Shown: positions 1 to 64,000 of the stretch, in pieces
Position numbering within the stretch: the stretch's first letter is position 1
Layout of the letters: each line of letters opens with the position of its first letter
Origin: an uncultured Bacteroidales bacterium
GTDB lineage: Bacteria > Bacteroidota > Bacteroidia > Bacteroidales > UBA932
DNA length: 64,000 nucleotides
Reading direction: 5' to 3'
Assembly (NCBI GenBank): GCA_900316955.1
Contig: ONEX01000011.1
Location: 62,001-126,000 of the forward strand
Position numbers and translations under genes: made by a program
The notes under the pieces: generated by a model
What the model was told of the DNA's origin: nothing
Seen by the model: only the letters and a program-made list of their open reading frames with translations
Databases searched by the model: none

Positions 1-453
1 ATTCTGGAGGAAGGCCACCAGGCGCTCGTTGGAGAAAGCGCCGTTCTCGTCCACGAACAGGGAGGCGATGACCGGAGAGACGTTCTCACCGTTGGTCAGG
101 TCCATGATCTCGTCCTTGCCCACGTTGATACCGGCGGCATTGCAGTTCTTGATGAACAGGTTCTCTTCCACGAGGTGCTTCCAGACCGCGTCGCGGATCT
201 GCTGCTGCTGCTGCTCGCTGGAGGAAGTGTTGCCGGAAAGCATCTCGCTGATGCGGGACATCCGGTCGACCTCCGCCTGGAAATCGGTATAACTGACGGA
301 CTTGCCACCGATCTTGCCCACGTCATACTTGGAGGAGACGGACTGGACCGTCTGGATGATCTGGCTCGGATCGATGATGAAGAGTAAGAGCGGGAGGGCG
401 ACCAGGATGGAAAGGACGATGCCCCAACCGCGGAGTTTCTCTAAAACTGCCAT
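1..453 (-). CDS. SurA/PpiD-type periplasmic peptidyl-prolyl isomerase, N-terminal fragment
   Basis: Reading the minus strand from the ATG at 453 gives 151 open codons that run off the window edge. The product starts MAVLEKLRGWGIVLSILVAL, a short cytoplasmic tail followed by one hydrophobic anchor (about residues 10-27). A SurA_N-like helical region follows, with the pattern 'VGKIGGKSVSYTDFQAEVDRM' split over residues 45-66 and then 'QIRDAVWKHLVEENL'. This matches the membrane-anchored PpiD/SurA foldases of Bacteroidota, which assist folding of exported proteins. The parvulin domains would lie beyond position 1, so activity cannot be judged. It lies 52 bp downstream of lptC on the same strand, with its own possible -7 box in the gap. 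Confidence 0.75.
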   Translation of the reverse strand, partial: MAVLEKLRGWGIVLSILVALPLLLFIIDPSQIIQTVQSVSSKYDVGKIGGKSVSYTDFQAEVDRMSRISEMLSGNTSSSEQQQQQIRDAVWKHLVEENLFIKNCNAAGINVGKDEIMDLTNGENVSPVIASLFVDENGAFSNERLVAFLQN

Positions 454-500
454 TTTATCGTTACTTTTTTAAAATTTTCGTCAATTTTCAGTCAAGGGCG

Positions 501-508
501 CAAATTTA
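501..508 (-). promoter_or_regulatory. Possible -7 box (TAAATTTG) for the foldase gene
   Basis: The minus strand reads TAAATTTG, an exact match to the Bacteroidota -7 consensus TAnnTTTG, overlapping the lptC stop codon and 48 bp before the foldase ATG. No convincing -33 TTTG lies 19-21 bp upstream, so the call is tentative. Confidence 0.35.
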
Positions 509-1189
509 GGAATTTTCTTTCAAATTATCACTATTTTTTCGCATTACCGGGCGTTTCAGCCCTTTTTTGGGCGGAAAAGGACCGATGAAATTGACGGAAT
601 CCAGCACAACTTTGGTGGAATCCTGCTCGACGACGCCGTAACTGTTGAACGGACGCTGGATGATGGCGTTACGGGCCATGTCGTCGGACCGCATCCCGAA
701 TCCCTGCATGAAACCGGCCGGGGAGTACATCTTGATGTAGCAGTCGGTCCAGATTTCCTTGGCCTTCTGGTCCCAGTAGATGGTGTCCGTTTCCATGGTC
801 TCCTGGTTCACGATGTTCCGGATGACCACGCTGCCGAACGCCGACCACTTGTCCTCCCCCTCCTTCTTCCGGGTGTCGTGGCGGGCTTTCTGCGACTTGA
901 TGGTGGTTTCCAGCGAGCCGTCCTCCGCATAGCCATAGACGGAAAGGCCGTTCGGGAACAGTTCGTAGGAGAGGCTGTCATGGTCATAGACTTCCATCAC
1001 GGGCGCCTCCACGCGCATCTTCAGCTTTCCGTTCTCCGTCTGGACGAAGAACATGCTGTCCACGACCTGGAGCGGGGTCTGGGTCAGGTCCAGTTTCTCC
1101 GCCTCGGACAGGTTTCCCTTGCATGAAAATACGACGAAAGCAACCGCCAGCGCGGTTGCCATCGTCGTAAGTATGCGGTGCAGTCTCAC
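506..1189 (-). CDS. lptC: LptC-like LPS export lipoprotein
   Basis: A 227-residue protein with a lipoprotein signal ending VVFSC (lipobox Cys at residue 23). Its body has the repetitive beta-strand character of LptC/OstA-family proteins: 'ENGKLKMRVEAPVMEVYD', 'YAEDGSLETTIKSQKARHD', 'AFGSVVIRNI', 'ETDTIYWDQKAKEIWTD'. LptC bridges the inner-membrane LptB2FG transporter and the periplasmic LptA in lipopolysaccharide export. It begins 6 bp after the TPR gene stop and is probably in one transcription unit with that gene, the outer-membrane protein and coaX. The C-terminal tail after the LptC-like region is charged and proline-rich. LptC identity is well supported by the pattern and by memory of similar gene neighbourhoods in Bacteroides. 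Confidence 0.85.
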   Translation of the reverse strand: MRLHRILTTMATALAVAFVVFSCKGNLSEAEKLDLTQTPLQVVDSMFFVQTENGKLKMRVEAPVMEVYDHDSLSYELFPNGLSVYGYAEDGSLETTIKSQKARHDTRKKEGEDKWSAFGSVVIRNIVNQETMETDTIYWDQKAKEIWTDCYIKMYSPAGFMQGFGMRSDDMARNAIIQRPFNSYGVVEQDSTKVVLDSVNFIGPFPPKKGLKRPVMRKNSDNLKENS

Positions 1190-1195
1190 TGAATC

Positions 1196-2533
1196 TTATC
1201 TGGTACGGACCGTGGTAGTGGTGGTCATGCCACCGCAGGAGACCGTGTAGATCTGGCCCTTGCCCAGGTCATACATGAAGATTTCGCTGGCCTCCGGATA
1301 GTAGATGCTCACCTTGCCGATGGCGGCGCGGGCGTCTTCCGCGAGGGTGTCGTCAGCGGCCTGGGCCTTCTGGTAGTAGTCGGTGGCGGCCCAGTAGCGG
1401 GCGTACTTGTCCACATCGCTGCCGCAGCTGGCGGAAGCCCAGAGGTTGCCCATGATCATGTAAGCCTTGCCGGCATAGCCGTTGTCCAGGCGGACCGCCT
1501 TGCCGGCGGCGTCGAAGGCGCGGCCGCGCATGTTGTTCGCATAGCAGAAGCGGGCGAGCTCGTACAGGTACTGGGCGTCGGTGGCCTCGTCGGACTCTTC
1601 ATAGTCGATGGCCTCTTCCAGGTAACGGCAGGCGTCGGCCACGTTGCCGCGGGCGGCGTTCAGCTTGTACAGGCCGAAGGCGCTGCGGTAGGACGGATCG
1701 CCCTTGTGCATCTGGGTGACGGCCTTGAAGTAGAGGTCGTTGTTGGCGCAGTCCTCGGCGCTGTTCATCAGCTTCACGATGTTCGTGACGACGGCCATGT
1801 TGGTCGGATCGGCCTCGAAGCGCGGGGTGAAGATGGCGATGAGGTTGTCGCAGGAAGCGACCTTGCTGTCGGCGAAGACGCTCTCGATGGTGGCCTTGGT
1901 CTTGAGGTTGTCCTCCGCCTCGGCGTCGCTCTTGGCGGTGGCGCCGCCGATGGCCTCGGTGACGGTGTCATACATGTTGATGACGTCATCGGCCTGGAGC
2001 TTGCCGTCGCGGTAGAGGTTGATCGCCGCCTGGAGGTTGTTCACCAGGAGGCCGCCCTTGGTCGCGCTGCCCAGTTCCTTGATGATGGCCGTGAGGTTGT
2101 CATACAGATACTGGGAATCGTCGGAGCGGAAGTTGATCATGTACTGGCCCTTGTTGTTCAGGATGGTCGCCTTCTGCTCCACGCCCTTCGCGGTGCGCGG
2201 ATAGAACTCGAGGCGCTGGTCCTGGAGGGTGAGGAGGCTGTCCACCTGCGCGCTGAACAGAGCCGGATTCTTGCGGTTCTTGTTGATCTCGCGGTTCAGG
2301 AGGGTGGAACCGTGGACGAACAGGTTCTGGGACGCGGTGGCCGGGCAGATGGAATAGGCTTTCCGCCAGTTCGGGAGGGCGGAATCGTAGTTCTTCTGCT
2401 TGTAGTACTCCTGATAGTAGGAGAGGTACTTGATGCACTCAGCGCTGTCCGCACCATACTTTCCCTGGGCAGACGCGTTCTGGCCCATGAAGGCTGCCAT
2501 GACGGCCAGGAAGATGAAGGTCAATCTTTTCAT
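1196..2533 (-). CDS. Tetratricopeptide-repeat periplasmic protein
   Basis: A 445-residue protein with a Sec signal peptide (MKRLTFIFLAVMAAFMGQNASA). The rest is almost entirely alpha-helical with TPR-like motifs: 'YLSYYQEYYKQKNYDSALPNWRKAYSICP' near the N terminus, 'DACRYLEEAIDYEESDEATDAQYLYELARFCYANN' and 'GRAFDAAGKAVRLDNGYAGKAYMIMGNLW' near the C terminus. It is likely a periplasmic scaffold; its specific partner is unknown. It lies between an outer-membrane beta-barrel gene 34 bp upstream and lptC 6 bp downstream, which suggests envelope biogenesis. The high-GC antisense ORFs over it are ignored. Confidence 0.75.
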   Translation of the reverse strand: MKRLTFIFLAVMAAFMGQNASAQGKYGADSAECIKYLSYYQEYYKQKNYDSALPNWRKAYSICPATASQNLFVHGSTLLNREINKNRKNPALFSAQVDSLLTLQDQRLEFYPRTAKGVEQKATILNNKGQYMINFRSDDSQYLYDNLTAIIKELGSATKGGLLVNNLQAAINLYRDGKLQADDVINMYDTVTEAIGGATAKSDAEAEDNLKTKATIESVFADSKVASCDNLIAIFTPRFEADPTNMAVVTNIVKLMNSAEDCANNDLYFKAVTQMHKGDPSYRSAFGLYKLNAARGNVADACRYLEEAIDYEESDEATDAQYLYELARFCYANNMRGRAFDAAGKAVRLDNGYAGKAYMIMGNLWASASCGSDVDKYARYWAATDYYQKAQAADDTLAEDARAAIGKVSIYYPEASEIFMYDLGKGQIYTVSCGGMTTTTTVRTR

Positions 2534-2567
2534 ATCGCGTTAGAATTTTGTATTTCCAAATTTCCTT

Positions 2568-3872
2568 TTACTGGTATTGCGGTTTCCGGAACCAGATGTC
2601 GAAGATGTTGAATCCGACATGGAATCCGAGGTAATCTTCCTTGACGAAACTCGTCCCGAAACCCCTTTGACCAAGGTCAATCGCAAAAGTGATGCCATTG
2701 TAGCCCTGGAACACGGGAAGGGTCACGCCGAGGGTGATCCCGGCCGACAGGATGTTCTTCCCGTCCACCTGGTAGTAGGACTGGTCCATATAGGCGCCCA
2801 CGCGGTAAGTGCAGCGCCGCAGGAAATAACGGATGTCGTTCCGGTTCGGGGTGATCTCGAAGCCCGCCTTGACGGACTGCGCCACGCCGGACGAGAAGGT
2901 ATGGACCCCGTTGTTGCGGAATCCGCGCACCTGGTCGAAGTTGCTGCCGGTCCAGTTGCCGCGGAGGTAATCCACCTCGACGGACCATTTGTCACCCTGG
3001 GTGTAGCCCAGGCCGAGGCCGATTTCGTCACCCAGCCAGATGTTGTCCTTCTTCAGTTCGTGGTCGCCGAGGTCCAGTTCCGCCACGTTGCTGTATTCGA
3101 CGGCGTAGCCGGTCACGCGGGCCTTGAGGCGGTAGGTCGCGCCCACGGTGAACTTGCCGGTACCGACAGGCTGCTCGTACTGGAGGCCGAACTTGGCGGT
3201 ATGGGCCCGCACTTCCAGGGTGTCGCCCAGGGTCTGGCTCCGGTAGCTGGCGTCGGTGAACTGGCTCATGGAATACTTCGAGATCGTGCCGAAGTACAGG
3301 TTGTACTGGGCGCCGACGGAAAGGCGGTTCCAGAGCGTCGCCGAAGCGCCGACGAAGAACTGGTTCAGCCCGCCGTCGCCATAGGCGCCGTAAGCGCGGT
3401 TGCCGGTATAGCCGATGCTCTGGGCGCCGGACGTGATCTTGTCCACATAGGACATCGAGAAGCCCGTGTCGCTGAAGGGCTGGATGCCCGCCATGAGCGC
3501 CGTGTGACGCCACATCGGGAACGAAATCACGAAGTCGTTGATGTTGAAGAGGGTCTTCGAACTCTTGAGATCACCTTCGGAGAAGATGGAATACTTGCCG
3601 GAAAGGCCGAAATCCGCCATGAAGGACAGGGAGTCGCGGGCGGTGGTCGAAGCCGGATTCATCGTGTTCACGAACCGCTTGTTGCGCGTGGCGATACCCA
3701 CGCCGCCCATGGAGGCGTTGTAGGCGGTTCCGGCAGCATGGAGGTCTCCGATACCATATACGGAATAGGGAGAATAGCCGTTGTACGTGCCGTTCTGGGC
3801 AGAGAGCGGCAGCGCGGCCAGCAAAAGGGCCACGACGGCGATCCAGATCCTATCGGTCATTCTTCTTGACAT
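2568..3872 (-). CDS. Outer-membrane beta-barrel protein (FadL/PorV-like)
   Basis: A 434-residue protein with a signal peptide ending in LPLSAQ. The mature start is 'NGTYNGYSPYSVYGIGDL', followed by 'SMGGVGIATRNKRFVNTMNPAS'. That arrangement (many short amphipathic strands, an N-terminal 'G-G' hatch motif and aromatic strand ends) is typical of FadL/PorV-type proteins in Bacteroidota. The substrate is unknown. The start at 3872 lies inside the coaX coding end (23 bp overlap). A second ATG at 3860 (MTDRIW) also gives a good signal peptide and has AAGAAG just before it, so either start is possible. Translational coupling with coaX is likely. Confidence 0.75.
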   Translation of the reverse strand: MSRRMTDRIWIAVVALLLAALPLSAQNGTYNGYSPYSVYGIGDLHAAGTAYNASMGGVGIATRNKRFVNTMNPASTTARDSLSFMADFGLSGKYSIFSEGDLKSSKTLFNINDFVISFPMWRHTALMAGIQPFSDTGFSMSYVDKITSGAQSIGYTGNRAYGAYGDGGLNQFFVGASATLWNRLSVGAQYNLYFGTISKYSMSQFTDASYRSQTLGDTLEVRAHTAKFGLQYEQPVGTGKFTVGATYRLKARVTGYAVEYSNVAELDLGDHELKKDNIWLGDEIGLGLGYTQGDKWSVEVDYLRGNWTGSNFDQVRGFRNNGVHTFSSGVAQSVKAGFEITPNRNDIRYFLRRCTYRVGAYMDQSYYQVDGKNILSAGITLGVTLPVFQGYNGITFAIDLGQRGFGTSFVKEDYLGFHVGFNIFDIWFRKPQYQ

Positions 3873-4578
3873 ATTCGTCAGCCATTAAAGCCAACCCCAT
3901 CAATACGAGGTTACAAATTACAAAGATGGAACTTTTCATCCGTTTTGCAAAATAATTCGCATCGCCGCCGGTAAACACGACGACATTCTCCGGATGCAGC
4001 GCCAGGTATCCCTCTATTTCAAATTGTATGCCCGAGACGACGCCGCTTTCGATGGAAGTCTGTTCCGACTGGCCCACCAGGGGGCAGTTTTCGGGGGTGT
4101 TCACCAGCGGAAGGGCGCGGGAATACCGGTTGAGCGCCTTGAACCGCGTGCGGCAGCCGAGGGAGATGTTTCCGCCCGTATAGAGGCCGTCCTTGTCCAG
4201 GTAATCGACCGTCAGGGTGGTGCCGAAGTCCACGAGGGTGCAGCCCATGCCGCGGAACAGGTACCGCGCCGCGAGGACGGAGGCCGCCCGGTCATAGGAC
4301 AGATAGACAGGAAGTCCGTGACTCAGAAGCGGTTCCTTGTGTTCCTTATCCAGCAGGAGCAGGTGGCCGCATTCGCCGGAGAGGGTCTTGCATTCCTCCT
4401 CGGTCAGGACATAGACGGAGGAAACGACCAGCACGGCCGGCTTCTCCCGGCGGGTGAGCGAGAGGGTGAAGTCCATCCATTTCTCGCCCTGGTACCGGAA
4501 GGTCTTTCCGAGGGTCATCCCGTCGGACCAGGCCGCTTTCAAAGCGGTGTTTCCTATTTCCACCAAAAGATTGGCCAT
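3850..4578 (-). CDS. coaX: Type III pantothenate kinase
   Basis: A 242-residue protein, the normal length for CoaX, which phosphorylates pantothenate in the first step of coenzyme A synthesis. Visible motifs are 'EIGNT' (residues 7-11, phosphate-binding loop), 'YDRAASVLAARYLF' (pantothenate side) and 'VDFGTTLTVDYLDKDG' (second phosphate loop). The first loop usually reads D-x-G-N-T; here Glu replaces the Asp (see findings). I chose the ATG at 4578 because the upstream in-frame TTG at 4587 falls inside a perfect -7 promoter box. The gene heads the coaX / outer-membrane protein / TPR / lptC run. Confidence 0.92.
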   Translation of the reverse strand: MANLLVEIGNTALKAAWSDGMTLGKTFRYQGEKWMDFTLSLTRREKPAVLVVSSVYVLTEEECKTLSGECGHLLLLDKEHKEPLLSHGLPVYLSYDRAASVLAARYLFRGMGCTLVDFGTTLTVDYLDKDGLYTGGNISLGCRTRFKALNRYSRALPLVNTPENCPLVGQSEQTSIESGVVSGIQFEIEGYLALHPENVVVFTGGDANYFAKRMKSSIFVICNLVLMGLALMADEYVKKNDR

Positions 4579-4584
4579 AGACTG

Positions 4585-4615
4585 CAAAAATAGTGATTTT
4601 CGGCGGTTATTGCAA
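4585..4615 (-). promoter_or_regulatory. Promoter of coaX (TTGC-N19-TATTTTTG)
   Basis: On the minus strand TTGC (4615-4612) is followed after exactly 19 bases by TATTTTTG (4592-4585), matching the Bacteroidota sigma-ABfr type promoter. The -33 part lies in the last codons of mfd. The implied leader before the coaX ATG at 4578 is only a few bases. Confidence 0.65.
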
Positions 4616-7600
4616 CCGTTGGAGCACCTTGAGGGCGGTTTCCAGGGAGTTGACGCCCCGGGAGACGGTCCGCAGTTTGCCCTTGTCCTGGTTCACCTTG
4701 AACAGGGCCGGATTGTCATTGACCTTGCCGATCACCCGCTCGAACTGCTTGGACTGGTAGTAGCCGGACATCGGGTTGGACACGAAGAACATGATCTGCA
4801 TCCCGTTCTTGACGATGATTTTCTCGAAACCGGAACGGGCGCCGAGGTTGCGGATCTTCACCACCGTCAGCAGGTTCTTCACCTGCGGCGGCATCGGCCC
4901 GAAACGGTCCTCCAGCTGGCGGCCCAGGCGGTCGATCTCGCGGTCGTCCTTGAGGCTGTCCAGCTGCTTGTAGAGCCGGATCTTCTCGGCGGTGATGTCG
5001 ATGTAGTCGTCCGGGATGAGCGCCGGCTGGTCGGTTTCCACGGTGCAGTCCTCGACGAAGGTTTCGCGGGACTGTTTGGTGGTGATGCCCGTTTCCACAC
5101 CCAGTTCCCCCATCGCCTCGGACAGGATCTGCTGGTAGGTTTCGAAGCCCATGTCGGAGATGAAGCCGCTCTGTTCCGCGCCCAGCAGGTTGCCGGCGCC
5201 GCGGATGTCCAGGTCCTGCATCGCGATGTTGAAGCCGCTTCCCAGGTCGGAGAACTCCTCGATGGCCTTCAGGCGGCGCCGCGCGTCGTCCGTGATGGAA
5301 ATCAGCGGCGGAACCACCAGGTAGCAGAAAGCCTTGCGGTTGGACCGGCCGACACGGCCCCGTAGCTGGTGCAGGTCGGAAAGGCCGATGTTCTGCGCCT
5401 GGTTGATGATGATCGTATTGGCGTTCGGAATGTCCAGGCCGTTCTCGATGATGGTCGTGCACAGGAGCATGTCGTAGTCGCCCCGCATGAAATCCAGCAT
5501 CTTGTTCTCCAGTTCCTTCGCTTCCATCTGCCCGTGCGCGATGCAGATCTTCATGTCGGGAACGAGCCGGTGCAGGATGTCGTGGATGGCCGGGAGTTCT
5601 TCCACCTTGTTGTGCAGGAAGAAGATCTGGCCGCCCCGGTTGAGTTCGTAGCTGATGATGCTCTTGATTTCCTGCTCGTCGAACAGGATGATTTCTGTCT
5701 GGATGGGAATCCGGTTCGGCGGCGGGGTGCTGATGATGCTGAGGTCGCGGGCGCCCAGGAGCGAGAACTGGAGGGTTCTCGGAATCGGGGTGGCTGTCAA
5801 CGTCAGGGTATCGACCGACGCCTTCAGATGGCGGAGTCTTTCCTTCGCCGCCACGCCGAACTTCTGCTCCTCGTCGATGACCAGCAGACCCAGGTCCTTG
5901 AAATCGAAGCCGGCGCCCAGCACCTTATGGGTGCCAATCAGGATGTCGATCTTCCCTTCTTTCAGCCTGTTCTTGATGTCGGTGATCTCTTTCGCCGTCC
6001 GCAGGCGGCTCACGTAATCGACCGTGCAGGGGAGTCCCTTGAGGCGGGACTTGAAGGTTTCGAAGTGCTGGAGGGCGAGGATGGTCGTCGGCACCAGCAC
6101 GGCCACCTGCTTGGAGTCGCAGACGGCCTTGAAGGCGGCGCGGATGGCCACTTCCGTCTTGCCGAAGCCCACGTCGCCGCAGACGAGGCGGTCCATCGGG
6201 CAGTTGTCCTCCATATCCTCCTTGACCGCCTTCGTCGCCCGCTCCTGGTCGGGCGTATCCTCGTACATGAAGGAGGATTCGAGCTCTTCCTGGAGGTAGG
6301 TGTCGGCCGAGAAGGAGAAGCCCTTCGAGGCCCGGCGCTTCGCGTAGAGCTGGATGAGTTCCTTGGCGATGTCCTTCACGCGGGACTTGGCCGATGTCTT
6401 CATCGTGGCCCAGGTCTTCGAGCCCAGCTTGTTGATCCGTGGCATCTCCCCTTCCTTGGACCGGAACCGGGAAATCTTGTGCAGGGAATGGACCGATACG
6501 AAGACGACGTCATTGTCCCGGTACATCAGTTTCACGACCTCATGGACCCGGCCCTTGTCGTCAGTCATTTTCACGAGACCGCCGAAAATGCCCACGCCAT
6601 GGTCGATATGGACGATGTAGTCGCCCAGGTTGAAGGAACTCAGGTCGTTGAGCGTCAGCTGCTCCGACTTTTCCACCGTCCTTCTCAGACGGACGCGGTG
6701 GAAACGGTCGAAGATTTCGTGGTCGGAATAGCAGCAGATGTGGTCCTCGTTGTCGATGAACCCCGCATGGATGTTCTTCCCTTTGACAAACTCCGGTAGC
6801 AGCGCATGTTCATCCTGCAGCATGATCGAGCGGAGGCGCTCCAGCTGGGATTCTTTCTCGCCGTAGATATAGACCTTATAATTGTTTTCCAGCCGAGTGC
6901 GAATGTCGGAGAGCAGGAGTTCGAAGTTCTTGTTGAACACTGGCTGCGGCGTAATGGAGAAAGCGACGTTGTCCACGCCCTGCCGCTGCAGCGGAATATC
7001 CAGATACACGTGCCGGAAAGAGGTCAGTTCCGGGAAGAACGGCCGGTCCTTGTACATGTCGGACGAGTCCAGCCAGACCACCGCATCCTCCTTCAGGAGA
7101 GTAAGGAGGCTGACGCCGCCCTCTCCCTGCCCGCCGGCGACGATGTCCGGATAGATGTCGGCCTTGTCCACCTTGTCGATGGACAGCTGCGTATTGCAGT
7201 CGAAGGTATGGATCTTTTCGATCTCGTTCCCGAAGAAAGTGAGCCGGTAGGGATGGTCCAGGGAATAGGAGAAGATGTCGATGACCGCGCCGCGGATGGC
7301 ATACTGCCCCGGGGCCGATACGAAGTCCACGCGCTCGAATCCCAGCTGGACCAGCTTGTCCCGCAAGGATTCGTAAGAGATTTCCTGGCCCACTTGGACC
7401 GTCAGGAGCGCGCCGGTGATCTTTTTCTGCTCGGGGACCGGCTCGTCCAGGGCCGTCGGGTAGGTGACGACAAACAAGGGACCCTTGCCCGGATCCATCA
7501 TCTTGCCGATGGCGGCCGTCCGTTGGACGCCGAGGGAGGACTTGTAATTGCTCCGTTCCACGGCGCCTCCGCTGTCCGGGAGAAAGAAAACGCAGTCGCC

Positions 7601-7798
7601 TTCCACCAGATTATAGAGGTCCGCGCTGCAATATTCGGCCGCTTCCCGGTTGGGAAGGACCACGAGGTGGGTTCCTTTTTCCGCAATCTGGGAGAGGACG
7701 AACCATCGGGCAGACAGAAACAGTCCGCTGCAGAATGTCTCCCGATTGGAATCCATCCTGCGGCGGAGCAACGCTGTCGATTCTTTACTTATCAACAT
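4607..7798 (-). CDS. mfd: Transcription-repair coupling factor
   Basis: A 1063-residue Mfd. It releases RNA polymerase stalled at lesions and recruits the UvrABC excision machinery. Domain order is clear: a UvrB-like N-terminal region ('VTYPTALDEPVP', 'GQYAIRGAVIDIFSYSLDHPYRLTFFGNEIE'), a CarD/RID domain ('NLGDYIVHIDHGVGIFGGLVKM'), a RecG-like SF2 translocase with Walker A 'GDVGFGKTE', Walker B 'DEEQ', 'ATPIPRTLQ', 'QLRGRVGRSNRKAFCYL', and a TRCF C-terminal domain. The reading frame extends upstream to 7900, but the ATG at 7798 has a GGAG site 7 bases before it and begins at the expected N terminus; the earlier part lies in the DnaA-box region. Confidence 0.95.
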   Translation of the reverse strand: MLISKESTALLRRRMDSNRETFCSGLFLSARWFVLSQIAEKGTHLVVLPNREAAEYCSADLYNLVEGDCVFFLPDSGGAVERSNYKSSLGVQRTAAIGKMMDPGKGPLFVVTYPTALDEPVPEQKKITGALLTVQVGQEISYESLRDKLVQLGFERVDFVSAPGQYAIRGAVIDIFSYSLDHPYRLTFFGNEIEKIHTFDCNTQLSIDKVDKADIYPDIVAGGQGEGGVSLLTLLKEDAVVWLDSSDMYKDRPFFPELTSFRHVYLDIPLQRQGVDNVAFSITPQPVFNKNFELLLSDIRTRLENNYKVYIYGEKESQLERLRSIMLQDEHALLPEFVKGKNIHAGFIDNEDHICCYSDHEIFDRFHRVRLRRTVEKSEQLTLNDLSSFNLGDYIVHIDHGVGIFGGLVKMTDDKGRVHEVVKLMYRDNDVVFVSVHSLHKISRFRSKEGEMPRINKLGSKTWATMKTSAKSRVKDIAKELIQLYAKRRASKGFSFSADTYLQEELESSFMYEDTPDQERATKAVKEDMEDNCPMDRLVCGDVGFGKTEVAIRAAFKAVCDSKQVAVLVPTTILALQHFETFKSRLKGLPCTVDYVSRLRTAKEITDIKNRLKEGKIDILIGTHKVLGAGFDFKDLGLLVIDEEQKFGVAAKERLRHLKASVDTLTLTATPIPRTLQFSLLGARDLSIISTPPPNRIPIQTEIILFDEQEIKSIISYELNRGGQIFFLHNKVEELPAIHDILHRLVPDMKICIAHGQMEAKELENKMLDFMRGDYDMLLCTTIIENGLDIPNANTIIINQAQNIGLSDLHQLRGRVGRSNRKAFCYLVVPPLISITDDARRRLKAIEEFSDLGSGFNIAMQDLDIRGAGNLLGAEQSGFISDMGFETYQQILSEAMGELGVETGITTKQSRETFVEDCTVETDQPALIPDDYIDITAEKIRLYKQLDSLKDDREIDRLGRQLEDRFGPMPPQVKNLLTVVKIRNLGARSGFEKIIVKNGMQIMFFVSNPMSGYYQSKQFERVIGKVNDNPALFKVNQDKGKLRTVSRGVNSLETALKVLQRLQ

Positions 7799-8040
7799 TC
7801 GGCTCCAAAAGGCTGTTGAAAAGCTGTTGATAACCCTGTTGATGGAAATGTGGATAACTCGGGCGGTATTTTTCCCTTGACTTTTCCACAGGTTTCCCAC
7901 GCGGAAAGCCCGGGGTTTTCAACAGTTTTCAAAGCACTCAATCAAATGATATCCAATTGTTTCCGTATAGTTATCAACAAATTGACAGGAACAAAAATAT
8001 CATTCAATTTAAATGTAAAAATAACTATATTTGTAGCTGA
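7789..8040. other. Candidate chromosomal replication origin (DnaA-box cluster plus AT-rich stretch)
   Basis: The divergent mfd/ruvB spacer carries seven 9-mers fitting TTWTCMACA within 191 bp. They are at 7789-7797 (+, TTATCAACA), 7814-7822 (-, TTTTCAACA), 7825-7833 (-, TTATCAACA), 7849-7857 (-, the perfect box TTATCCACA), 7882-7890 (+, TTTTCCACA), 7916-7924 (+, TTTTCAACA) and 7971-7979 (+, TTATCAACA). An AT-rich stretch follows at about 7940-8035 and could serve as the unwinding element. All genes to the left run leftward and the next four to the right run rightward, as expected for leading-strand genes around an origin. No dnaA gene is in the window. Confidence 0.65.
8026..8033 (+). promoter_or_regulatory. 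Possible -7 box (TATATTTG) for ruvB
   Basis: TATATTTG matches TAnnTTTG exactly and ends 24 bp before the ruvB ATG. The -33 region is not a clear TTTG, so strength is uncertain. Confidence 0.45.
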
Positions 8041-8057
8041 AACAGACCCGACCGCCC

Positions 8058-9098
8058 ATGAGCGAATTCGACCCGCGCAGCACAACCGACCGCAAAGATA
8101 ATGAATTGGACGGAATTATCCGCCCCCAGCAGCTGGATGATTTCACCGGCCAGAAGGAAATCGTCTCGAACCTGGAAATCTACATAAAAGCCGCTAAAAT
8201 GCGCGGGGAAGCCCTGGACCACACGCTGTTCCACGGCCCTCCGGGCCTGGGCAAGACCACCCTCGCGCACATCATCGCGAACGAGATGGGGGTCAACATG
8301 AAGGTGACGAGCGGCCCCGTCCTGGACAAGCCCGGCGACCTGGCCGGCCTCCTGACTTCCCTGGAAAAGGGAGACGTCCTTTTCATCGACGAGATCCATC
8401 GGCTCTCCCCCGAAGTGGAAGAGTATCTGTACTCCGCGATGGAGGACTATGTCATCGACATCATGATCGACAAGGGGCCCGGCGCGCGGAGCGTCCGCAT
8501 CTCCCTGAATCCTTTCACGCTGATCGGCGCGACGACGCGCAGCGGCCTCCTGACCGCGCCGCTCCGGGACCGGTTCGGCATCAACTGCGCGCTGGAATAC
8601 TATGATACCGAGGACCTTCGGAAGATCGTCATCCGCAGCGCTACCATCCTGAACATCGAGATCGACAACGACGCGGCGCTGGAGATCGCGCTCCGCAGCC
8701 GCGGCACGGCGCGCATCGCCAACGCGCTGCTCAAGCGCGTCCGCGACTTCGCGCAGGTGCTCGGCGACGGCCGCATCGACGTGGACATCGCCCGCTTCGC
8801 CCTGAACAAGCTCAAGATCGACAAGCGCGGACTCGATTCCATCGACCACAAGATCCTCCGCACCCTCATCACCACCTTCAAGGGCGGTCCGGTGGGCGTG
8901 GGCACGCTCGCGACCTCCATCTCCGAGGATGCCGGCACCCTGGAGGAGGTCTACGAACCCTTCCTGATCAAGGAAGGCTTCCTCATCCGCACCCAGCGCG
9001 GCCGCGTCGCCACCGACCTCGCCTACCAGCACCTGGGCATGGAATCCAGCCTCCCCCAGCGGAAATACAACCCCGACGACAACGGAACCCTCTTTTGA
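8058..9098 (+). CDS. ruvB: Holliday junction branch-migration helicase RuvB
   Basis: A 346-residue AAA+ motor that, with RuvA, drives Holliday junction migration during recombination and fork repair. Visible are '[11 protein letters not shown]' (residues 22-32), Walker [10 protein letters not shown] (60-68), Walker B FIDEIHR (109-115), sensor 1 '[11 protein letters not shown]', 'PLRDRFG' with the arginine-finger region near 170, and the C-terminal winged helix ending '[14 protein letters not shown]'. Length is normal for the family. ruvA lies in the same window (37341-37928) but is not linked in an operon with it. The next gene starts one base after the stop, so the two are cotranscribed. Confidence 0.97.
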
Positions 9099-9099
9099 T

Positions 9100-9897
9100 A
9101 TGAAAAAAATACTGTTTACCCTTTTTCTGGCGCTGGCGGCGGCCGTGCCGGCGCTCCCGTGCACGTCGGTGATCATCAGCGGGAAGGTCAGGGCCGACGG
9201 AAGGCCGGTGATGATGAAGCACCGGGATACGAGCCACAAGACGAACGACATCCGGTGGTTCCAGGGCGAGAAGTACGCGTTCATCGGCCTGGTCAATACG
9301 GACGTGCCGCTGGACAAGGAGATCTGGGCCGGGACGAACAGCGCCGGGTTCAGCATCATGAATACGGCGACGTACGACCTCAAGGAGGACGATGTGCCGT
9401 CCGAGCAGATGGACCGGGAAGGGTTCCTGATGTACCGCGCGCTGGAAATCTGCGCGACGGTGGAGGATTTCGAGCATTTCATCGACACGCTGTCCAAGCC
9501 GATGGGGGTGGAAGCCAATTTCGGGGTGATCGACGCCCAGGGCGGCGCGGTCTATTACGAGATGGACAACTGGAAGATTCGCGCAAAGTACGATGTGAAC
9601 GAGGAACCGACTGGTTATCGGGTGGTTACGAACTTCACCTGGCAGGGCCGGGAGGCGGACCGCAAGGGCGTGGACCGCTATGAGAAGGCCTGCAGCCTGC
9701 TCGCCGAAACCTGCATTCCCATCTCTGAATGGGACCACGACTTCCTGATCAACAAGATCTCCCGCAGCGGCGCGCCGATCCTCCGCAAGATCACCACCGC
9801 CTCCGTCGTTTTCGAGAACGGCGTCATGTGGGCCTCCCTGGGACAGCCGGACAAGAACCCCTACAAGGCATATAAAATAAGTGATTTTCCTAAATAG
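9100..9897 (+). CDS. Exported Ntn-hydrolase (C45/linear amide C-N hydrolase-like)
   Basis: A 265-residue protein with a signal peptide (MKKILFTLFLALAAAVPALP) immediately followed by CTSVIISGK. The Cys at residue 21 would become the new N terminus after cleavage and act as the nucleophile, as in Ntn hydrolases of the C45 / penicillin-V-acylase-like groups. Further fold features are 'MKHRDTSHK' (residues 39-47), 'WAGTNSAGFSIMNTATYDL' and 'VEANFGVIDAQGGAVYYEMD'. Substrate is unknown; amide or acyl-amino-acid bond hydrolysis is the reasonable inference. It starts one base after ruvB. Confidence 0.7.
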   Translation: MKKILFTLFLALAAAVPALPCTSVIISGKVRADGRPVMMKHRDTSHKTNDIRWFQGEKYAFIGLVNTDVPLDKEIWAGTNSAGFSIMNTATYDLKEDDVPSEQMDREGFLMYRALEICATVEDFEHFIDTLSKPMGVEANFGVIDAQGGAVYYEMDNWKIRAKYDVNEEPTGYRVVTNFTWQGREADRKGVDRYEKACSLLAETCIPISEWDHDFLINKISRSGAPILRKITTASVVFENGVMWASLGQPDKNPYKAYKISDFPK

Positions 9898-9908
9898 TCC
9901 TAACTATT

Positions 9909-9940
9909 TTTGTGAAAGTCCTGAAATTTGCGTAAAATTG
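9909..9940 (+). promoter_or_regulatory. Promoter of frdAB (TTTG-N20-TAAAATTG)
   Basis: TTTG at 9909-9912 is followed after 20 bases by TAAAATTG (9933-9940, one mismatch to TAnnTTTG), leaving a leader of roughly 30 bases before the frdA ATG at 9980. Confidence 0.5.
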
Positions 9941-9979
9941 CAAGTTCTCTTGAAAAATCTATTATCATTTTAAACTTAT

Positions 9980-11929
9980 ATGGCTGACTCTAAACTTATC
10001 TCCAAGATTCCGGAAGGGCCGCTCGCCGAGAAATGGTCGAAGCGCAAGGCCGAAATCCGGATCGTCTCTCCGAACAACAAGCGGAAACTCGAGGTGATCG
10101 TCGTCGGTACGGGCCTCGGCGGAGCATCCGCAGCCGCCTCCCTGGGCGAGCTCGGATACAACGTCAAGATTTTCTGCATCTCCGACTCTCCGCGCCGCGC
10201 GCACTCCATCGCCGCACAGGGCGGTATCAACGCCGCGAAGAACTACCAGAACGACAATGACTCCATCTACCGGCTGTTCTACGACACCATCAAGGGCGGT
10301 GACTACCGTTCCCGGGAGGCGAACGTGTATCGCCTGGCGGAGGTAAGTGCGGCCATCATCGACCAGTGCGTCGCGCAGGGCGTTCCTTTCGCCCGTGAAT
10401 ACGGCGGATATCTGGCGAACCGCTCCTTCGGCGGTGTCCAGGTGAGCCGTACCTTCTACGCCCGCGGACAAACCGGTCAGCAGCTGCTTCTCGGCGCTTA
10501 TGCGGCCCTGAACAAGGAAATCGCCGCCGGCTCCGTGAAGAGCTATCCGCGCCACGAGATGCTGGACCTCGTCATCATCAACGGCGAGGCGAAGGGTATC
10601 ATCGCCCGCAACCTCGTGACCGGTGAGATCGAGCGCTTCGGCGCCCACGCCGTGGTCCTCGCTACCGGTGGTTACGGAAATGCCTATTTCCTGTCCACGA
10701 ACGCGATGAACTCCAACGGCTCCGCCGCGATGCAGGCCTACCGCAAGGGCGCTTTCTTCGCAAACCCCTGCTTCGCGCAGATCCACCCGACCTGTATTCC
10801 TGTCCACGGCGACCAGCAGTGCAAGCTCACCCTGATGTCCGAGTCCCTGCGTAATGACGGCCGCATCTGGGTGCCGAACAATATGGAGGATGTCATCAAG
10901 CTCCGCAAGCACGAAATCAAGCCTTCCCAGATTCCTGAGGAGCGCCGTGACTACTACCTGGAGCGCCGCTATCCGGCCTTCGGTAACCTGGTTCCGCGTG
11001 ACGTCGCTTCCCGCGCCGCGAAGGAGCGCTGCGACGCCGGCTACGGCGTGAACGAGACCGGCCTCGCCGTGTTCCTCGATTTCGCAGACGCCATCAAGCG
11101 CCTGGGTCACCAGCGCGTGGAAGAGCGTTACGGCAACCTCTTCCAGATGTATGAGAAGATCACCTCCTCTTCCCCTTGGGAGGAGCCGATGATGATTTAT
11201 CCAGCCATCCACTACACCATGGGCGGTCTCTGGGTCGATTATGACCTCCAGACCACCATCCCGGGTCTGTACGCCATCGGCGAGGCGAACTTCTCCGACC
11301 ACGGCGGCAACCGTCTCGGCGCTTCCGCCCTCATGCAGGGCCTGGCCGACGGTTACTTCATCCTCCCGTACACCATCGGCGACTACCTGTCCCACAAGTT
11401 CGCGGAGCCCAAGACCGACACCAACGCGCCTGAATTCGCCGTGGCCGAAAAGGCCGTCCGCGAGCGCATCGAGAAGATCTTCGCCGTGAAGGGTACCGAG
11501 ACCGTGGACAGCATCCACAAGAAGCTCGGCCACATCATGTGGGAGTATGTGGGCATGGCCCGCAACGAGGCCGGCCTGAAGAAGGCCATCGAGGAAATCG
11601 GCGAACTCCGGAAGGAATTCTGGAAGACGGTCCGCGTTCCCGGCACGAACGAGGAATTCAACCAGGAGCTTGAAAAAGCCCTCCGGCTGGTGGACTTCTT
11701 CGACATTGGCGAGCTGATGGCCCGCGATGCCCTGAACCGCAAGGAATCCTGTGGCGGCCACTTCCGCGAGGAAATGCAGACGGAAGAGGGTGAGACCAAG
11801 CGCGACGACGAGAACTTCATGTATGTGGGCGCCTGGGAATACAAGGGCGAAGGAGTCGCTCCGGAACTCCACAAGGAGCCGCTCAAGTATGAGAACATCA
11901 AGATTGCGACCCGTAACTATAAAGACTAA
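9980..11929 (+). CDS. frdA: Fumarate reductase/succinate dehydrogenase flavoprotein subunit
   Basis: A 649-residue FAD subunit that interconverts fumarate and succinate on the cytoplasmic face of the inner membrane; in anaerobic Bacteroidota it runs as fumarate reductase. The FAD Rossmann motif is '[19 protein letters not shown]' (residues 41-59). His75 in '[10 protein letters not shown]' is the expected covalent FAD attachment site. Also visible are '[20 protein letters not shown]', 'HPTCIP', '[25 protein letters not shown]' and '[16 protein letters not shown]'. Length and sequence fit the larger epsilonproteobacterial/Bacteroidota type rather than E. coli FrdA. frdB follows after 8 bases. 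The cytochrome b subunit gene expected upstream is absent. Confidence 0.95.
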
Positions 11930-11937
11930 CGACGATT

Positions 11938-12681
11938 ATGGAATATAACGTGAAAGTGTGGCGTCAGAAGAACGCCAAAGCCAAGGGTCACTTCGAGACC
12001 TATCATGTCACCGACGTGGAAGAGGATGCCTCCTTCCTGGAGATGCTGGACATCCTGAATGACCAGCTCATCCGCAAGGGGGTGGAGCCCATCGCCTTCG
12101 ACCACGACTGCCGCGAGGGCATCTGCGGCGCCTGCTCCCTGTATGTGGACGGCCGCGCCCACGGTCCGGACGACCAGGTGACCACCTGCCAGCTCTTCAT
12201 GCGTCATTTCAAGCCGGGCGCCACCATCACCGTGGAACCTTGGCGGAGCGCCGCCTTCCCGGTGATCAAGGACCTCGTCGTGGACCGTCAGGCCTTCGAC
12301 AAGATCCTCCAGGCCGGCGGTTTCGTCTCCGTCCGCACCGGCGCCGCGCAGGATGCGAACACCATCCTGATCCCGCACGATGACGCGGAACTGTCCATGG
12401 ATGCCGCCGCCTGCGTCGGTTGCGGCGCCTGCGTCGCCACCTGCAAGAACGGCTCTGCGATGCTGTTCGTGGCCGCGCGCGTCAGCTCCCTCGCCCTGCT
12501 CCCGCAGGGCAAGCCGGAAGCCGCCCGCCGCGCCCGCGCGATGGTCGCCAAGATGGACGAACTCGGCTTCGGCAACTGCACGAACACCCGCGCCTGCGAG
12601 ATGGAGTGCCCGAAGCATGTCACCATCGACCATATCGCGAGACTGAACCGCGAGTATCTCAAGGCCCGCTTCAGCGAGTAG
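11938..12681 (+). CDS. frdB: Fumarate reductase/succinate dehydrogenase iron-sulfur subunit
   Basis: A 247-residue protein carrying all three expected clusters: a [2Fe-2S] site (Cys58, Cys63, Cys66, Cys84), a [4Fe-4S] site ([11 protein letters not shown], Cys159/162/165/169) and a [3Fe-4S] site (Cys214, Cys220, Cys224 in [11 protein letters not shown]). Electrons pass from the membrane quinol-binding subunit through these clusters to FrdA. It is 8 bp downstream of frdA and ends the unit; a strong hairpin terminator follows. Confidence 0.95.
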
Positions 12682-12715
12682 GCTTTGTCATTCTAAGCGA
12701 AGCAAAAGAATCTCC

Positions 12716-12751
12716 CATCGCAGGAATCCATCCGGTTCCTGCGATGTTTTT
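12716..12751 (+). terminator. Rho-independent terminator after frdB
   Basis: CATCGCAGGAA (12716-12726) and TTCCTGCGATG (12736-12746) form a perfect 11-bp stem with a 9-base loop, followed by TTTTT. The preceding bases (about 12688-12712) have the 'GTCATTC...GAATCT' look of the dispersed palindromic repeats seen elsewhere in the window. Confidence 0.85.
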
Positions 12752-12762
12752 ATAAACTTAAA

Positions 12763-12804
12763 GTTAATAACCTTTTGTTAATAACTTTTTGTTAATTGTT
12801 TTTT
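12763..12804. repeat. 14-bp tandem repeat (GTTAATAACYTTTT, two copies and a degenerate third)
   Basis: Units start at 12763, 12777 and 12791; the first two differ by one base and the third is degenerate. The -33 element of the downstream gene falls at the junction of units two and three, so this could be an operator. That role is inference. Confidence 0.5.
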
Positions 12805-12818
12805 TCATTCTATCTTTG
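12788..12818 (+). promoter_or_regulatory. Promoter of the AAA ATPase gene (TTTG-N19-TATCTTTG)
   Basis: TTTG (12788-12791), 19 bases, then TATCTTTG (12811-12818): a perfect match to the Bacteroidota promoter, 18 bases before the ATG at 12837. This supports that ATG over the in-frame start at 12789. Confidence 0.7.
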
Positions 12819-12836
12819 CTGAAAAGACGGAAAACA

Positions 12837-13961
12837 ATGAAAAATCCTTTTGTTATAGAGCCTTATGTTTCCAGCCGCTTTTTCTGTGATCGGGAAAAAG
12901 AAACAGCTCGTATCATCGATTGTTTGGAAAACGGACGGAATATTACGCTGATTTCTCCGAGAAGACTGGGAAAAACTGGGTTGATATACCGTGTTTTTGA
13001 TGAAATGAAGGAGAATAAACTGCCTTTTGAGACCGTTTATGCCGATATGAGTTCCAGTCAGAATCTGGAAGATTTCATCAAAATTCTTTCGGAATCCGTG
13101 GCAAAGGTCCTTCATAGAAAGAACAGAATCAAGGATATATTCAAGGCCATCGGAGGAATCCGGCCTTTGATCAGCTATGATGAATTGACGGGACAGCCCC
13201 AGCTGTCTTTCACTTATCGGACGGAAGAGGATAAAAAAATGACGCTGAGTTCGTTGTTCTCATATATGGAAGACTGTGGAAAAGAGGTTGTGGTCGCCAT
13301 TGATGAATTTCAGCAGATCAGGGAATATCCGGATGTTCAGATGGAGGCTATGCTCAGAACCTGCATCCAGCCGCTGCACCATGTCAGATTCATTTTCTGC
13401 GGCAGCAAAAAACACGTGATGTCGGATATGTTTACGAATGCGAAAAGGCCTTTTTATGAAAGTACGACGAATGTTCCGCTCGGTAAATTGGATGAAACGA
13501 CCTATGCCGGATTCATTACCGGACTTTTCAATGAATACGGAAAGTCGATAGAACCTGACCTGGTTGAAAACATCATTCATTGGACGAAAGACCATACCTA
13601 TTATACCCAGTCGCTTTGTAATGAGGTATTCAACATTTCCGGAAAGCAAGTGACCGCCGATCATGTCCGGAAGGCGAAACTGACCATCTTGCAGTCCAAT
13701 ACCGACCGTTTCCTGGAAATCAAGCGAATGACGACTCCGTCCCAGTGGAAACTTCTGAAAGCCGTTGCAAAGGAAGGAGAAGTACAGAAACCCACCTCGG
13801 CCGCTTTCCTGTCCAAGTACGGACTTGCTTCCGGTCCGGCCGTCCTGAAGAGTTTGAAATCTTTGGTCGAGAAAGAACTGATTCTGGAAACCGTGACTTT
13901 GGAGGGAAGTGTTTACAGTGTTTATAACGTATTCTTTTCCAGATATTTGGAATATCTATAA
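12837..13961 (+). CDS. AAA ATPase of the ATPase_2 (archaeal-type) family
   Basis: A 374-residue P-loop ATPase. Walker A is SPRRLGKTGL (residues 40-49); Walker B is VVVAIDEFQQ (151-160). The N-terminal 'NPFVIEPYVSSRFFCDREKE' is typical of the ATPase_2 family, and the C-terminal part ('WKLLKAVAKEGEVQKPTSAAFLSKYGL...LKSLVEKELI') looks like a winged helix. Such genes are common, often mobile, in Bacteroidales, and their function is mostly unknown. By eye the base composition is clearly more AT-rich than in neighbouring genes, suggesting recent acquisition. It is monocistronic, with its own promoter, between a terminator and the convergent susCD locus. Confidence 0.75.
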   Translation: MKNPFVIEPYVSSRFFCDREKETARIIDCLENGRNITLISPRRLGKTGLIYRVFDEMKENKLPFETVYADMSSSQNLEDFIKILSESVAKVLHRKNRIKDIFKAIGGIRPLISYDELTGQPQLSFTYRTEEDKKMTLSSLFSYMEDCGKEVVVAIDEFQQIREYPDVQMEAMLRTCIQPLHHVRFIFCGSKKHVMSDMFTNAKRPFYESTTNVPLGKLDETTYAGFITGLFNEYGKSIEPDLVENIIHWTKDHTYYTQSLCNEVFNISGKQVTADHVRKAKLTILQSNTDRFLEIKRMTTPSQWKLLKAVAKEGEVQKPTSAAFLSKYGLASGPAVLKSLKSLVEKELILETVTLEGSVYSVYNVFFSRYLEYL

Positions 13962-14000
13962 AAAAGTCGGCCGCAAGCGGCCTCCTCAGAATGACAAAGA

Positions 14001-14030
14001 AATCAGGCGACCCGAAAGGGCCGCCTGATT
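14001..14030 (-). terminator. Hairpin terminator of the left susCD locus
   Basis: AATCAGGCG-A-CCC, loop GAAA, GGG-C-CGCCTGATT: a 13-bp stem with one mismatch. On the minus strand it is followed by TTTCTTT, fitting termination of the minus-strand operon. A smaller GGCCGC-AA-GCGGCC hairpin lies just to its left, serving the convergent ATPase gene. Confidence 0.6.
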
Positions 14031-14050
14031 CGTTATAAGAAGTCTATCGA

Positions 14051-14569
14051 CTACTCGTCACCTGCAAAGCCGGTGTAACGATAGCCATGGATGTAGAAGG
14101 AATCCCAGCCGTATTTGGGACCGTCTTCATCATCAGAGAAACTGATATAGAACTCGATAGCATCCGCCGGCATTCCGCTCGGGGTCTGGGCGCCACCCTT
14201 GACAATTTTGCCACCGGTCACGTTAATCACGCAGCCGTCTCCATAGAGGTTGTCCGCATTCTGGCTAGAGAAAGTCAATGTAGCCGGATCGGCAGTCACT
14301 TTTACCTTGAATTTCCAGAAAGGATCGTCGCGGTTGTCGGTGAGAAGCATTTCCGTGGCGATGTTCGCGGAAGTATTGGACGTGAACATATGGATATTAC
14401 CATAGTCATACACGTCTTCGTAAACCACTTGACCACCCTTCGCGGCGTCAACTATTACATACCAGTCTCCAGCCATGTCGACGGTGGCTGTCATCTCGAC
14501 CGGGTCTTTCTTGCAGGAAGCAAGCAGGCAGACGGAAAGAACACCTAAAATATAGAATACTTTTTTCAT
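14051..14569 (-). CDS. Small surface lipoprotein, Lipid_bd-like
   Basis: A 172-residue lipoprotein (lipobox LLASC, Cys at residue 19). The mature part 'ATVDMAGDWYVIVDA...' with later 'LLTDNRDDPFWKFKVKVTADPATLTFSSQ' resembles the lipid-binding putative hydrolase family found beside SusC/SusD pairs in Bacteroidota. It is the last gene of the left susCD operon, 13 bp after the preceding lipoprotein gene. It probably sits on the outer membrane and helps the uptake complex; the ligand is unknown. Family call is from memory of the motif. Confidence 0.6.
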   Translation of the reverse strand: MKKVFYILGVLSVCLLASCKKDPVEMTATVDMAGDWYVIVDAAKGGQVVYEDVYDYGNIHMFTSNTSANIATEMLLTDNRDDPFWKFKVKVTADPATLTFSSQNADNLYGDGCVINVTGGKIVKGGAQTPSGMPADAIEFYISFSDDEDGPKYGWDSFYIHGYRYTGFAGDE

Positions 14570-14582
14570 AACTGTTTCGTTT

Positions 14583-15269
14583 TTAAGGTTCGAAAGGAGT
14601 CAGGGCTACATTGATTCCGTCAAAGTTGTATTTGAACTCACCCGTTTCAGGATTGTAACCGCCCGTGATGTTCGAGTAATTGAAACTACTCATAAAGTAC
14701 CATTCAGATTTTTTCAGGATATTGAAGGTTCCATCCTCATTGAGGGAGAACTGAACCGTCGCATGAAAATTATAAGTAGGCTCGTAACCCGGATACACAC
14801 CGGCAAAATAGAAACCGCCAAGGAGGTCCTCAATTTCGTAAACACCGTCCGAAACTGGACTGATGACGATGGGGATGTTCTTGTAATTGCGGGATCCACT
14901 GTTATTCCAGCAGTTACTTATATACACATTGGCAACACCGCCCGGATTCAGAACATATACGTCACGGTTCAGGGTCCAGGAATAACCATCACTATTCGAA
15001 GCGCTGTAGCTCACGGAATAAATGCCGGGAATTTTCGGATTTACATTCGAATTGACGGTTACGTGAGAAGTGTAGTCATCGCCTTCGAGCGTAGCCGTAT
15101 AACCGGGTTCTTTGTAGTCACCACCTAACTGGATGACATAAGGATTGTCTCCCAACAGCGTGATGATAGGATAGTTGACGATTTGGGTATGACCTTTCGA
15201 AGTCTTTTCACAGCCCGAAGCCAACACCAGAAGTGCCGCAGAAAGGAGGAATATCAAATGCTTTTTCAT
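14583..15269 (-). CDS. Ig-like surface lipoprotein (DUF5011/DUF5012 type)
   Basis: A 228-residue lipoprotein (lipobox VLASGC). Residues about 30-110 form an immunoglobulin-like domain with the recognisable 'ITLLGDNPYVIQLGGDYKEPGYTA' and 'PGIYSVSYSASNSDGYSW' pattern of DUF5011 domains. The remainder ('VANVYISNCWNNSGSRNYKN...DGVYEIEDLLGGFYFAG') resembles DUF5012-type accessory proteins of SusCD loci. It likely presents a surface glycan- or peptide-binding site for the adjacent transporter. It follows susD by 12 bp and precedes the small lipoprotein by 13 bp, so all four genes form one operon. Confidence 0.65.
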   Translation of the reverse strand: MKKHLIFLLSAALLVLASGCEKTSKGHTQIVNYPIITLLGDNPYVIQLGGDYKEPGYTATLEGDDYTSHVTVNSNVNPKIPGIYSVSYSASNSDGYSWTLNRDVYVLNPGGVANVYISNCWNNSGSRNYKNIPIVISPVSDGVYEIEDLLGGFYFAGVYPGYEPTYNFHATVQFSLNEDGTFNILKKSEWYFMSSFNYSNITGGYNPETGEFKYNFDGINVALTPFEP

Positions 15270-15281
15270 AATCTTACCAAT

Positions 15282-16769
15282 TTATTTAGCCCAGAAAACC
15301 TTGTCGGTCAGCGGCTTCTCCGCCGGACAATTGGAATTGTAGAGAACCGAGGAATTGGCATACGGGAAGCGCTGGACGAGTTTGTTGGCTCCCACTTCGC
15401 TGTTTACCTGGTAAGGAGTGTAGAGGTCACCGGGTTCGAGTACGGAGGGATCCATGTTATCGGAACCGAAGCTGTACACATCTTCCGCCTTCTTGCCACC
15501 GAAAGTAGGATAGCCGAGACGGCGCATTTCGCACCAGGCCTCGAAGTTGTTTATACCGCTGAGGGCGATCCACTTCTGGATGCCGAGGGTCTTGTCGGTA
15601 CCGTCGAACGGGCAAGCCTCGATGACGTCGCTGGCTCCGCTGATGTCGGCGGACTCAAAAGAGGCCTCGATGGCCGCTTCGTAATAAGCCTTGGCCTTCG
15701 CCGTGTCCTTGTCAACCTTCGAATAATACTCGGAGAGCAGGAAGTAAATCTCAGAAAGCGAAATCAGATAAACAGGGTCGTCGTAGTTCACTTTCGGACG
15801 GCAGAACATAGCTTCCTTGTATTTGTTGGAAACGCTCATGTTGTAGCCGGAGATGCTGCCCCAGTACTGTTTGTTGCTATTCGCGCTGAAGAAGGCAGAG
15901 AGACGGGGATCACCGAAAGCTTCCATGGCCCGGTACAGGGCGACGTTCAAGGCAACGTTTTTCTGGGTGGATCCGAAGTAGGAAGCAAACTCTTCCTGAT
16001 AGAAAGGATTGGCCTTACCGGAAGCGTTCTCGACGAAGCAGGTATAAGCGACGTCAGCAGTCGGGAACTTGTCTTCGGCGACAAGAGCCTTCAACTGCGC
16101 ATCGACATTGACGACAGCGCGCTCACGCATAAGGAGCTTGAGTTTGAGGGCGTTTGCAAACCGGATCCAAGGACCGGCACCTTCGCCTGGATACAGCATG
16201 TTCGTGGCAACGGGCATGCTTTCGCTCGTAACCTTGGCAAGAGCTTCGTCCAGTTCGGCGATAAGGCCGGCATAGATGTCCTTTCCATCGTCAAACTTCG
16301 GATTCAGGTTCTCCAGACCCAGCTGAGCCTCGGTGTAAGGGGTCTCACCATAAGCGTCGACCAGAACCTGATAGGAGAACACGCGAATGACCGTGGCGGC
16401 CAGGTAAGATCCCCAGATTTCCTGTTCGACAGCCTTGTTCCGGACGAATGTGGCGTTGCCGATGGCGGCGCGGTTCAGATCCGAATAAGCGCCGTTCGTA
16501 CTGGTCGTGGCAACCTTGAACTGGCTGTAGGTGACATAATTGCTCGTTCCGAAGAAGTGAGCGTATTGCTCGGAGAAGTAACCGCCGAGGATACGGAGCA
16601 CGTCTCCATACCGGTCGGCAAGCGCCATTTCGGCCGCAGGAAGGGCCATGTCCATGGTCGCCTGGCTCTCTTCAGGAGCGTTCGGGGAGTGGTTGATATC
16701 CAGATAATCCTTGCAGGAAGTGAGGAAAAGGACGGCAACCGTTGCAATGATGGTAAATATCTTTTTCAT
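15282..16769 (-). CDS. SusD-like outer-membrane lipoprotein (SusD-like_2 type)
   Basis: A 495-residue lipoprotein (lipobox FLTSC) with the N-terminal 'DYLDINHSPNAPEES' and later 'AAEMALADRYGDVLRILGGYFSEQYAHFFG', typical of the SusD/RagB superfamily variant with TPR-like helices. SusD proteins form the lid over the SusC pore and bind substrate. Other landmarks are 'YQVLVDAYGETPYTEAQLG', 'PRLSAFFSANSN' and 'KWIALSGINNFEAWCEMRRLGYPTFGG'. It lies 14 bp after its susC. It is not closely similar to the right-hand SusD, so the two loci probably import different substrates. Confidence 0.88.
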   Translation of the reverse strand: MKKIFTIIATVAVLFLTSCKDYLDINHSPNAPEESQATMDMALPAAEMALADRYGDVLRILGGYFSEQYAHFFGTSNYVTYSQFKVATTSTNGAYSDLNRAAIGNATFVRNKAVEQEIWGSYLAATVIRVFSYQVLVDAYGETPYTEAQLGLENLNPKFDDGKDIYAGLIAELDEALAKVTSESMPVATNMLYPGEGAGPWIRFANALKLKLLMRERAVVNVDAQLKALVAEDKFPTADVAYTCFVENASGKANPFYQEEFASYFGSTQKNVALNVALYRAMEAFGDPRLSAFFSANSNKQYWGSISGYNMSVSNKYKEAMFCRPKVNYDDPVYLISLSEIYFLLSEYYSKVDKDTAKAKAYYEAAIEASFESADISGASDVIEACPFDGTDKTLGIQKWIALSGINNFEAWCEMRRLGYPTFGGKKAEDVYSFGSDNMDPSVLEPGDLYTPYQVNSEVGANKLVQRFPYANSSVLYNSNCPAEKPLTDKVFWAK

Positions 16770-16783
16770 GTTCGGATCCTCCT

Positions 16784-19700
16784 TTAGAATTTGATGTTGA
16801 GGTTGAAACCGTAGATGCGGCAGGTCGGGTTGACGTAGGTCTCACCGAACAGACCGCCGACGTCGGTACCTTCGTTGGTGGTTTCAGGATCGACGTAGTA
16901 GTTGTTCTTCGCGGTCCAGGTAAACGCATTGTTCACAAAGGCGGACAGAGAGACGCCCGTGAACGGGCCGATCCACTTCTTAGGCAGCGAATAGGTCAGG
17001 GAGATGTTGCGGATCTTCACGAAGTCACGGTCGATAAAGTAGAACAGACGACCTTCTGTTCCGCCGAATTCGTCGAAATAGTTCTGATAGGAACTGTCGC
17101 TGAGGTAGATCGGAGTGGTGTTCTCAACGAAGGTGTTGTCTTCGATCATCTGTACGGAGTTCGGAATCACGAACGGACGACGCTCGTTGTAAGTGGTGAC
17201 GAAACCGTTACCGGTGAACTCCATGATATTCTTCGAACGGGAGAACATTTTGCCACCCTTGCGGATATCGAGCGCAGCGCTGAACGAGAAGTTCTTGTAG
17301 GTGACGCTGGTGGTGATACCACCGGTCCAGTCGTAGTTGGCGTTGTATCCGGTCGGAGTCAGCGCATCAGACATCACAATCTGACCATTCTCATCCACGA
17401 TGAGCTTGCCGACATTCTTTCCGGTGGGATCGTAGTCGGGGTTCGGAATCGGCTTTCCCGTGGTCTCGTCCGTACCCAGGTACTGCTGGTCGGAGACATA
17501 TCTCGGAACATAGGTCCAGTAGGTACCGAACGGCTGGCCCACCTCGGCGTACATGTACACCTGGTCCTTAACGGCAGAAGTGGAGAAACCGTCCAGCTGG
17601 AGTTTGCCGCCGATTTCCTCAGGCAAGGATTCAACCTTGCTCCAGTTCTTGGCCCAGTTCACGGAGATATCCCACTTGAAGTCGCGGGTCTGCACCGGGA
17701 TGAAGTCGAAGAGCAGCTCGACACCCTTATTGCGGACGTCACCGGCGTTGGCGACCATCGAGGAGTAACCCGTGGCGGGTTCCATCGAGATGGAGAAGAT
17801 CTGGTCGGAGGTGAGCCGGTTGTAGAAGGCGGCGTCCACTCCGATGCGGCCGTTGAAGAACTGCAGATTTGCACCCATCTCAAACTCGGTGGTCATTTCC
17901 GGTTTCAGGGTCTGGCTGGCCAGGGAATAACCGCGGCGGAAAGCGTTGACTGAATTGATAGGGAAGCGCAAGATGTCAGAACCATAGGTTCCGGCGAAAC
18001 CGGCCTGGGTGAAGGTAGGATACGTGTTGTAAACACCGGCATCATTACCGGTCTTACCATAGGCGAGACGGATCTTACCAAAAGAGAGAACATCGTTCTT
18101 CGGGAGCCAGTTGGTGAAGATCGCGCTCAGGGTCGCACCCGGATAGAAATAGTTGTTGTTGTCCAGCGGGAGGGTGGAGGACCAGTCGTTACGGGCGGTA
18201 AGTTCGAGGAAGAGCGTTTCGTCCCAGCCGAGGGTGACGTCACCGAACAGGCCGATGAGGCGGCGCTTGGACTGGCTGTCGCTGAGGGTGGTCTTCGTGG
18301 CACCGTTGGAGAGGTTCCAGAAGCCGGTGTTGATGGTCAGGATGTCGGCCTGACCGGTCATCGAGGTGTTATAGCGCTCGTTGATGTTGAGACCGGCCAC
18401 CGCATCGACACTGAACCGCTCGTCCACAAACTTGTCGCTGTAGGAGGCCATGAAGTCGTGGTTGATTTCGTACTGGCGGTAGTACTGCGCATAGACGGAA
18501 CCATCCTCGTTCATGTTCTTCGGGGCATAACCCATATTGTCCCAGATCTTGGAGTCATCCAGTGCAATCTGCGGGGCGCCGGACTTGTAGTCATAGTCGC
18601 GGTGATAGAAGCTGTAACGATAGGTCAGGGTGACGGGTTTTACAGGCTTCACATCCAGTTGAATCTTGCCGAAGATGTTTTTCTGGGCCGTATTGTCGTA
18701 ACGGTTCTCGATAGCCCAGTACGGGCTGGTGATGCCGTAAGGAGTCAGGTAGGCTTCCGGGGAGTTGAACGCGGCCGGGAGGTCCTTCAGGTCAACCATG
18801 GAAATGTCACGCGGGAACTCGTACAGACCGTCGATCACGGAAGTACCCTGGAACATGCCCACAGACTGAGTCTGGGAAGTGGCGAAGTTGATCTGGGAGG
18901 AGAGCTTGAGCCAATCGACCGGCGTGTAGCTGTTGCGCATCGCGATGGTGTTGCGGCGGTAGTGGTCCTTGTTGCTCGGGATGATACCGTCATCGTCAGC
19001 CAGGGAGTAGGAGAGATAGTAGGTCATGCTCTGATCCTTGGAGGCACCGCTCATGGAGATGGAATGCTTCTGGTTCATGCCAATCTCGAAGAAGTCCCTG
19101 ATGTTGTTGGGAACGGCTTCGTATTTGTGAATCAGCTGCTGGCCGTTCCAGATAGGACCGTAGAGTTGCATGGAACCGTCGAAATGCGGACCCCAGGAAC
19201 CGTTTTCGATAAACGTCTGGGTACCGTTCCAACCCTGACCGAAATCGTTCTGGAAGATCGGGAGGAGGGAAACCTGGCGGGCCTCGAGGCCACCGCTGTA
19301 TTCGATGGTGAAGTTGCGGTCCGAACCACGCTTACCCTGACGGGTGGTGATGACGATGACACCATTTGCTGCACGGGAACCATAGAGAGCGGTAGCGGCC
19401 GCGCCCTTCAGGACGGTCAGGCTCTCGATATCCTCGCTGGCGAGGGTGCCCATGCCACCGACCACGATGCCGTCGATGACATACAGAGGCTGGTTGTTAC
19501 CGTTGATGGAGCTGTAACCACGGATGACCACGTTCACGGAAGCGCCCGGGTCGGTCGTGGTCGTCGAAACCTGCATACCGGCCACCTTACCGGAAAGGGC
19601 GGTGGTGACGTTGGTGGCATGCTGGCCGGCCAGCTCTTCATTCTTCACGGTCGTTGCGGCATAACCGAGGGTCTTTTCGGACCTTGTAATGCCCATGGCC

Positions 19701-20014
19701 GTCACGACGACTTCGTCGAGCGTCATGGCATCTTCCTCCATGGTGATGTCCATCTTGTTTCCCGTGACGGGGGCCTTGACGGACTTCATACCGAAGAGGT
19801 AGAAGGAGAGGGTCTGTCCTGGTCTTGCGCTGATGGTGAAGACACCATCGGATCCCGTGACAACGCCCAGCGTCGTGCCATCGACAACAACAGAGACGCC
19901 GGCCACCGGTTCACCTTTCGTATCGGTGATGGTACCGGTAACCTGCTGTCCCTGTGCGTAAGCTGCCGTAATGACAGCCAGAAGGCACGCCATGAACAGT
20001 TTTACTTTTTTCAT
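16784..20014 (-). CDS. SusC/RagA-type TonB-dependent outer-membrane transporter (left locus)
   Basis: A 1076-residue SusC. Order: signal peptide; a carboxypeptidase-regulatory-like domain ('VTGTITDTKGEPVAGVSVVVDGT'); a TonB plug ('NVTTALSGKVAGMQVS', 'VVIRGYSSINGNNQPLYVIDGI', 'DIESLTVLKGAAATALYGSRAANGVIVITT'); then a large beta-barrel ending in 'GFNLNIKF'. It imports oligosaccharides or peptides with its SusD lid. The start at 20014 is preferred over the in-frame ATG at 20020 because it aligns with the start of the right-hand susC. In this orientation I see no clear promoter immediately upstream, which fits an 'off' state of the proposed switch. Confidence 0.93.
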   Translation of the reverse strand: MKKVKLFMACLLAVITAAYAQGQQVTGTITDTKGEPVAGVSVVVDGTTLGVVTGSDGVFTISARPGQTLSFYLFGMKSVKAPVTGNKMDITMEEDAMTLDEVVVTAMGITRSEKTLGYAATTVKNEELAGQHATNVTTALSGKVAGMQVSTTTTDPGASVNVVIRGYSSINGNNQPLYVIDGIVVGGMGTLASEDIESLTVLKGAAATALYGSRAANGVIVITTRQGKRGSDRNFTIEYSGGLEARQVSLLPIFQNDFGQGWNGTQTFIENGSWGPHFDGSMQLYGPIWNGQQLIHKYEAVPNNIRDFFEIGMNQKHSISMSGASKDQSMTYYLSYSLADDDGIIPSNKDHYRRNTIAMRNSYTPVDWLKLSSQINFATSQTQSVGMFQGTSVIDGLYEFPRDISMVDLKDLPAAFNSPEAYLTPYGITSPYWAIENRYDNTAQKNIFGKIQLDVKPVKPVTLTYRYSFYHRDYDYKSGAPQIALDDSKIWDNMGYAPKNMNEDGSVYAQYYRQYEINHDFMASYSDKFVDERFSVDAVAGLNINERYNTSMTGQADILTINTGFWNLSNGATKTTLSDSQSKRRLIGLFGDVTLGWDETLFLELTARNDWSSTLPLDNNNYFYPGATLSAIFTNWLPKNDVLSFGKIRLAYGKTGNDAGVYNTYPTFTQAGFAGTYGSDILRFPINSVNAFRRGYSLASQTLKPEMTTEFEMGANLQFFNGRIGVDAAFYNRLTSDQIFSISMEPATGYSSMVANAGDVRNKGVELLFDFIPVQTRDFKWDISVNWAKNWSKVESLPEEIGGKLQLDGFSTSAVKDQVYMYAEVGQPFGTYWTYVPRYVSDQQYLGTDETTGKPIPNPDYDPTGKNVGKLIVDENGQIVMSDALTPTGYNANYDWTGGITTSVTYKNFSFSAALDIRKGGKMFSRSKNIMEFTGNGFVTTYNERRPFVIPNSVQMIEDNTFVENTTPIYLSDSSYQNYFDEFGGTEGRLFYFIDRDFVKIRNISLTYSLPKKWIGPFTGVSLSAFVNNAFTWTAKNNYYVDPETTNEGTDVGGLFGETYVNPTCRIYGFNLNIKF

Positions 20015-20094
20015 AAGCATGAAAAGTTTAGTTAAACATAAATATTGATAGTTTTTTCATTTGCAGTGGAAACACGCATAAACGGACGTTTTTC
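20001..20094. repeat. Left inverted repeat of the susC switch (crossover-like core plus shared leader)
   Basis: Contains the core AAACGGACGTTTTTC (20080-20094), the exact reverse complement of 21068-21082. The 18-base leader block at 20028-20045 is the exact inverse of 21118-21135. After that comes a start-codon region that is nearly identical to the other copy when inverted. Core-to-leader spacing is 34 bp here and 35 bp on the right. The core has palindromic arms (AAACG / CGTTT) around a two-base centre, as expected for a serine-recombinase crossover site. Confidence 0.75.
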
Positions 20095-20137
20095 GGGTAT
20101 GGTTTTCCCTGATGTTAGACTTAAACTTTGAAACCTC

Positions 20138-20734
20138 ATGAATTACGCCTACATCCGCGTCAGTACGCAGATTCAATCGTACGACGGACAGCACTACGAA
20201 ATCGAAAAGTGGTGCAAGAGACGAAATATCGGCATCGACCGATGGGTACAGGAAAAGGTCTCCGGCAGCAAGGACTGGAGTGAAAGGACCCTCGGAATCC
20301 TGATCAAACGGATGAGACAGGGAGATTTGCTGGTGTGCGCGGAACTATCCCGCTTAGGTAGGAATATGATGATGGTGATGTCCATTCTGAATGTATGTTC
20401 CAGGAAGGGAATACACGTCTATTCAATCAAGGACCATTTTGAACTGTCAGATGACCTGCAGTCAAAAATCGTGGCCTTCGCTTTTTCGCTGGCGGCAGAA
20501 ATTGAACGGAATCTCATTTCACAGCGGACCCGTGAGGCGTTGGCTGCCAAGAAAGCGGCCGGTGTCCGGCTGGGAAGGCCGGAGGGATCGTCATCCAAGC
20601 GAAAGAGGTTTGAAGAAAGACTTCCCGAAATCCTTCGGATGCGCGAGCAGGGAATCTGTATGGAATCCATCGCCAGGATGATGGATATTCACAAAAATAC
20701 GCTTTACCGGTATATGAAAGGAATCCGCTTGTAA
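20138..20734 (+). CDS. Serine recombinase (Mpi/Hin-like DNA invertase)
   Basis: A 198-residue site-specific serine recombinase. The resolvase domain begins MNYAYIRVST with the nucleophile Ser9; 'SRLGRN' (71-76) carries the conserved arginines; 'AEIERNLISQRTREALAAKKAAGVRLGRPEG' is the E-helix and linker; residues about 170-196 ('SIARMMDIHKNTLYRYMKG') form the HTH DNA-binding domain. Size and architecture match DNA invertases such as Hin and the Bacteroides master invertase Mpi. It lies inside a roughly 1 kb segment flanked by inverted crossover-like sites between two susC genes. A weak -7-like AAACTTTG (20123-20130) precedes it. Base composition is more AT-rich than the flanking susC genes. 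Confidence 0.93.
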   Translation: MNYAYIRVSTQIQSYDGQHYEIEKWCKRRNIGIDRWVQEKVSGSKDWSERTLGILIKRMRQGDLLVCAELSRLGRNMMMVMSILNVCSRKGIHVYSIKDHFELSDDLQSKIVAFAFSLAAEIERNLISQRTREALAAKKAAGVRLGRPEGSSSKRKRFEERLPEILRMREQGICMESIARMMDIHKNTLYRYMKGIRL

Positions 20735-21067
20735 ATAAGAGAGGGGATACGGAAGCAGCGAAACAGAATCTTCAGGATTGGCCAGGCAAGTCGTTCAAAA
20801 GGCGAAACGAGGTGTCTGGAGGGTACGATTTCCCGCTTTTTATGCGAATAAAACGAAAAAAATGCAAAAAAATAGAGGGCTTATAAATCAAAACAATTTT
20901 TTATTCAATTTATTTAATTAATTACGATTTGTAAGATATTGTTTGTATTTTGGTTTTAGATTATTTCCAGCAATGAGGTAAAACACTATTTTATAATCCA
21001 TTATAGGCCACCGGGATGATTTTGATTTGTAGTTTTTATTTTCAAACTTTGCAGTTGGATTAGTAGT
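20735..21067. other. AT-rich non-coding part of the proposed invertible segment
   Basis: There is no credible coding sequence in these 333 bases. The stretch 20840-20990 is very AT-rich. I see no strong terminator after the recombinase gene, so read-through toward the right-hand susC is possible. The only recognisable element is the promoter-like sequence at 21021-21051. Confidence 0.6.
21021..21051 (+). promoter_or_regulatory. Promoter-like sequence inside the proposed invertible segment, facing the right susC
   Basis: TTTG (21021-21024), 19 bases, then AAACTTTG (21044-21051; one mismatch to TAnnTTTG). Transcription would start near 21058, cross the core site at 21068-21082 and read into the shared susC leader. 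The left end of the segment has no equivalent outward-facing match. Confidence 0.5.
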
Positions 21068-21165
21068 GAAAAACGTCCGTTTTTGATTGTATTCGATACA
21101 AAGAACGTGATTTAATTATATTTATGTTTAACTAACCTTATCAAGCTTATGAAAAAAATGAAACT
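21068..21165. repeat. Right inverted repeat of the susC switch
   Basis: The core GAAAAACGTCCGTTT (21068-21082) has palindromic arms AAAAACG/CGTTTTT around the dinucleotide TC. The leader block ATATTTATGTTTAACTAA (21118-21135) and the first codons of susC (ATGAAAAAA...AAACTTTTT) repeat the left copy in inverted orientation. The asymmetric TC/GA centre sets the two cores in opposite orientation, the arrangement that yields inversion rather than deletion. Confidence 0.75.
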
Positions 21166-24100
21166 TTTTTTCATGACTGCTGCGATTCTGCTTGCGTCGG
21201 TGTCAACCTTCGCGCAGAATATCTCCATCAGCGGTACGGTGACCGACCTCACGGGAGCCGCCCTTGAAGGAGCAGCGGTGATCGTTGACGGTACCAGCAA
21301 TGGCGTCATTACCGGTGCAGATGGCCGATACTCCATCAACGCTCCGTCGAACGCCGTCCTGTCCGTCACGTACATCGGCTTCGTCGGCCAGAAGATTCCT
21401 GTGGAAGGACGTCGTATCATCAACGTCGTCATGGAAGAGGACACCAATCTGCTGGACGAAACCATCGTCGTCGCTTTCGGTACGACCACGAAGGAGGCCT
21501 TCACCGGCTCCGCGGCCGTGATGAAAGCCGATGAACTGCAGAAGCGCGCGACGACCAATGTTACCAACGCCCTGGTCGGCCAGGTGGCCGGTCTCCAGAT
21601 GAAAGGTGCCTCCGGCGCCCCGGGTGCCGGCAGCGGTAGCATCAACATCCGCGGTATCTCCTCCCTGTCCGCTTCGACCGATCCGCTCGTCATCGTCGAC
21701 GGCGCTCCGTATCCGGCCAGCCTGACCAACATCCCGCAGAGTGACATCGAGAGCGTCACCGTCCTGAAGGATGCGGCCTCCGCCGCCCTGTACGGTGCCC
21801 GTGGCGCCGCCGGCGTCATCCTCGTGACCACCAAGCGCAGCCGTTCCCGCGACGCGCAGGTCAATGTCGATATGCGCGTGGGTGTGAACAGCCGCGGCGT
21901 CCAGGACTACGACGTCATCACCGAGCCCGGCCAGTTCTACGAGGCTTACTATGCCGCGCTGAACAATTATTTCCTCTCGACCGGCTCCACGCCCGCGAAC
22001 GCTTTCGCAAGCGCGAACCGTAACATGATGAACCAGCTCGGTTACAATGTCTATACGTTCCCGGAGGGCCAGTACCTCGTCGGCAGCAACGGCAAGCTGA
22101 ACCCGAACGCCACCCTCGGCCGTTCGTACAAGTTCAACGGTGAGACCTACTATCTGCAGCCGGACAACTGGACCAAGCTCGCTTACAAGAACGCCGTCCG
22201 TCAGGACTACAATGTTTCCGTCAACGGCGGTACCGACCGCGGTCACTTCTATGCCTCCCTCGGTTATCTCAATGAGGATGGTATCATCGAGTACTCCGGT
22301 TACCAGCGTCTCTCCGCCCGCATCCGGGCCGACTACCAGGTGAAGAAGTGGGTCAGAATCGGCGCGAATGTCGGTTTCACCCAGTCCAACCAGCAGTCCA
22401 ACCCGAACATGAGCACCGACTGGGGTTCGACCAACCTGATGTACTACACGACCTACATCGCCCCGATCTATCCGGTGTATGTCCGCGTCATGGATGCGAA
22501 CGGCAACCCGATCATCCGTACCGACGAGTTCGGTCACGAGCAGTATGACTACGGTGTGGCCGCCACCAACTACGGCATGGGCCGTGGCTTCATGCAGACC
22601 GGTAACCCCTTTGGTTCCAACCGCTACAACAAGGTGTACAACGAGGGCCGCAACATGACCGGCACCTTCACCGCCGACTTCGACATCACGAGCTTCCTCA
22701 AGGCGACCGTCCAGTCGACCATCAACTGGGGACAGACCCTGTCCACCAGCTATGACAACCCGTACTACGGCCCGAAGGTCGGTGTCAACGGCGAACTCTA
22801 CAAGGGTTCCTCCAACAACCTGCGTTTCAACCAGCTCCAGACCCTCACCTACTACGACACGTTCGGCAATCACAATGTCAACGTGCTGGTCGGTCACGAG
22901 TACTACAAGACGCAGGGCAAGAGCATGGGCATCACCGCACAGGGTGGTTTCTCCCCGGAAATCCTCGAGGTCAACGCCTTTGCGAACGTCCTTTATTCCG
23001 GCACTTCTTCCAGTGCGTCCAACTACAACGTCGAAGGTTACTTCATCAGCGCCCAGTATGACTATGACAAGAAATACTACGCTTCCGCTTCCTTCCGTCG
23101 GGACGCTTCCTCCACGTTTGACGTGAACCACCGCTGGGGTAACTTCTGGTCCGTGGGCGCCGCGTGGATCATGAACAAGGAGTCCTTCCTTTCCGGCGCC
23201 ACCTGGATCGACCAGCTCAAGCTCAAGGCTTCCATCGGTCAGCAGGGTAACGATAGCATCCGCTCCTACGCCTACATCGACACCTACACCCTGAACAAGG
23301 CCAGCGACACCACGATGTCCCCGGAATTCCGCACCATCGGTAATGAAAAGATCACGTGGGAGACCACGACCAACTCCAACATCGGTGTCGAGTACAGCTT
23401 CCTGAAGGGCCGGATCACCGGTAGCCTGGATGCGTACTTCAAGAAGACCGCCGACCTCCTCTTCTGGATTTCCATCCCTGAGTCCGGCGGTACCCGCGGT
23501 TACTACGGCAACGTCGGTGACATCGGCAACCGTGGTATCGAGTTCACCTACAACTTCACCCCGGTCCGCACCAACAATTTCGAGTGGAACATCGGCGGCA
23601 ACATCTCCACCAACTATGCGTGGATCCTCGCCCTGCCTGAGTCCAAGCTCGCCGGTAACGAAGGTTACTATGAGAGCAACTACTGGTGGACCCCGGGCGG
23701 CGTGATGCGCGACTACATGACCTACGAGTATGCCGGCTTCGACGAGGAGACGGGTCAGGCCCTCTACTGGTACGACGAGGATCTGAGCCCCGCCGGCGGC
23801 AAGGAAGGTGTTACCGACAACATCACCAACAAGCCCGGTAAGAATCACTCCGGCAAGACCAACACCCTCGGCCAGGCTTCCCGCTATACCCACGGTTCCC
23901 TGCTTCCGAAGTTCTTCGGCGGTCTGAATACATCGTTCCGCCTCGGCAACTTCGACTTCAGCGCTACCTTCGACTATCAGGTCGGCGGTAAGATCACCGA
24001 CAGCGTGTACTCCAAGCTGATGACTCCGCCTGCGTCCGGTTCCGATGCCGGTTACAATTACCATAAGGACATTTTCAAGTCCTGGACGAAGGAGAATCCC

Positions 24101-24400
24101 AACACCGACATCCCTCGTTGGCAGTATGGTGACCAGTATACGATGGCCGGCGACCGTTCCCTGACCGACGCCAGCTATTTCAACTTCCAGTCCGTGGCGC
24201 TCGGTTACAACGTCCCGGTCGCCCGCCTGGGCATCGACAAGGTTGTCAGCCGCATCCGCGTGTATGTCGTCGGTGAGAACCTCGGCTACATCTCCGCTCG
24301 CAAGGGCTTCGATCCGCGTGCCTCTTTCTCCGGCACCTCCAGCACCAATGTCTATTCTCCCGTCCGCAATGTCTCGGGTGGTATTCAGGTTACTTTCTAA
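21149..24400 (+). CDS. SusC/RagA-type TonB-dependent outer-membrane transporter (right locus)
   Basis: A 1083-residue SusC with signal peptide, carboxypeptidase-regulatory-like domain ('ISISGTVTDLTGAALEGAAVIVDGT'), plug ('NVTNALVGQVAGLQMKG', 'INIRGISSLSASTDPLVIVDG', 'SDIESVTVLKDAASAALYGARGAAGVILVTTK') and a barrel ending 'VSGGIQVTF'. It heads an operon with susD (18 bp gap) and a large lipoprotein gene. The first codons and 5' leader closely match those of the left susC in inverted orientation, but the proteins diverge after the signal peptide. An outward-facing promoter-like sequence 98 bp upstream suggests this locus is the expressed one in the sequenced orientation. Confidence 0.95.
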   Translation: MKKMKLFFMTAAILLASVSTFAQNISISGTVTDLTGAALEGAAVIVDGTSNGVITGADGRYSINAPSNAVLSVTYIGFVGQKIPVEGRRIINVVMEEDTNLLDETIVVAFGTTTKEAFTGSAAVMKADELQKRATTNVTNALVGQVAGLQMKGASGAPGAGSGSINIRGISSLSASTDPLVIVDGAPYPASLTNIPQSDIESVTVLKDAASAALYGARGAAGVILVTTKRSRSRDAQVNVDMRVGVNSRGVQDYDVITEPGQFYEAYYAALNNYFLSTGSTPANAFASANRNMMNQLGYNVYTFPEGQYLVGSNGKLNPNATLGRSYKFNGETYYLQPDNWTKLAYKNAVRQDYNVSVNGGTDRGHFYASLGYLNEDGIIEYSGYQRLSARIRADYQVKKWVRIGANVGFTQSNQQSNPNMSTDWGSTNLMYYTTYIAPIYPVYVRVMDANGNPIIRTDEFGHEQYDYGVAATNYGMGRGFMQTGNPFGSNRYNKVYNEGRNMTGTFTADFDITSFLKATVQSTINWGQTLSTSYDNPYYGPKVGVNGELYKGSSNNLRFNQLQTLTYYDTFGNHNVNVLVGHEYYKTQGKSMGITAQGGFSPEILEVNAFANVLYSGTSSSASNYNVEGYFISAQYDYDKKYYASASFRRDASSTFDVNHRWGNFWSVGAAWIMNKESFLSGATWIDQLKLKASIGQQGNDSIRSYAYIDTYTLNKASDTTMSPEFRTIGNEKITWETTTNSNIGVEYSFLKGRITGSLDAYFKKTADLLFWISIPESGGTRGYYGNVGDIGNRGIEFTYNFTPVRTNNFEWNIGGNISTNYAWILALPESKLAGNEGYYESNYWWTPGGVMRDYMTYEYAGFDEETGQALYWYDEDLSPAGGKEGVTDNITNKPGKNHSGKTNTLGQASRYTHGSLLPKFFGGLNTSFRLGNFDFSATFDYQVGGKITDSVYSKLMTPPASGSDAGYNYHKDIFKSWTKENPNTDIPRWQYGDQYTMAGDRSLTDASYFNFQSVALGYNVPVARLGIDKVVSRIRVYVVGENLGYISARKGFDPRASFSGTSSTNVYSPVRNVSGGIQVTF

Positions 24401-24418
24401 TTTGAGGAGGATTTGATT

Positions 24419-26089
24419 ATGAAAAATATACTGAAACTCTCCCTGGTCTCCCTCGCTTCCCTGACGCTGGCCGCCGGCTGCATTCAGGAGACTTTCCCGC
24501 AGACCAGTTATGTCACGACGACCCAGGCGCAGGTTCCGGGCGCCATCGACCGTTTCGTCGATGCCATCACCGCCACGCTCTGCGGCTTCCCCAACTACGG
24601 CGGCGGCACCGATGCCAATGACTTCGGCTACCCGCGTTTCTACATCGCTTGGGATTCGATGGGCCAGGACATTGTCCAGCCCAACCTGACCAATGGTTGG
24701 TTCAACAGCTGGTACACGATCCGCAGTCTCGGTGGAACCACCGGGAACTCCCAGTATGCCTGGACGATCCTCTATGGACACATCAAGGCCTGCAACGCCG
24801 TTCTCGCTTCCGTGGGTGCTGAACCGGAAGACAACGCCCTGAAGCCGGGCGCCGGTATCGCCTACTTCTATCGTGCTTACTTCTACTTGGACCTCGCCCA
24901 GATGTTCGCCAACAAGCCCTGCTATGTCGACGGCGAAGCCGAGACCGTTCCGTGGGTGGATGAGACCACCACGGTCGAACAGCTCCGTGAGAATCCCCGC
25001 CTGAAGAACAAGGATATGTTCGATCACATCATCTCCGACCTCGACCACGCGGAAGAGTACCTTGCTTTCTATCACCGTGCGGACAAGTACACCCCCGACG
25101 TGTCTTGCGCTTATGGCCTGAAGGCCCGCGCCTACCTGCTGATGGGTGACTGGGCCAAGGCGAAAGAGTATGCCAAGAAGGCCCAGGCCGGTTACACCCT
25201 GATGGACGAGGCCGCTTATACCAGCTGGGAGACGGGCTTCAACACCCCGAACAGCTCCTGGATGCTCGGTATGACTTTCAAGTCCGACAACCCTTGCATC
25301 CAGGCCAACGAAGCTGACTCCAGTTGGGGTTCCTGGATGTGCATGGAAATCAACCCCGCCACTTCCGGTTGCGGTTATGCCGCCAACTACGGCCGTCCGA
25401 TCCACATCGACCGTCACCTCTATGAGACCGTTCCGGCTTCCGACTTCCGCAAGAAGTGCTTTGCCGATTTCGCCATCGACGGCATGGGCGAAGAGGAGGC
25501 TATTGCCGCCCTTTCCGCCTACACCAAGCATCCGGACTGGATCTACGAGACCAACGCGGGCAACGGCAACCCGAACGGTGGTACGAACTTCAAGTTCCGT
25601 ACGGCCGGCGGTGAAGCCGGACGCAACAACCAGTACATCGGTTTCGTCGTGGCTGTCCCGATGATGCGTGTCGAGGAAATGTACCTGATCGAGGCGGAGG
25701 CCGCCGGCCGGATGAACGAGGCCGAAGGCATCGCCCTTCTGACCGCCTTCGCGAAGACCCGTGACGCGGAATATGTCTATGGTACGCACAACGAGGCTTA
25801 CTACAACAAGACCACCAGCGCGTTCATCAACGAGATCTGGTGGCAGCGGAGAATCGAATTCTGGGGCGAGGGCTTGGCCACCAAGGACATCAAGCGTCTC
25901 CAGAAGGGTGTCATCCGCAGCTATCCGGGTACCAACCACTACGAGACGAACCGCTACAACAAGGAAACGACCCCCGACTGGATGAACTTCTGCATCGTTC
26001 AGACCGAGACCAACTACAACACGGCCTGCACCAACAATCCGGAGCCGGATTATCCGCTGAAGGATTCTGAAGAGGTTACGACATTCTAA
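24419..26089 (+). CDS. SusD/RagB-family outer-membrane lipoprotein
   Basis: A 556-residue lipoprotein (lipobox LAAGC). N-terminal 'IQETFPQTSYVTTTQAQ' and 'WDSMGQDIVQPNLTNGWFNSWYT' are followed by the helical TPR-like core ('AWTILYGHIKACNAVLASVG', 'GIAYFYRAYFYLDLAQMFANKPCYVDG', 'CAYGLKARAYLLMGDWAKAKEYAKKA'). The C terminus has 'MRVEEMYLIEAEAAGRMNEAEGIALL' and 'FINEIWWQRRIEFWGEGLATKDIKRL', standard for SusD. I chose the ATG at 24419, which has AGGAGG about 10 bases upstream, over an in-frame TTG six bases earlier. It acts as the lid of the adjacent SusC. Confidence 0.93.
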   Translation: MKNILKLSLVSLASLTLAAGCIQETFPQTSYVTTTQAQVPGAIDRFVDAITATLCGFPNYGGGTDANDFGYPRFYIAWDSMGQDIVQPNLTNGWFNSWYTIRSLGGTTGNSQYAWTILYGHIKACNAVLASVGAEPEDNALKPGAGIAYFYRAYFYLDLAQMFANKPCYVDGEAETVPWVDETTTVEQLRENPRLKNKDMFDHIISDLDHAEEYLAFYHRADKYTPDVSCAYGLKARAYLLMGDWAKAKEYAKKAQAGYTLMDEAAYTSWETGFNTPNSSWMLGMTFKSDNPCIQANEADSSWGSWMCMEINPATSGCGYAANYGRPIHIDRHLYETVPASDFRKKCFADFAIDGMGEEEAIAALSAYTKHPDWIYETNAGNGNPNGGTNFKFRTAGGEAGRNNQYIGFVVAVPMMRVEEMYLIEAEAAGRMNEAEGIALLTAFAKTRDAEYVYGTHNEAYYNKTTSAFINEIWWQRRIEFWGEGLATKDIKRLQKGVIRSYPGTNHYETNRYNKETTPDWMNFCIVQTETNYNTACTNNPEPDYPLKDSEEVTTF

Positions 26090-26104
26090 TTCAATGCAAA
26101 GAAT

Positions 26105-27760
26105 ATGAAAAGATTAGCATACATTTCCCTGGCGTTCTTCGCCACGGCGGCTCTTTTCTCCTGCACAGAAAAGTCCACGTATGAGCCCGGTCCCCAGGCA
26201 AGCGGTGCGCAGTACTATTTCTCTTCGGACCAGGCGACGTCGGTCAACATCAGCCATACGACGCAGTCCGTCAGCATTGACGTCTTCCGTCTCGAGACCG
26301 GATCGGCCTCCACGGCGACCGTCTCCGTTGTCGACGAGTCCGGCCTCATCTCCAGCGCCTCTTCTGTGACCGCGAACTTCGCGGCCGGCAGCAACAAGGC
26401 TACGCTCACCTTCCCGATCACGCCTTCGGATTGGGAGTTCGCCAAGAACTACCCCGTCAACTTCACGATCTTCGACGAGAGCACTCCTTACGGAAAGTCC
26501 GAGCTGACGGTTACCTACAAGTATCCGACCCCGCTCAAGTCCCTCGGCAAAGCCCAGCTCACCGAGAACTACTTCACCGGTCAGACGTTCACGCCCCAGG
26601 TGTACCAGAGCGAGATCGACCCGAACGAGTACCATATCCAGAAATTCATGGGAGCCAAGTCCGAGGACCTGATCATCCACGTGACCAAGGCTGGTGACAA
26701 GTTCGGCAACGTCTCCTTCACCCAGGCCGGCCTGGTCTACTTCGACGATGCGTGGTCGGGAATTACCTATGCGGACGTCAATTCGGGCGGTAAACCCGAA
26801 CAGCATATCGATGTCTGCCACCCCGCCGGTTTCAGGACGTATTCGACTGACGAGTCCAAATGGGCGGGCAGCAAGGTGGTCCTGTTCCAGGACAATGGCA
26901 TTCCGGCTGTCGTCGAAATCGCTCCGTACTATTATATCTCCGGACTGGGTGGTTGGGACCAGACGCAGACTCCTGCGAACATTGTCATCATTTTCCCGGG
27001 TTATGAGCCCAAGGACTATGCCGTGGAGGCCACCTATGCGGGTCTCTTCACGGAGAGTGACGGTACCGTCTACGGAGAGGCGTCTGTGACCCTCGGTGTC
27101 GATCTCGAAGGCGGTGTCGCCGTCATCGTGCCCGGCGCCGACGAGGATGCCATTGCCGCCGGTGTCGAGAAGCTCGCTTCCGACGAAGCCGTCGCTTTCA
27201 GCGGTTCGACAGTCCGGGTTCCGCTTCCCAAGGATGTACAGACCGGTTTCTACACGATCGTCGTCGGTGGCGTTGCCGAAGATGTGGTCCAGGCGGTCGA
27301 CGCCGTGCCCTTCTATTATCAGGGCGGTCCCCTCGATTGGGATTGGCTGCTCGGCGACTGGGGCGCTTACGACTACAACCTGTCCGAGCGGGTCGTGGAA
27401 GGCGATCCCTATGGGATGACCATCGCCAAGGTGGATGACACCCACATTAAGATCGGCAACCTCTGGGGCACCGAAGCCGAGTTTGACGCTGTCGTCGATT
27501 TCGACGCCATGACCATCACGATTCCGGGCAACCAGTTTGCGTATCACGATTCCGGTGTCGACGGAGACTGCAATTTCGTGGCCGTCGATCCGGAGAACGA
27601 GTTTGACACTTTCGAGGACCTGACGACCCCGGTGATCGTCAAGATGACGCCCGGCGGCCTCGTCATTGACAACTACGATTTCCTCATCACGAGTGGCAAA
27701 TACAAGGGTTATACCTATGACGGTGGTATCCGTACGACCATGTTCAAGCCGCTCCCCTAA
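26105..27760 (+). CDS. Large surface lipoprotein of the right SusCD locus, function unknown
   Basis: A 551-residue lipoprotein (lipobox ALFSC). The first ~140 residues after the signal look like a Calx-beta/Ig-type beta-sandwich ('VNISHTTQSVSIDVFRLETGSASTATVSVVDESG'). The middle has tandem beta-rich segments. The C-terminal part ('LLGDWGAYDYNLSERVVEG...DTHIKIGNLWGTEAEFDAVVDFDAMTITIPG') resembles the lipocalin-like 'D-W' domain found in many accessory lipoproteins of SusCD loci. No catalytic signature is visible. As the third gene of the operon (15 bp after susD) it is most likely a surface substrate-binding protein. It is followed by a good terminator. Confidence 0.6.
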   Translation: MKRLAYISLAFFATAALFSCTEKSTYEPGPQASGAQYYFSSDQATSVNISHTTQSVSIDVFRLETGSASTATVSVVDESGLISSASSVTANFAAGSNKATLTFPITPSDWEFAKNYPVNFTIFDESTPYGKSELTVTYKYPTPLKSLGKAQLTENYFTGQTFTPQVYQSEIDPNEYHIQKFMGAKSEDLIIHVTKAGDKFGNVSFTQAGLVYFDDAWSGITYADVNSGGKPEQHIDVCHPAGFRTYSTDESKWAGSKVVLFQDNGIPAVVEIAPYYYISGLGGWDQTQTPANIVIIFPGYEPKDYAVEATYAGLFTESDGTVYGEASVTLGVDLEGGVAVIVPGADEDAIAAGVEKLASDEAVAFSGSTVRVPLPKDVQTGFYTIVVGGVAEDVVQAVDAVPFYYQGGPLDWDWLLGDWGAYDYNLSERVVEGDPYGMTIAKVDDTHIKIGNLWGTEAEFDAVVDFDAMTITIPGNQFAYHDSGVDGDCNFVAVDPENEFDTFEDLTTPVIVKMTPGGLVIDNYDFLITSGKYKGYTYDGGIRTTMFKPLP

Positions 27761-27779
27761 CAGGTGATGCTTACGAATT

Positions 27780-27811
27780 CAGGGCGACCCTTGCGGGCCG
27801 CCCTGTTTTTT
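27780..27811 (+). terminator. Rho-independent terminator of the right susCD operon
   Basis: CAGGGCG-A-CCC, loop TTGC, GGG-C-CGCCCTG (one mismatch) followed by six T at 27806-27811. The A-rich complement also lets it serve the convergent gene ending at 27810. Confidence 0.8.
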
Positions 27812-29477
27812 ATTCCACTTCGAAGGTAAACGTCTGATACACGGGCTTTCCGTCCTCCGTGAATCCTTCCGCGACGACCTTGAAGCGGCCGGCATAGCCG
27901 GGGGCGGTGAACTCGATGCGGTAGTCGGAAGCCGCGTCCACCTGCAGGAGGGGATGCCAGTAGAGGAGCTGCCGCAGGTCCTGCCCTTCCCCTTTCGGGA
28001 CGGCCCCGCCGTAGGCCACGGGATAGGCGACCCCCTGGAAGTCCAGCACGCGCACATTGGCCGGGAAATGGAGGGCGGTCACGTAGTTTTTCTTGGTGAT
28101 TACGTTCACGAGCCCGAGGAAGGGCGTCTTGCCGCAGAGAATGGCTTCGTCATAGATGTCGATGTCCTCGATGAGCATCGCGTCGAAGTCCAGCAGGGGG
28201 CTCAGGTCGCTCAGGACGACACCGTCCATCATCACGATGATGTTGGCGGTCAGGTCGAAATTCTGGCCGAGGGCGTCCGAGTAGGTGAGCAGGAGGGTGG
28301 GGTTCCCCTTTTCGTTCCGCAGGCGGAGTTCCGGGATGATTTCGACAAGGATTTCACGGAAAGAGGGAAAGCGCGTATAGTCGTCCAGGTGGTATCGCTT
28401 GGGTGTGACGGAAGCGAGCAGGAGGTCCTCCCGATGCGCCATGAAAGTCGTGAGGGTGTCGATGCGGAGCGCCTTTTCGGCCCGCAAAGCGGCTTTCCGG
28501 GCGGTGAGATCGGACCGTTGCGACGGGCTCAGGCGGAGTTTCGGCAGGGGGCTCAGTTCCGGGTACAGGAACGGACTTTCGAAGTCGATGTATCCTTCGT
28601 GCCGGTCCAGCTGGGTGACCTCGCAGACAATCTCCCGGTCGCCATAGATGTTGGACGTGAAGAAGCGGATGCGGTCGTCCTCCTCGGACCGGCCGAAATA
28701 CAGGTCGCTGGGGGAGCCAGCCACCGACAGGGTGGCGAAGGAGACGTCATCCTCCCCCTTCCGGACCGTCCCCCGGAGGCGGGCGGTGACGACTTCGCCG
28801 TCGCGCTCCACGGAGACCGGCCTTTTCAGGCTGGCCGAGGCGGGAAGGGTGCCGAGGAAGCGGCCCGGGGTCTGGGGATTGTCGGCGGGAAGAAGGTCGT
28901 CCTCGTGGAATACGGAGAGGCTGATGGAGGCGGTTTCTCCACCGTTGTGCAGGTTCAGGACCGCCGGGGTACCTTTGGGAACGCGGATGCGCGTGGAAAT
29001 ATCCAGGGCGCCTTCGGCCGGAAGGGGAGTGCGCCGGAGTTCTTCATAGCGCTCTTCCGGGACGATTTCCACCCCGTCCGCCACCCGGGCCCGGGAAGTG
29101 CTGTTGAAGATGGTCAGGAGGCGGGAGCCGGCCAGCCAGGGGGTTCCCTCCTCGGCCGCATTGACCGCCGTGTAGGCGATGAGCCGATAGGTGCCGGTGG
29201 GCGCCGTCACCGGAATCCGGAACGACCCGGCGCCCCGGCCGCCCAACAGGCCTATTTTGGCCGTACAGGCCGTTCCGTCCTGCGAGACGAGTTCCACATA
29301 GGAAACGGCGCTTTCGTCCGAAAAACGGCCCTTTCCGTCCAGACAGGACAGGGAACACCAGACCGCGTCGCCCGCGAGATAGACCTCCCGGTCGGTGGAG
29401 ACGTAGATGCGTTCCACAGGCGCCGCCTGGGCGAGCATCCCGGCGAGCGCCAGGAGCAAGGTCGATATCTTTTTCAT
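27810..29477 (-). CDS. Exported macroglobulin-like (MG2) protein with a TonB-plug-like C-terminal region
   Basis: A 555-residue secreted protein. The signal peptide ends QAAPVE. The first domain 'RIYVSTDREVYLAGDAVWCSLSCLDGKG' is the MG2-type macroglobulin fold found in Bacteroidota envelope proteins. Residues about 410-480 ('NIIVMMDGVVLSDLSPLLDFDAMLIEDIDIYDE...LGLVNVITKKN') read like a TonB-receptor plug without a following barrel. It is the last gene of the hflX / TonB receptor / DUF4249 / MG unit. The ATG at 29477 overlaps the DUF4249 stop (ATGA), indicating translational coupling. Probably periplasmic or surface-attached; role unknown. Confidence 0.6.
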   Translation of the reverse strand: MKKISTLLLALAGMLAQAAPVERIYVSTDREVYLAGDAVWCSLSCLDGKGRFSDESAVSYVELVSQDGTACTAKIGLLGGRGAGSFRIPVTAPTGTYRLIAYTAVNAAEEGTPWLAGSRLLTIFNSTSRARVADGVEIVPEERYEELRRTPLPAEGALDISTRIRVPKGTPAVLNLHNGGETASISLSVFHEDDLLPADNPQTPGRFLGTLPASASLKRPVSVERDGEVVTARLRGTVRKGEDDVSFATLSVAGSPSDLYFGRSEEDDRIRFFTSNIYGDREIVCEVTQLDRHEGYIDFESPFLYPELSPLPKLRLSPSQRSDLTARKAALRAEKALRIDTLTTFMAHREDLLLASVTPKRYHLDDYTRFPSFREILVEIIPELRLRNEKGNPTLLLTYSDALGQNFDLTANIIVMMDGVVLSDLSPLLDFDAMLIEDIDIYDEAILCGKTPFLGLVNVITKKNYVTALHFPANVRVLDFQGVAYPVAYGGAVPKGEGQDLRQLLYWHPLLQVDAASDYRIEFTAPGYAGRFKVVAEGFTEDGKPVYQTFTFEVE

Positions 29478-30700
29478 TGGCTTTGGTCCCAATAGTCAGG
29501 TTTCTGTTTCGTTCCGCCGGCGGCGACGCAGTCGTAACAGCGCCGCGAGCCCCAGCCGTATTCCCCTTCCTCGGCCGGATCCCGGTCCCAGTTGTCGTTC
29601 AAGAACAGCGGCCGGTAGCCTTGGTAGTAGGCGGTCGAGTAATTCGCTTCTGTCGGGAAGGCGATTCCCGCCCGGCTGGGTGCGTGGTCCTGGTAATAGC
29701 GATTATCCAGGAACGCCCGTTTCCAGACGGTCCTGCCGATGGTCACGTAGCCGAGGACCATCCGCTCGGGATCGCTTTCGCAACGGAGGTTACCGGCGAT
29801 TTCCCCGGGCGTGGGCGTGAAGAGGTTGTCTCCCCCATCCGTGTTTTCCTCCAGGTTCTTCAGGAACCGGTAGCTGGCTTCGTCGAGGGTCTTTGCCTTG
29901 ACCCGGATGCAATACATCCGGTGATTGCGGTTGTCGGTCCGCGGAAAGCGCGTCAGCGGCCAGGCCGAGACGCCCTTTTTGGCCATTCTGGTATAATCCA
30001 CCGGATAGACGGCGTGGTTGTCCGCCGACATCCAGCACCAATAGAACCAAGATTCCTCGAATCCCGCCGGCGTCCCGGGCTGGATGGACCAGGAATTCGT
30101 GTCGACAATATACGAGGGAAAATACTCCGCATGGAACTCCCAGGTCTCGTCGAAGGAGAGTTGCAGATAGCCGGTTCCGGCGTCCCCGCCTTCCACGGTG
30201 ACGGCCACGGTGACCTGGGTGTCGTTCTTCTTGCACACGAAATCGATCTTCCGGATGACGGGGGCCGGGGCGATTTCGCTCCATTCGCTGGCATACGTCG
30301 CCCCCAGCACTTCGATGCACAGGCGGTATTTCCGGTCCGCCGGCGCGTCCTCCGTATGGATGATGAACGAGGGAGATGGATTGTAAAGGTCGCCATACCC
30401 GGGGCCGACGACGTCGGAATGGGCGGCCGATCCGGACAGGTCCAGGGTTCCCGGATATTGGGAGCCTGCATTATCTTCCACCCAAACTTTCGCTTTCCCC
30501 AGGTCCGGGCTATAGGGCGTTTTTTCGGACGTCCACAGCGGCCTGAGCGACCCGAGGCGGACGGTGGATACGTCGCCGATGGAGATGTTGCCGTCCACGG
30601 TCAGGACTCCTTCCGGCGCCTCTTCCAGTTCCGGCGTATAAGGATAGATGCAGGCCGCCGCGCACAGGGTAACAGCGAGCAAGGTCAGAATCTTTCTCAT
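29474..30700 (-). CDS. DUF4249-type outer-membrane lipoprotein
   Basis: A 408-residue lipoprotein (MRKILTLLAVTLCAAAC). The beginning 'PEGVLTVDGNISIGDVSTVRLGSLRPLW' followed by 'KAKVWVEDNAG' is the recognised DUF4249 pattern; these proteins are encoded with a particular class of TonB-dependent receptors in Bacteroidota. Its ATG overlaps the stop of the receptor gene (TGATG) and its own stop overlaps the next ATG, so all three are translationally coupled. It probably acts as a surface accessory of the receptor; the ligand is unknown. Confidence 0.75.
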   Translation of the reverse strand: MRKILTLLAVTLCAAACIYPYTPELEEAPEGVLTVDGNISIGDVSTVRLGSLRPLWTSEKTPYSPDLGKAKVWVEDNAGSQYPGTLDLSGSAAHSDVVGPGYGDLYNPSPSFIIHTEDAPADRKYRLCIEVLGATYASEWSEIAPAPVIRKIDFVCKKNDTQVTVAVTVEGGDAGTGYLQLSFDETWEFHAEYFPSYIVDTNSWSIQPGTPAGFEESWFYWCWMSADNHAVYPVDYTRMAKKGVSAWPLTRFPRTDNRNHRMYCIRVKAKTLDEASYRFLKNLEENTDGGDNLFTPTPGEIAGNLRCESDPERMVLGYVTIGRTVWKRAFLDNRYYQDHAPSRAGIAFPTEANYSTAYYQGYRPLFLNDNWDRDPAEEGEYGWGSRRCYDCVAAGGTKQKPDYWDQSQ

Positions 30701-33700
30701 CAGAACAGGAGGTTGAGGTTCACGTACGGGATCTGGGTGGCGAAGACGGAGAGCATATAGCCTTTCGTCTCTCCGGCGGGAGTCGTCTTGAAGAAGACGG
30801 AATAAGGGTTTTTCCGGCCGGTGACGTTGTACACGCCGATGGTGATGACCGTGTGGGCGATCGCCTTCAGGTAGTGGCCGGGGTCGATGTTGAACGCCAC
30901 GTCGGTGCGGAAATAATCCGGGATCCGGAAGGCGTTGCGCGTGGAATAGGCCATCCGGTAGGTGCCGCCGAAGTAGTACATGCCGTAGGGGACCGTGACC
31001 GGACGGCCGGTGGAGTAGTCCACATTGACCGAGAAACTGTACCGGTGCGTAAGGGCGAAGTTGGACACGAGCTTGAGCTCGTGCGGCTTGTCATAGGGGG
31101 CGTTGTACCACTCGCCGTGGGCGATGGCCTCGTAGCCCCGGTCCCCCATCTCCTGCTGGCGCGCCCGGGAATAGCTGTAAGACACCCAGCCCGTGATCTT
31201 GCCGGTGGTCTTCCGGGCCATCAGTTCCACGCCGTAGGCGCGGCCCCGGACCGGCACGAGGTCGTCGGCGAGGTTCGGGTTCATCGTCAGCGTCGCTCCC
31301 GGCAGGTAGTCCAGGGCCCGGTAGGTGTTCTTGTAATAGGCCTCCAGGGTGAAGTCGATGCCGGTGTTCAGTTCGGTCCAATAGGCGCCGGCCGCGGCCT
31401 GCCAGCCCCAGGTGGGCTTGATGCGGTCGTCGCTGAGTTTCCAGGTGTCCATCGGCGAGACGGCCGAGGTGTTGGAAATCAGGTGGATGTTCTGGGAAAG
31501 CGAGTTGACGCCGGCCTTGAACGAGAGGTTCTCCGCCGGGGAATACTTGAGCGCGAGCCGGAGGTCGGGCATCCCGTAGAGCGCATGTCCCTTTTCGGCG
31601 TTGAAGCCGGAAAGACGGACGCCCCCTTCCAACGAGAACTCGTCCGTCGGCTTCCAGGTGTCGGAAATGTAGAGCGCCGGCTCGAACGCGATTTCCCGGT
31701 CCAGCGAGCGCGCGGCGACTTGTGAATCGTTCCCGAACGGGGTCATCGCGCCGGGATCCAGCGCGTAGCCGGTCAGGTGGACGCCCCAGGTGAGTTCGTG
31801 CGCATCGGTCAGCCTCCGGGTCCGGTCCGCCCGCAGGAAGGCCTGCCGGATCCGGGTGTCCAGGTCATAGGCTCCGGCCCCCCATTCGTGGGCCGAAATC
31901 CGGTTCTGGTATTGGTCATAGCCCCCGCTCACTTGCAGGCGGCCCTCGGCGGTCCGGTGTTTCCAGACCAGGGAGGCGTTGAGGTTGCCGTAATTGAACG
32001 TCGTGTCGCCGCCGAAGGAGAAGCGGTCGGTCGCGTAGTAGGCGTAGGCCTGCAGGGTGTTGTTTTCGTCGAACCGGTGGGTAATCCCGAGGTTGGCGTC
32101 CGTGAAGCCCGCCGAGCCGCCGGCGTAGGCGCTCTCCTTCGGAAGCCGCTTCAGCAGCCAGTCGGAATAGGTGGTCCGCGCCCCGGCGATGACGGAGGTC
32201 TTTCCCTTGACCAGCGGTCCTTCCATGTGCAAGCGGCTGGTCAGCAGGCCGATACCCGCCGATCCCTGCCATTTCTCCGGGTTTCCGTCCTTGCTTTGCA
32301 CGTCCAGGACCGAGGACACGCGTCCGCCGTAGGACGCCGGGATGGAGCTCTTGTAGAGTTCGATGTTGTTGACAATGTCCGGGTTGAAGGCGGAGAAGAT
32401 GCCGAACAGGTGGGAAGGGTTGTAGATGGTGCTTCCGTTGAACAGGATGAGGTTCTGGTCGGCGCTGCCGCCGCGGACGTTGAAGCCGCCGGAGGCCTCG
32501 CCCACGCTCTTGACGCCCGGGAGGGTGAGGACCGCCTTGATGACGTCCCCTTCCCCGAAGGCCGACGGGATCTTGTTCAAGGTCTTCACGCTCACCTTTT
32601 CCACGCCCATCTCGGTGTTCCGGTGCTGGGCCATGCTCTCGGCCGACACGACGGCCTCCTTGAGCATCGTCACCTTGTCGGTCATCATCACGTTCAGGGT
32701 GCCGTCGGAGTGGACGATGATCCGAAGGTCCAGCTCTTCCTTGCCGTCGGCGCTGAAGTGCAGGACATTTTCCCCGGCCGGCAGCGAGATCCGGTACTGA
32801 CCGTTCCGGTCGCTCCGGGTGTAGGATCGGGTGATGTCGTCGTAGATGACCACCCCGTACATCGGCTCCCCGGTCTCGGCTTCCGTCACGGCGCCGCGGA
32901 CCCGGTTTGTCGAGCTCCCTTTGTTCTGGCTCGGGACACCTATGGTGTAAACCTTGTTCCGGTAGGTCGCGAGAAGGGGAGAGTCCGCATATTGGACGGT
33001 GACGGTATCCTTTTGTATTTCAGTAAAATAGCCATCGGGAAGCCCCACCCCGGACCCCGGGAGGTTCGCCGCCGCCACCTGCCCTGCGGGAGCCTTGTCC
33101 GAATGGGGGTGCCAGGAGACGCGGTCCACACCGAGAACCGGGTTTCCGGCCGGCGTTTTCAGCCGCCGGAGCAGGTTCCTCTTGCCGATTCTCTTCAGTT
33201 TCCCCTGCTCCAGGGCGTAGAAGGTTTCCTGGAAGCGGAAATAGCTGTTGACCGTATAGTCGTAATCGGGGTCGTCGTAGCCGATGGCGTATCCCGAGCC
33301 GTTGGTGTCGTTGCGCAGGGTTTTCGTCACGCGGCGCAGGAGCGGCGTCTGCCCGTCCCGGACCACCTCGAAAAATCCTTCCGGCGCCTCGGGCCAGCCC
33401 AGGTAACGGAGGTTGACGAAGGGTTTGTTGCCCATCGTGAACCAGGCCACCTGGTCGGTGACCAGGACGACGCCGACCACCCCGTCCACCGGTCGGACCT
33501 GGAGTTCCCCGCGGGCGGCATCCACGTTGAGGGAAATGTCCCGGTACAACCGTCCGTTATACCAGACGTCGCCCTGCTGGAACTCTTTCCGGTCCCAGTA
33601 GTAGGTTCCGTTGTGCCGGTAGGGGTAGGCGGCGGGTAGCTTTCCGCGAAAGATAGTCGCCAAGTCGCTTTCCGGGTCCTCCTGGGCAAAGGCGGACGCG

Positions 33701-33747
33701 GCCAGGGAGAGCAGCGCCAGCGCGACGAGAATAGTTCGTTTTACCAT
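30700..33747 (-). CDS. TonB-dependent receptor with a long N-terminal extension
   Basis: A 1015-residue outer-membrane receptor. After the signal peptide (ends SAFAQ) come about 260 residues of unassigned sequence. A carboxypeptidase-regulatory-like domain ('VRGAVTEAETGEPMYGVVIYDD'), a plug ('AVLTLPGVKSVGEASGGFNVRGGSADQNLILFNGSTIYNP', 'SYGGRVSSVLDVQSKDG') and a barrel ending 'PYVNLNLLF' follow. This receptor class pairs with DUF4249 lipoproteins. Its ATG lies inside the 3' end of hflX (7-bp overlap), so it appears to be expressed from the hflX transcript. Substrate unknown. Confidence 0.85.
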   Translation of the reverse strand: MVKRTILVALALLSLAASAFAQEDPESDLATIFRGKLPAAYPYRHNGTYYWDRKEFQQGDVWYNGRLYRDISLNVDAARGELQVRPVDGVVGVVLVTDQVAWFTMGNKPFVNLRYLGWPEAPEGFFEVVRDGQTPLLRRVTKTLRNDTNGSGYAIGYDDPDYDYTVNSYFRFQETFYALEQGKLKRIGKRNLLRRLKTPAGNPVLGVDRVSWHPHSDKAPAGQVAAANLPGSGVGLPDGYFTEIQKDTVTVQYADSPLLATYRNKVYTIGVPSQNKGSSTNRVRGAVTEAETGEPMYGVVIYDDITRSYTRSDRNGQYRISLPAGENVLHFSADGKEELDLRIIVHSDGTLNVMMTDKVTMLKEAVVSAESMAQHRNTEMGVEKVSVKTLNKIPSAFGEGDVIKAVLTLPGVKSVGEASGGFNVRGGSADQNLILFNGSTIYNPSHLFGIFSAFNPDIVNNIELYKSSIPASYGGRVSSVLDVQSKDGNPEKWQGSAGIGLLTSRLHMEGPLVKGKTSVIAGARTTYSDWLLKRLPKESAYAGGSAGFTDANLGITHRFDENNTLQAYAYYATDRFSFGGDTTFNYGNLNASLVWKHRTAEGRLQVSGGYDQYQNRISAHEWGAGAYDLDTRIRQAFLRADRTRRLTDAHELTWGVHLTGYALDPGAMTPFGNDSQVAARSLDREIAFEPALYISDTWKPTDEFSLEGGVRLSGFNAEKGHALYGMPDLRLALKYSPAENLSFKAGVNSLSQNIHLISNTSAVSPMDTWKLSDDRIKPTWGWQAAAGAYWTELNTGIDFTLEAYYKNTYRALDYLPGATLTMNPNLADDLVPVRGRAYGVELMARKTTGKITGWVSYSYSRARQQEMGDRGYEAIAHGEWYNAPYDKPHELKLVSNFALTHRYSFSVNVDYSTGRPVTVPYGMYYFGGTYRMAYSTRNAFRIPDYFRTDVAFNIDPGHYLKAIAHTVITIGVYNVTGRKNPYSVFFKTTPAGETKGYMLSVFATQIPYVNLNLLF

Positions 33748-34925
33748 AAAAAGTTATTGAAAGGATACCGCCCTGCGTGGATTTCCGCCACCATCTTGTA
33801 CAGGTCGTTCCTCAGCTTGTCAATGCCTATCTTCTGCGTCGCGGAGATGAAGATGCAAGGGGTCTTCTCCTGGGCGATCCAGCTGTTCTTGAGTTCGTCC
33901 AGGGTGCGGTTCTTTGCCTCCTTGGGGGTGAGGGAGAACTCGTCGTAGGGCTCGTAGGAGTACGCATCGACCTTGTTGAACACCACGAATACGGGCTTGT
34001 TAGCCGCGCCGATGTCCCGGAGGGTCTGCTCCACGACCTGCATCTGTTCCTCGAAATCGGGATGGGAGATGTCCACGACGTGGACGAGGATATCGGCCTC
34101 CCGGACCTCGTCCAGGGTGCTCTTGAAGGCTTCCACCAGCTGCGTGGGCAGTTTCCGGATGAAGCCGACGGTATCCGACAGCAGGAACGGGCAGTTCTCG
34201 ATGACCACCTTCCGGACGGTCGTGTCCAGGGTCGCAAAGAGCTTGTTCTCCGCGAACACATCGGACTTCGCCAGGATGTTCATCAGGGTGCTCTTACCGA
34301 CGTTCGTGTAGCCGACGAGCGCGAGGCGCACCAGGGAGCCGCGGTTGCTGCGCTGGGTGGCCATCTGCCGGTCCACCTTCTTCAGGTCCTCCTTGAGCTT
34401 CGAAATCCGCTGCTTGACGATACGGCGGTCCACCTCGATCTGGGTTTCACCCATACCGCCGCGGGTGCCCATGCCACCGCGCTGCCGCTCCAGGTGGGTC
34501 CACATACCGGCGAGACGGGGCAACATGTATTGATAATGAGCCAGTTCCACCTGCATCTTCGCGTAAGACGTCTTGGCCCGCTGGGCAAAAATCTCGAGGA
34601 TCAGGCTCGTACGGTCGATGACGTCGGAGCACTCGATGATCTTCTCGATATTGCGCTGCTGGGTGCCGGTGAGCTCGTCGTCGAAGATGACGTACTGGAT
34701 TTCGTTCTCTTCGCAATAGGCCTTGATTTCCTGGAGCTTGCCCGTGCCGATGTACGTGGCCTTGTCGGGCCGGTCCATCCGCTGCATATACATCTTGTCG
34801 CCGATGGCGCCGGCAGTCTCGGCCAGGAACTGGAGCTCGTCCAGATATTCCTGCACCTTGCGCTCCCCTCCCTTTTCCAGGACAACGCCTACGAAAACTG
34901 CTTTTTCTGTCTTGAATTGACTCAT
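33741..34925 (-). CDS. hflX: Ribosome-associated GTPase HflX
   Basis: A 394-residue GTPase that binds the 50S subunit and can split stalled ribosomes. It has the N-terminal HflX domain ('KATYIGTGKLQEIKAYCEENEI', 'FDDELTGTQQRNIEKI'), a coiled-coil with the signature 'RGGMGTRGGMGETQIEVDRR', and a G domain with G1 'GYTNVGKST', G3 'DTVGFI' and G4 'NKVD'. I start it at the ATG at 34925 (MSQFKTEKA), which lies downstream of a perfect -7 box; the upstream in-frame start falls within the promoter. It is the first gene of a unit that continues into an unrelated TonB receptor locus. Confidence 0.95.
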   Translation of the reverse strand: MSQFKTEKAVFVGVVLEKGGERKVQEYLDELQFLAETAGAIGDKMYMQRMDRPDKATYIGTGKLQEIKAYCEENEIQYVIFDDELTGTQQRNIEKIIECSDVIDRTSLILEIFAQRAKTSYAKMQVELAHYQYMLPRLAGMWTHLERQRGGMGTRGGMGETQIEVDRRIVKQRISKLKEDLKKVDRQMATQRSNRGSLVRLALVGYTNVGKSTLMNILAKSDVFAENKLFATLDTTVRKVVIENCPFLLSDTVGFIRKLPTQLVEAFKSTLDEVREADILVHVVDISHPDFEEQMQVVEQTLRDIGAANKPVFVVFNKVDAYSYEPYDEFSLTPKEAKNRTLDELKNSWIAQEKTPCIFISATQKIGIDKLRNDLYKMVAEIHAGRYPFNNFLW

Positions 34926-34957
34926 TCTTTCTTCTAATACACGAACATTGACATATC

Positions 34958-34989
34958 TTGCAAAGATATTTATTTTATTTGTAGATTTG
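34958..34989 (+). promoter_or_regulatory. Promoter of ybeY-mnmG (TTGC-N20-TAGATTTG)
   Basis: TTGC (34958-34961), 20 bases, TAGATTTG (34982-34989), 15 bp before the ybeY ATG. It overlaps the divergent hflX promoter, so the two may compete. Confidence 0.6.
34961..34968 (-). promoter_or_regulatory. -7 box (TATCTTTG) of hflX
   Basis: The minus strand reads TATCTTTG, a perfect -7, 35 bp before the hflX ATG. The nearest TTTG lies 23 bp upstream, slightly longer than usual. Confidence 0.5.
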
Positions 34990-35004
34990 CACAAAATTCC
35001 CGCT

Positions 35005-35424
35005 ATGGTCTCTTACTTTACAGAAGATACGAAGTTCGCGTTCAAGGAGAAACGGCTCACAAACCGCTGGCTCAAGCTTGTTGCCGAGAGCGAAATCCGC
35101 CGCCTGGGCGACATCTCGATCATTTTCTGTTCGGACAACTACATCCTGGACGTGAACATGAAGTATCTCCAGCACGATTACTTCACAGATATCATCACTT
35201 TCGACTACTGCGAAGGCGACCGCCTGAACGGCGACCTCTTCATCAGTGTCGATTCCGTCCGGGAGAATGCGCAGTTCTACGGGACTGAGTTCGAGAACGA
35301 GCTCAACCGGGTGATTGTCCATGGCGTCCTCCACCTGATCGGCTATGACGACCATACCGAGGAAGACATCGCCGTGATGCGTTCCAAGGAGAACTACTAT
35401 CTTTCCCTCCGGGAGCTCGTATGA
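35005..35424 (+). CDS. ybeY: Endoribonuclease YbeY (16S rRNA maturation factor)
   Basis: A 139-residue metalloprotein of the UPF0054 family, involved in 16S rRNA 3' end maturation and ribosome quality control. The metal-binding signature is HGVLHLIGYDDH with His106 and His110; the third ligand position is Asp116 or His117 because the loop reads Y-D-D-H. The start at 35005 (MVSYFTEDTKF) fits a promoter whose -7 box ends at 34989, excluding the in-frame ATG at 34948. It overlaps mnmG by 4 bases (ATGA). Confidence 0.93.
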   Translation: MVSYFTEDTKFAFKEKRLTNRWLKLVAESEIRRLGDISIIFCSDNYILDVNMKYLQHDYFTDIITFDYCEGDRLNGDLFISVDSVRENAQFYGTEFENELNRVIVHGVLHLIGYDDHTEEDIAVMRSKENYYLSLRELV

Positions 35425-37280
35425 CCTCCTGCTTCGACATCATCGTCGTCGGCGGCGGTCACGCCGGCTGCGAAGCCGCGATGGCCGCGGCTACGCTCGG
35501 CTCGTCCGTCCTCCTGGTCTCCCCCGACCTGAACGGCTTCGCGAAGATGTCGTGCAACCCGGCCGTGGGCGGAATCGCCAAAGGACAGATCGTCCGGGAG
35601 ATCGACGCGCTCGGCGGATGGACCGGCGTGGTCACGGATGCGGCGACGCTCCAGTTCCGGATGCTCAACCGCTCCAAGGGCCCGGCGATGTGGAGTCCGC
35701 GCGCGCAGTGCGACAAACTCGCTTTTTCGCTGAAATGGCGTGAGGTCTTGTTAAGTTGCTCTAACTTAAGCATTTACGCGGATTTTGTCGAAAATCTTCT
35801 CTTTGAGAATGGCGTTTTGGCGGGCGTCCGTACGATTACCGGGGCAATTTTCAAATCTCAGGCGGTTATTTTGACCGCCGGGACCTTCCTGAACGGGAAG
35901 ATGTTCATCGGCCCGCACTCTTTCGAAGGCGGCCGCATTGGCGAGCTCTCGGCGTATCACGTCTCCGACCAGCTCGCCGCCCTCGGCATTCCGACCGCCC
36001 GGATGAAGACAGGCACTCCCCCGCGGATCGATGTCCGCTCGGTGGATCTTACGAAACTTCCTGTCCAGGTCGGCGACCCCGACCCCGCCCGTTTCTCTTT
36101 CCTGGACATTCCCTCGGCGATTCAAGGCGGTGCCCCGCAAATGGACTGCTATATCCTCCATACGAACGAGGCCGTCCATGACATCCTCCGCTCCGGCTTC
36201 GACCGCTCTCCCCTGTTCACGGGTCTGATTCACGGTCGCGGCCCGCGCTATTGTCCGAGCATCGAGGATAAGCTCCGTACCTTCGCCGACAAGGATTCCC
36301 ACCAGCTATTCCTGGAGCCGGAAGGTCGGAATAATGACGAGTATTACCTGCAAGGATTCTCATCCTCGCTGCCGCTGGACGTGCAGCTGGATGCCTTGCA
36401 TGCCATTCCTGGGCTGCAGAAATGCGTGGTCTTCAAGCCGGCCTACGCGGTGGAATACGACTACTTTGATCCGCAGTATCTTCATTATTCGCTCGAGTCC
36501 CGTGTGGTTGACCGGCTTTTCCTTGCTGGCCAGGTCAATGGTACGACGGGTTACGAGGAGGCAGCTGCGCAAGGTTTGATGGCGGGTATCAATGCCCATC
36601 GGAAACTGAAAGGGGAAGAACCTTTCATCCTTCGCCGGGACCAGGCCTATATTGGCGTGCTGATCGACGACCTTATTAATAAGGGAGTGGATGAGCCTTA
36701 CCGGATGTTTACCTCCCGGGCAGAATATCGCATTCTGTTGCGTCAGGACAATGCGGACTTCCGTTTGACTGAGCTTTCGCACGAGATCGGTTTGGCCTCT
36801 GAGGAGCGCTACGCGGCCGTTTGTCGCAAGAAAGAGCAGGTCGCCGAGCTTCAGGAATACTGTGAATCCAAGAAGGTTCGCGCCGATGTCGTGAATGACT
36901 ATCTTGAATCAGTGGGCTCCGCTCCCCTATCCGATTCTCGCAAGTTGGCTGAGCTTGTGGCTCGCCCTGAACTCTCTTTGGCCGACCTGATGAAAATTGT
37001 TCCACATGGAACATTTTCTCCAGAAGTCGTGGAATCAGTCGAGATTGGGATCAAGTATGCGGGTTACATTGAGCGCGAAAAACAGCAGGCCGAAAAGAAC
37101 AATCGGCTGGAATACATCAAGATTCCCGCCGATTTCGACTTTGACAAAGTCCAGAGTCTTTCCATCGAATGCCGCCAGAAACTGAAGCGCTACCGCCCCG
37201 CCACCATCGCCCAAGCCTCCCGCATTTCTGGCATCTCCCCCGCTGACATCTCCGTCCTTCTGGTTTACTTCGGCCGCTAA
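35421..37280 (+). CDS. mnmG: tRNA uridine-34 modification enzyme MnmG (GidA)
   Basis: A 619-residue FAD enzyme that, with MnmE, installs the carboxymethylaminomethyl group on the wobble uridine of several tRNAs. The Rossmann motif is VVGGGHAGCEAA (residues 9-20); also visible are 'KMSCNPAVGGIAKGQIVREIDALGG', 'MKTGTPPRID', 'GYEEAAAQGLMAGINA' and 'PYRMFTSRAEYRILLRQDNADFRLT'. Length is normal. The gene contains a near-perfect parS-like sequence at 36998-37013, and a perfect one follows its stop codon. In many bacteria mnmG lies near the origin. Confidence 0.97.
   Translation: MTSCFDIIVVGGGHAGCEAAMAAATLGSSVLLVSPDLNGFAKMSCNPAVGGIAKGQIVREIDALGGWTGVVTDAATLQFRMLNRSKGPAMWSPRAQCDKLAFSLKWREVLLSCSNLSIYADFVENLLFENGVLAGVRTITGAIFKSQAVILTAGTFLNGKMFIGPHSFEGGRIGELSAYHVSDQLAALGIPTARMKTGTPPRIDVRSVDLTKLPVQVGDPDPARFSFLDIPSAIQGGAPQMDCYILHTNEAVHDILRSGFDRSPLFTGLIHGRGPRYCPSIEDKLRTFADKDSHQLFLEPEGRNNDEYYLQGFSSSLPLDVQLDALHAIPGLQKCVVFKPAYAVEYDYFDPQYLHYSLESRVVDRLFLAGQVNGTTGYEEAAAQGLMAGINAHRKLKGEEPFILRRDQAYIGVLIDDLINKGVDEPYRMFTSRAEYRILLRQDNADFRLTELSHEIGLASEERYAAVCRKKEQVAELQEYCESKKVRADVVNDYLESVGSAPLSDSRKLAELVARPELSLADLMKIVPHGTFSPEVVESVEIGIKYAGYIEREKQQAEKNNRLEYIKIPADFDFDKVQSLSIECRQKLKRYRPATIAQASRISGISPADISVLLVYFGR
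36998..37013. other. parS-like site within mnmG (15/16 match)
   Basis: TGTTCCACATGGAACA differs by one base from the palindrome TGTTCCACGTGGAACA 270 bp downstream. It lies in coding sequence (residues 'KIVPHGTFS'). Confidence 0.55.
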
Positions 37281-37283
37281 TCT

Positions 37284-37299
37284 TGTTCCACGTGGAACA
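37284..37299. other. parS centromere site
   Basis: TGTTCCACGTGGAACA is a perfect 16-bp palindrome (18 bp with the flanking T and A). It matches the general bacterial parS form TGTTNCACGTGNAACA bound by ParB/Spo0J for origin segregation. It sits just after the mnmG stop. Confidence 0.75.
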
Positions 37300-37308
37300 A
37301 ACCTCGTC

Positions 37309-37336
37309 ATGCCCGACCTGATCGGGCATCTCTTTT
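37309..37336. repeat. Dispersed palindromic (REP-like) repeat, also a likely terminator for mnmG
   Basis: ATGCCCGA (37309-37316), loop CCTGA, TCGGGCAT (37322-37329), then CTCTTTT. It has the same 8-bp stem and 5-base loop layout as the repeats at 39611, 40507, 40545 and 52613. It lies between convergent mnmG and ruvA. Confidence 0.7.
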
Positions 37337-37340
37337 AAGC

Positions 37341-37928
37341 TTACAGCTTCTTGAGGGCGGCTTTGATGAGGTCTTCGACGCGAGGGTTGGGGTTGTCCTT
37401 GAGGAGGGAGGGCATGACTTTGGAGATGGCCGCCTTGCTGAAGCCGAGCATCACCAGGGCCGTGGTGGCCTCGTCGACAATGGCGTTGTTGTCGGACTTG
37501 AAGATAGCGGTGTTGTCGGTGCCGGCGCCCTTGACGATCTTGTCCTTGAGTTCCAAAACCAGGCGCTGGGCGCTCTTGAGGCCGATTCCCTTGACACTTT
37601 TGATCCGGGCGATGTTCTCGGAAAGGATGGCCTGGCGGATTTCGTCGGAGGTCAGGGAGGACAACATCATGCGGGCGGAGGCGACGCCGATGCCGGAGAC
37701 GCCGATCAGGAGACGGAAGAGTTCCCGCTCGTCCTTGGTGGCGAAGCCGAAGAAGAGTTCTTCGTCCTCGCGGATATAGTGGTGGATATAGGCGACGGCC
37801 TGGGTTTGGAGCTGCAGGGCTTCGTAGGTCTGCAGGGAGATGAGGATGCTGTAGCCGATGCCGCCGCATTCGAGGATGAGCTCGGCGGGCGTCAGCTCAA
37901 TGATTTGTCCTTTAATATAATCAATCAT
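37341..37928 (-). CDS. ruvA: Holliday junction-binding protein RuvA
   Basis: A 195-residue protein with the RuvA layout: an N-terminal OB fold ('MIDYIKGQIIELTPAELILECGGIGYSI'), a helix-hairpin-helix core ('LFRLLIGVSGIGVASARMMLSS', 'IARIKSVKGIGLKSAQRLVLELKDK') and a C-terminal RuvB-interacting domain ('DEATTALVMLGFSKAAISKVMPSLL'). RuvA tetramers hold the Holliday junction for RuvB. It faces mnmG convergently and is divergent from sufS, with overlapping promoters between the two start codons. Confidence 0.95.
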   Translation of the reverse strand: MIDYIKGQIIELTPAELILECGGIGYSILISLQTYEALQLQTQAVAYIHHYIREDEELFFGFATKDERELFRLLIGVSGIGVASARMMLSSLTSDEIRQAILSENIARIKSVKGIGLKSAQRLVLELKDKIVKGAGTDNTAIFKSDNNAIVDEATTALVMLGFSKAAISKVMPSLLKDNPNPRVEDLIKAALKKL

Positions 37929-37932
37929 AACG

Positions 37933-37963
37933 CAAAAATATGTAAATTTGCAGACTTATCAAA
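37933..37963 (-). promoter_or_regulatory. Promoter of ruvA (TTTG-N19-TATTTTTG)
   Basis: On the minus strand TTTG (37963-37960) precedes TATTTTTG (37940-37933) by exactly 19 bases, and the ATG follows 4 bases after the -7 box. The leader would therefore be very short or absent. Confidence 0.65.
37943..37950 (+). promoter_or_regulatory. -7 box (TAAATTTG) for sufS
   Basis: TAAATTTG matches the -7 consensus and lies 18 bp before the sufS ATG at 37969, interleaved with the divergent ruvA promoter. No good -33 was found. Confidence 0.4.
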
Positions 37964-37968
37964 GAAGT

Positions 37969-39195
37969 ATGACGGTACATGAAATCAGAAGCCAGTTCCC
38001 CGCCCTGGCGCAGCAGGTGTACGGAAAGCCGCTTGTCTATCTGGACAATGCGGCGACCGCGCAGCGGCCCTTGGCCGTGCTCGAGAAGGAGCGCACGCTG
38101 GCATCGACGCTGAACGCGAACATCCATCGTGCCGTGCATAAGCTGGCGGCCGATGCGACGGAGGAGTACGAGCGGACGCGGGAGATCGTGGCCGATTTCC
38201 TGAATGCCGAAAGCCCGAAGGAGATCGTGTTCACCTCGGGCACGACGATGTCCATCAACCTCGTCGCGTCCTGCTTCGGGGAGGCGTTCGTCGGGGAAGG
38301 AGACGAAATCATCGTGTCCGTCGCCGAGCACCATTCGAACATCGTTCCCTGGCAGCTCCTCTGCCAGCGGAAAAAGGCGGTGCTCAAAGTCCTTGAGATT
38401 GACGAATTCGGCGGCCTGATGGTCGAGTCCCTCCAAAAATTGATTTCTCAGCGCACCAAAATTATAGCCATCTCTCACATTTCCAATGTGTTAGGGCTTG
38501 TAAATCCGGTGCAGGAAATCATCCGGATTGCGCATCATAACGGGATTCCGGTCCTTGTGGACGGCGCGCAGGGGAGCATTCACGCAAAAGTCGACGTCCG
38601 GGAGCTGGACTGCGACTTCTACGCGTTCTCCGGACACAAGGTGTATGGCGCGACCGGCACCGGCGTGCTGTACGGAAAGAAAAAGTGGCTCGAGGCGATG
38701 CCGCCTTACATGGGCGGGGGAGAGATGATCGAGACGGTCCGGTTCTCCGGAACCACCTATGCGCCGGTCCCCGGCAAGTTCGAGGCGGGCACCCAGAATT
38801 TCAATGCCGTCCCGACCTTGCAGGAGGCGCTCCGGCTCGCCCGGCAGTTCCAGGAGGACCCCGAGGTTGCGCAGCGCGAATGGGCCATCACCCATTATCT
38901 GCTGGAAGCCTTGACGGCCGATCTCCGCATCCATCTGTACGGTGTTCCTCGTGGAACGCAGGTGAAAGTGCCGCTCTTTTCCTTCACGGTCGAGGGCGCG
39001 CACCACGAGGACCTGGCGCTGATCCTGGACAAGATGGGCATCGCCGCCCGTTCCGGCCAGATGTGCGCCGAGCCGCTGATGGACCACTTCGGCGTCACCG
39101 GCATGCTCCGCGTCTCCTTCGCCCCGTACAACACGATGGAGGAGGCGGAATACTTCGTGAAGTGTTTGAATAAAGCGATTTCGATGTTGATATGA
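37969..39195 (+). CDS. sufS: Cysteine desulfurase SufS
   Basis: A 408-residue PLP enzyme that removes sulfur from cysteine as a persulfide for iron-sulfur cluster assembly. Visible features: 'VYLDNAATAQRPLAVLE' at the N terminus, 'AEHHSNIVPWQLL', 'HISNVLGLVNPV', PLP lysine in 'FYAFSGHKVYGATGTGVLYG', and the active-site Cys in 'RSGQMCAEPLMDHFG', typical of group II (SufS) desulfurases. The start at 37969 (MTVHEIRSQFPAL) is the usual SufS N terminus. It overlaps the sufE fusion gene by 4 bases. A degenerate parS-like sequence lies at 38943-38958. Confidence 0.94.
   Translation: MTVHEIRSQFPALAQQVYGKPLVYLDNAATAQRPLAVLEKERTLASTLNANIHRAVHKLAADATEEYERTREIVADFLNAESPKEIVFTSGTTMSINLVASCFGEAFVGEGDEIIVSVAEHHSNIVPWQLLCQRKKAVLKVLEIDEFGGLMVESLQKLISQRTKIIAISHISNVLGLVNPVQEIIRIAHHNGIPVLVDGAQGSIHAKVDVRELDCDFYAFSGHKVYGATGTGVLYGKKKWLEAMPPYMGGGEMIETVRFSGTTYAPVPGKFEAGTQNFNAVPTLQEALRLARQFQEDPEVAQREWAITHYLLEALTADLRIHLYGVPRGTQVKVPLFSFTVEGAHHEDLALILDKMGIAARSGQMCAEPLMDHFGVTGMLRVSFAPYNTMEEAEYFVKCLNKAISMLI
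38943..38958. other. Degenerate parS-like site within sufS (14/16 match)
   Basis: TGTTCCTCGTGGAACG differs by two bases from the perfect site at 37284-37299. It is weaker evidence on its own but clusters with the other two within 2 kb. Confidence 0.35.
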
Positions 39196-40007
39196 CATTA
39201 GAAGAGAAAAAACAGGCGGTCATCGAGGAGTTCTCGATGTACGACGAGTGGCTGGACAAGTACGAGTACCTGATCGAGCTCGGAAAGGCCCTGGAGGCCT
39301 ATCCGGAGGAGCAGAAGACGGAGGAAAAGCTCATCAAGGGCTGCCAGTCGCGCGTGTGGCTGGACTATGAACTGAAGGACGGGAAGCTGTATTTCCGGGC
39401 CGACAGCGACGCCATCATCACCAAGGGCATCATCTCGCTGCTGATCAGCGTCTATTCTGGCCGCACCCCGGCGGAGATCGCCGCAGACGATTTCGGCTTC
39501 ATCGACCGGATCGGCCTCAAGGAAAACCTGTCCCCGACCCGCGCCAACGGGCTTGTGTCGATGATCGACACGATCAAGAAAGCGGCAAACGAAATGGCCG
39601 CCCAGGAAAAGATGGCCGATCAGGTCGGCCATGACGATAAAAATGTCCTCACCGCGGAGGACGTGGCGGCGCTGCAGCCGCTGTATGCCGATGTGATCCT
39701 GGCCCTGAAGCAGGTGTACGACCCGGAGATCCCGGTCAACATCTACGACCTTGGACTCATCTACGAGCTGAACATCGACAAGGACCGCAAGGTGTCCATC
39801 GTGATGACCTTCACGGCCCCGAACTGCCCGATGGCGGACGAGGTGATGCACGAGGTGGAGGACAGCGTGAAGCGGGTGCCCGGCGTGACGGGCTGCTCGA
39901 TCGAGCTGACCTTCGAGCCGGTCTGGGACCGCAGCATGCTGTCCGAGGAGGCCCGCGTGGACCTGGGCCTCGACTACGAAGAGGACGATTACGGGAAGCT
40001 GAGCTAG
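39192..40007 (+). CDS. SufE-DUF59 (MIP18/SufT-like) fusion protein
   Basis: A 271-residue two-domain protein. Residues 1-138 are SufE, the sulfur-acceptor partner of SufS, with the acceptor Cys51 in 'LIKGCQSRVW'. Residues about 153-265 are a DUF59/MIP18-family domain ('VILALKQVYDPEIPVNIYDLGLIYELNI', 'MTFTAPNCPMADEV'), associated with iron-sulfur cluster maturation. The linker (residues 141-148) is encoded by a copy of a dispersed palindromic repeat. In related organisms, as I recall, the two are separate neighbouring genes. It is coupled to sufS by an ATGA overlap and followed by folK after 3 bases. Confidence 0.9.
   Translation: MTLEEKKQAVIEEFSMYDEWLDKYEYLIELGKALEAYPEEQKTEEKLIKGCQSRVWLDYELKDGKLYFRADSDAIITKGIISLLISVYSGRTPAEIAADDFGFIDRIGLKENLSPTRANGLVSMIDTIKKAANEMAAQEKMADQVGHDDKNVLTAEDVAALQPLYADVILALKQVYDPEIPVNIYDLGLIYELNIDKDRKVSIVMTFTAPNCPMADEVMHEVEDSVKRVPGVTGCSIELTFEPVWDRSMLSEEARVDLGLDYEEDDYGKLS
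39611..39635. repeat. REP-like palindromic repeat embedded in the SufE-DUF59 linker
   Basis: ATGGCCGA, loop TCAGG, TCGGCCAT plus GAC: identical over 25 bases, and a few flanking ones, to the intergenic copy at 40507-40531. It is read in frame as the residues MADQVGHD. Confidence 0.8.
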
Positions 40008-40010
40008 CCG

Positions 40011-40493
40011 ATGGCGTTCGTGAGCGTATATCTGGGCCTCGGCTCCAACCAGGGGAACCGCCTGCAGAATCTGACGCAGGCGCTGGACCTGCTGGACGCC
40101 GCGTTCGGATGCCACTACACGGCGCTGTCCCGGATCATCGAGACCAAAGCGTGGGGGTTCAAGGGCGATAAGTTCCTGAATGCCTGCGTGTTATACCGGA
40201 TTTTCAAGAAGGGGACACCCGAGGAGCACGGCCACGAAATCCTGGCTGTCTGCAAGGACATCGAGCGCAAGCTCGGCCGGGACGACGCCCCCGAATACGA
40301 TGCCGACGGCCGCCGCGTGTACCACAACCGCGCGATCGACATCGACATCCTTTTTTACGGCAAGGAGCGCATCGACTGCGAGGACCTGCAGGTCCCGCAT
40401 CCGCTCATCGCGGAGCGCGATTTCGTGAAGATCCCCCTCGCCGAAATCGCGAAACCCTCGCTGAAAGCGACGTTTCCCGAATATTTTATGTAA
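40011..40493 (+). CDS. folK: 6-hydroxymethyl-7,8-dihydropterin pyrophosphokinase
   Basis: A 160-residue HPPK, which pyrophosphorylates the pterin precursor in folate synthesis. Motifs: 'VYLGLGSNQGNRLQNL' at residues 6-21, 'FLNACVLY', and the ATP/pterin signature 'YHNRAIDIDILFYGKERID' followed by 'LQVPHPLIAERDFVKIPLAEIA'. Length is normal. It begins 3 bp after the SufE fusion gene and is probably cotranscribed with the suf genes. Confidence 0.94.
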   Translation: MAFVSVYLGLGSNQGNRLQNLTQALDLLDAAFGCHYTALSRIIETKAWGFKGDKFLNACVLYRIFKKGTPEEHGHEILAVCKDIERKLGRDDAPEYDADGRRVYHNRAIDIDILFYGKERIDCEDLQVPHPLIAERDFVKIPLAEIAKPSLKATFPEYFM

Positions 40494-40506
40494 TTTTGCA
40501 GGCTTA

Positions 40507-40565
40507 GATGGCCGATCAGGTCGGCCATGACGAAAGAGAACGTCATTCCCGGCTTGACCGGGAAT
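40507..40565. repeat. Tandem pair of REP-like palindromic repeats
   Basis: First copy 40507-40531 (ATGGCCGA / TCGGCCAT), second copy 40545-40565 (ATTCCCGG, loop CTTGA, CCGGGAAT). Both have 8-bp perfect stems with 5-base loops and an adjoining GTC/GAC. They fill the gap between folK and glyS and may weaken read-through. Confidence 0.75.
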
Positions 40566-40593
40566 CTGGAAAGAAAACAAATGTTTTAGTGAT

Positions 40594-42132
40594 ATGACAC
40601 AGGATGAACTTTTCAAAGTGCTGGTAGCCCACTGCAAGGAGTACGGCTTCGTTTTCCCCTCCAGCGAGATTTATGACGGCCTCGCCGCCGTGTATGATTA
40701 CGGCCAGATGGGCGTCCAGCTCAAGAACAACATCAAGAACTATTGGTGGGAAGCGATGACCCGCCTGCACGAGAACATCGTGGGCATCGACTCCGCCATC
40801 TTCATGCATCCCCGCATCTGGGAGGCTTCCGGCCACGTGGGCGCCTTCAACGACCCGCTCATCGACAACAAGGACTCCAAGAAGCGCTATCGCGCCGACG
40901 TCCTGATCGAGGATTTCCTCGGCAAGATCGAAGAGAAGATCAACAAGGAGGTCGCCAAGGGCCGCAAGCGCTTCGGCGATTCCTTCGACGAGGCCCAGTT
41001 CCGCGCGACGAACCCCAACGTCCTGCGCGAGCAGGCCAAGTGGGATGAGGTCCACAACCGGTACGTGGCCGCCGAGAAGGCCAACGACCTCGCCGAGTAT
41101 CGGCAGATCATCATCGACAACAACATCGTCTGCCCCATCAGCGGCACCTGCAACTGGACGGATGTCCGCCAGTTCAACCTGATGTTCCAGACGTCCATGG
41201 GCTCCACCGCCGACGGCGCGAACATCATCTACCTGCGTCCGGAGACCGCCCAGGGCATTTTCGTCAACTACCTGAACGTCCAGAAGACCGGCCGCATGAA
41301 GATTCCGTTCGGCATCGCGCAGATCGGCAAGGCCTTCCGCAACGAGATCGTCGCCAGGCAGTTCATCTTCCGCATGCGCGAGTTCGAACAGATGGAGATG
41401 CAGTTCTTCATCAAGCCCGGCACGGAGCTCGACTGGTTCGCCAAGTGGAAGGAGGCCCGCATGAAGTGGCACGTGAACCTCGGCATGGGCGCGGAGAACT
41501 ACCGCTTCCACGACCACGAGAAGCTGGCCCACTACGCCAACGCCGCTACCGACATCGAGTTCAACTTCCCGTTCGGCTTCAAGGAGCTCGAGGGCATCCA
41601 CAGCCGCACGGACTTCGACCTCGGGAACCACCAGAAGTTCTCCGGCAAGAAGATCGAATACTTCGATCCGGAGGAGAACGTGTCCTACACCCCGTACGTC
41701 ATCGAGACGTCCATCGGCGTGGACCGCATGTGCCTCGCCGTCATGGCCCATTCCTACACCGTCGAGAAGCTCGAGAACGGCGAGGAGCGCGTCGTGATGA
41801 AGATTCCCGCCCCGCTCGCCCCGATCAAGGTGGCCGTGATGCCGCTCGTGAAGAAGGACGGCCTGCCCGAGGTGGCCCAGAAGGTGGTCGACGAGCTCAA
41901 GTACGACTTCTCCTACCAGTACGACGAGAAGGATTCCATCGGCAAGCGCTATCGTCGCCAGGATGCCATCGGCACCCCGTTCTGCGTGACCGTGGACCAC
42001 GACACCCTCGTCGATGGCTGCGTCACCGTCCGCGACCGCGACACGATGACCCAGGAGCGCGTGAAGATCGAAGATCTCCGCGCGATGATCGATAAGAAAG
42101 TCTCCCTGACGAATCTCCTGCGGAATCTGTAA
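40594..42132 (+). CDS. glyS: Glycyl-tRNA synthetase (alpha2 type)
   Basis: A 512-residue class II synthetase of the single-chain eukaryote-like type used by Bacteroidota. Features: N-terminal 'KEYGFVFPSSEIYDGLAAVYDYGQMGVQLKNNIKNYWW', motif 2 region 'QIGKAFRNEIVARQFIFRMREFEQMEMQFF', 'ETAQGIFVNYLNVQ', motif 3 'VIETSIGVDRMCLAVMAHSY' and an anticodon-binding domain ('APIKVAVMPLVKKDGLPEVAQKV'). It charges tRNA-Gly. It follows the repeat pair and is followed by an independent promoter, so it may end the suf-folK transcript. Confidence 0.96.
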   Translation: MTQDELFKVLVAHCKEYGFVFPSSEIYDGLAAVYDYGQMGVQLKNNIKNYWWEAMTRLHENIVGIDSAIFMHPRIWEASGHVGAFNDPLIDNKDSKKRYRADVLIEDFLGKIEEKINKEVAKGRKRFGDSFDEAQFRATNPNVLREQAKWDEVHNRYVAAEKANDLAEYRQIIIDNNIVCPISGTCNWTDVRQFNLMFQTSMGSTADGANIIYLRPETAQGIFVNYLNVQKTGRMKIPFGIAQIGKAFRNEIVARQFIFRMREFEQMEMQFFIKPGTELDWFAKWKEARMKWHVNLGMGAENYRFHDHEKLAHYANAATDIEFNFPFGFKELEGIHSRTDFDLGNHQKFSGKKIEYFDPEENVSYTPYVIETSIGVDRMCLAVMAHSYTVEKLENGEERVVMKIPAPLAPIKVAVMPLVKKDGLPEVAQKVVDELKYDFSYQYDEKDSIGKRYRRQDAIGTPFCVTVDHDTLVDGCVTVRDRDTMTQERVKIEDLRAMIDKKVSLTNLLRNL

Positions 42133-42187
42133 GTTTCCGAAAACCTCGAAATACGCTCCCGCTCAGCGCATTCCTCATAAATGGGGA

Positions 42188-42218
42188 TTGCAAAGGGCGG
42201 GAGTTTTGTGTATCTTTG
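42188..42218 (+). promoter_or_regulatory. Promoter of the six-gene TonB/DUF4876 operon (TTGC-N19-TATCTTTG)
   Basis: TTGC (42188-42191), 19 bases, TATCTTTG (42211-42218), 7 bases before the ATG at 42226. The spacing excludes the in-frame start at 42181. Confidence 0.7.
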
Positions 42219-42225
42219 CGTTTGC

Positions 42226-44997
42226 ATGAGGCGAATTCTGTCCATATGGGTCTTGTTGTTTGTCGGCGTCACTTTGTCCGCGGCCGGTTTTCGCGTTCGC
42301 GGGCGCGTGACGGACGCGCAGGGGGAACCGCTCCCTGGCGCCGTCGTGCACCTGGACGAGAACTACCTGTGGGCCGTCACGGACGCCCAGGGCGGTTTCG
42401 TCCTGGCTTCCGTCGAGGCCGGCACCTACCGGATGGAAACCGAATGCCTGGGTTTCGCGACGGACGTGCGGACGCTCCGCGTGAGCAAGGCGGTCGATGA
42501 CCTGGTCATCGTCCTGCAGGAGCAGACATTGGCCTTGAACGAGGTCGTAGTAACGGCCGAACAGTCCAAGGAGAACCTGAATACCACCCGCCGGATCGAA
42601 CGGACGGCCCTGGAGCATCTCCAGGTGTCCGGCCTTTCCAACATCGCGGCCCTGATGCCCGGCGGCAAGACCGTCAATCCGGACCTGACGGCCGCGACGG
42701 AGCTGACCGTCCGCGGGGGCGGGTCCGCCGCCGGCAACGCCGCCTTCGGCACGGCGGTGGAGGTGAACGGCGTCCGCCTGGGCGACAACGCCGCGTTCGG
42801 CGGCCTCGCCGGCGTGGACACGCGCAGCCTCCAGGTGGAGAACATCGAGTCCGTGGAGGTCGTTTCCGGCGTCCCTTCGGCGGAATACGGCGACCTCGGC
42901 AGCGGCATGGTGCGGGTGACCACCCGCAAGGGCCGCACGCCCGTCCAGGCCACGTTTTCGGTCAATCCCCGCACCTACGACGTCTCGGTTTCCAAGGGCG
43001 TCGCCGTGGGGGAGGGCGTCCTGAACGTGAGCGGCCAATGGACCCGCGCCACGCAGAAGCTTACCTCGCCCTATACCTCCTACACCCGCCGCGGCCTCAC
43101 GATGGAATACAGCCGGACCTTTGCCCGCGTGCTGCGGCTGGAGGCCGGCGTGACGGGCAATCTCGGCGGCATGGACAGCAAGGACGACCCCGACGCCTTC
43201 TCCGAGGAGTTCGCGAAGGCCCATGACAACCTCCTGACCCCGCACGCGAAGCTTACCTGGATGCTCAACCGCTCCTGGATCACGAACCTGAGCCTGGAAG
43301 GGTCGGTCTATTACCACGACAACCGGACGCACGAACACCTGTACAACTCCTACGGCTCTTCGCAGCCGGCGGTCCATGCGGAGGAGCAGGGCTATTTCCT
43401 GGCCACGGCCCTCCCGCCCACCTTCTATGCGGACCGCATCACCGACTCCCGCGAACTCGACTACGCCGCGTCGCTCAAGTATGACTGGCTGCACCATTTC
43501 GGCGCCGTGAAAAGCGTGCTGAAGGCCGGTGTGCAATGGAAGGCGGACGGCAACGTGGGCGCCGGCGAGTACTACGAGAACCCGGACCTGGCGGCGAACG
43601 GTTACCGCCCGCGGCCGTACACGGACTACCCGTACATGCACAATCTCGCCGTCTATGTGGAGGAGAAACTCTCCTGGAAGGGCCTCGAAGGAAGCTTCGG
43701 CCTGCGGGGAGAAAGGACCTTCATCGAGGGGACGCAGTACAAGAATCTCCAGACGCTGTCACCCCGCCTGAACCTCCGCTGGCACGTGACGGACCAGCTG
43801 TCGGTCCGCGGCGGCTGGGGCGTCACCCGGAAGCTTCCGGGCTTCTACATCCTGTTCCCCCGGCAGGAGTACCGCGACATCCAGACCTTCGGCTTCTCGC
43901 ACGGCTCCGGCGCCTCGTATATCTACTACACCATCCCCTACACGATGGCCTACAATCCGGACCTGCGCTGGCAGTCCAACCGGAATGCGGAGGTGGGCGT
44001 GGACTATGAGCGCGGCGGCTGGAAGTTCTCCCTCGCCGGCTTCCGAAACGTGACGAAGGACCCGTACGAGCTCGTGAACCGATACGTCCCGTTCTCGTAC
44101 AACGCTCTGCAGGTCCCGACCGGCTTTGTGATGCCTTCCAACCCCGAAATGGTCGTTGACCACCAAACCGGTGACGTTTACCTCCGAGATAACCGGGACG
44201 AATACTTCATGCCGATGGACCTTCGCGTGGCCGACAGGACCTTCGTCGGCAACCGGATGCAGCGCGGCGGGGCGGATATCGTCCGCGCCGGCCTCGAGTT
44301 CACGGCGGACTTCCCGGAGATCGCCGTCCTGCGGACGCACCTCCGCCTGGACGCCGCCTATACGCACACCGAGACCCTGGACGAGAACGAAGCGGCCTAC
44401 TACCAGGCGGGCTGGTCGCATACCGAACTGCCCGGCCGCTCCTACCAGTACGCGGGCATCTACGCCGGCGGAACGTCCCTCGCCAACGGCCGCAAGACCG
44501 ACTGGCTGGACGCGAACCTGACGGCCATCACCCACATCCCGGAAGTCCGGCTCATCGTCACCTGCCGCGTGGAAGCCACGCTTCTGCGCAACGCGCGGAA
44601 CGTCTCCACCCACGCGTTCACCGTCTCCGGAAACAGCCTTGCGCCCACCGGCGGCGACATCTACGCCGGCAACAGCTACACGGCCGTCTATCCGGTCGCT
44701 TACATCGACCTGGACGGCGCGCGGCACGCCTGGACGGACGCATCGGCCGGTGACCCGGCCCTCCAGCGGCTCATCCTCCGCTCCGGGAACATCTACACGT
44801 TCGCCAGGGACGGCTATGACCCGTACCTGAGCGCGAACCTGAGCCTCACGAAGGAAATCGGCGACCACGTGTCCCTGTCCTTCTTCGCCAACAATTTCAC
44901 GAACGCCCGTCCGTACCGGAAGAGCTGGGCCACCGGCGTCAGCGCGATCTTCACGCCGGCCTTCTACTACGGACTTACCTGCCGGATCAAGCTATGA
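42226..44997 (+). CDS. TonB-dependent outer-membrane receptor
   Basis: A 923-residue receptor. After the signal peptide comes a carboxypeptidase-regulatory-like domain ('FRVRGRVTDAQGEPLPGAVVHLDENYLWAVTDAQGGFVL'). The plug follows ('NIAALMPGGKTVNPDLTAATELTVRGGGSAAGNAAFGTAVEVNGVRL', 'NIESVEVVSGVPSAEYGDLGSGMVRVTTRKG') and then a barrel ending 'AFYYGLTCRIKL'. It is the first gene of an operon with a DUF4876-type lipoprotein (4-base ATGA overlap) and two beta-barrel proteins. The substrate is not evident; it lacks a SusD partner. Confidence 0.9.
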   Translation: MRRILSIWVLLFVGVTLSAAGFRVRGRVTDAQGEPLPGAVVHLDENYLWAVTDAQGGFVLASVEAGTYRMETECLGFATDVRTLRVSKAVDDLVIVLQEQTLALNEVVVTAEQSKENLNTTRRIERTALEHLQVSGLSNIAALMPGGKTVNPDLTAATELTVRGGGSAAGNAAFGTAVEVNGVRLGDNAAFGGLAGVDTRSLQVENIESVEVVSGVPSAEYGDLGSGMVRVTTRKGRTPVQATFSVNPRTYDVSVSKGVAVGEGVLNVSGQWTRATQKLTSPYTSYTRRGLTMEYSRTFARVLRLEAGVTGNLGGMDSKDDPDAFSEEFAKAHDNLLTPHAKLTWMLNRSWITNLSLEGSVYYHDNRTHEHLYNSYGSSQPAVHAEEQGYFLATALPPTFYADRITDSRELDYAASLKYDWLHHFGAVKSVLKAGVQWKADGNVGAGEYYENPDLAANGYRPRPYTDYPYMHNLAVYVEEKLSWKGLEGSFGLRGERTFIEGTQYKNLQTLSPRLNLRWHVTDQLSVRGGWGVTRKLPGFYILFPRQEYRDIQTFGFSHGSGASYIYYTIPYTMAYNPDLRWQSNRNAEVGVDYERGGWKFSLAGFRNVTKDPYELVNRYVPFSYNALQVPTGFVMPSNPEMVVDHQTGDVYLRDNRDEYFMPMDLRVADRTFVGNRMQRGGADIVRAGLEFTADFPEIAVLRTHLRLDAAYTHTETLDENEAAYYQAGWSHTELPGRSYQYAGIYAGGTSLANGRKTDWLDANLTAITHIPEVRLIVTCRVEATLLRNARNVSTHAFTVSGNSLAPTGGDIYAGNSYTAVYPVAYIDLDGARHAWTDASAGDPALQRLILRSGNIYTFARDGYDPYLSANLSLTKEIGDHVSLSFFANNFTNARPYRKSWATGVSAIFTPAFYYGLTCRIKL

Positions 44998-46208
44998 AAC
45001 GGTTCTTTCTCATAGGATTGGCCTTGCTCGTGGCGGCCTGCGTCGAGGACTACAAGAGTCCCTGGCCGGACGCCTTGCAGCTGCTGTCGGTGAATGCCGT
45101 CTATCCGGCCGGCTATGCGCACGCGGTGCACGAGGGCGCGGTCATCCGCATCGAAGAGATCTCCTCCGGCACCGTCTATGTCGCCAGGACGGACCGCCGC
45201 GGCCTGGCGGAAATCTCGGTCCCCCCGGGCATCTACCGCATCACCTGCAGCGACCGCGCCGGGAAGGACCTGTTCAACGGCGCGGCGGACAAGGTGGTGG
45301 TCACGGAACGGCGCATCGTGGACCTCCAGCTGTCGCATTCCACGGCCGGCGGCCTCGTGGTCAAGGAAATCTACTGCGGCGGCTGCAGCAAGGCCCCGCA
45401 GGAAGGCACCTACCAGAGCGACCAGTACTTCATCATCCACAACAACGACTTCGAGACGGCGTACCTGGACAGCCTCTGTTTCGGCACCCTGTCGCCGTAC
45501 AACAGCACTTCGGTCAACAACTGGACGGAGCGCGACCCGGTGACGGGGGAGACCGTCTTCCCGGATTTCGCGCCGGTCGTGACCGTGGTCTGGCAGCTGC
45601 CCGGAAGCGGGAAGGACTTCCCGCTGGCCCCGGGCGCCGATGCCGTCGTGGCCCTCCGCGGCGCCATCGACCATACCCTCCAGTACCCCCTGTCCGTGAA
45701 CCTGAACCGGCCGGACCTGTTCGCCTGCTACAATCCCACCTATTTCCCGAACCCGACCTACCATCCGGCGCCGGGGGACCAGGTGAAGCCCGAACGCTAT
45801 GCGCAGGTGGTCATCAAGACCGGCCAGTCCAACGCCAACACCTTCTCCATCTCCTCGCCCACGGTCGTCCTGTTCCGGACGCCGATGCCGGCCGGGGAAT
45901 ACGTCCTGCAGCCCGATGTGGTCCGGGTCACGCCCGGCAACAGCGCGGACCGCGTGGTCGTGGTCCCGTACGAGTGGATCGTGGACGCGGTGGAGGTGTT
46001 CGACGGCCGGTCCTCCAGCAACGGGAAGCGGGTCGCCCCGGCCGCCGATGCGGGATTCGTCCTCCAGAGCGATATCTTCAAGGGGCACACCCTCCGCCGG
46101 AAGGTGGACGAGAAGGTCTCGGCGGAGAACGGGTACGAAGTCCTCGTGGACACGAACAATTCAAGCAATGACTTCTATGAGAGCGAGATACAGAGCCTGC
46201 ATCCTTAG
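44994..46208 (+). CDS. DUF4876-type outer-membrane lipoprotein
   Basis: A 404-residue lipoprotein (lipobox LVAAC). N-terminal 'VNAVYPAGYAHAVHEGAVIRIEEISSGTVYVARTDRRGLAEISVPPGIYRI' is a carboxypeptidase-like beta-sandwich. The following 'LVVKEIYCGGCSKAPQEGTYQSDQYFIIHNNDFETAYLDSLCFGTLSP' is the pattern I associate with DUF4876. The genes before and after overlap it by 4 and about 32 bases, so expression is tightly coupled. It is presumably the surface partner of the TonB receptor. Confidence 0.7.
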   Translation: MKRFFLIGLALLVAACVEDYKSPWPDALQLLSVNAVYPAGYAHAVHEGAVIRIEEISSGTVYVARTDRRGLAEISVPPGIYRITCSDRAGKDLFNGAADKVVVTERRIVDLQLSHSTAGGLVVKEIYCGGCSKAPQEGTYQSDQYFIIHNNDFETAYLDSLCFGTLSPYNSTSVNNWTERDPVTGETVFPDFAPVVTVVWQLPGSGKDFPLAPGADAVVALRGAIDHTLQYPLSVNLNRPDLFACYNPTYFPNPTYHPAPGDQVKPERYAQVVIKTGQSNANTFSISSPTVVLFRTPMPAGEYVLQPDVVRVTPGNSADRVVVVPYEWIVDAVEVFDGRSSSNGKRVAPAADAGFVLQSDIFKGHTLRRKVDEKVSAENGYEVLVDTNNSSNDFYESEIQSLHP

Positions 46209-47652
46209 CCTGCTGCTGGTGCCGCTGGCCCTTCAGGGCCAGGACATCGGCCTGCTGCGGCTGGACCCGGTGACGGGCAGCCGGGGCAAGGCCGGCATGT
46301 ACGGCGGCTACGAGGCGGGCGGCTACCATCCCGCTTTCGCCCCGGCCTCGCTCTGGAAAGCCGGCGCCTCGGCGCAGGGTACCCGTCACGGGGAAACCAC
46401 CTCCTTCACGGGCTCCTTCTCCTTCGAGCAGGTCGACGGGAAAGAGCAGCTCACGTCGATGTTCCTGGAACCGGGTTACTTCCCGGTCGATGTGCTCGAA
46501 TTCACCCCCGGCGACAAGACGCGCCAGACCTACAAGCTCGGCGGCGGCTTCGCCACCACGTTCGCGGAGGAGTTCGCTTTCGGTGTCAAGGCCGATTATA
46601 CCGCCGCCAACTACGCCAAGCGCAAGGATATCCGCCATACGACCTACGGGATGGACCTGGAGGTGGAGCCCACCTTCGCTGTCATCGGGGACAATGGCAT
46701 CGGGCTCTCCGCCGCCTACATCTTCCGCAAGCGGACGGAAACGATTGACGCCGAGCAGGTAGGCGCCGCGACGGACCAGTCCTATTTCGCGTTCCTGGAC
46801 AAAGGGATGCGGTATGGCACCTACCAGGTGTGGGACGGCGACGGCATCCACCTGGACGAGGCCGGCGTGGGGGTGTTTCCCGTGAAGGAATTCTCCCACG
46901 GATTCGCCTACGCCATGGAAGCGCCCTTGTTCTCGACCGGAATGAGCGTGCTGTGGAAGCACGGCTCCGTGGGCGAGAAGGGATACGACTGGTTCCGGTA
47001 TCCGGGCTTTTCCTGGAAGGTCTTCCTGGAAGGTCGATTCCAGGGCGGACATTCCCTCCGGGTGGACTTGGACCTGCAGAACGACCAGCTGGAGGAATCC
47101 GTGCTGGACAAGGTCAGCGCGGGCGGCATCACGACGCCGGCCGTATATGCCTGGAACGCCGTTTCCGACCGGGCCTGGGCGAGCGTGGACCTGACCTATG
47201 CCGTCCGGTTCCGAAACGGGCCTCTCAAGCGCCTGCAGGCCGTCTTGCACGGCGGTCTGTGGGAGGAGAAATCCTACCTGATGTATCCTTACGAGGACCA
47301 GACGCAGCGCTACAACGGTATGGCCACCCTCGTCGCGGCCTTCGGCTTCGGCCCCGTGGACCTGAACCTGCGGGTGAACGGCGGCGCCGGCGCCTGGAAG
47401 GACCGGGGCCTGACCGGCGGCACGGACGCGGTCGACTCCGTCCCCTTCCGCCTGACCCCCGACTGGCTGCGGAAGATGGAGTATTTCTCCACGACGAAGG
47501 CCGGCGCGGGGTTGACTATGACCTATCACCTGCGGTCCGTCCAGGGCCTTTCCCTCCAGGCGGAGGGAACCTGGCTCCACGGCTTCGGCATCGACCTCCT
47601 CCCGGGGGCCGACCGCTGGAGCTCGACGATGCGGATCGGTTATGACTTTTGA
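46177..47652 (+). CDS. Outer-membrane beta-barrel protein, DUF6850-like (copy 1)
   Basis: A 491-residue protein starting MRARYRACILSLLLVPLALQ (signal peptide), then 'DIGLLRLDPVTGSRGKAGMYGGYEAGGYHPAFAPA'. It consists of alternating amphipathic strands and ends in an aromatic residue ('MRIGYDF'), as outer-membrane barrels do. It resembles proteins annotated as DUF6850 beta-barrels in DUF4876 loci. The ATG at 46177 was preferred to one three codons earlier for the better signal peptide; both overlap the previous gene. It is homologous to the next gene. Confidence 0.65.
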   Translation: MRARYRACILSLLLVPLALQGQDIGLLRLDPVTGSRGKAGMYGGYEAGGYHPAFAPASLWKAGASAQGTRHGETTSFTGSFSFEQVDGKEQLTSMFLEPGYFPVDVLEFTPGDKTRQTYKLGGGFATTFAEEFAFGVKADYTAANYAKRKDIRHTTYGMDLEVEPTFAVIGDNGIGLSAAYIFRKRTETIDAEQVGAATDQSYFAFLDKGMRYGTYQVWDGDGIHLDEAGVGVFPVKEFSHGFAYAMEAPLFSTGMSVLWKHGSVGEKGYDWFRYPGFSWKVFLEGRFQGGHSLRVDLDLQNDQLEESVLDKVSAGGITTPAVYAWNAVSDRAWASVDLTYAVRFRNGPLKRLQAVLHGGLWEEKSYLMYPYEDQTQRYNGMATLVAAFGFGPVDLNLRVNGGAGAWKDRGLTGGTDAVDSVPFRLTPDWLRKMEYFSTTKAGAGLTMTYHLRSVQGLSLQAEGTWLHGFGIDLLPGADRWSSTMRIGYDF

Positions 47653-47672
47653 CAGATAACGCTTTATAAGCC

Positions 47673-49067
47673 ATGAAAAGACTTCTCAGATTCGTAGGAA
47701 TCTTGCTCTTCCTGCTTCCCCCGGCCCTCGCAAAGGGCCAGGACACGGGTCAGCTCCGCATGAAAAAAGACTTGCCCCCCGAGAATGACATCGCCCTCTG
47801 GGGCGGGGTGGAGGAAGGACGCTTCAAGCCGACGCAGGCCGCCGTGTTCCAATGGTCGGCCGGCGCGGATGCGAGCGTCGCCCGCCACGGGATCCATACC
47901 TCCTGGACGGGAGCCATCTCCCTGGGGCAGACCATGGGCAAACACGCCGGTTCGTCCTCCTTGTTCCTGGAACCGGAGTACTTCCCGCTGGACCTGGTGG
48001 ACCAGGCGGCAGGGATGACCTCCCGGCAGACCGGCCGGGTGGAGATCGGCCTGCTGAGCGACCTCTCGGACCTGTGGGCGGCCGGTTTCAAGGCTTCCGT
48101 CCAGGCAGCCAACGAGACGAAGAAGGTGGCGCTCCGCCCGACGACCTTCGGCCTGGATGCGCAGTTCGAGCCCACGCTCACTTTCGTGGTGGACGACGAT
48201 GCCTGCTTTGTCTCGTCTTACCTCGTCCGCCTTCGGACGGAGCGTGTGAAGATGGGCCAGCCCGGAGAAGGCGTTACGCCGGTCTTCCTGGACGAGGGCA
48301 TGCGCTACGGCCTGTACGAGCCCGGTCTGGACCTTTTCCCCGTCATGGAACTCACCCACGGTTTCTACGAGCGGTATCTCAGTCCCGGCGTTTCGGGCGG
48401 GTTCGGGATTACCTGGAAGCGCGGTCGGGCGGGAGGCTCGGATTACAGCCGGTTCAAATTTCCCGGCAGCACCCTGAAAGGCTTCTTCGAGGCGGAACGC
48501 GAGGGCTTTGAGATCGATCAGATTTACCGTGTGGCCTATCAGCGCGACCGGGACCAACTGCGGGAAGCCAACGAAGGCGGTTATACCACGCGGTCGAACC
48601 GCGTGACGCGGAATGCGACGTTCGGTTTCGCGCTCCGTCCCCACGAGGGCGTCCTGAAGCGCGTCGGCATCGACCTGGACGGGAACCTGTGGGACCACCG
48701 CGGTTTCGTCTCCACCCAGGACAAGACGCGGATGCTCGGCGGCATGGCGACGGCCTATGCCTCCCTGGCCTTCGGGCGGGTCGACCTGGACGTCCGCGTC
48801 TCGGGCGGCGGCGGAAGATGGATGGACAGCGGTCATACGTACGGACCGAACGACGAGTCCGTCCGGCTGGCGGAAGACTGGGCGCGGAACATGGATTACC
48901 GTATGCTTCCCCGCGTGGGAGGCGGCGGAACCGTCACCTACCGGGCCGCCTTCCTGGAGGGACTTTCCATCCAGCTTTGCGGCGACCTGACGCACGCCTT
49001 CAAGATGGTCCATCTGGGCGGTAAGAACCGGGAAACCGCGACCCTCCGGGTCGGCTATCATTTTTGA
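47673..49067 (+). CDS. Outer-membrane beta-barrel protein, DUF6850-like (copy 2)
   Basis: A 464-residue paralogue of the preceding protein. The two share the start 'GLLRL/GQLRM', the blocks 'LFLEPEYFPLDLVD' / 'MFLEPGYFPVDVLE', 'FLDEGMRYGLYEP' / 'FLDKGMRYGTYQV', 'MELTHGFYERYLSPG' / 'KEFSHGFAYAMEAP', and the C-terminal 'TLRVGYHF' / 'MRIGYDF'. The signal peptide ends LAKGQ. The gene follows copy 1 after 20 bp, consistent with tandem duplication and divergence. Function is unknown; a structural or accessory role for the TonB receptor is inferred. Confidence 0.65.
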   Translation: MKRLLRFVGILLFLLPPALAKGQDTGQLRMKKDLPPENDIALWGGVEEGRFKPTQAAVFQWSAGADASVARHGIHTSWTGAISLGQTMGKHAGSSSLFLEPEYFPLDLVDQAAGMTSRQTGRVEIGLLSDLSDLWAAGFKASVQAANETKKVALRPTTFGLDAQFEPTLTFVVDDDACFVSSYLVRLRTERVKMGQPGEGVTPVFLDEGMRYGLYEPGLDLFPVMELTHGFYERYLSPGVSGGFGITWKRGRAGGSDYSRFKFPGSTLKGFFEAEREGFEIDQIYRVAYQRDRDQLREANEGGYTTRSNRVTRNATFGFALRPHEGVLKRVGIDLDGNLWDHRGFVSTQDKTRMLGGMATAYASLAFGRVDLDVRVSGGGGRWMDSGHTYGPNDESVRLAEDWARNMDYRMLPRVGGGGTVTYRAAFLEGLSIQLCGDLTHAFKMVHLGGKNRETATLRVGYHF

Positions 49068-49088
49068 CAATCTTAACAAGTAGATACC

Positions 49089-50684
49089 ATGAAGAATGCT
49101 TTCTGGATGGCCGCCGCGGCCCTGCTGGCCCTGGCCGCCTGCAACAAGAATTCGAAGCCGGACACCCCGCCGGTCGATTTTTCCCAGTACAAGCTCCGCG
49201 TGGAGCCCGTGATCACCCGCGTGACCGAGACGAATTTCGAGAGCGGCGACGCGATCGGCCTGTCCGTCGCCAAGCCGTCCGGCGACTATGCCGCCAACGT
49301 GAAGCTGGCCTACGACGGAACCGCCTTCTCCGGCGACCTCAACTGGTATGAGGAAGGCGAGGTGACGAGCACCCTCAAGGCCTATTATCCGTACAAGGAA
49401 GGCGATGGGCTTCCCACGTCGTTCACGGTCCAGCACGACCAGTCCAAGGGAACGGCCGCTTCCGACTTCGTTTCGGCCGTCAAGGAGAACGTCCTTCCGA
49501 GCGCCAATGCGGTCCCGGTGGTGTTCAAGCACCGGCTGAGCCGCCTGGTCACCACGGTGAAGAACAATACCGGCGCCGACATCGAAAGTATCGTGTTCGA
49601 GGAGTTCGTCCCTCAGGCCCACATCGCCGCGGACCTGACGGCGACCGTCGTCGACGGCGCGAAATGGCAGCCGCTGACGCCTTTCTTCAAGGATGACAAG
49701 TACTATCTCATCGTCCCCGCCCAGACCGTGAAGCCGGTCGTGAAGGTGACCGCGGGCGGCAAGACGCTGACGCAGCAGCTCACTGAGGTCTCCCTGGAGC
49801 CCGGCAAGCAGTACAGCCTGTCGATGGTCGTGAACAAGGAGGAGATCAAGGTCGTCCTCGCGGGCGAGATCGAGAACTGGAACGACGGCGGCGAAATCGG
49901 CGGTGGCGGCACTTCCTTCACGGAGAACCTCGAGGAAGGCTATTTCACCTATGACGGCGTCAAGTACAACGTGGTCAAGATGAAGGACGGCAAGTGGTGG
50001 ATGGCCCAGAACCTGGCCTATCTGCCGGAAGGCTGCACCCCGGCCACCGACCTCACGGCCGTCACCGCGGGCATCTTCGCGCCGATCCAGGTCAATGCGG
50101 GCCAGACCGCGGCCGAATTCACCACGGACCCGGCGGTCGTGACCAGGAACGGCTACCTGTACCAGGCCGAGGTCGCCCTGGGCCTGAAGGTCGGCGACCT
50201 CATGTCCGTCGCGGACGCGCAGAAACTGGAAGCCGCGCAGGGCATCTGCCCGAAGGGCTGGCACATTCCGACGCTGCAGGACATCAAGGGCCTGGTCGGC
50301 AAGTGCGCCGGCGAGACGACGAATGCCGACGCTCCGTATTATAGCAACGGGGATGGTTTGATCAAGCTGCTGAACGCGGACGGCTTCAACATGGAGGCGG
50401 TGGGTGCCGTTTCCATCCAGGACAATACCAAGACCAGCGGCTCCTTCATGGGCTTTTTGTCCGCCTATAAGGACCGCCTCTCCTCCGGAATGTTCTGCGG
50501 TTCCACCTATGCCGGCGTCACCTACAACACCAGCGGCGACGAAGCCTCCGGCGTGAAGAACCTCCAGTTCTACGGCCTGATGCCGATGACCAACAAGGCT
50601 TCCGAGGACCTGTACACCTGCAACGGCACCAAGGTCAGCTACCGCATCGCCGCCCCGGTCCGTTGCGTGAGAAACGTCAACTGA
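49089..50684 (+). CDS. Fimbrillin-like / FISUMP-domain lipoprotein
   Basis: A 531-residue lipoprotein (lipobox ALAAC). Residues about 30-270 resemble the fimbrillin (Mfa-like) fold, ending in the typical 'GEIENWNDGGEIGGGG' linker. The C-terminal half has the 'major paralogous domain' signature: 'YNVVKMKDGKWWMAQNLAYLPE', 'YLYQAEVALG', 'GICPKGWHIPTLQDIKGL', ending 'PVRCVRNVN'. Such proteins are surface-exposed or pilus-tip components; binding specificity is unknown. It follows the second barrel gene by 21 bp and its stop overlaps the next ATG (TGATG). Confidence 0.8.
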   Translation: MKNAFWMAAAALLALAACNKNSKPDTPPVDFSQYKLRVEPVITRVTETNFESGDAIGLSVAKPSGDYAANVKLAYDGTAFSGDLNWYEEGEVTSTLKAYYPYKEGDGLPTSFTVQHDQSKGTAASDFVSAVKENVLPSANAVPVVFKHRLSRLVTTVKNNTGADIESIVFEEFVPQAHIAADLTATVVDGAKWQPLTPFFKDDKYYLIVPAQTVKPVVKVTAGGKTLTQQLTEVSLEPGKQYSLSMVVNKEEIKVVLAGEIENWNDGGEIGGGGTSFTENLEEGYFTYDGVKYNVVKMKDGKWWMAQNLAYLPEGCTPATDLTAVTAGIFAPIQVNAGQTAAEFTTDPAVVTRNGYLYQAEVALGLKVGDLMSVADAQKLEAAQGICPKGWHIPTLQDIKGLVGKCAGETTNADAPYYSNGDGLIKLLNADGFNMEAVGAVSIQDNTKTSGSFMGFLSAYKDRLSSGMFCGSTYAGVTYNTSGDEASGVKNLQFYGLMPMTNKASEDLYTCNGTKVSYRIAAPVRCVRNVN

Positions 50685-52612
50685 TGAAACGATTCATGCT
50701 CCTGGCCGCCCTGGCGCTCCTGCCGGTGGCGTCCTTTGCCGATGAAGGGATGTGGATGATCCACGCCCTGAACCAGGCGCTGGAAAAGAAGATGCAGGAG
50801 CGGGGGCTGCAGCTCTCCGCCGGAGAGATCTACAACGCAGACGCGCCCGGGACCACGGTCGCCGACGCCGTCGTGTCGCTCGGCTTCTACTGCACCGCCA
50901 GCGTGATTTCCGACGAGGGGCTCCTCATCACCAACCACCACTGCGCCTACAGCGACCTGTTCGACCTGTCCACCCCGGAGAAAAACTACCTGGAGGACGG
51001 CTACTGGGCGTTTTATCGCCAGGACGAGATTCCGCTCCAGGGGAAGGAAGTGTACTTCCTGAAGCGGGTGCTGGACGTGACGGACGAGGTGGCGGCCGTG
51101 TCGGATTCGCTGACCGCCCGGGGCGAGCGCTTCGGCTCGCGGAAGCTCACCTCCATCCTGGAGCGCCGCTACGCGGCCCGGACCGGCCTGGAGGCCTCGC
51201 TGAACTCGATGTGGGCGGGGGAGAAATACTACCTGGCCCTCTACACCACCTACAAGGACATCCGCCTGGTAGGCGCCCCGCCGGTGTCCATCGCGGCCTT
51301 CGGCGGCGACGAGGACAACTGGGAATGGCCGCAGCACAAGGGCGATTTCGCCCTGTACCGGATCTATGACCACGGCGAGCCGCTCCATTCCCCCTGGCAC
51401 CTGCGCATCTCGCGGGCCGGCTATCGGGAAGGGGACTATGCGATGGTCATCGGCTATCCCGGCCGCACGGACCGCTACAGCAGCTCCTACAAGGTCGATT
51501 ACCTCACGCGGGTGGAGCGCCCGGTGACGAACCGGCTTCGCGGCAACCAGATGGAGATCGTCCGGAAATGGATGGACGCCGATCCCGCCATCCGCGCCAA
51601 ATACTCCGACTGGTTCTTCTCCCTGTCCAACGTGCAGGAGATGCAGGAAGGGGAAGTGCAGTGCGTGAAGCGCTTCGGCGTGGTGGACGAGAAGCGGGCC
51701 CAGGAGAAGGATCTGCCGCAGGACATCCTGAAGGGCCTGGCCGACGAGTACGCCGCCATCGAGGACATCGAACGCGAGAAGGCGTACTACCGCGAGACCA
51801 TCGTCCGCGGCATGCGCATCACGCCCACGATGCTCCGGATGTCCAACGCCAAGACGCCCGAGGCCCGCGACGAGATCTACCGCCGGGACATCGGCGCCCT
51901 GGATCCGCGCGTGGAGAAAGACCTCATCGCCTATTCGCTGGAAGAGTATTTCGGCCATCTGCCGGCCGAGGTCGTCGGCCATCGGCAGGATTCCCTGCGG
52001 AAGGCCTTCGGCGGCGACTGGAAGGCGATGGCGGAGCACCTGTGGGACCATCCGCTGGAGCTCATGGACTTCATCACGGAGGTCAAGATCACGGCCTTCA
52101 ACGAGCGGGAGAAGCACACGGGCGACCTGACGGACCTGCAGCACCGCTATACCCGGGCCCTGTATCACGACCGCGAGGCGAAGGGCCTGGTCCAGTATCC
52201 GGATGCGAACTCCACGATGCGCCTGACCTACGGCGTCGTGTCTTCTCTGGAGCCTTGGGACGCGGTCTATACCTCCTGGTACTCTTCCCCGCGCGGCCTT
52301 CGCGAGAAATACGACCCGGCGCAGTACGATTACGCCCTTCCGGCGGACTTCGTCGCGGCGCTGGACCGCTATGACGGCCCCGTCAATTTCCTCACGGACA
52401 ACGACATCACGGGCGGCAACTCCGGCTCCCCGGTGCTGAACGCCCGGGGCGAGGTCATCGGCCTTGCCTTCGACGGGAACAAGGAATCCCTCGCCTCCGA
52501 CGTCTCTTTCACGCCGGACTACAACAAGTGCGTGTGCGTGGACATCCGGTATGTCCTGTGGATCCTGGAGGATTACGTGGGGCTGGAGCGGATCGCCAAG
52601 GAAATCGAGTAG
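50684..52612 (+). CDS. S46-family dipeptidyl-peptidase, DPP7-like
   Basis: A 642-residue periplasmic serine exopeptidase that removes dipeptides from peptides entering the cell. The signal peptide ends SFAD. The catalytic triad is recognisable: His85 in 'TNHHCAYSD', Asp221 in 'HKGDFALYR', Ser580 in 'TGGNSGSPV'. Eighteen residues after the Ser is Gly598 ('AFDGN'); in the characterised Porphyromonas enzymes, as I recall, Gly there goes with DPP7 (hydrophobic P1) and Arg with DPP11 (acidic P1). It is shorter than usual (about 700+). The ATG at 50684 overlaps the previous stop by one base. Confidence 0.88.
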   Translation: MKRFMLLAALALLPVASFADEGMWMIHALNQALEKKMQERGLQLSAGEIYNADAPGTTVADAVVSLGFYCTASVISDEGLLITNHHCAYSDLFDLSTPEKNYLEDGYWAFYRQDEIPLQGKEVYFLKRVLDVTDEVAAVSDSLTARGERFGSRKLTSILERRYAARTGLEASLNSMWAGEKYYLALYTTYKDIRLVGAPPVSIAAFGGDEDNWEWPQHKGDFALYRIYDHGEPLHSPWHLRISRAGYREGDYAMVIGYPGRTDRYSSSYKVDYLTRVERPVTNRLRGNQMEIVRKWMDADPAIRAKYSDWFFSLSNVQEMQEGEVQCVKRFGVVDEKRAQEKDLPQDILKGLADEYAAIEDIEREKAYYRETIVRGMRITPTMLRMSNAKTPEARDEIYRRDIGALDPRVEKDLIAYSLEEYFGHLPAEVVGHRQDSLRKAFGGDWKAMAEHLWDHPLELMDFITEVKITAFNEREKHTGDLTDLQHRYTRALYHDREAKGLVQYPDANSTMRLTYGVVSSLEPWDAVYTSWYSSPRGLREKYDPAQYDYALPADFVAALDRYDGPVNFLTDNDITGGNSGSPVLNARGEVIGLAFDGNKESLASDVSFTPDYNKCVCVDIRYVLWILEDYVGLERIAKEIE

Positions 52613-52633
52613 ATTCCGGGTCAAGCCCGGAAT
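52613..52633. terminator. REP-like hairpin between convergent genes
   Basis: ATTCCGGG, loop TCAAG, CCCGGAAT: an 8-bp stem and 5-base loop like the other repeats, directly after the DPP7-like stop and 5 bp before the end of the opposite gene. It may end both transcripts. Confidence 0.6.
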
Positions 52634-52638
52634 GACAG

Positions 52639-54219
52639 CTATTCGCTGCGCCGCGCGAGCGACACGGCGACGGGCTTGCCGTCCAGCCAGGCCGTGATTT
52701 CCGCGTCCGGGAAGCCGAGGGCGCGGACGGGATTGAGTTGCAGGAGGGCCTCGTTGAAGGAGCGGAACACGCCCACGGAGTAGGTGTAGCGCAGGGCATT
52801 CGTCAGGCGCTCATACACCGGGTCCAGGCCCTTGATCTCGTCCAGCGTCGCGTGGCGGGGCGACGTGAACAACTGAATCTGATACACGATGCCTTCCGGC
52901 AGGGAGGTGTCCTGGGCGAAGCGGCCGACGGGCCCCACCTGGAAGGTGGCGGGGGCGGCCGGCGGCGCCGGGGCCACCTTGAGGCTGAGCTTCGCGCCGG
53001 GCGCGTTCTTCGAGAAAGTGTAGCTGCGGCGGGCGCCCACGAATTCGCGGTCGGCCCGGTCGGAATCCGTCACCGCCCCGCGCTGGAGGAAGGACTGTTC
53101 GATGGTCCGGACGGCGCGGGTGGTCTCTTCGAGGCGGCGGCGGAGCGGCGCGAGGGCCGCCTCGCGGTCGGCGATGGCCGACGTCAGGGCCGTGCGGTCC
53201 TCCACTCCCGTCGTGAGCCGCAGCCGCAGGGTGTCCAGCTGCCGCTCGTGCCGATAGATGGAGTCGCGCAGGACGCGGACCTCGGCGGTCATCTGCATGT
53301 AGCGGCGGGTGTCGTCGTTGCCCGGGGCGTCATCGGCGACGGCGGAGCCGTGGTCCTGGCGCGTAGGGTCGTCCAGCGGGTACAGGGCGGCCGTCCGGGC
53401 GAGCGCCACGGGGTCGCGCATGGGCATCCGGGCGATCACCGGCTGTTTTTCCGTCACATAGATATAGACACTGTCCGGGGCGCAGTCCCGGTTGGAGGCG
53501 AAGAGCGTGTAGCGCCCGTCCGGGGAGTCCACGAGCAGGAAATCGTCGCCCGGGGAAGAATAGGGGAAGCCCAGGTTCACGGGTTCGCCCCAGGCGCCCG
53601 TCTCCTCGTTCCAGGTGGACCGGTACAGGTCGTAGCCGCCCATCCCGTGGAGGCCGTCCGAGGAGAAGGTCAGGACCTTCCCGTCTTCCGACAGCATCGG
53701 GAACACCTCGTTGCCCGGGGACAGCAGGGATTCGCCCATCAGGGCGGGATGGGACCAGACTGAGCCGTCGGACGAGGACATGTACAGGTTGCGGGAGCCG
53801 GTGGCATCCGGCGCGGAGAAGCAGAGGGACTGGCCGCCGCGCGGGGCGTAGGTCGGGATGCCGTCGTCGGACGGGTCCAGCGCGTGCGGCGGCAGGCGCC
53901 AGGTCTGGTTCTTCAGGGGATAGAACAGGAAGAAATCCTTGCGGGAGAAGCGCTCGCGGGCGATGACCACCGGATCGGCGCAGAAATCCGTCATGTTCAG
54001 GGCGTTCTGGGACCGGTCCATGCGGTCGCGGAGCAGCCGGACGGTGTCCGCATCGGCCGTCAGGGCCGCTGCGCGGGCGTACAGGTCCATCGCTTCCTCG
54101 AACCGGTACTGGCGGTGCAGGCGGTCGCCCTCCGTGAGGAGAGAATCCGTCTGCGCCCGGAGGCCGAAAGCCGCCGAGAGAAGTACCAGCAGGATGGAAA
54201 AACCCCTTCTAAACACCAC
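52639..54219 (-). CDS. TPR / PD40 propeller / SPOR-like envelope protein
   Basis: About 526 residues. After a signal peptide (ends GLRAQ) comes a short TPR ('LLTEGDRLHRQYRFEEAMDLYARAAAL'). PD40 beta-propeller repeats follow ('PTYAPRGGQSLCFSAPDATGSRNLYMSS', 'FPMLSEDGKVLTFSSDGLHGMGGYDLYRS', 'SPDGRYTLFASN'), then a coiled coil (about residues 300-370). The SPOR-like end is 'VYQIQLFTSPRHATLDEIKGLDPVYE'. The layout recalls Bacteroidota envelope and type IX secretion-associated proteins, but no OmpA domain is present. There is no ATG at the expected place; a GTG at 54219 or 54216 is the likely start because the upstream in-frame TTG lies in a -7 box. Confidence 0.7.
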   Translation of the reverse strand: MVFRRGFSILLVLLSAAFGLRAQTDSLLTEGDRLHRQYRFEEAMDLYARAAALTADADTVRLLRDRMDRSQNALNMTDFCADPVVIARERFSRKDFFLFYPLKNQTWRLPPHALDPSDDGIPTYAPRGGQSLCFSAPDATGSRNLYMSSSDGSVWSHPALMGESLLSPGNEVFPMLSEDGKVLTFSSDGLHGMGGYDLYRSTWNEETGAWGEPVNLGFPYSSPGDDFLLVDSPDGRYTLFASNRDCAPDSVYIYVTEKQPVIARMPMRDPVALARTAALYPLDDPTRQDHGSAVADDAPGNDDTRRYMQMTAEVRVLRDSIYRHERQLDTLRLRLTTGVEDRTALTSAIADREAALAPLRRRLEETTRAVRTIEQSFLQRGAVTDSDRADREFVGARRSYTFSKNAPGAKLSLKVAPAPPAAPATFQVGPVGRFAQDTSLPEGIVYQIQLFTSPRHATLDEIKGLDPVYERLTNALRYTYSVGVFRSFNEALLQLNPVRALGFPDAEITAWLDGKPVAVSLARRSE

Positions 54220-54240
54220 AGATTGTTCGTTTTGCGAGCA

Positions 54241-54248
54241 CAAAATTA
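54241..54248 (-). promoter_or_regulatory. -7 box (TAATTTTG) of the PD40/SPOR-like gene
   Basis: The minus strand reads TAATTTTG, a match to TAnnTTTG, 22 bp upstream of the likely GTG start. No clear -33 element. Confidence 0.4.
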
Positions 54249-54289
54249 AGAAATAGTTGCGAGAATCTTCTTATATCAGAAAAAATTCG

Positions 54290-54297
54290 TATTTTTG
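54290..54297 (+). promoter_or_regulatory. -7 box (TATTTTTG) of secDF
   Basis: TATTTTTG matches the consensus and lies 87 bp before the secDF ATG. The leader (about 54305-54384) contains GC-rich complementary blocks (GGCCCG...CGGGC) that could fold. Confidence 0.45.
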
Positions 54298-54384
54298 TGC
54301 CCTTATTTTGCCGAAGTCTGCTTGGTTCGGCCCGAGCGGGCACGGCCTAATGGGAAAAAAACTAATATTATAATAAGTACTACA

Positions 54385-57339
54385 ATGCAAAGCAAAGGCT
54401 TAATCAGACTGTTCGCCATCCTGCTTGCCTTGGCCAGCCTCTGGCAGCTCTCCTTCACCGCGGTCACCCGCATCCAGGAGAAGAAAGCTGCCAAAGTCGC
54501 CGCCGAAAGAGCCCAGCAGTTCGTTGACGCGAACAACGTCGCCGCCGAAGTCCGCGAGTTCGTCCTGGACTCGGTGGCCAACATCCGGAACCGTGCCTAC
54601 ATCGACTCCATCAGCGCTGAGAAGGTTTATCTCGGATACACCTACCAGTCCGCCAAGGAGAAGGAGATCAACCTCGGCCTCGACCTCAAGGGCGGCATGA
54701 ACGTCATGCTGCAGGTCCAGCTCCAGGATCTCGTGAAGGCCCTCGCCGGCAACAGCACCGATCCCGACTTCCAGAAAGCGCTCGATCTGGCGAAGAAGAA
54801 CAACGTGAACTCCAGCCAGGATTTCATCGGCCTGTTCGAAAGCGCCTGGGCCGAGACCGCGAACGGCCGCCGGCTCGCCGAGATCTTCGGCACCTACGAG
54901 CTCCGCGACAAGGTGAAGCCGGAATCCACCGACAAGGAAGTCATCGAGGTCATCCGCAACGAAGCGAAGAGCGCCATCGACAACTCCTTCAACGTGCTCC
55001 GCAACCGTATCGACCGTTTCGGCGTCACCCAGCCGAACATCCAGCGCATCGAGAACAGCGGCAAGATCCTCATCGAGCTCCCGGGCGTCAAGGATCCTGA
55101 GCGTGTCCGCAAGCTCCTGCAGGGTACCGCCTCCCTCGAGTTCTGGCCCACCTTCACCGCCAACGAGGTGAACCTCTATGCCGTCGACTCCCGCGTCGCG
55201 GAGATCCTCGCGAACCTCGGCGACAGCACCGCCGTCGCCAACCCGCTCCTCTCCGTCCTGCAGCCCAGCGGCATGAACAACGCCTGCATCGGCTTCGCCA
55301 ACGGTGTCGATACCGTGATGGTGAACCGGTACCTCGCCATGGCGGAGGATGTCCTCCCGCAGGGCTTCCGCGGTCTCTGGACCGTGAAGCCGAGCGAGTA
55401 TGTCCAGGGCGCGAACATCTACGAGCTCGTCGCCATCAAGGCTACCTCCCGTGACGGCAAGGCCCCGCTCGACGGCGGTGTCGTGACCGACGCCAGCGTC
55501 GAATTCGACGGCGGCCGCAACGGCGGCAGCGGCGCTCCGCACGTGTCCATGACGATGAACGCCGAAGGCGCTTCCGCCTGGGCCCACCTCACCAAGGACA
55601 ACATCGGCAAGCAGATCGCCATCGTCCTCGACGGCCTCGTGTATTCCTACCCGAACGTCCTGAACGAGATCACCGGCGGCAGCTCCCAGATCACCGGCAA
55701 CTTCGACATGCAGGAGGCTGAGGACCTTGCGAACGTCCTCAAGTCCGGTAAGCTCCCGGCTCCGGCCACCATCATCCAGGAGCAGGTCGTGGGCCCGTCC
55801 CTCGGTTCCGCTTCCATCCGCGCCGGTCTCATCTCCTTCCTGATCGCCTTCGTCCTCGTGCTCCTGTACATGGTGTTCTTCTACCAGGGTGCGGGTCTCA
55901 TCGCCGACGTCGCGCTGCTGTGCAACGTTCTCCTGCTCTTCGGCACCCTCGTCTCCTTCGGCGCCGTCCTTACCCTCCCGGGTATCGCCGGTCTCATCCT
56001 GACCCTGGGTATGGCCGTGGATGCGAACGTGATCATCTATGAGCGTATCAAGGAAGAGCTGGCCGCGGGCAAGGGCTTCTCCAAGGCCGTCATCGACGGT
56101 TACAAGAATGCCTACTCCGCCATCATCGACGGCCAGGTGACCACCCTCCTCACCGGTATCATCCTCTACGTCTTCGGTTCCGGTCCGGTCCAGGGCTTCG
56201 CCACGACGCTCATCATCGGTATCATCACTTCCGTGCTGACCTCCATCTTCATCACCCGCCTGATCTTCGACGACCGCATCGCCAAGGGCAAGACCGTGAG
56301 CCTGTCCAACAAGCTTACCCGGAACTTCCTGAAGAATACGCACGTCGACTTCATCGGCCTGAAGAAGTACTCCTACATCATCTCCGGCGCCCTGATCCTC
56401 ATCAGCATCGCCAGCATCGCGTTCAAGGGCTTCAGCTACGGTGTCGACTTCACCGGTGGCCGCACCTACATCGTCCGCTTCGACCAGAGCGTCAAGGCCG
56501 AGGATGTCCGTTCCGCCGTGGAGAACACCTTCCAGGCCGCCGCTGCCGCCGCCGGCGAGGACCAGTACTCCGTCGAGGTCAAGCAGTTCGGTGGCGACGC
56601 CCAGATGAAGATCACCACCCAGTACAAGAACAAGTCCGAGGACACCGCCGTCGACGCCGAGATCGAGAGCCTGCTCTTCGACGCCCTCAAGGGCTTCTAT
56701 GCCGAGCAGACTTCCCTCGACCAGTTCACCTCCACGCTGGAGAACCCGAACGGTATCGTCTCCTCCGACAAGGTGGGTCCGACCATCGCCCGCGACATCA
56801 CCCGCAGCGCGTTCATCGCCGTGTTCCTCGCCCTCCTCATGATCTTCGCCTACATCGCCTGGCGGTTCAAGGGCTGGACCTGGGGTCTCGGCGGCGTGGT
56901 CTCCCTCGCCCACACGGCCCTCATCGTGATCGGCTTCTTCTCCCTGTTCAACGGAATCCTGCCGTTCAACCTGGATGTGGACCAGACGTTCATCGCGGCC
57001 ATCCTGACCATCATCGGTTACGCCATCAACGATAACGTGGTTATCTTTGACCGTATCCGTGAGCAGAAGGGCCTGCACCCGAACGCCGACTTCCGCGAGA
57101 CTGTCAATACGGCTCTGAACGCCACCCTCACCCGTACCGTGAACACTTCCGTGTCCACCCTCCTCCCGATGCTCGCCATCGCGATCTTCGGCGGTGAGTC
57201 CATCCGCGGTCTGGCCGTGGCCCTCTGCCTCGGTATCCTCATCGGTACCTACGCCTCCATCCTGATCGGTACCCCGATCATGTACGACGCCACCATGAAG
57301 GGTGCCTCCAAGAAGGCCGCCGAACCCAAGAAGAAATAA
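54385..57339 (+). CDS. secDF: Protein-export membrane protein SecDF (fused)
   Basis: A 984-residue single-chain SecD-SecF that uses the proton-motive force to aid late steps of Sec export. It starts at MQSKGLIRLF (54385); the upstream in-frame ATG belongs to the leader. Order: TM1, a large periplasmic P1 domain ('FNVLRNRIDRFGVTQPNIQRIENSGKILIELPG'), five further SecD helices with the signature 'VDANVIIYERIKEEL', then SecF with its own periplasmic loop and 'INDNVVIFDRIREQKG'. The two signature regions carry the conserved proton-pathway Asp residues. The gene is monocistronic and followed by a strong terminator. Confidence 0.96.
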   Translation: MQSKGLIRLFAILLALASLWQLSFTAVTRIQEKKAAKVAAERAQQFVDANNVAAEVREFVLDSVANIRNRAYIDSISAEKVYLGYTYQSAKEKEINLGLDLKGGMNVMLQVQLQDLVKALAGNSTDPDFQKALDLAKKNNVNSSQDFIGLFESAWAETANGRRLAEIFGTYELRDKVKPESTDKEVIEVIRNEAKSAIDNSFNVLRNRIDRFGVTQPNIQRIENSGKILIELPGVKDPERVRKLLQGTASLEFWPTFTANEVNLYAVDSRVAEILANLGDSTAVANPLLSVLQPSGMNNACIGFANGVDTVMVNRYLAMAEDVLPQGFRGLWTVKPSEYVQGANIYELVAIKATSRDGKAPLDGGVVTDASVEFDGGRNGGSGAPHVSMTMNAEGASAWAHLTKDNIGKQIAIVLDGLVYSYPNVLNEITGGSSQITGNFDMQEAEDLANVLKSGKLPAPATIIQEQVVGPSLGSASIRAGLISFLIAFVLVLLYMVFFYQGAGLIADVALLCNVLLLFGTLVSFGAVLTLPGIAGLILTLGMAVDANVIIYERIKEELAAGKGFSKAVIDGYKNAYSAIIDGQVTTLLTGIILYVFGSGPVQGFATTLIIGIITSVLTSIFITRLIFDDRIAKGKTVSLSNKLTRNFLKNTHVDFIGLKKYSYIISGALILISIASIAFKGFSYGVDFTGGRTYIVRFDQSVKAEDVRSAVENTFQAAAAAAGEDQYSVEVKQFGGDAQMKITTQYKNKSEDTAVDAEIESLLFDALKGFYAEQTSLDQFTSTLENPNGIVSSDKVGPTIARDITRSAFIAVFLALLMIFAYIAWRFKGWTWGLGGVVSLAHTALIVIGFFSLFNGILPFNLDVDQTFIAAILTIIGYAINDNVVIFDRIREQKGLHPNADFRETVNTALNATLTRTVNTSVSTLLPMLAIAIFGGESIRGLAVALCLGILIGTYASILIGTPIMYDATMKGASKKAAEPKKK

Positions 57340-57358
57340 ATCCTTCTCGGTTTGAACC

Positions 57359-57391
57359 AAAGGACCGGCTCCCTCGAGCCGGTCCTTTTTT
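57359..57391 (+). terminator. Rho-independent terminator of secDF
   Basis: AAAGGACCGGCT (57359-57370), loop CCCTCG, AGCCGGTCCTTT (57377-57388) and further T: a 12-bp perfect stem with a T tract. Confidence 0.9.
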
Positions 57392-57418
57392 CTGTCTTAG
57401 GCGATTAGGAGAGATGTA

Positions 57419-57624
57419 AGGGGAGGGTGGCGCGACGGCTCCATGCGTCTTTCAGCGGCTACGCCCAGGTCGGGAAGGCGCTTGACGGCGAACTCGCTCA
57501 GTTAGTCCCGCAAGCGGGCCTAACTAGCGCTCAAACAGACGCCGTCATCCCTCACGGGACCGCTGCCTTCCCTCCCGCTCGCTGGCGCTGAAAGCCGAAT
57601 TCCGCCGTCGCGCCACCCTCCCCT
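57419..57624. other. 206-bp nested palindromic element of unknown nature
   Basis: The ends are a perfect 21-bp inverted repeat (57419-57439 with 57604-57624). Inside are further nested pairings: 57449-57457/57586-57594 (9 bp, CTTTCAGCG), 57472-57479/57565-57572 (8 bp, GGGAAGGC), 57483-57490/57540-57547 (8 bp, TGACGGCG), and a terminal hairpin 57500-57525 (AGTTAG, CCCGC-AA-GCGGG, CTAACT). No ORF, tRNA or known RNA fold is recognised and no target-site duplication is obvious. The rest of 57392-57861 shows nothing except the short repeat at 57681 and a promoter-like sequence. Confidence 0.8.
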
Positions 57625-57680
57625 CTGAACACCACCGTCCTGCTCTCGGAGTAGGGCTGGTTGAGTAAAAAGCGTTATGT

Positions 57681-57690
57681 CGTACGCAAA
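57681..57690. repeat. Direct repeat CGTACGCAAA, left of the helicase-nuclease gene
   Basis: The same 10 bases occur at 60674-60683 on the other side of the gene, in the same orientation. They could be the footprint of an insertion; short enough that chance is possible. Confidence 0.35.
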
Positions 57691-57826
57691 AGGGGGCCAA
57701 ACAAAAAGGGGGGCGTCGTTTCTTTCAGATTGATCAATGAAAAAAATGTATTCTCTCTCGGCTCTTCAAGGAGAAAGAGGTTACCAAATTCTGTTCTTTG
57801 AGGGCGAAGTCGTTTTGTGGGCAATG

Positions 57827-57857
57827 TTGTATAATTATCGCGGTTTTCGTATTTTAG
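57827..57857 (+). promoter_or_regulatory. Promoter-like sequence of the helicase-nuclease gene (TTGT-N19-TATTTTAG)
   Basis: TTGT (57827-57830), 19 bases, TATTTTAG (57850-57857, one mismatch), 4 bases before the ATG. Confidence 0.4.
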
Positions 57858-57861
57858 CAAT

Positions 57862-60585
57862 ATGTTAGAGGGACAAATCAGGAGTATTCCTGAATCATTG
57901 TATATCGTCAAGGGAAAGCTGTATTCAAATGTTGTGGCTGTCCGCGGGACGACGTATTATGGAAATCCGGTCTTATGTGTAACGTTTAGGGGGCGGTCTG
58001 GAAACTATTGCCGGAATTATAATCAAGAGGACGTGAAGCATTTGCCGTTCAAGAAGTCCATAGACGGCAACTTCCGCTTTAAGGATCAGAATGGAAAGTT
58101 TTGTCTAGCGGTTCGTCTTCACCTGTATGTGCCGGATGTCGTTTGTGCGGAATCCAAATCCGGTTTCCTTTCTTTTGGCTACTTGAAGGATATGGAGATA
58201 GAGGAGTCGCTTCTAGACAAGCGTCCGGTTCCGGTATACGAGTACCTCAAATCCCTCTCGGTTCTTAGTTCGATGACCGGAGAGGATGGCAAGACGGCCT
58301 CACTTAGGGACAAGTATGACAACAATCGGTTCGTTTTCCGAAAGGCGTTGTTGTATGATTACTGCGAGCCTGGCGGTTTTAAAAACCTGCAGGCGGAATG
58401 CCCCTCGTTAGTATTTCCGTTCGGCTTTAATGCGAGTCAGTATAACGCAGTTAGGAATGCTTTTCAAAATCGATTGTCTGTCATTGAAGGGCCTCCTGGA
58501 ACGGGGAAGACACAAACAATTCTAAACCTTCTGGTTAACCTCATTATACGGGGAAAAACATGCCTCGTTGTGTCGAATAATAATTCGGCCGTTGAGAATG
58601 TGGTCGAGAAACTGTCGAAACCCGAATACGGTTTTGGGTTTCTCGTTGCTGTGCTGGGTAAATCTGCAAATCGTCATGACTTTCTGGAAAGCCAGACTGG
58701 GTTTTTGCCGGAGTTGTCTTCTTGGAAAGTGACGGAGGCAGAGTTCCACAGGATGAAGGAGAACCTCCATTATGTTTCGGCAAAACTACCGACATATTTC
58801 GAATCCCTTGAAAGGTTGGCCATCCTAAAAGAACGCGTGGCTGATCTGGGACATCAGTTGTCTATGACGGGAGAGGATTTGCCGGTCAAGCGCCCGAAGT
58901 CTCCAGGAATTACGAGGCTCTCGTCTAAATCGATATACTCCCTCCTTGTCAGGATGGATGCCGAAAGGGAGCGAAATGGGGCATTGGGGCTGATAACGAA
59001 GTTTTTGTGCCTTCTTAATGGATTTGGCAAGAATCCGGACAGGGATGTAATGGAGCGTCTTGCCAGAAGGCTTGATTACTATGAAGCGGAAACAGAGTGC
59101 TATCGTCTACAAAGGGAGACGGACGCTTTTAAGCCTTCGTATGATTCGTTTACGAAGGATTCCCTGGCATTTTTCAAGGGCGTCCTTTATAAACGTTATA
59201 ATGGTGGCGGGAGGAGGGTTTTTTCGTCGGAAGACCTTTTATTCAAGAACGCACAGGGCTTTCTCAAGGAGTATCCGGTCGTTACCAGTACGACATTCTC
59301 GGCCACTGCCTGCATAGATCAGGCAGTTCCGTTTGATTACCTGATTATGGACGAGGCTTCCCAGGTAGATATTGTTTCCGGCGCCCTTGCATTGAACACG
59401 GCGCTTTCAGCCGTGATCGTTGGCGACAGAAGACAATTGCCGAATGTCGTGACCGAGGAGGACGCCGCGTTCGCCAGGAACGCCCATCAGCGTAGCGGCC
59501 TTCCGGGCGCATATAGTTATGTTGAGAATAGCTTTTTGGACTCAGTCCTTTCCTTGTTTCCGTCAACACCGACGGTTCTTTTGAGGGAGCATTACCGTTG
59601 TGCCCCCGACATAATCGGGTTCTGTAACCGTCAGTTCTATGGAGGCGAGTTGCTTGTCATGACCGAAAGAAATGTCGGAGCGCCTTCGGTTTCGGTGGTT
59701 AGATCGGTTGTCGGCAACCACGCTTTCGGTTTTGAGAATCGTCGTCAGGGGGAAGAGGTTGTGGAGGCTGTTAGAGAAATCCATAAAGACTGCCAAGACA
59801 TCGGCATTATCACTCCTTATAAGGATCAAGTGGTACTTATCCACCGATTGCTGGTTGACGCAGGATTCAATGATGTTCAAGTGGCGACGGTCCACAAGTT
59901 CCAAGGACGGGAAAATGATGCCATCATTCTTTCGACGGTATCGAATTCGGTGAATGATTTCATCGATGATCCACATCTTGTCAACGTCGCAGTTTCCAGG
60001 GCGAAAAAGCGATTTGTGTTAATCATTACAGGGAACGATCTCGGTGAAGGAAATCTAAAGGATCTTGTTGGCTATATTACCTATTGCGGTGGCGCTGTTC
60101 GCGAGAGCGGAATTCGGTCCATTTTTGATCGTCTCTATTCGCAGTATGCTGAAGAAAGAAAAGCATATGCGGCATCTCATCAACATCGAATGATCTCGCA
60201 GTATGCAACAGAGAACTATATGAATGACCTTCTTTCCGAGATGATCTCAGAAGACCCGTGGAATCGTCTCGGCGTCTTGTTTCAGTATCCTTTGACGCTG
60301 CTAGTTGCCGCAGGTGCGAAACTGACTGACGAGGAGGCCATTTATGCCGGTAATAGTTGGACGAAGGTGGATTTCCTTTTGTATGATAAGGTCACTCGTC
60401 TGCCTGTGCTAGCTATTGAGGTTGATGGTATGTCGTTTCACCAAGAGGGAAGTGAACAACACAGGAGGGACCTTTTGAAGAATACTATTCTAGAGAAATC
60501 GGGAGTCAAGCTTTTGCGATTATCTACGAGAGGTAGCCGAGAGCGAGAACAGATAAAAAACGCATTGGCTTCGTGTGGATATTAG
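57862..60585 (+). CDS. SF1 (Upf1-like) helicase with C-terminal PD-(D/E)xK/DUF2726-like nuclease domain
   Basis: A 907-residue protein. N-terminal ~180 residues are unassigned. Then come Q-motif region 'FGFNASQYNAVRNAF' (Gln193), Walker A GPPGTGKT (210-217), Walker B 'LIMDEASQVDI', 'VIVGDRRQLPNV', 'LREHYRCAPDIIGFCN', 'ATVHKFQGRENDAIILS' and 'VNVAVSRAKKRFVLI', which together define the AAA_11/AAA_12 SF1 helicases. The last ~80 residues hold a Vsr/DUF2726-like nuclease signature: Asp837 in 'KVDFLLYDK', then Glu853-Val-Asp855 in 'AIEVDGMSFH', then 'HRRDLLKNTILEKSGVKLLRLS'. Such single-gene helicase-nucleases are often antiphage genes; that is inference. Base and codon use are more AT-rich than neighbours, suggesting transfer. 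Confidence 0.85.
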   Translation: MLEGQIRSIPESLYIVKGKLYSNVVAVRGTTYYGNPVLCVTFRGRSGNYCRNYNQEDVKHLPFKKSIDGNFRFKDQNGKFCLAVRLHLYVPDVVCAESKSGFLSFGYLKDMEIEESLLDKRPVPVYEYLKSLSVLSSMTGEDGKTASLRDKYDNNRFVFRKALLYDYCEPGGFKNLQAECPSLVFPFGFNASQYNAVRNAFQNRLSVIEGPPGTGKTQTILNLLVNLIIRGKTCLVVSNNNSAVENVVEKLSKPEYGFGFLVAVLGKSANRHDFLESQTGFLPELSSWKVTEAEFHRMKENLHYVSAKLPTYFESLERLAILKERVADLGHQLSMTGEDLPVKRPKSPGITRLSSKSIYSLLVRMDAERERNGALGLITKFLCLLNGFGKNPDRDVMERLARRLDYYEAETECYRLQRETDAFKPSYDSFTKDSLAFFKGVLYKRYNGGGRRVFSSEDLLFKNAQGFLKEYPVVTSTTFSATACIDQAVPFDYLIMDEASQVDIVSGALALNTALSAVIVGDRRQLPNVVTEEDAAFARNAHQRSGLPGAYSYVENSFLDSVLSLFPSTPTVLLREHYRCAPDIIGFCNRQFYGGELLVMTERNVGAPSVSVVRSVVGNHAFGFENRRQGEEVVEAVREIHKDCQDIGIITPYKDQVVLIHRLLVDAGFNDVQVATVHKFQGRENDAIILSTVSNSVNDFIDDPHLVNVAVSRAKKRFVLIITGNDLGEGNLKDLVGYITYCGGAVRESGIRSIFDRLYSQYAEERKAYAASHQHRMISQYATENYMNDLLSEMISEDPWNRLGVLFQYPLTLLVAAGAKLTDEEAIYAGNSWTKVDFLLYDKVTRLPVLAIEVDGMSFHQEGSEQHRRDLLKNTILEKSGVKLLRLSTRGSREREQIKNALASCGY

Positions 60586-60673
60586 TTCCTTAGCATCACC
60601 ACCGCTACATGTCTGTTCCGCGTTGTCTAATCTTGGTAAACCGATTCCCGTTGCGTACAAAAACCATTGGAAC

Positions 60674-60683
60674 CGTACGCAAA
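60674..60683. repeat. Direct repeat CGTACGCAAA, right of the helicase-nuclease gene
   Basis: Copy of 57681-57690. It also forms a small inverted repeat with TTGCGTAC about 20 bp upstream, and a variant CGTACGCGAA occurs near 60728. Confidence 0.35.
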
Positions 60684-60771
60684 GAAAGACCTAAGGTTTA
60701 GGGTCGCGAACATCATCGCATCAAAACGTACGCGAATAGTAACCATATAGGATGGTCGGATTGTGATTGTA

Positions 60772-60957
60772 GGAGGAAGGGAGTACCCTCCCGAAGGCGT
60801 GTCCACCCTCGGACACGGGTAGGGGGAGGGGCCCGTTGGATACAAGTTCCCGCCTGGCGGGGACGCAGGAGACAATGGGAGGGGCCGGAGCGCAGAGCGG
60901 GGTCCCCGCGCGCGGGGTGCTCAAGCGGAGTCCTTCGGGAGGGTACTCCCTTCCTCC
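60772..60957. other. 186-bp nested palindromic element, second type
   Basis: The ends form a perfect 26-bp inverted repeat (60772-60797 with 60932-60957). Inside are a CGTGTCC/GGACACG hairpin (60798-60817), a CCCGC-CTG-GCGGG hairpin near 60850 and the self-complementary CCCCGCGCGCGGGG near 60904-60917. No gene is supported. It fills most of the 389-bp gap between the helicase-nuclease gene and the convergent transporter gene and could end transcription from both sides. The remaining bases (60586-60771) hold only the CGTACGC repeats. Confidence 0.8.
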
Positions 60958-60974
60958 CCCTTTCCTTTGTCCAA

Positions 60975-62306
60975 TTACTTGTTCCGGCGGATGAGGAGGG
61001 TGAGGCCGAGGAAGGTGAGGGCGGCGTTGAGGAGGAGGAGTTCGTAGCTGAACTTGTAGCCGCCGAACCAGCGTTCGGAGTTGAGCTGGAGGACGAGGCA
61101 GATGGCCGGGGCGAGGATCGCCACGAGGGGCACGTACTTGTCCTTGACCTGCTTTTTCGTGAGGATGCCGAAGGCGAAGAGGCCCAGGATGGGGCCGTAG
61201 GTGTAGCTGGCGAGCTTGTAGACGGCGTCGATGGCGCTGGTGCTGTTGAGGGCGTTGAAGACGACGATGGTCACGGCCATGAGGGCGGCCATCGCGAGGT
61301 GGACGCGCTTGCGGACCTGGACCTCGTCGGCCTTGCCCAGGATGTCCACGGTGAAGGAGGTCGTGAGGGAGGTGAGGGCCGAGCCGCCCGCGCCGTAGGC
61401 GCTGATCATGAGGCCGACGACGAAGAAGACGCCCACTACGGCCGGCAGGAGGCCGCCGGTGGCGACGGCGGGGAAGAGGCTGTCGCCGGTTTCGGGGATG
61501 CCGTGCGCGGCTGCGAACTGGTACAGGAGCGACCCGAGGCACAGGAAGCCGGCGATGACGACCGTCTGGAGGAGGCTGCTCACGACGAGGTTCTTCTGCG
61601 AGTCCCGGTAGTTCTTGCAGGCCAGCGTCCGCTGCATCATGTCCTGGTCCAGGCCGGTCATGGCGATGACCGTGAAGAGGCCGCCCAGGAGCTGTTTCCA
61701 GAAGTATTGCGGGTGGTTCACGTCGTCGAAGAAGAACACCCGCTCGTGGATCCGGATGCCGCCGAGGTCCCGGCCGATGAAGAAGATCGCGAGGGCGACC
61801 GCCACGATCATGCAGGCCGTCCGGACGACGTCCACGCCGATGACGGATTTCACGCCGTGGCGGAAGGTGAGCGCCAGGCAGACGGCCACGTTGCAGACCA
61901 CGTTCAGCCAGAAGGGGAGGCCCAGAGGGGTGAATACGAGCAGCTGCAGGGTCAGGCAGACGAGGAACAGCCGGACCGATGCGCCCAGCATCTTGGAGAG
62001 GAAGAAGAACCAGGCGCCCGTCTTGTAGGAGGCCAGGCCGAACCGGTTCTCCAGGTACTGGTAGATGGAGACGACGTTCAACTTGAAATACAGCGGCGTG
62101 AGCACGAAGGCGATCACGAGGTAGCCCAGGAAGAAGCCCAGGCACATCTGCAGGTAGCCGAAACCGCTCGTTCCCACCATGCCCGGGACGGAGACGAACG
62201 TCACGCCGGACATGCAGGAGCCGATCATCGCGAAGGCGACGACGGCCCAGTGCGTCTTGCGGCCGCCGTTGTAGAACGAGGCGTCGGGACTCTCTTTCGG
62301 CTTCAT
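60975..62306 (-). CDS. Sodium:solute symporter (SSS family), lacking the usual first helix
   Basis: A 443-residue membrane protein with about 12 hydrophobic segments. It starts MKPKESPDASFYNGGRKTHW and enters directly into 'AVVAFAMIGSCMSGVTFVSVPGMVG', which in SSS proteins is the second helix. Other landmarks: 'VVSIYQYLENRFGLASYKTGAWFF', 'GLDQDMMQRTLACKNYRDSQKNL' and 'KLASYTYGPILGLFAFGIL'. It probably imports an organic solute with Na+. The start is supported by AAGGAG 8 bases upstream and a 4-base overlap with the LytTR gene. Substrate unknown. Confidence 0.85.
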   Translation of the reverse strand: MKPKESPDASFYNGGRKTHWAVVAFAMIGSCMSGVTFVSVPGMVGTSGFGYLQMCLGFFLGYLVIAFVLTPLYFKLNVVSIYQYLENRFGLASYKTGAWFFFLSKMLGASVRLFLVCLTLQLLVFTPLGLPFWLNVVCNVAVCLALTFRHGVKSVIGVDVVRTACMIVAVALAIFFIGRDLGGIRIHERVFFFDDVNHPQYFWKQLLGGLFTVIAMTGLDQDMMQRTLACKNYRDSQKNLVVSSLLQTVVIAGFLCLGSLLYQFAAAHGIPETGDSLFPAVATGGLLPAVVGVFFVVGLMISAYGAGGSALTSLTTSFTVDILGKADEVQVRKRVHLAMAALMAVTIVVFNALNSTSAIDAVYKLASYTYGPILGLFAFGILTKKQVKDKYVPLVAILAPAICLVLQLNSERWFGGYKFSYELLLLNAALTFLGLTLLIRRNK

Positions 62307-63100
62307 TTCAGGTTCTCCTTATGGGCGCGGCCCACCGGCAGGGGCGTGTCCACGCCGACGAGTTTCACGGAGGTGGCCTTCTTGCTCTCGATGCGGTGCA
62401 CCGGGACGATGTAGGACCGGTGGATGCGGACGAATTTCCCTTCCGGAAGCAGCTCCAGCAGGGCTTTCATCGTGATCTGGGAGACGACGTCCTCCTGGTG
62501 GTCCAGGTGCAGGCAGGCGTAGTTGTTCCGCGCTTCGATGTACTGGATGGCTGCGAGCGGGACCGTGACGTCCTTGTAGTCCGCCTTCACCGTCACCGTC
62601 TCGCCGGCGACGGCGTGGGCGGCCAGGACTTCCACGGCGGACTGCACGGCCTGCGCCGCCGTCCGCTCGTCCTTCGCCTGCTCCAGGCGCTTGGTCTTCA
62701 GGGCGAGGAAGCCGGTGGCAAGGCCCGCGCCCATCGCACAGATATAGAGGGTCCAGACCGCCTGCTGGTACATGTACAGCCGCGGCGGCCGGTCCGCAAT
62801 CATCTCGCGGGGGAAGGACACCTGCTTCAGGCTCATCAGATAGGTGAGCACCGTGGCGATGAACACGACCGCCAGCGCGGTCCACCACTTGCCCGAGGCG
62901 GCCAGCGCCGGAATCGCGTGCCGGCCCAGATACCAGCACAGATAGGTCCACATCAGATAGACGATCACGTCCGACGCCCGCCAGAGGATCCATTCCTCGA
63001 CCGGGAACACCGACACGAGACAGGGAATCAGGAGCAGGCAGACCCCGAGGTCTACCCAGGTCTCCATCTTCGTCCGGAAAATCTTGCCTTTCGCTTTCAT
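62303..63100 (-). CDS. Membrane-bound LytTR-family transcriptional regulator
   Basis: A 265-residue protein with four predicted membrane helices (residues about 15-140) and a C-terminal LytTR DNA-binding domain ('VTVKADYKDVTVPLAAIQYIEARNNYACLHLD', 'MKALLELLPEGKFVRIHRSYIVPVHRIESKK'). There is no receiver domain, so it likely senses a membrane or small-molecule signal directly. The start at 63100 (MKAKGK) lies 7 bases after a -7 box; the much longer frame upstream is antisense to cutC. It overlaps the symporter gene by 4 bases, suggesting it controls or senses that transport activity. Confidence 0.85.
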   Translation of the reverse strand: MKAKGKIFRTKMETWVDLGVCLLLIPCLVSVFPVEEWILWRASDVIVYLMWTYLCWYLGRHAIPALAASGKWWTALAVVFIATVLTYLMSLKQVSFPREMIADRPPRLYMYQQAVWTLYICAMGAGLATGFLALKTKRLEQAKDERTAAQAVQSAVEVLAAHAVAGETVTVKADYKDVTVPLAAIQYIEARNNYACLHLDHQEDVVSQITMKALLELLPEGKFVRIHRSYIVPVHRIESKKATSVKLVGVDTPLPVGRAHKENLK

Positions 63101-63107
63101 GGTAGCA

Positions 63108-63115
63108 CAAAGGTA
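63108..63115 (-). promoter_or_regulatory. -7 box (TACCTTTG) of the LytTR-symporter operon
   Basis: The minus strand reads TACCTTTG, an exact TAnnTTTG match just upstream of the ATG at 63100. No clear -33. Confidence 0.5.
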
Positions 63116-63159
63116 CGGATTTTCGGGGAATCCGTCGTTAAAACGCGAAAAAATGTCGT

Positions 63160-63924
63160 TTACCCGTTTATCGCCTGCACGATTTCGGCGACCCGGCCCG
63201 CGTCCGTCACCTTTTTCCCGGCGAGGGTTACCGAGGCGGAGGCGTGGATTTCGGCGCAGCCGGTCTCGGCGAGGATGCGCGCGGCGTTGCCGGGCGTGAC
63301 GCCGCCCCCGGGAAGGATCCCGATCCTTCCGCGGGCGCGCCGCCGCAGCTCCCGCAGCATCGCCGCCCCCGCCTCGGACGTCGCCGCCTGGCCGGACGTC
63401 AGGATGCGGTCGCACCCCAGGCCGATAATCTGCTCGAGTGCCTCGAACGGCCGGCGGCACCGGTCGAAGGCCCGGTGGAAAGTGAGGCTTACCCGATGTC
63501 CCGGGCCCGGGAAGAAATGGCTGTCGTTCGCCGCGTGGCAGAGGTCGGAGCGCAGCAGTTCGGAAGCCAGATTAAACGACTCCACAAGCGAAACCAGCCG
63601 TTCCATCAGCGGCAGGTCCACGTCTCCATCCGGGGTCAATGCGCCGATGACAATCCCGTCCGCGCCGGCCTCCAGGGCCTCTTCGACCTGCGCGGCCATC
63701 GCATCGGCCTCCGCCGGCGAATAGACGAAATCGCCCGCCCGCGGGCGGACGAGTACGTGGACGGTCAGGGCGGGGTAGCGGGCCTTGGCATCCCGGATCC
63801 AGGCCGTGGGCGGCGTAAGTCCGTCGGCCTCGAGGTCCGCGCAGAGTTCGATGCGCCGCGCTCCTCCGAGCACGGCGGCATCGACACTTTCCGGATTGCC
63901 GCAGCAGACTTCCAGGAGGGCCAT
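63160..63924 (-). CDS. cutC: CutC family protein
   Basis: A 254-residue TIM-barrel protein. Landmarks: N-terminal 'LLEVCCGNPESVDAAVLGGARRIELCADLEADGLTPP', 'VHVLVRPRAGDFVYSPAEADAM', 'GADGIVIGALTPDGDVD', 'SLTFHRAFDRCRRPFEALEQI', 'ILTSGQAATSEAG', 'ILPGGGVTPGNAARI'. The family was named for copper homeostasis, though its biochemical role is unsettled. It starts 3 bp after the stop of a gene that runs off the window, so it is the second gene of an operon. Confidence 0.93.
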   Translation of the reverse strand: MALLEVCCGNPESVDAAVLGGARRIELCADLEADGLTPPTAWIRDAKARYPALTVHVLVRPRAGDFVYSPAEADAMAAQVEEALEAGADGIVIGALTPDGDVDLPLMERLVSLVESFNLASELLRSDLCHAANDSHFFPGPGHRVSLTFHRAFDRCRRPFEALEQIIGLGCDRILTSGQAATSEAGAAMLRELRRRARGRIGILPGGGVTPGNAARILAETGCAEIHASASVTLAGKKVTDAGRVAEIVQAING

Positions 63925-63927
63925 CCC

Positions 63928-64000
63928 TTACCGCTTCAGATGGCGCTTGATGAGCTCCCGCTTGGTTTCGGGCCCATAGGCGTATTCCCCCACGTCGATG
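63928..64000 (-). CDS. C-terminal end of an unrecognised gene
   Basis: The last 23 codons before a TAA at 63930-63928 read IDVGEYAYGPETKRELIKRH followed by LKR. They lie 3 bp upstream of cutC on the same strand and in frame to the window edge. Too short to assign. Confidence 0.5.
   Translation of the reverse strand, partial: IDVGEYAYGPETKRELIKRHLKR

Follow-up and report, generated by a model that had tools for sequence, protein, structure and literature searches.

Hin, the serine invertase of Salmonella flagellar phase variation, acts on the H segment, an invertible stretch of about 1 kb that encodes the invertase itself and carries an outward promoter near one end; crossover by Hin takes place at a two-base centre. 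Nutrient import in Bacteroidota depends mainly on SusCD systems, which phages and immunity can also target. In Bacteroides fragilis, according to the accessible text of PMC4747536, Mpi inverts 13 regions, seven of them capsule promoters, while Tsr0667 is associated with SusC/SusD shufflons, and BF2766/Tsr19 (BF2766 being a tyrosine recombinase) with local and distant promoter inversions. Invertons of gut bacteria are described near RagB/SusD and TonB-receptor genes in the accessible portions of PMC11892184 and PMC10939037.

Layout of the locus

The locus described here lies in a window of 64,000 nucleotides, the whole stretch of DNA that was analysed, from an uncultured Bacteroidales bacterium. 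An initial annotation of the window, made from the sequence without database searches, placed two divergent susC genes around an Mpi/Hin-like serine recombinase, and profile matches together with the open reading frame at 20138-20734 (+) bear this out. We consider it highly probable that positions 20095-21067 constitute an invertible promoter cassette, a two-state toggle of two SusCD operons. The features of the locus, in window coordinates, are the following.

9980-11929: frdA, flanking the locus on one side
14051-14569 (-): third gene past the left susC, lipid-binding putative hydrolase by domain match
14583-15269 (-): second gene past the left susC, surface Ig-like / BT_2262-like protein by domain match
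15282-16769 (-): left susD-like gene, SusD-like_2 match
16784-20020 (-): left susC, SusC/RagA family, TIGR04056 profile match
20028-20045 (-): left leader motif, part of the conserved TCAATATTTATGTTTAAC element
20080-20094 (-): left crossover core GAAAAACGTCCGTTT, with a 12-base palindromic site at 20080-20091 and centre TC read outward
20095-21067: proposed invertible segment, 973 bp between the cores, with the recombinase gene and the predicted outward promoter
20138-20734 (+): serine recombinase, Mpi-like, 198 aa, Resolvase domain plus helix-turn-helix
21021-21051 (+): outward promoter predicted from sequence only, TTTG at 21021-21024, 19 nt, then AAACTTTG at 21044-21051
21068-21082 (+): right crossover core GAAAAACGTCCGTTT, with a 12-base palindromic site at 21071-21082 and centre TC read outward
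21118-21135 (+): right leader motif, inverted copy of the left leader motif
21149-24400 (+): right susC, SusC/RagA family, TIGR04056 profile match
24413-26089 (+): right susD, SusD-like_3 / SusD_RagB match
26105-27760 (+): gene after the right susD, 551-aa protein with no Pfam match
35421-37280: mnmG, flanking the locus on the other side

The recombinase and its relatives

The two flanking genes score 630.5 and 719.8 bits to TIGR04056, against a cut-off of 368.25, and so belong to the SusC/RagA family of TonB-linked receptors. The gene between them encodes a serine recombinase of the resolvase/invertase family, with a catalytic domain (PF00239, Resolvase, 113 bits, cut-off 23.3) and a C-terminal helix-turn-helix (HTH_23, 26.5 bits, cut-off 24.6), and the protein aligns to the DNA-invertase chain 4m6f across the RVST and RLGR motifs; its active serine is predicted, by analogy, at residue 9. 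Its nearest named family among serine recombinases is the Mpi equivalog NF009949, whose curated cut-off of 272 bits it does not reach, at 254.4 bits. The initial description as Mpi/Hin-like therefore stands as a statement of likeness to Mpi in sequence, but does not extend to membership of the Mpi family as NCBIfam defines it.

A scan of named genomes for close relatives returned 16 loci, of which 14, with identities of 61-71%, come from metagenome-assembled genomes that carry Bacteroidales or Bacteroidia in the title, several from ruminants; the other two matches are one in Rhizobium at 28% and a short one of 62%, at a contig edge, in a Spirochaetaceae bin. Within the source genus, matches at E up to 1e-58 occur in 94 of 400 genomes, 104 matches in all. 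The set of 59 loci used below consists of the window and the 58 best of the remaining matches, taken with some 5 kb of flanking DNA either way, as far as the contigs reached, and the weaker 45 genus matches lie outside it. When the 59 recombinases are placed in a tree together with 26 more distant relatives, 58 of them, all but L123, group in one clade (support 100/99). Members of this clade occur in at least 58 of the 400 sampled genomes of the genus. Order-wide, matches at E up to 1e-50 turn up in 25 of 393 genomes, and the matches listed there, besides the window and L057 from the same genus, are at most 51% identical. The recombinase clade is found, in this survey, in one genus only.

Divergent susC genes are present on both sides within 2.5 kb in 42 of the 59 loci, on one side in 13, and on neither in four; in eight of these 17 incomplete loci the contig ends no more than 400 bp from the recombinase. 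For 27 more distant relatives (26 at 36-52% identity, plus L016 at 56%, which is cut by a contig end), searched for up to 1.5 kb on each side, a susC gene was found near only one, L136. L024, a broken relative containing a stretch of N, has a susC gene on one flank. Two segments carry additional cargo: a PD-(D/E)XK nuclease-like protein in L071 and a DUF3990 protein in L118.

Cores and leaders in the source genome

The 15-base core GAAAAACGTCCGTTT reported in the initial annotation is present exactly, in inverted orientation, at both ends of the segment. Allowing up to three mismatches, the window contains six matches, where 1.95 are expected and one of 100 shuffles reaches six. A 14-mer of the core, at no more than one mismatch, occurs in two places only in the whole genome (3.13 Mb in 38 contigs), both at this locus. 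The site pattern used for the related loci, AAACGNNCGTTT, has exact matches in four places, two of which are this locus and the remaining two (C22 and C26) single sites; the C26 site adjoins a recombinase at 36-38% identity and has no susC match within 1.5 kb. Because the core is private to the locus, the recombinase looks like a dedicated local invertase and not a global one like Mpi. Many distant promoter sites, as expected for a master invertase of the Mpi type, are not seen, and a global Mpi-like regulon is not supported for the source genome, which has just the two copies of the core at up to one mismatch.

The two susC genes were also said to share an inverted leader, and they do: an 18-base exact inverted repeat (20028-20045 and 21118-21135) lies within a 51-base repeat of 88% identity. 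The leader 15-mer AATATTTATGTTTAA, at up to one mismatch, occurs twice in the genome, only at this locus, in a genome with 43 SusC matches over the family cut-off. A generic susC leader was accordingly rejected as an explanation. Had the core been an operator or a conserved leader, as the initial annotation allowed, it might be found upstream of many susC genes; core and leader 15-mer are each found twice, against those 43 SusC matches. The core agrees with ARACGTWCGT at 9 of 10 positions, a count that is arithmetically right. The string itself, which the initial annotation gives as the repeat of Mpi-controlled invertible promoters in Bacteroides fragilis, is a putative Mpi motif; a full-text literature search for it found no paper. 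In the related loci, the core pattern of the leader element TCAATATTTATGTTTAAC matches 88 of 94 leaders, counting both sides, mostly 16-22 nt before the susC start as set by the script, a position that the pattern itself fixes in part. The letters ATG TTT AAC TAA, which could be read as a mini-ORF, are exact in 34 of the 88.

Crossover sites across related loci

An inverted-repeat search made without an assumed motif returned repeats over the same core in L006, L008, L026, L033, L035 and L039. When the site pattern AAACGNNCGTTT is applied, with at least 8 of its 10 fixed positions matched, 44 of the 59 loci have a site on each side, and the core-to-core segment measures 757-2799 bp (median 872) in 41 related loci, with sites chosen automatically. 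In 41 of the 44 loci both ends have an identical two-base centre when read outward; 20,000 permutations gave a mean of 9.5 and a maximum of 21 of 44. Matches in the reverse-complement sense number 0 of 44. At the right end the centres are CC (14), CT (9), AC (8), GA (7), TC (2), AA (2), AT (1) and GT (1). Such a pattern, with the centre varying between loci yet agreeing within a locus, is what strand exchange between two sites should require, judging from the known mechanism of serine invertases. None of the 41 matched pairs has a palindromic centre, which would point to inversion rather than deletion. The asymmetric two-base centre, likened in the initial annotation to that of invertase crossover sites, is thus seen both in the window, where it is TC at both ends, and in the family at large.

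The three loci left unmatched by automatic choice are L069, L074 and L115. L069, in which no right susC was found, holds the single AT centre; the left flank of L074 is cut by a contig end; and in L115 the script's second candidate (8 of 10, at +213) has the left site's centre, CT. Two named loci outside the 59, L027 and L039, have the same centre at both ends when judged by eye. A second candidate for the left site, at 9 or 10 of 10, is seen in L070, L105 and L112.

A promoter-like sequence at one end of the segment

The predicted promoter boxes of the window are separated by a 19-nt spacer, and the second ends 19 nt before the right 12-base site. This arrangement resembles the -33/-7 form of Bacteroidales promoters. 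Across the related loci, the strict form TTTG-N22..25-TTTG, read outward, occurs inside the right site in 32 of 50 and inside the left site in none of 44 (Fisher P 1.6e-12). A relaxed form is found in the right inner flank of 42 of 50 loci, against 8.6 expected from mononucleotide shuffles, and in the left inner flank of 3 of 44, against 4.8 expected; in eight of the 50 loci the right inner promoter was not found even in relaxed form. Of the 42 relaxed matches, 33 have a script-chosen spacer of 20 nt, and in 39 the end of the second box is 16-21 nt away from the core. In the outer leaders, promoter-like boxes were not found above shuffles (5/44 vs 5.2; 7/50 vs 4.5). Since inner boxes occur at one end, with none above shuffles in the leaders, the segment carries one outward promoter-like sequence; since this lies inside the recombinase-downstream end and not the other, one operon would be served at a time. 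The locus therefore has the form of an inverton, with inverted repeats flanking a putative promoter that points out at one end. A candidate promoter for the recombinase itself is seen as a loose match in 14 of 59 upstream regions, and across the left site in 11 of 44 loci, against 5.2 expected.

The segment might flip and yet not exert reciprocal control, for instance if one operon depended on the cassette and the other had its own regulated promoter. Promoter rules in Bacteroidales are loose, and promoters for alternative sigma factors in the leaders would escape the scan; but the leaders of both sides share the conserved element (88 of 94) and show no standard promoter above shuffles, and we regard non-reciprocal control as unlikely.

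Opposite orientations between species

Orientation was compared between species, each represented by one genome and none seen in both orientations, with a set of 95 SusC proteins from the 59 loci plus L027 and L039. Of 32 mutual-best susC pairs, 19 share a cassette end and 13 are on opposite ends. Restricted to pairs of at least 90% identity, the split is two and six; for all pairs at that level within the 59 loci, mutual-best or not, it is five and eight. For 21 opposite-end pairs (at least 75% identity), the 60 bases inside the core are 0.57 identical, against a background of 0.58, and the 60 bases before susC 0.71, against 0.65. Inner flanks of 22 same-end pairs are 0.625 identical, the same as random right-right pairs (0.625). 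As inner flanks are at background identity even for same-end orthologues, operons and cassettes are decoupled at the core, whatever the orientation.

Longer alignments were made for nine of the 13 locus pairs at 90% or more. In six of the nine, a collinear block spanning 5.9-15.9 kb has the cassette turned the other way, as listed here with the block ends, which were compared with site positions by hand.

G147/G260: 15.9 kb; block stops 17 and 35 bp outside the sites
G269/G260: 14.2 kb; block ends 6 bp inside the G260 site
G334/G367: 11.7 kb; block stops 19 and 56 bp outside the sites
G403/G092: 10.1 kb; block ends 11 bp inside both sites
G269/G328: 7.4 kb; block starts within the G269 site, 10 bp outside the G328 site
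G365/G090: 5.9 kb; block starts 1-2 bp from the inner edge of both sites

Some of these spans are in two or three pieces, the six pairs are not all independent (G260 and G269 each appear twice), and the direction of the G403 recombinase, whose gene lies at the edge of the aligned stretch, is taken from the genus survey. Four of the spans exceed 10 kb, beyond the length of susC plus susD (about 5 kb), and in all six the block breaks within about 60 bp of the core. The opposite orientation, which the initial annotation proposed to seek in related genomes, is thus found between species; both orientations expected of an inverton are seen among related genomes, with only one flank orthologous in each reversed pair. 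Of the other aligned pairs, G385/G062 and G392/G295 share the same orientation, and in G179/G188 the operon has changed ends while cassette and outer flanks have kept their order. Three locus pairs, L084/L116, L110/L115 and L071/L092, were considered as cases where both operons match and the cassette is reversed, and were dropped because partner shuffling gives as many. Of the 58 loci retrieved, eight have the recombinase within 400 bp of a contig end, where 1.2 would be expected; an excess of this kind fits samples with mixed orientations, although repeats can do the same, and is suggestive only.

Exchange of operons

The pairing of operons is not conserved beyond chance between species: at 50% identity there are five double-orthologous locus pairs, against 6.2 in shuffles, and 144 of 200 shuffles reach five. 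This reshuffling of partners, together with the tendency of operon DNA identity to stop at or near the core, would be expected if the sites were chiefly exchange points for whole SusCD operons over evolutionary time, whether by the recombinase or by homologous recombination nearby, with flipping at the population level not the main function. Two pairs lean the same way. In G179/G188, where the operon changed ends with the orientation of the cassette kept, 5.5 kb of operon match at 89%, compared with 79% for the mnmG region; G147/G260 starts with 7.3 kb at 90% identity and drops to 72-83% further out. The gap between operon and mnmG identity is, however, too small to show recent transfer in G403/G092 (82 and 76%), G269/G328 (80 and 76%) and G334/G367 (76 and 72-77%), and mnmG was not found for one partner in G147/G260 and in G365/G090. 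Operons some 90% identical in species with 72-79% identical mnmG are thus no general rule, with G179/G188 the only such pair. Exchange as the main function also leaves unexplained the single promoter just inside one site, the matching of centres at both ends of one locus, and the six cassette reversals against collinear blocks, and we judge it quite improbable.

The promoter toggle that we favour is compatible with slower traffic at the same sites. Either port has, over time, received replacement operons; recent transfer has support in one pair (G179/G188), with a hint of it in G147/G260. A broader idea is a genus-wide expression hub with two ports, in which private sites would both toggle the promoter and mark joining points for SusCD operons drawn from a shared pool, so that one self-encoded serine invertase would choose the uptake system and, over longer times, let operons swap between loci and species. 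We hold this as a speculative proposal, the less probable because recent operon transfer is supported in one pair only.

The chromosomal slot of the window

In 11 genomes, the window's included, frdA and mnmG are found on the recombinase contig, one on each side (the frdA match in G375 is partial, running into the contig edge). The recombinase points toward mnmG in six of these and toward frdA in five, and in three further genomes with one anchor it points toward frdA. Among susC pairs at 45% identity or more in these 14 loci, 15 of 20 stay at their end of the cassette; a change of cassette end on an unchanged chromosomal side is seen in a single pair, the window's right susC and that of L075. 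As operons have often moved with the cassette, the frdA/mnmG anchors were set aside as proof of cassette-only flips. Within the window's own sub-clade, defined by recombinases at least 60% identical to that of the window, the cassette end is unchanged in 9 of 11 mutual-best pairs, and support for frequent flipping is weaker here than in the rest of the genus.

That constancy in the sub-clade is what a static divergent locus would show, one in which the cores serve as operators for autoregulation of the recombinase, the leaders are alike through susC duplication, and no inversion takes place. Hin-type invertases can act on their own promoters, and the case for inversion comes here from comparison between species. 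A static locus is nonetheless extremely improbable in view of the opposite orientations in six of nine aligned pairs, the occurrence of both recombinase directions at the frdA-mnmG slot, and the centres matched in 41 of 44 loci.

Proposed mechanism and comparison with known systems

A self-encoded two-state promoter switch for two uptake operons is very likely real. In the mechanism we propose, the serine recombinase would cut both 12-base palindromic sites at the asymmetric two-base centre, and rejoining of the cut sites would turn the segment around. The single outward promoter at the recombinase-downstream end would read into the right susCD operon in the sequenced orientation and, after inversion, into the left, while each operon's own leader would stay outside its site; one operon would be on, and the other off. 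The initial annotation had proposed just such an invertible, self-encoded and reciprocal switch. Read from the DNA, the anatomy of the sites, the matched centres, the one-sided promoter-like boxes and the opposite orientations between species argue for it; we infer strand exchange by the recombinase, transcription from the promoter, and switching within one population.

A self-contained toggle keeping one of two importers on would be a simple and portable form of bet-hedging. The locus offers a testable two-state system with known junctions, and the related loci a set of serine invertase/site pairs with differing centres.

A full-text literature search, with most subscription papers outside its reach, found no description of a self-contained cassette of serine invertase and promoter between two SusCD operons, and the accessible portions of PMC11892184 and PMC10939037 describe no two-operon cassette with an internal serine invertase. 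The invertons reported there resemble the present locus in having an invertible region beside SusCD genes, but the invertases named beside them, in those portions, are tyrosine-type or 'site-specific integrase'. Tsr0667 and BF2766/Tsr19 are further Bacteroidales cases in which DNA inversion varies genes for SusC/SusD or the surface; the recombinase BF2766, however, is of the tyrosine class, and Tsr0667, of tyrosine type by its name, makes multi-segment shufflons, whereas the cassette has a serine recombinase and two promoter states. Like Hin (mechanism per the accessible text of PMC11868660, anatomy as given at the outset), the window cassette combines, in a segment of about 1 kb, a self-encoded serine invertase with an outward promoter near one end, and its sites have a two-base centre. 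Unlike the Hin segment, it abuts at both ends an operon with a similar leader, so that its promoter can serve either of two, and its targets would be SusCD uptake systems and not flagellar genes. Mpi is the nearest named family, and promoter inversion and a putatively resembling core motif (as given in the initial annotation) are shared with it; Mpi, however, is a master enzyme working on distant sites, whereas here the core occurs twice in the genome, the gene lies inside the segment, and the score is below the Mpi cut-off. The cassette thus appears to work like Hin, and is Mpi-like by sequence without being Mpi by score. We see in it a Hin-like, self-encoded invertase-promoter cassette that would toggle two SusCD operons.

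Leader element and chromosomal setting

The leaders of both susC genes flanking the putative invertible cassette carry a conserved element, TCAATATTTATGTTTAAC, which a pattern search across the window and the related recombinase loci L067-L124 found in 88 of 94 leaders, mostly 16-22 nt upstream of susC in those so found. Within the window's genome, a 15-mer of this element has copies only at the two putatively switched operons. The element contains a possible three-codon reading frame, ATG TTT AAC TAA.

Window features:
20028-20045 and 21118-21135, susC leader motifs forming part of the TCAATATTTATGTTTAAC element
9980-11929, frdA, flanking the putative switch locus
35421-37280, mnmG, flanking the putative switch locus

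G164 and G179 are among the genomes of the genus in which the frdA-mnmG gap is just 2-4 kb, resembling an empty slot, and the recombinase lies on a different contig.

A second resolvase gene (36-38% identity) in the window's genome lies distant from the putative switch locus. A single copy of AAACGGTCGTTT precedes it, and a search reaching 1.5 kb from it gave no susC match.
L125 4690-5240, second resolvase gene

Variation among related loci

In some related segments the interval from a far left crossover site to the recombinase holds cargo genes:
L071 3848-4894, PD-(D/E)XK nuclease-like gene
L118 4261-4755, DUF3990 gene
L105, ATPase gene, identified by eye

The left flanks of L070, L105 and L112 each contain two candidate left sites rather than one, and more than two switch states could thus be possible. 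At another related locus, L027, the susC genes on either side have a 121-base exact inverted repeat in common (5678-5798 and 6974-7094), with additional shorter inverted repeats near both gene starts, a pattern resembling that left by a recent duplication or by gene conversion from one side of the cassette to the other.
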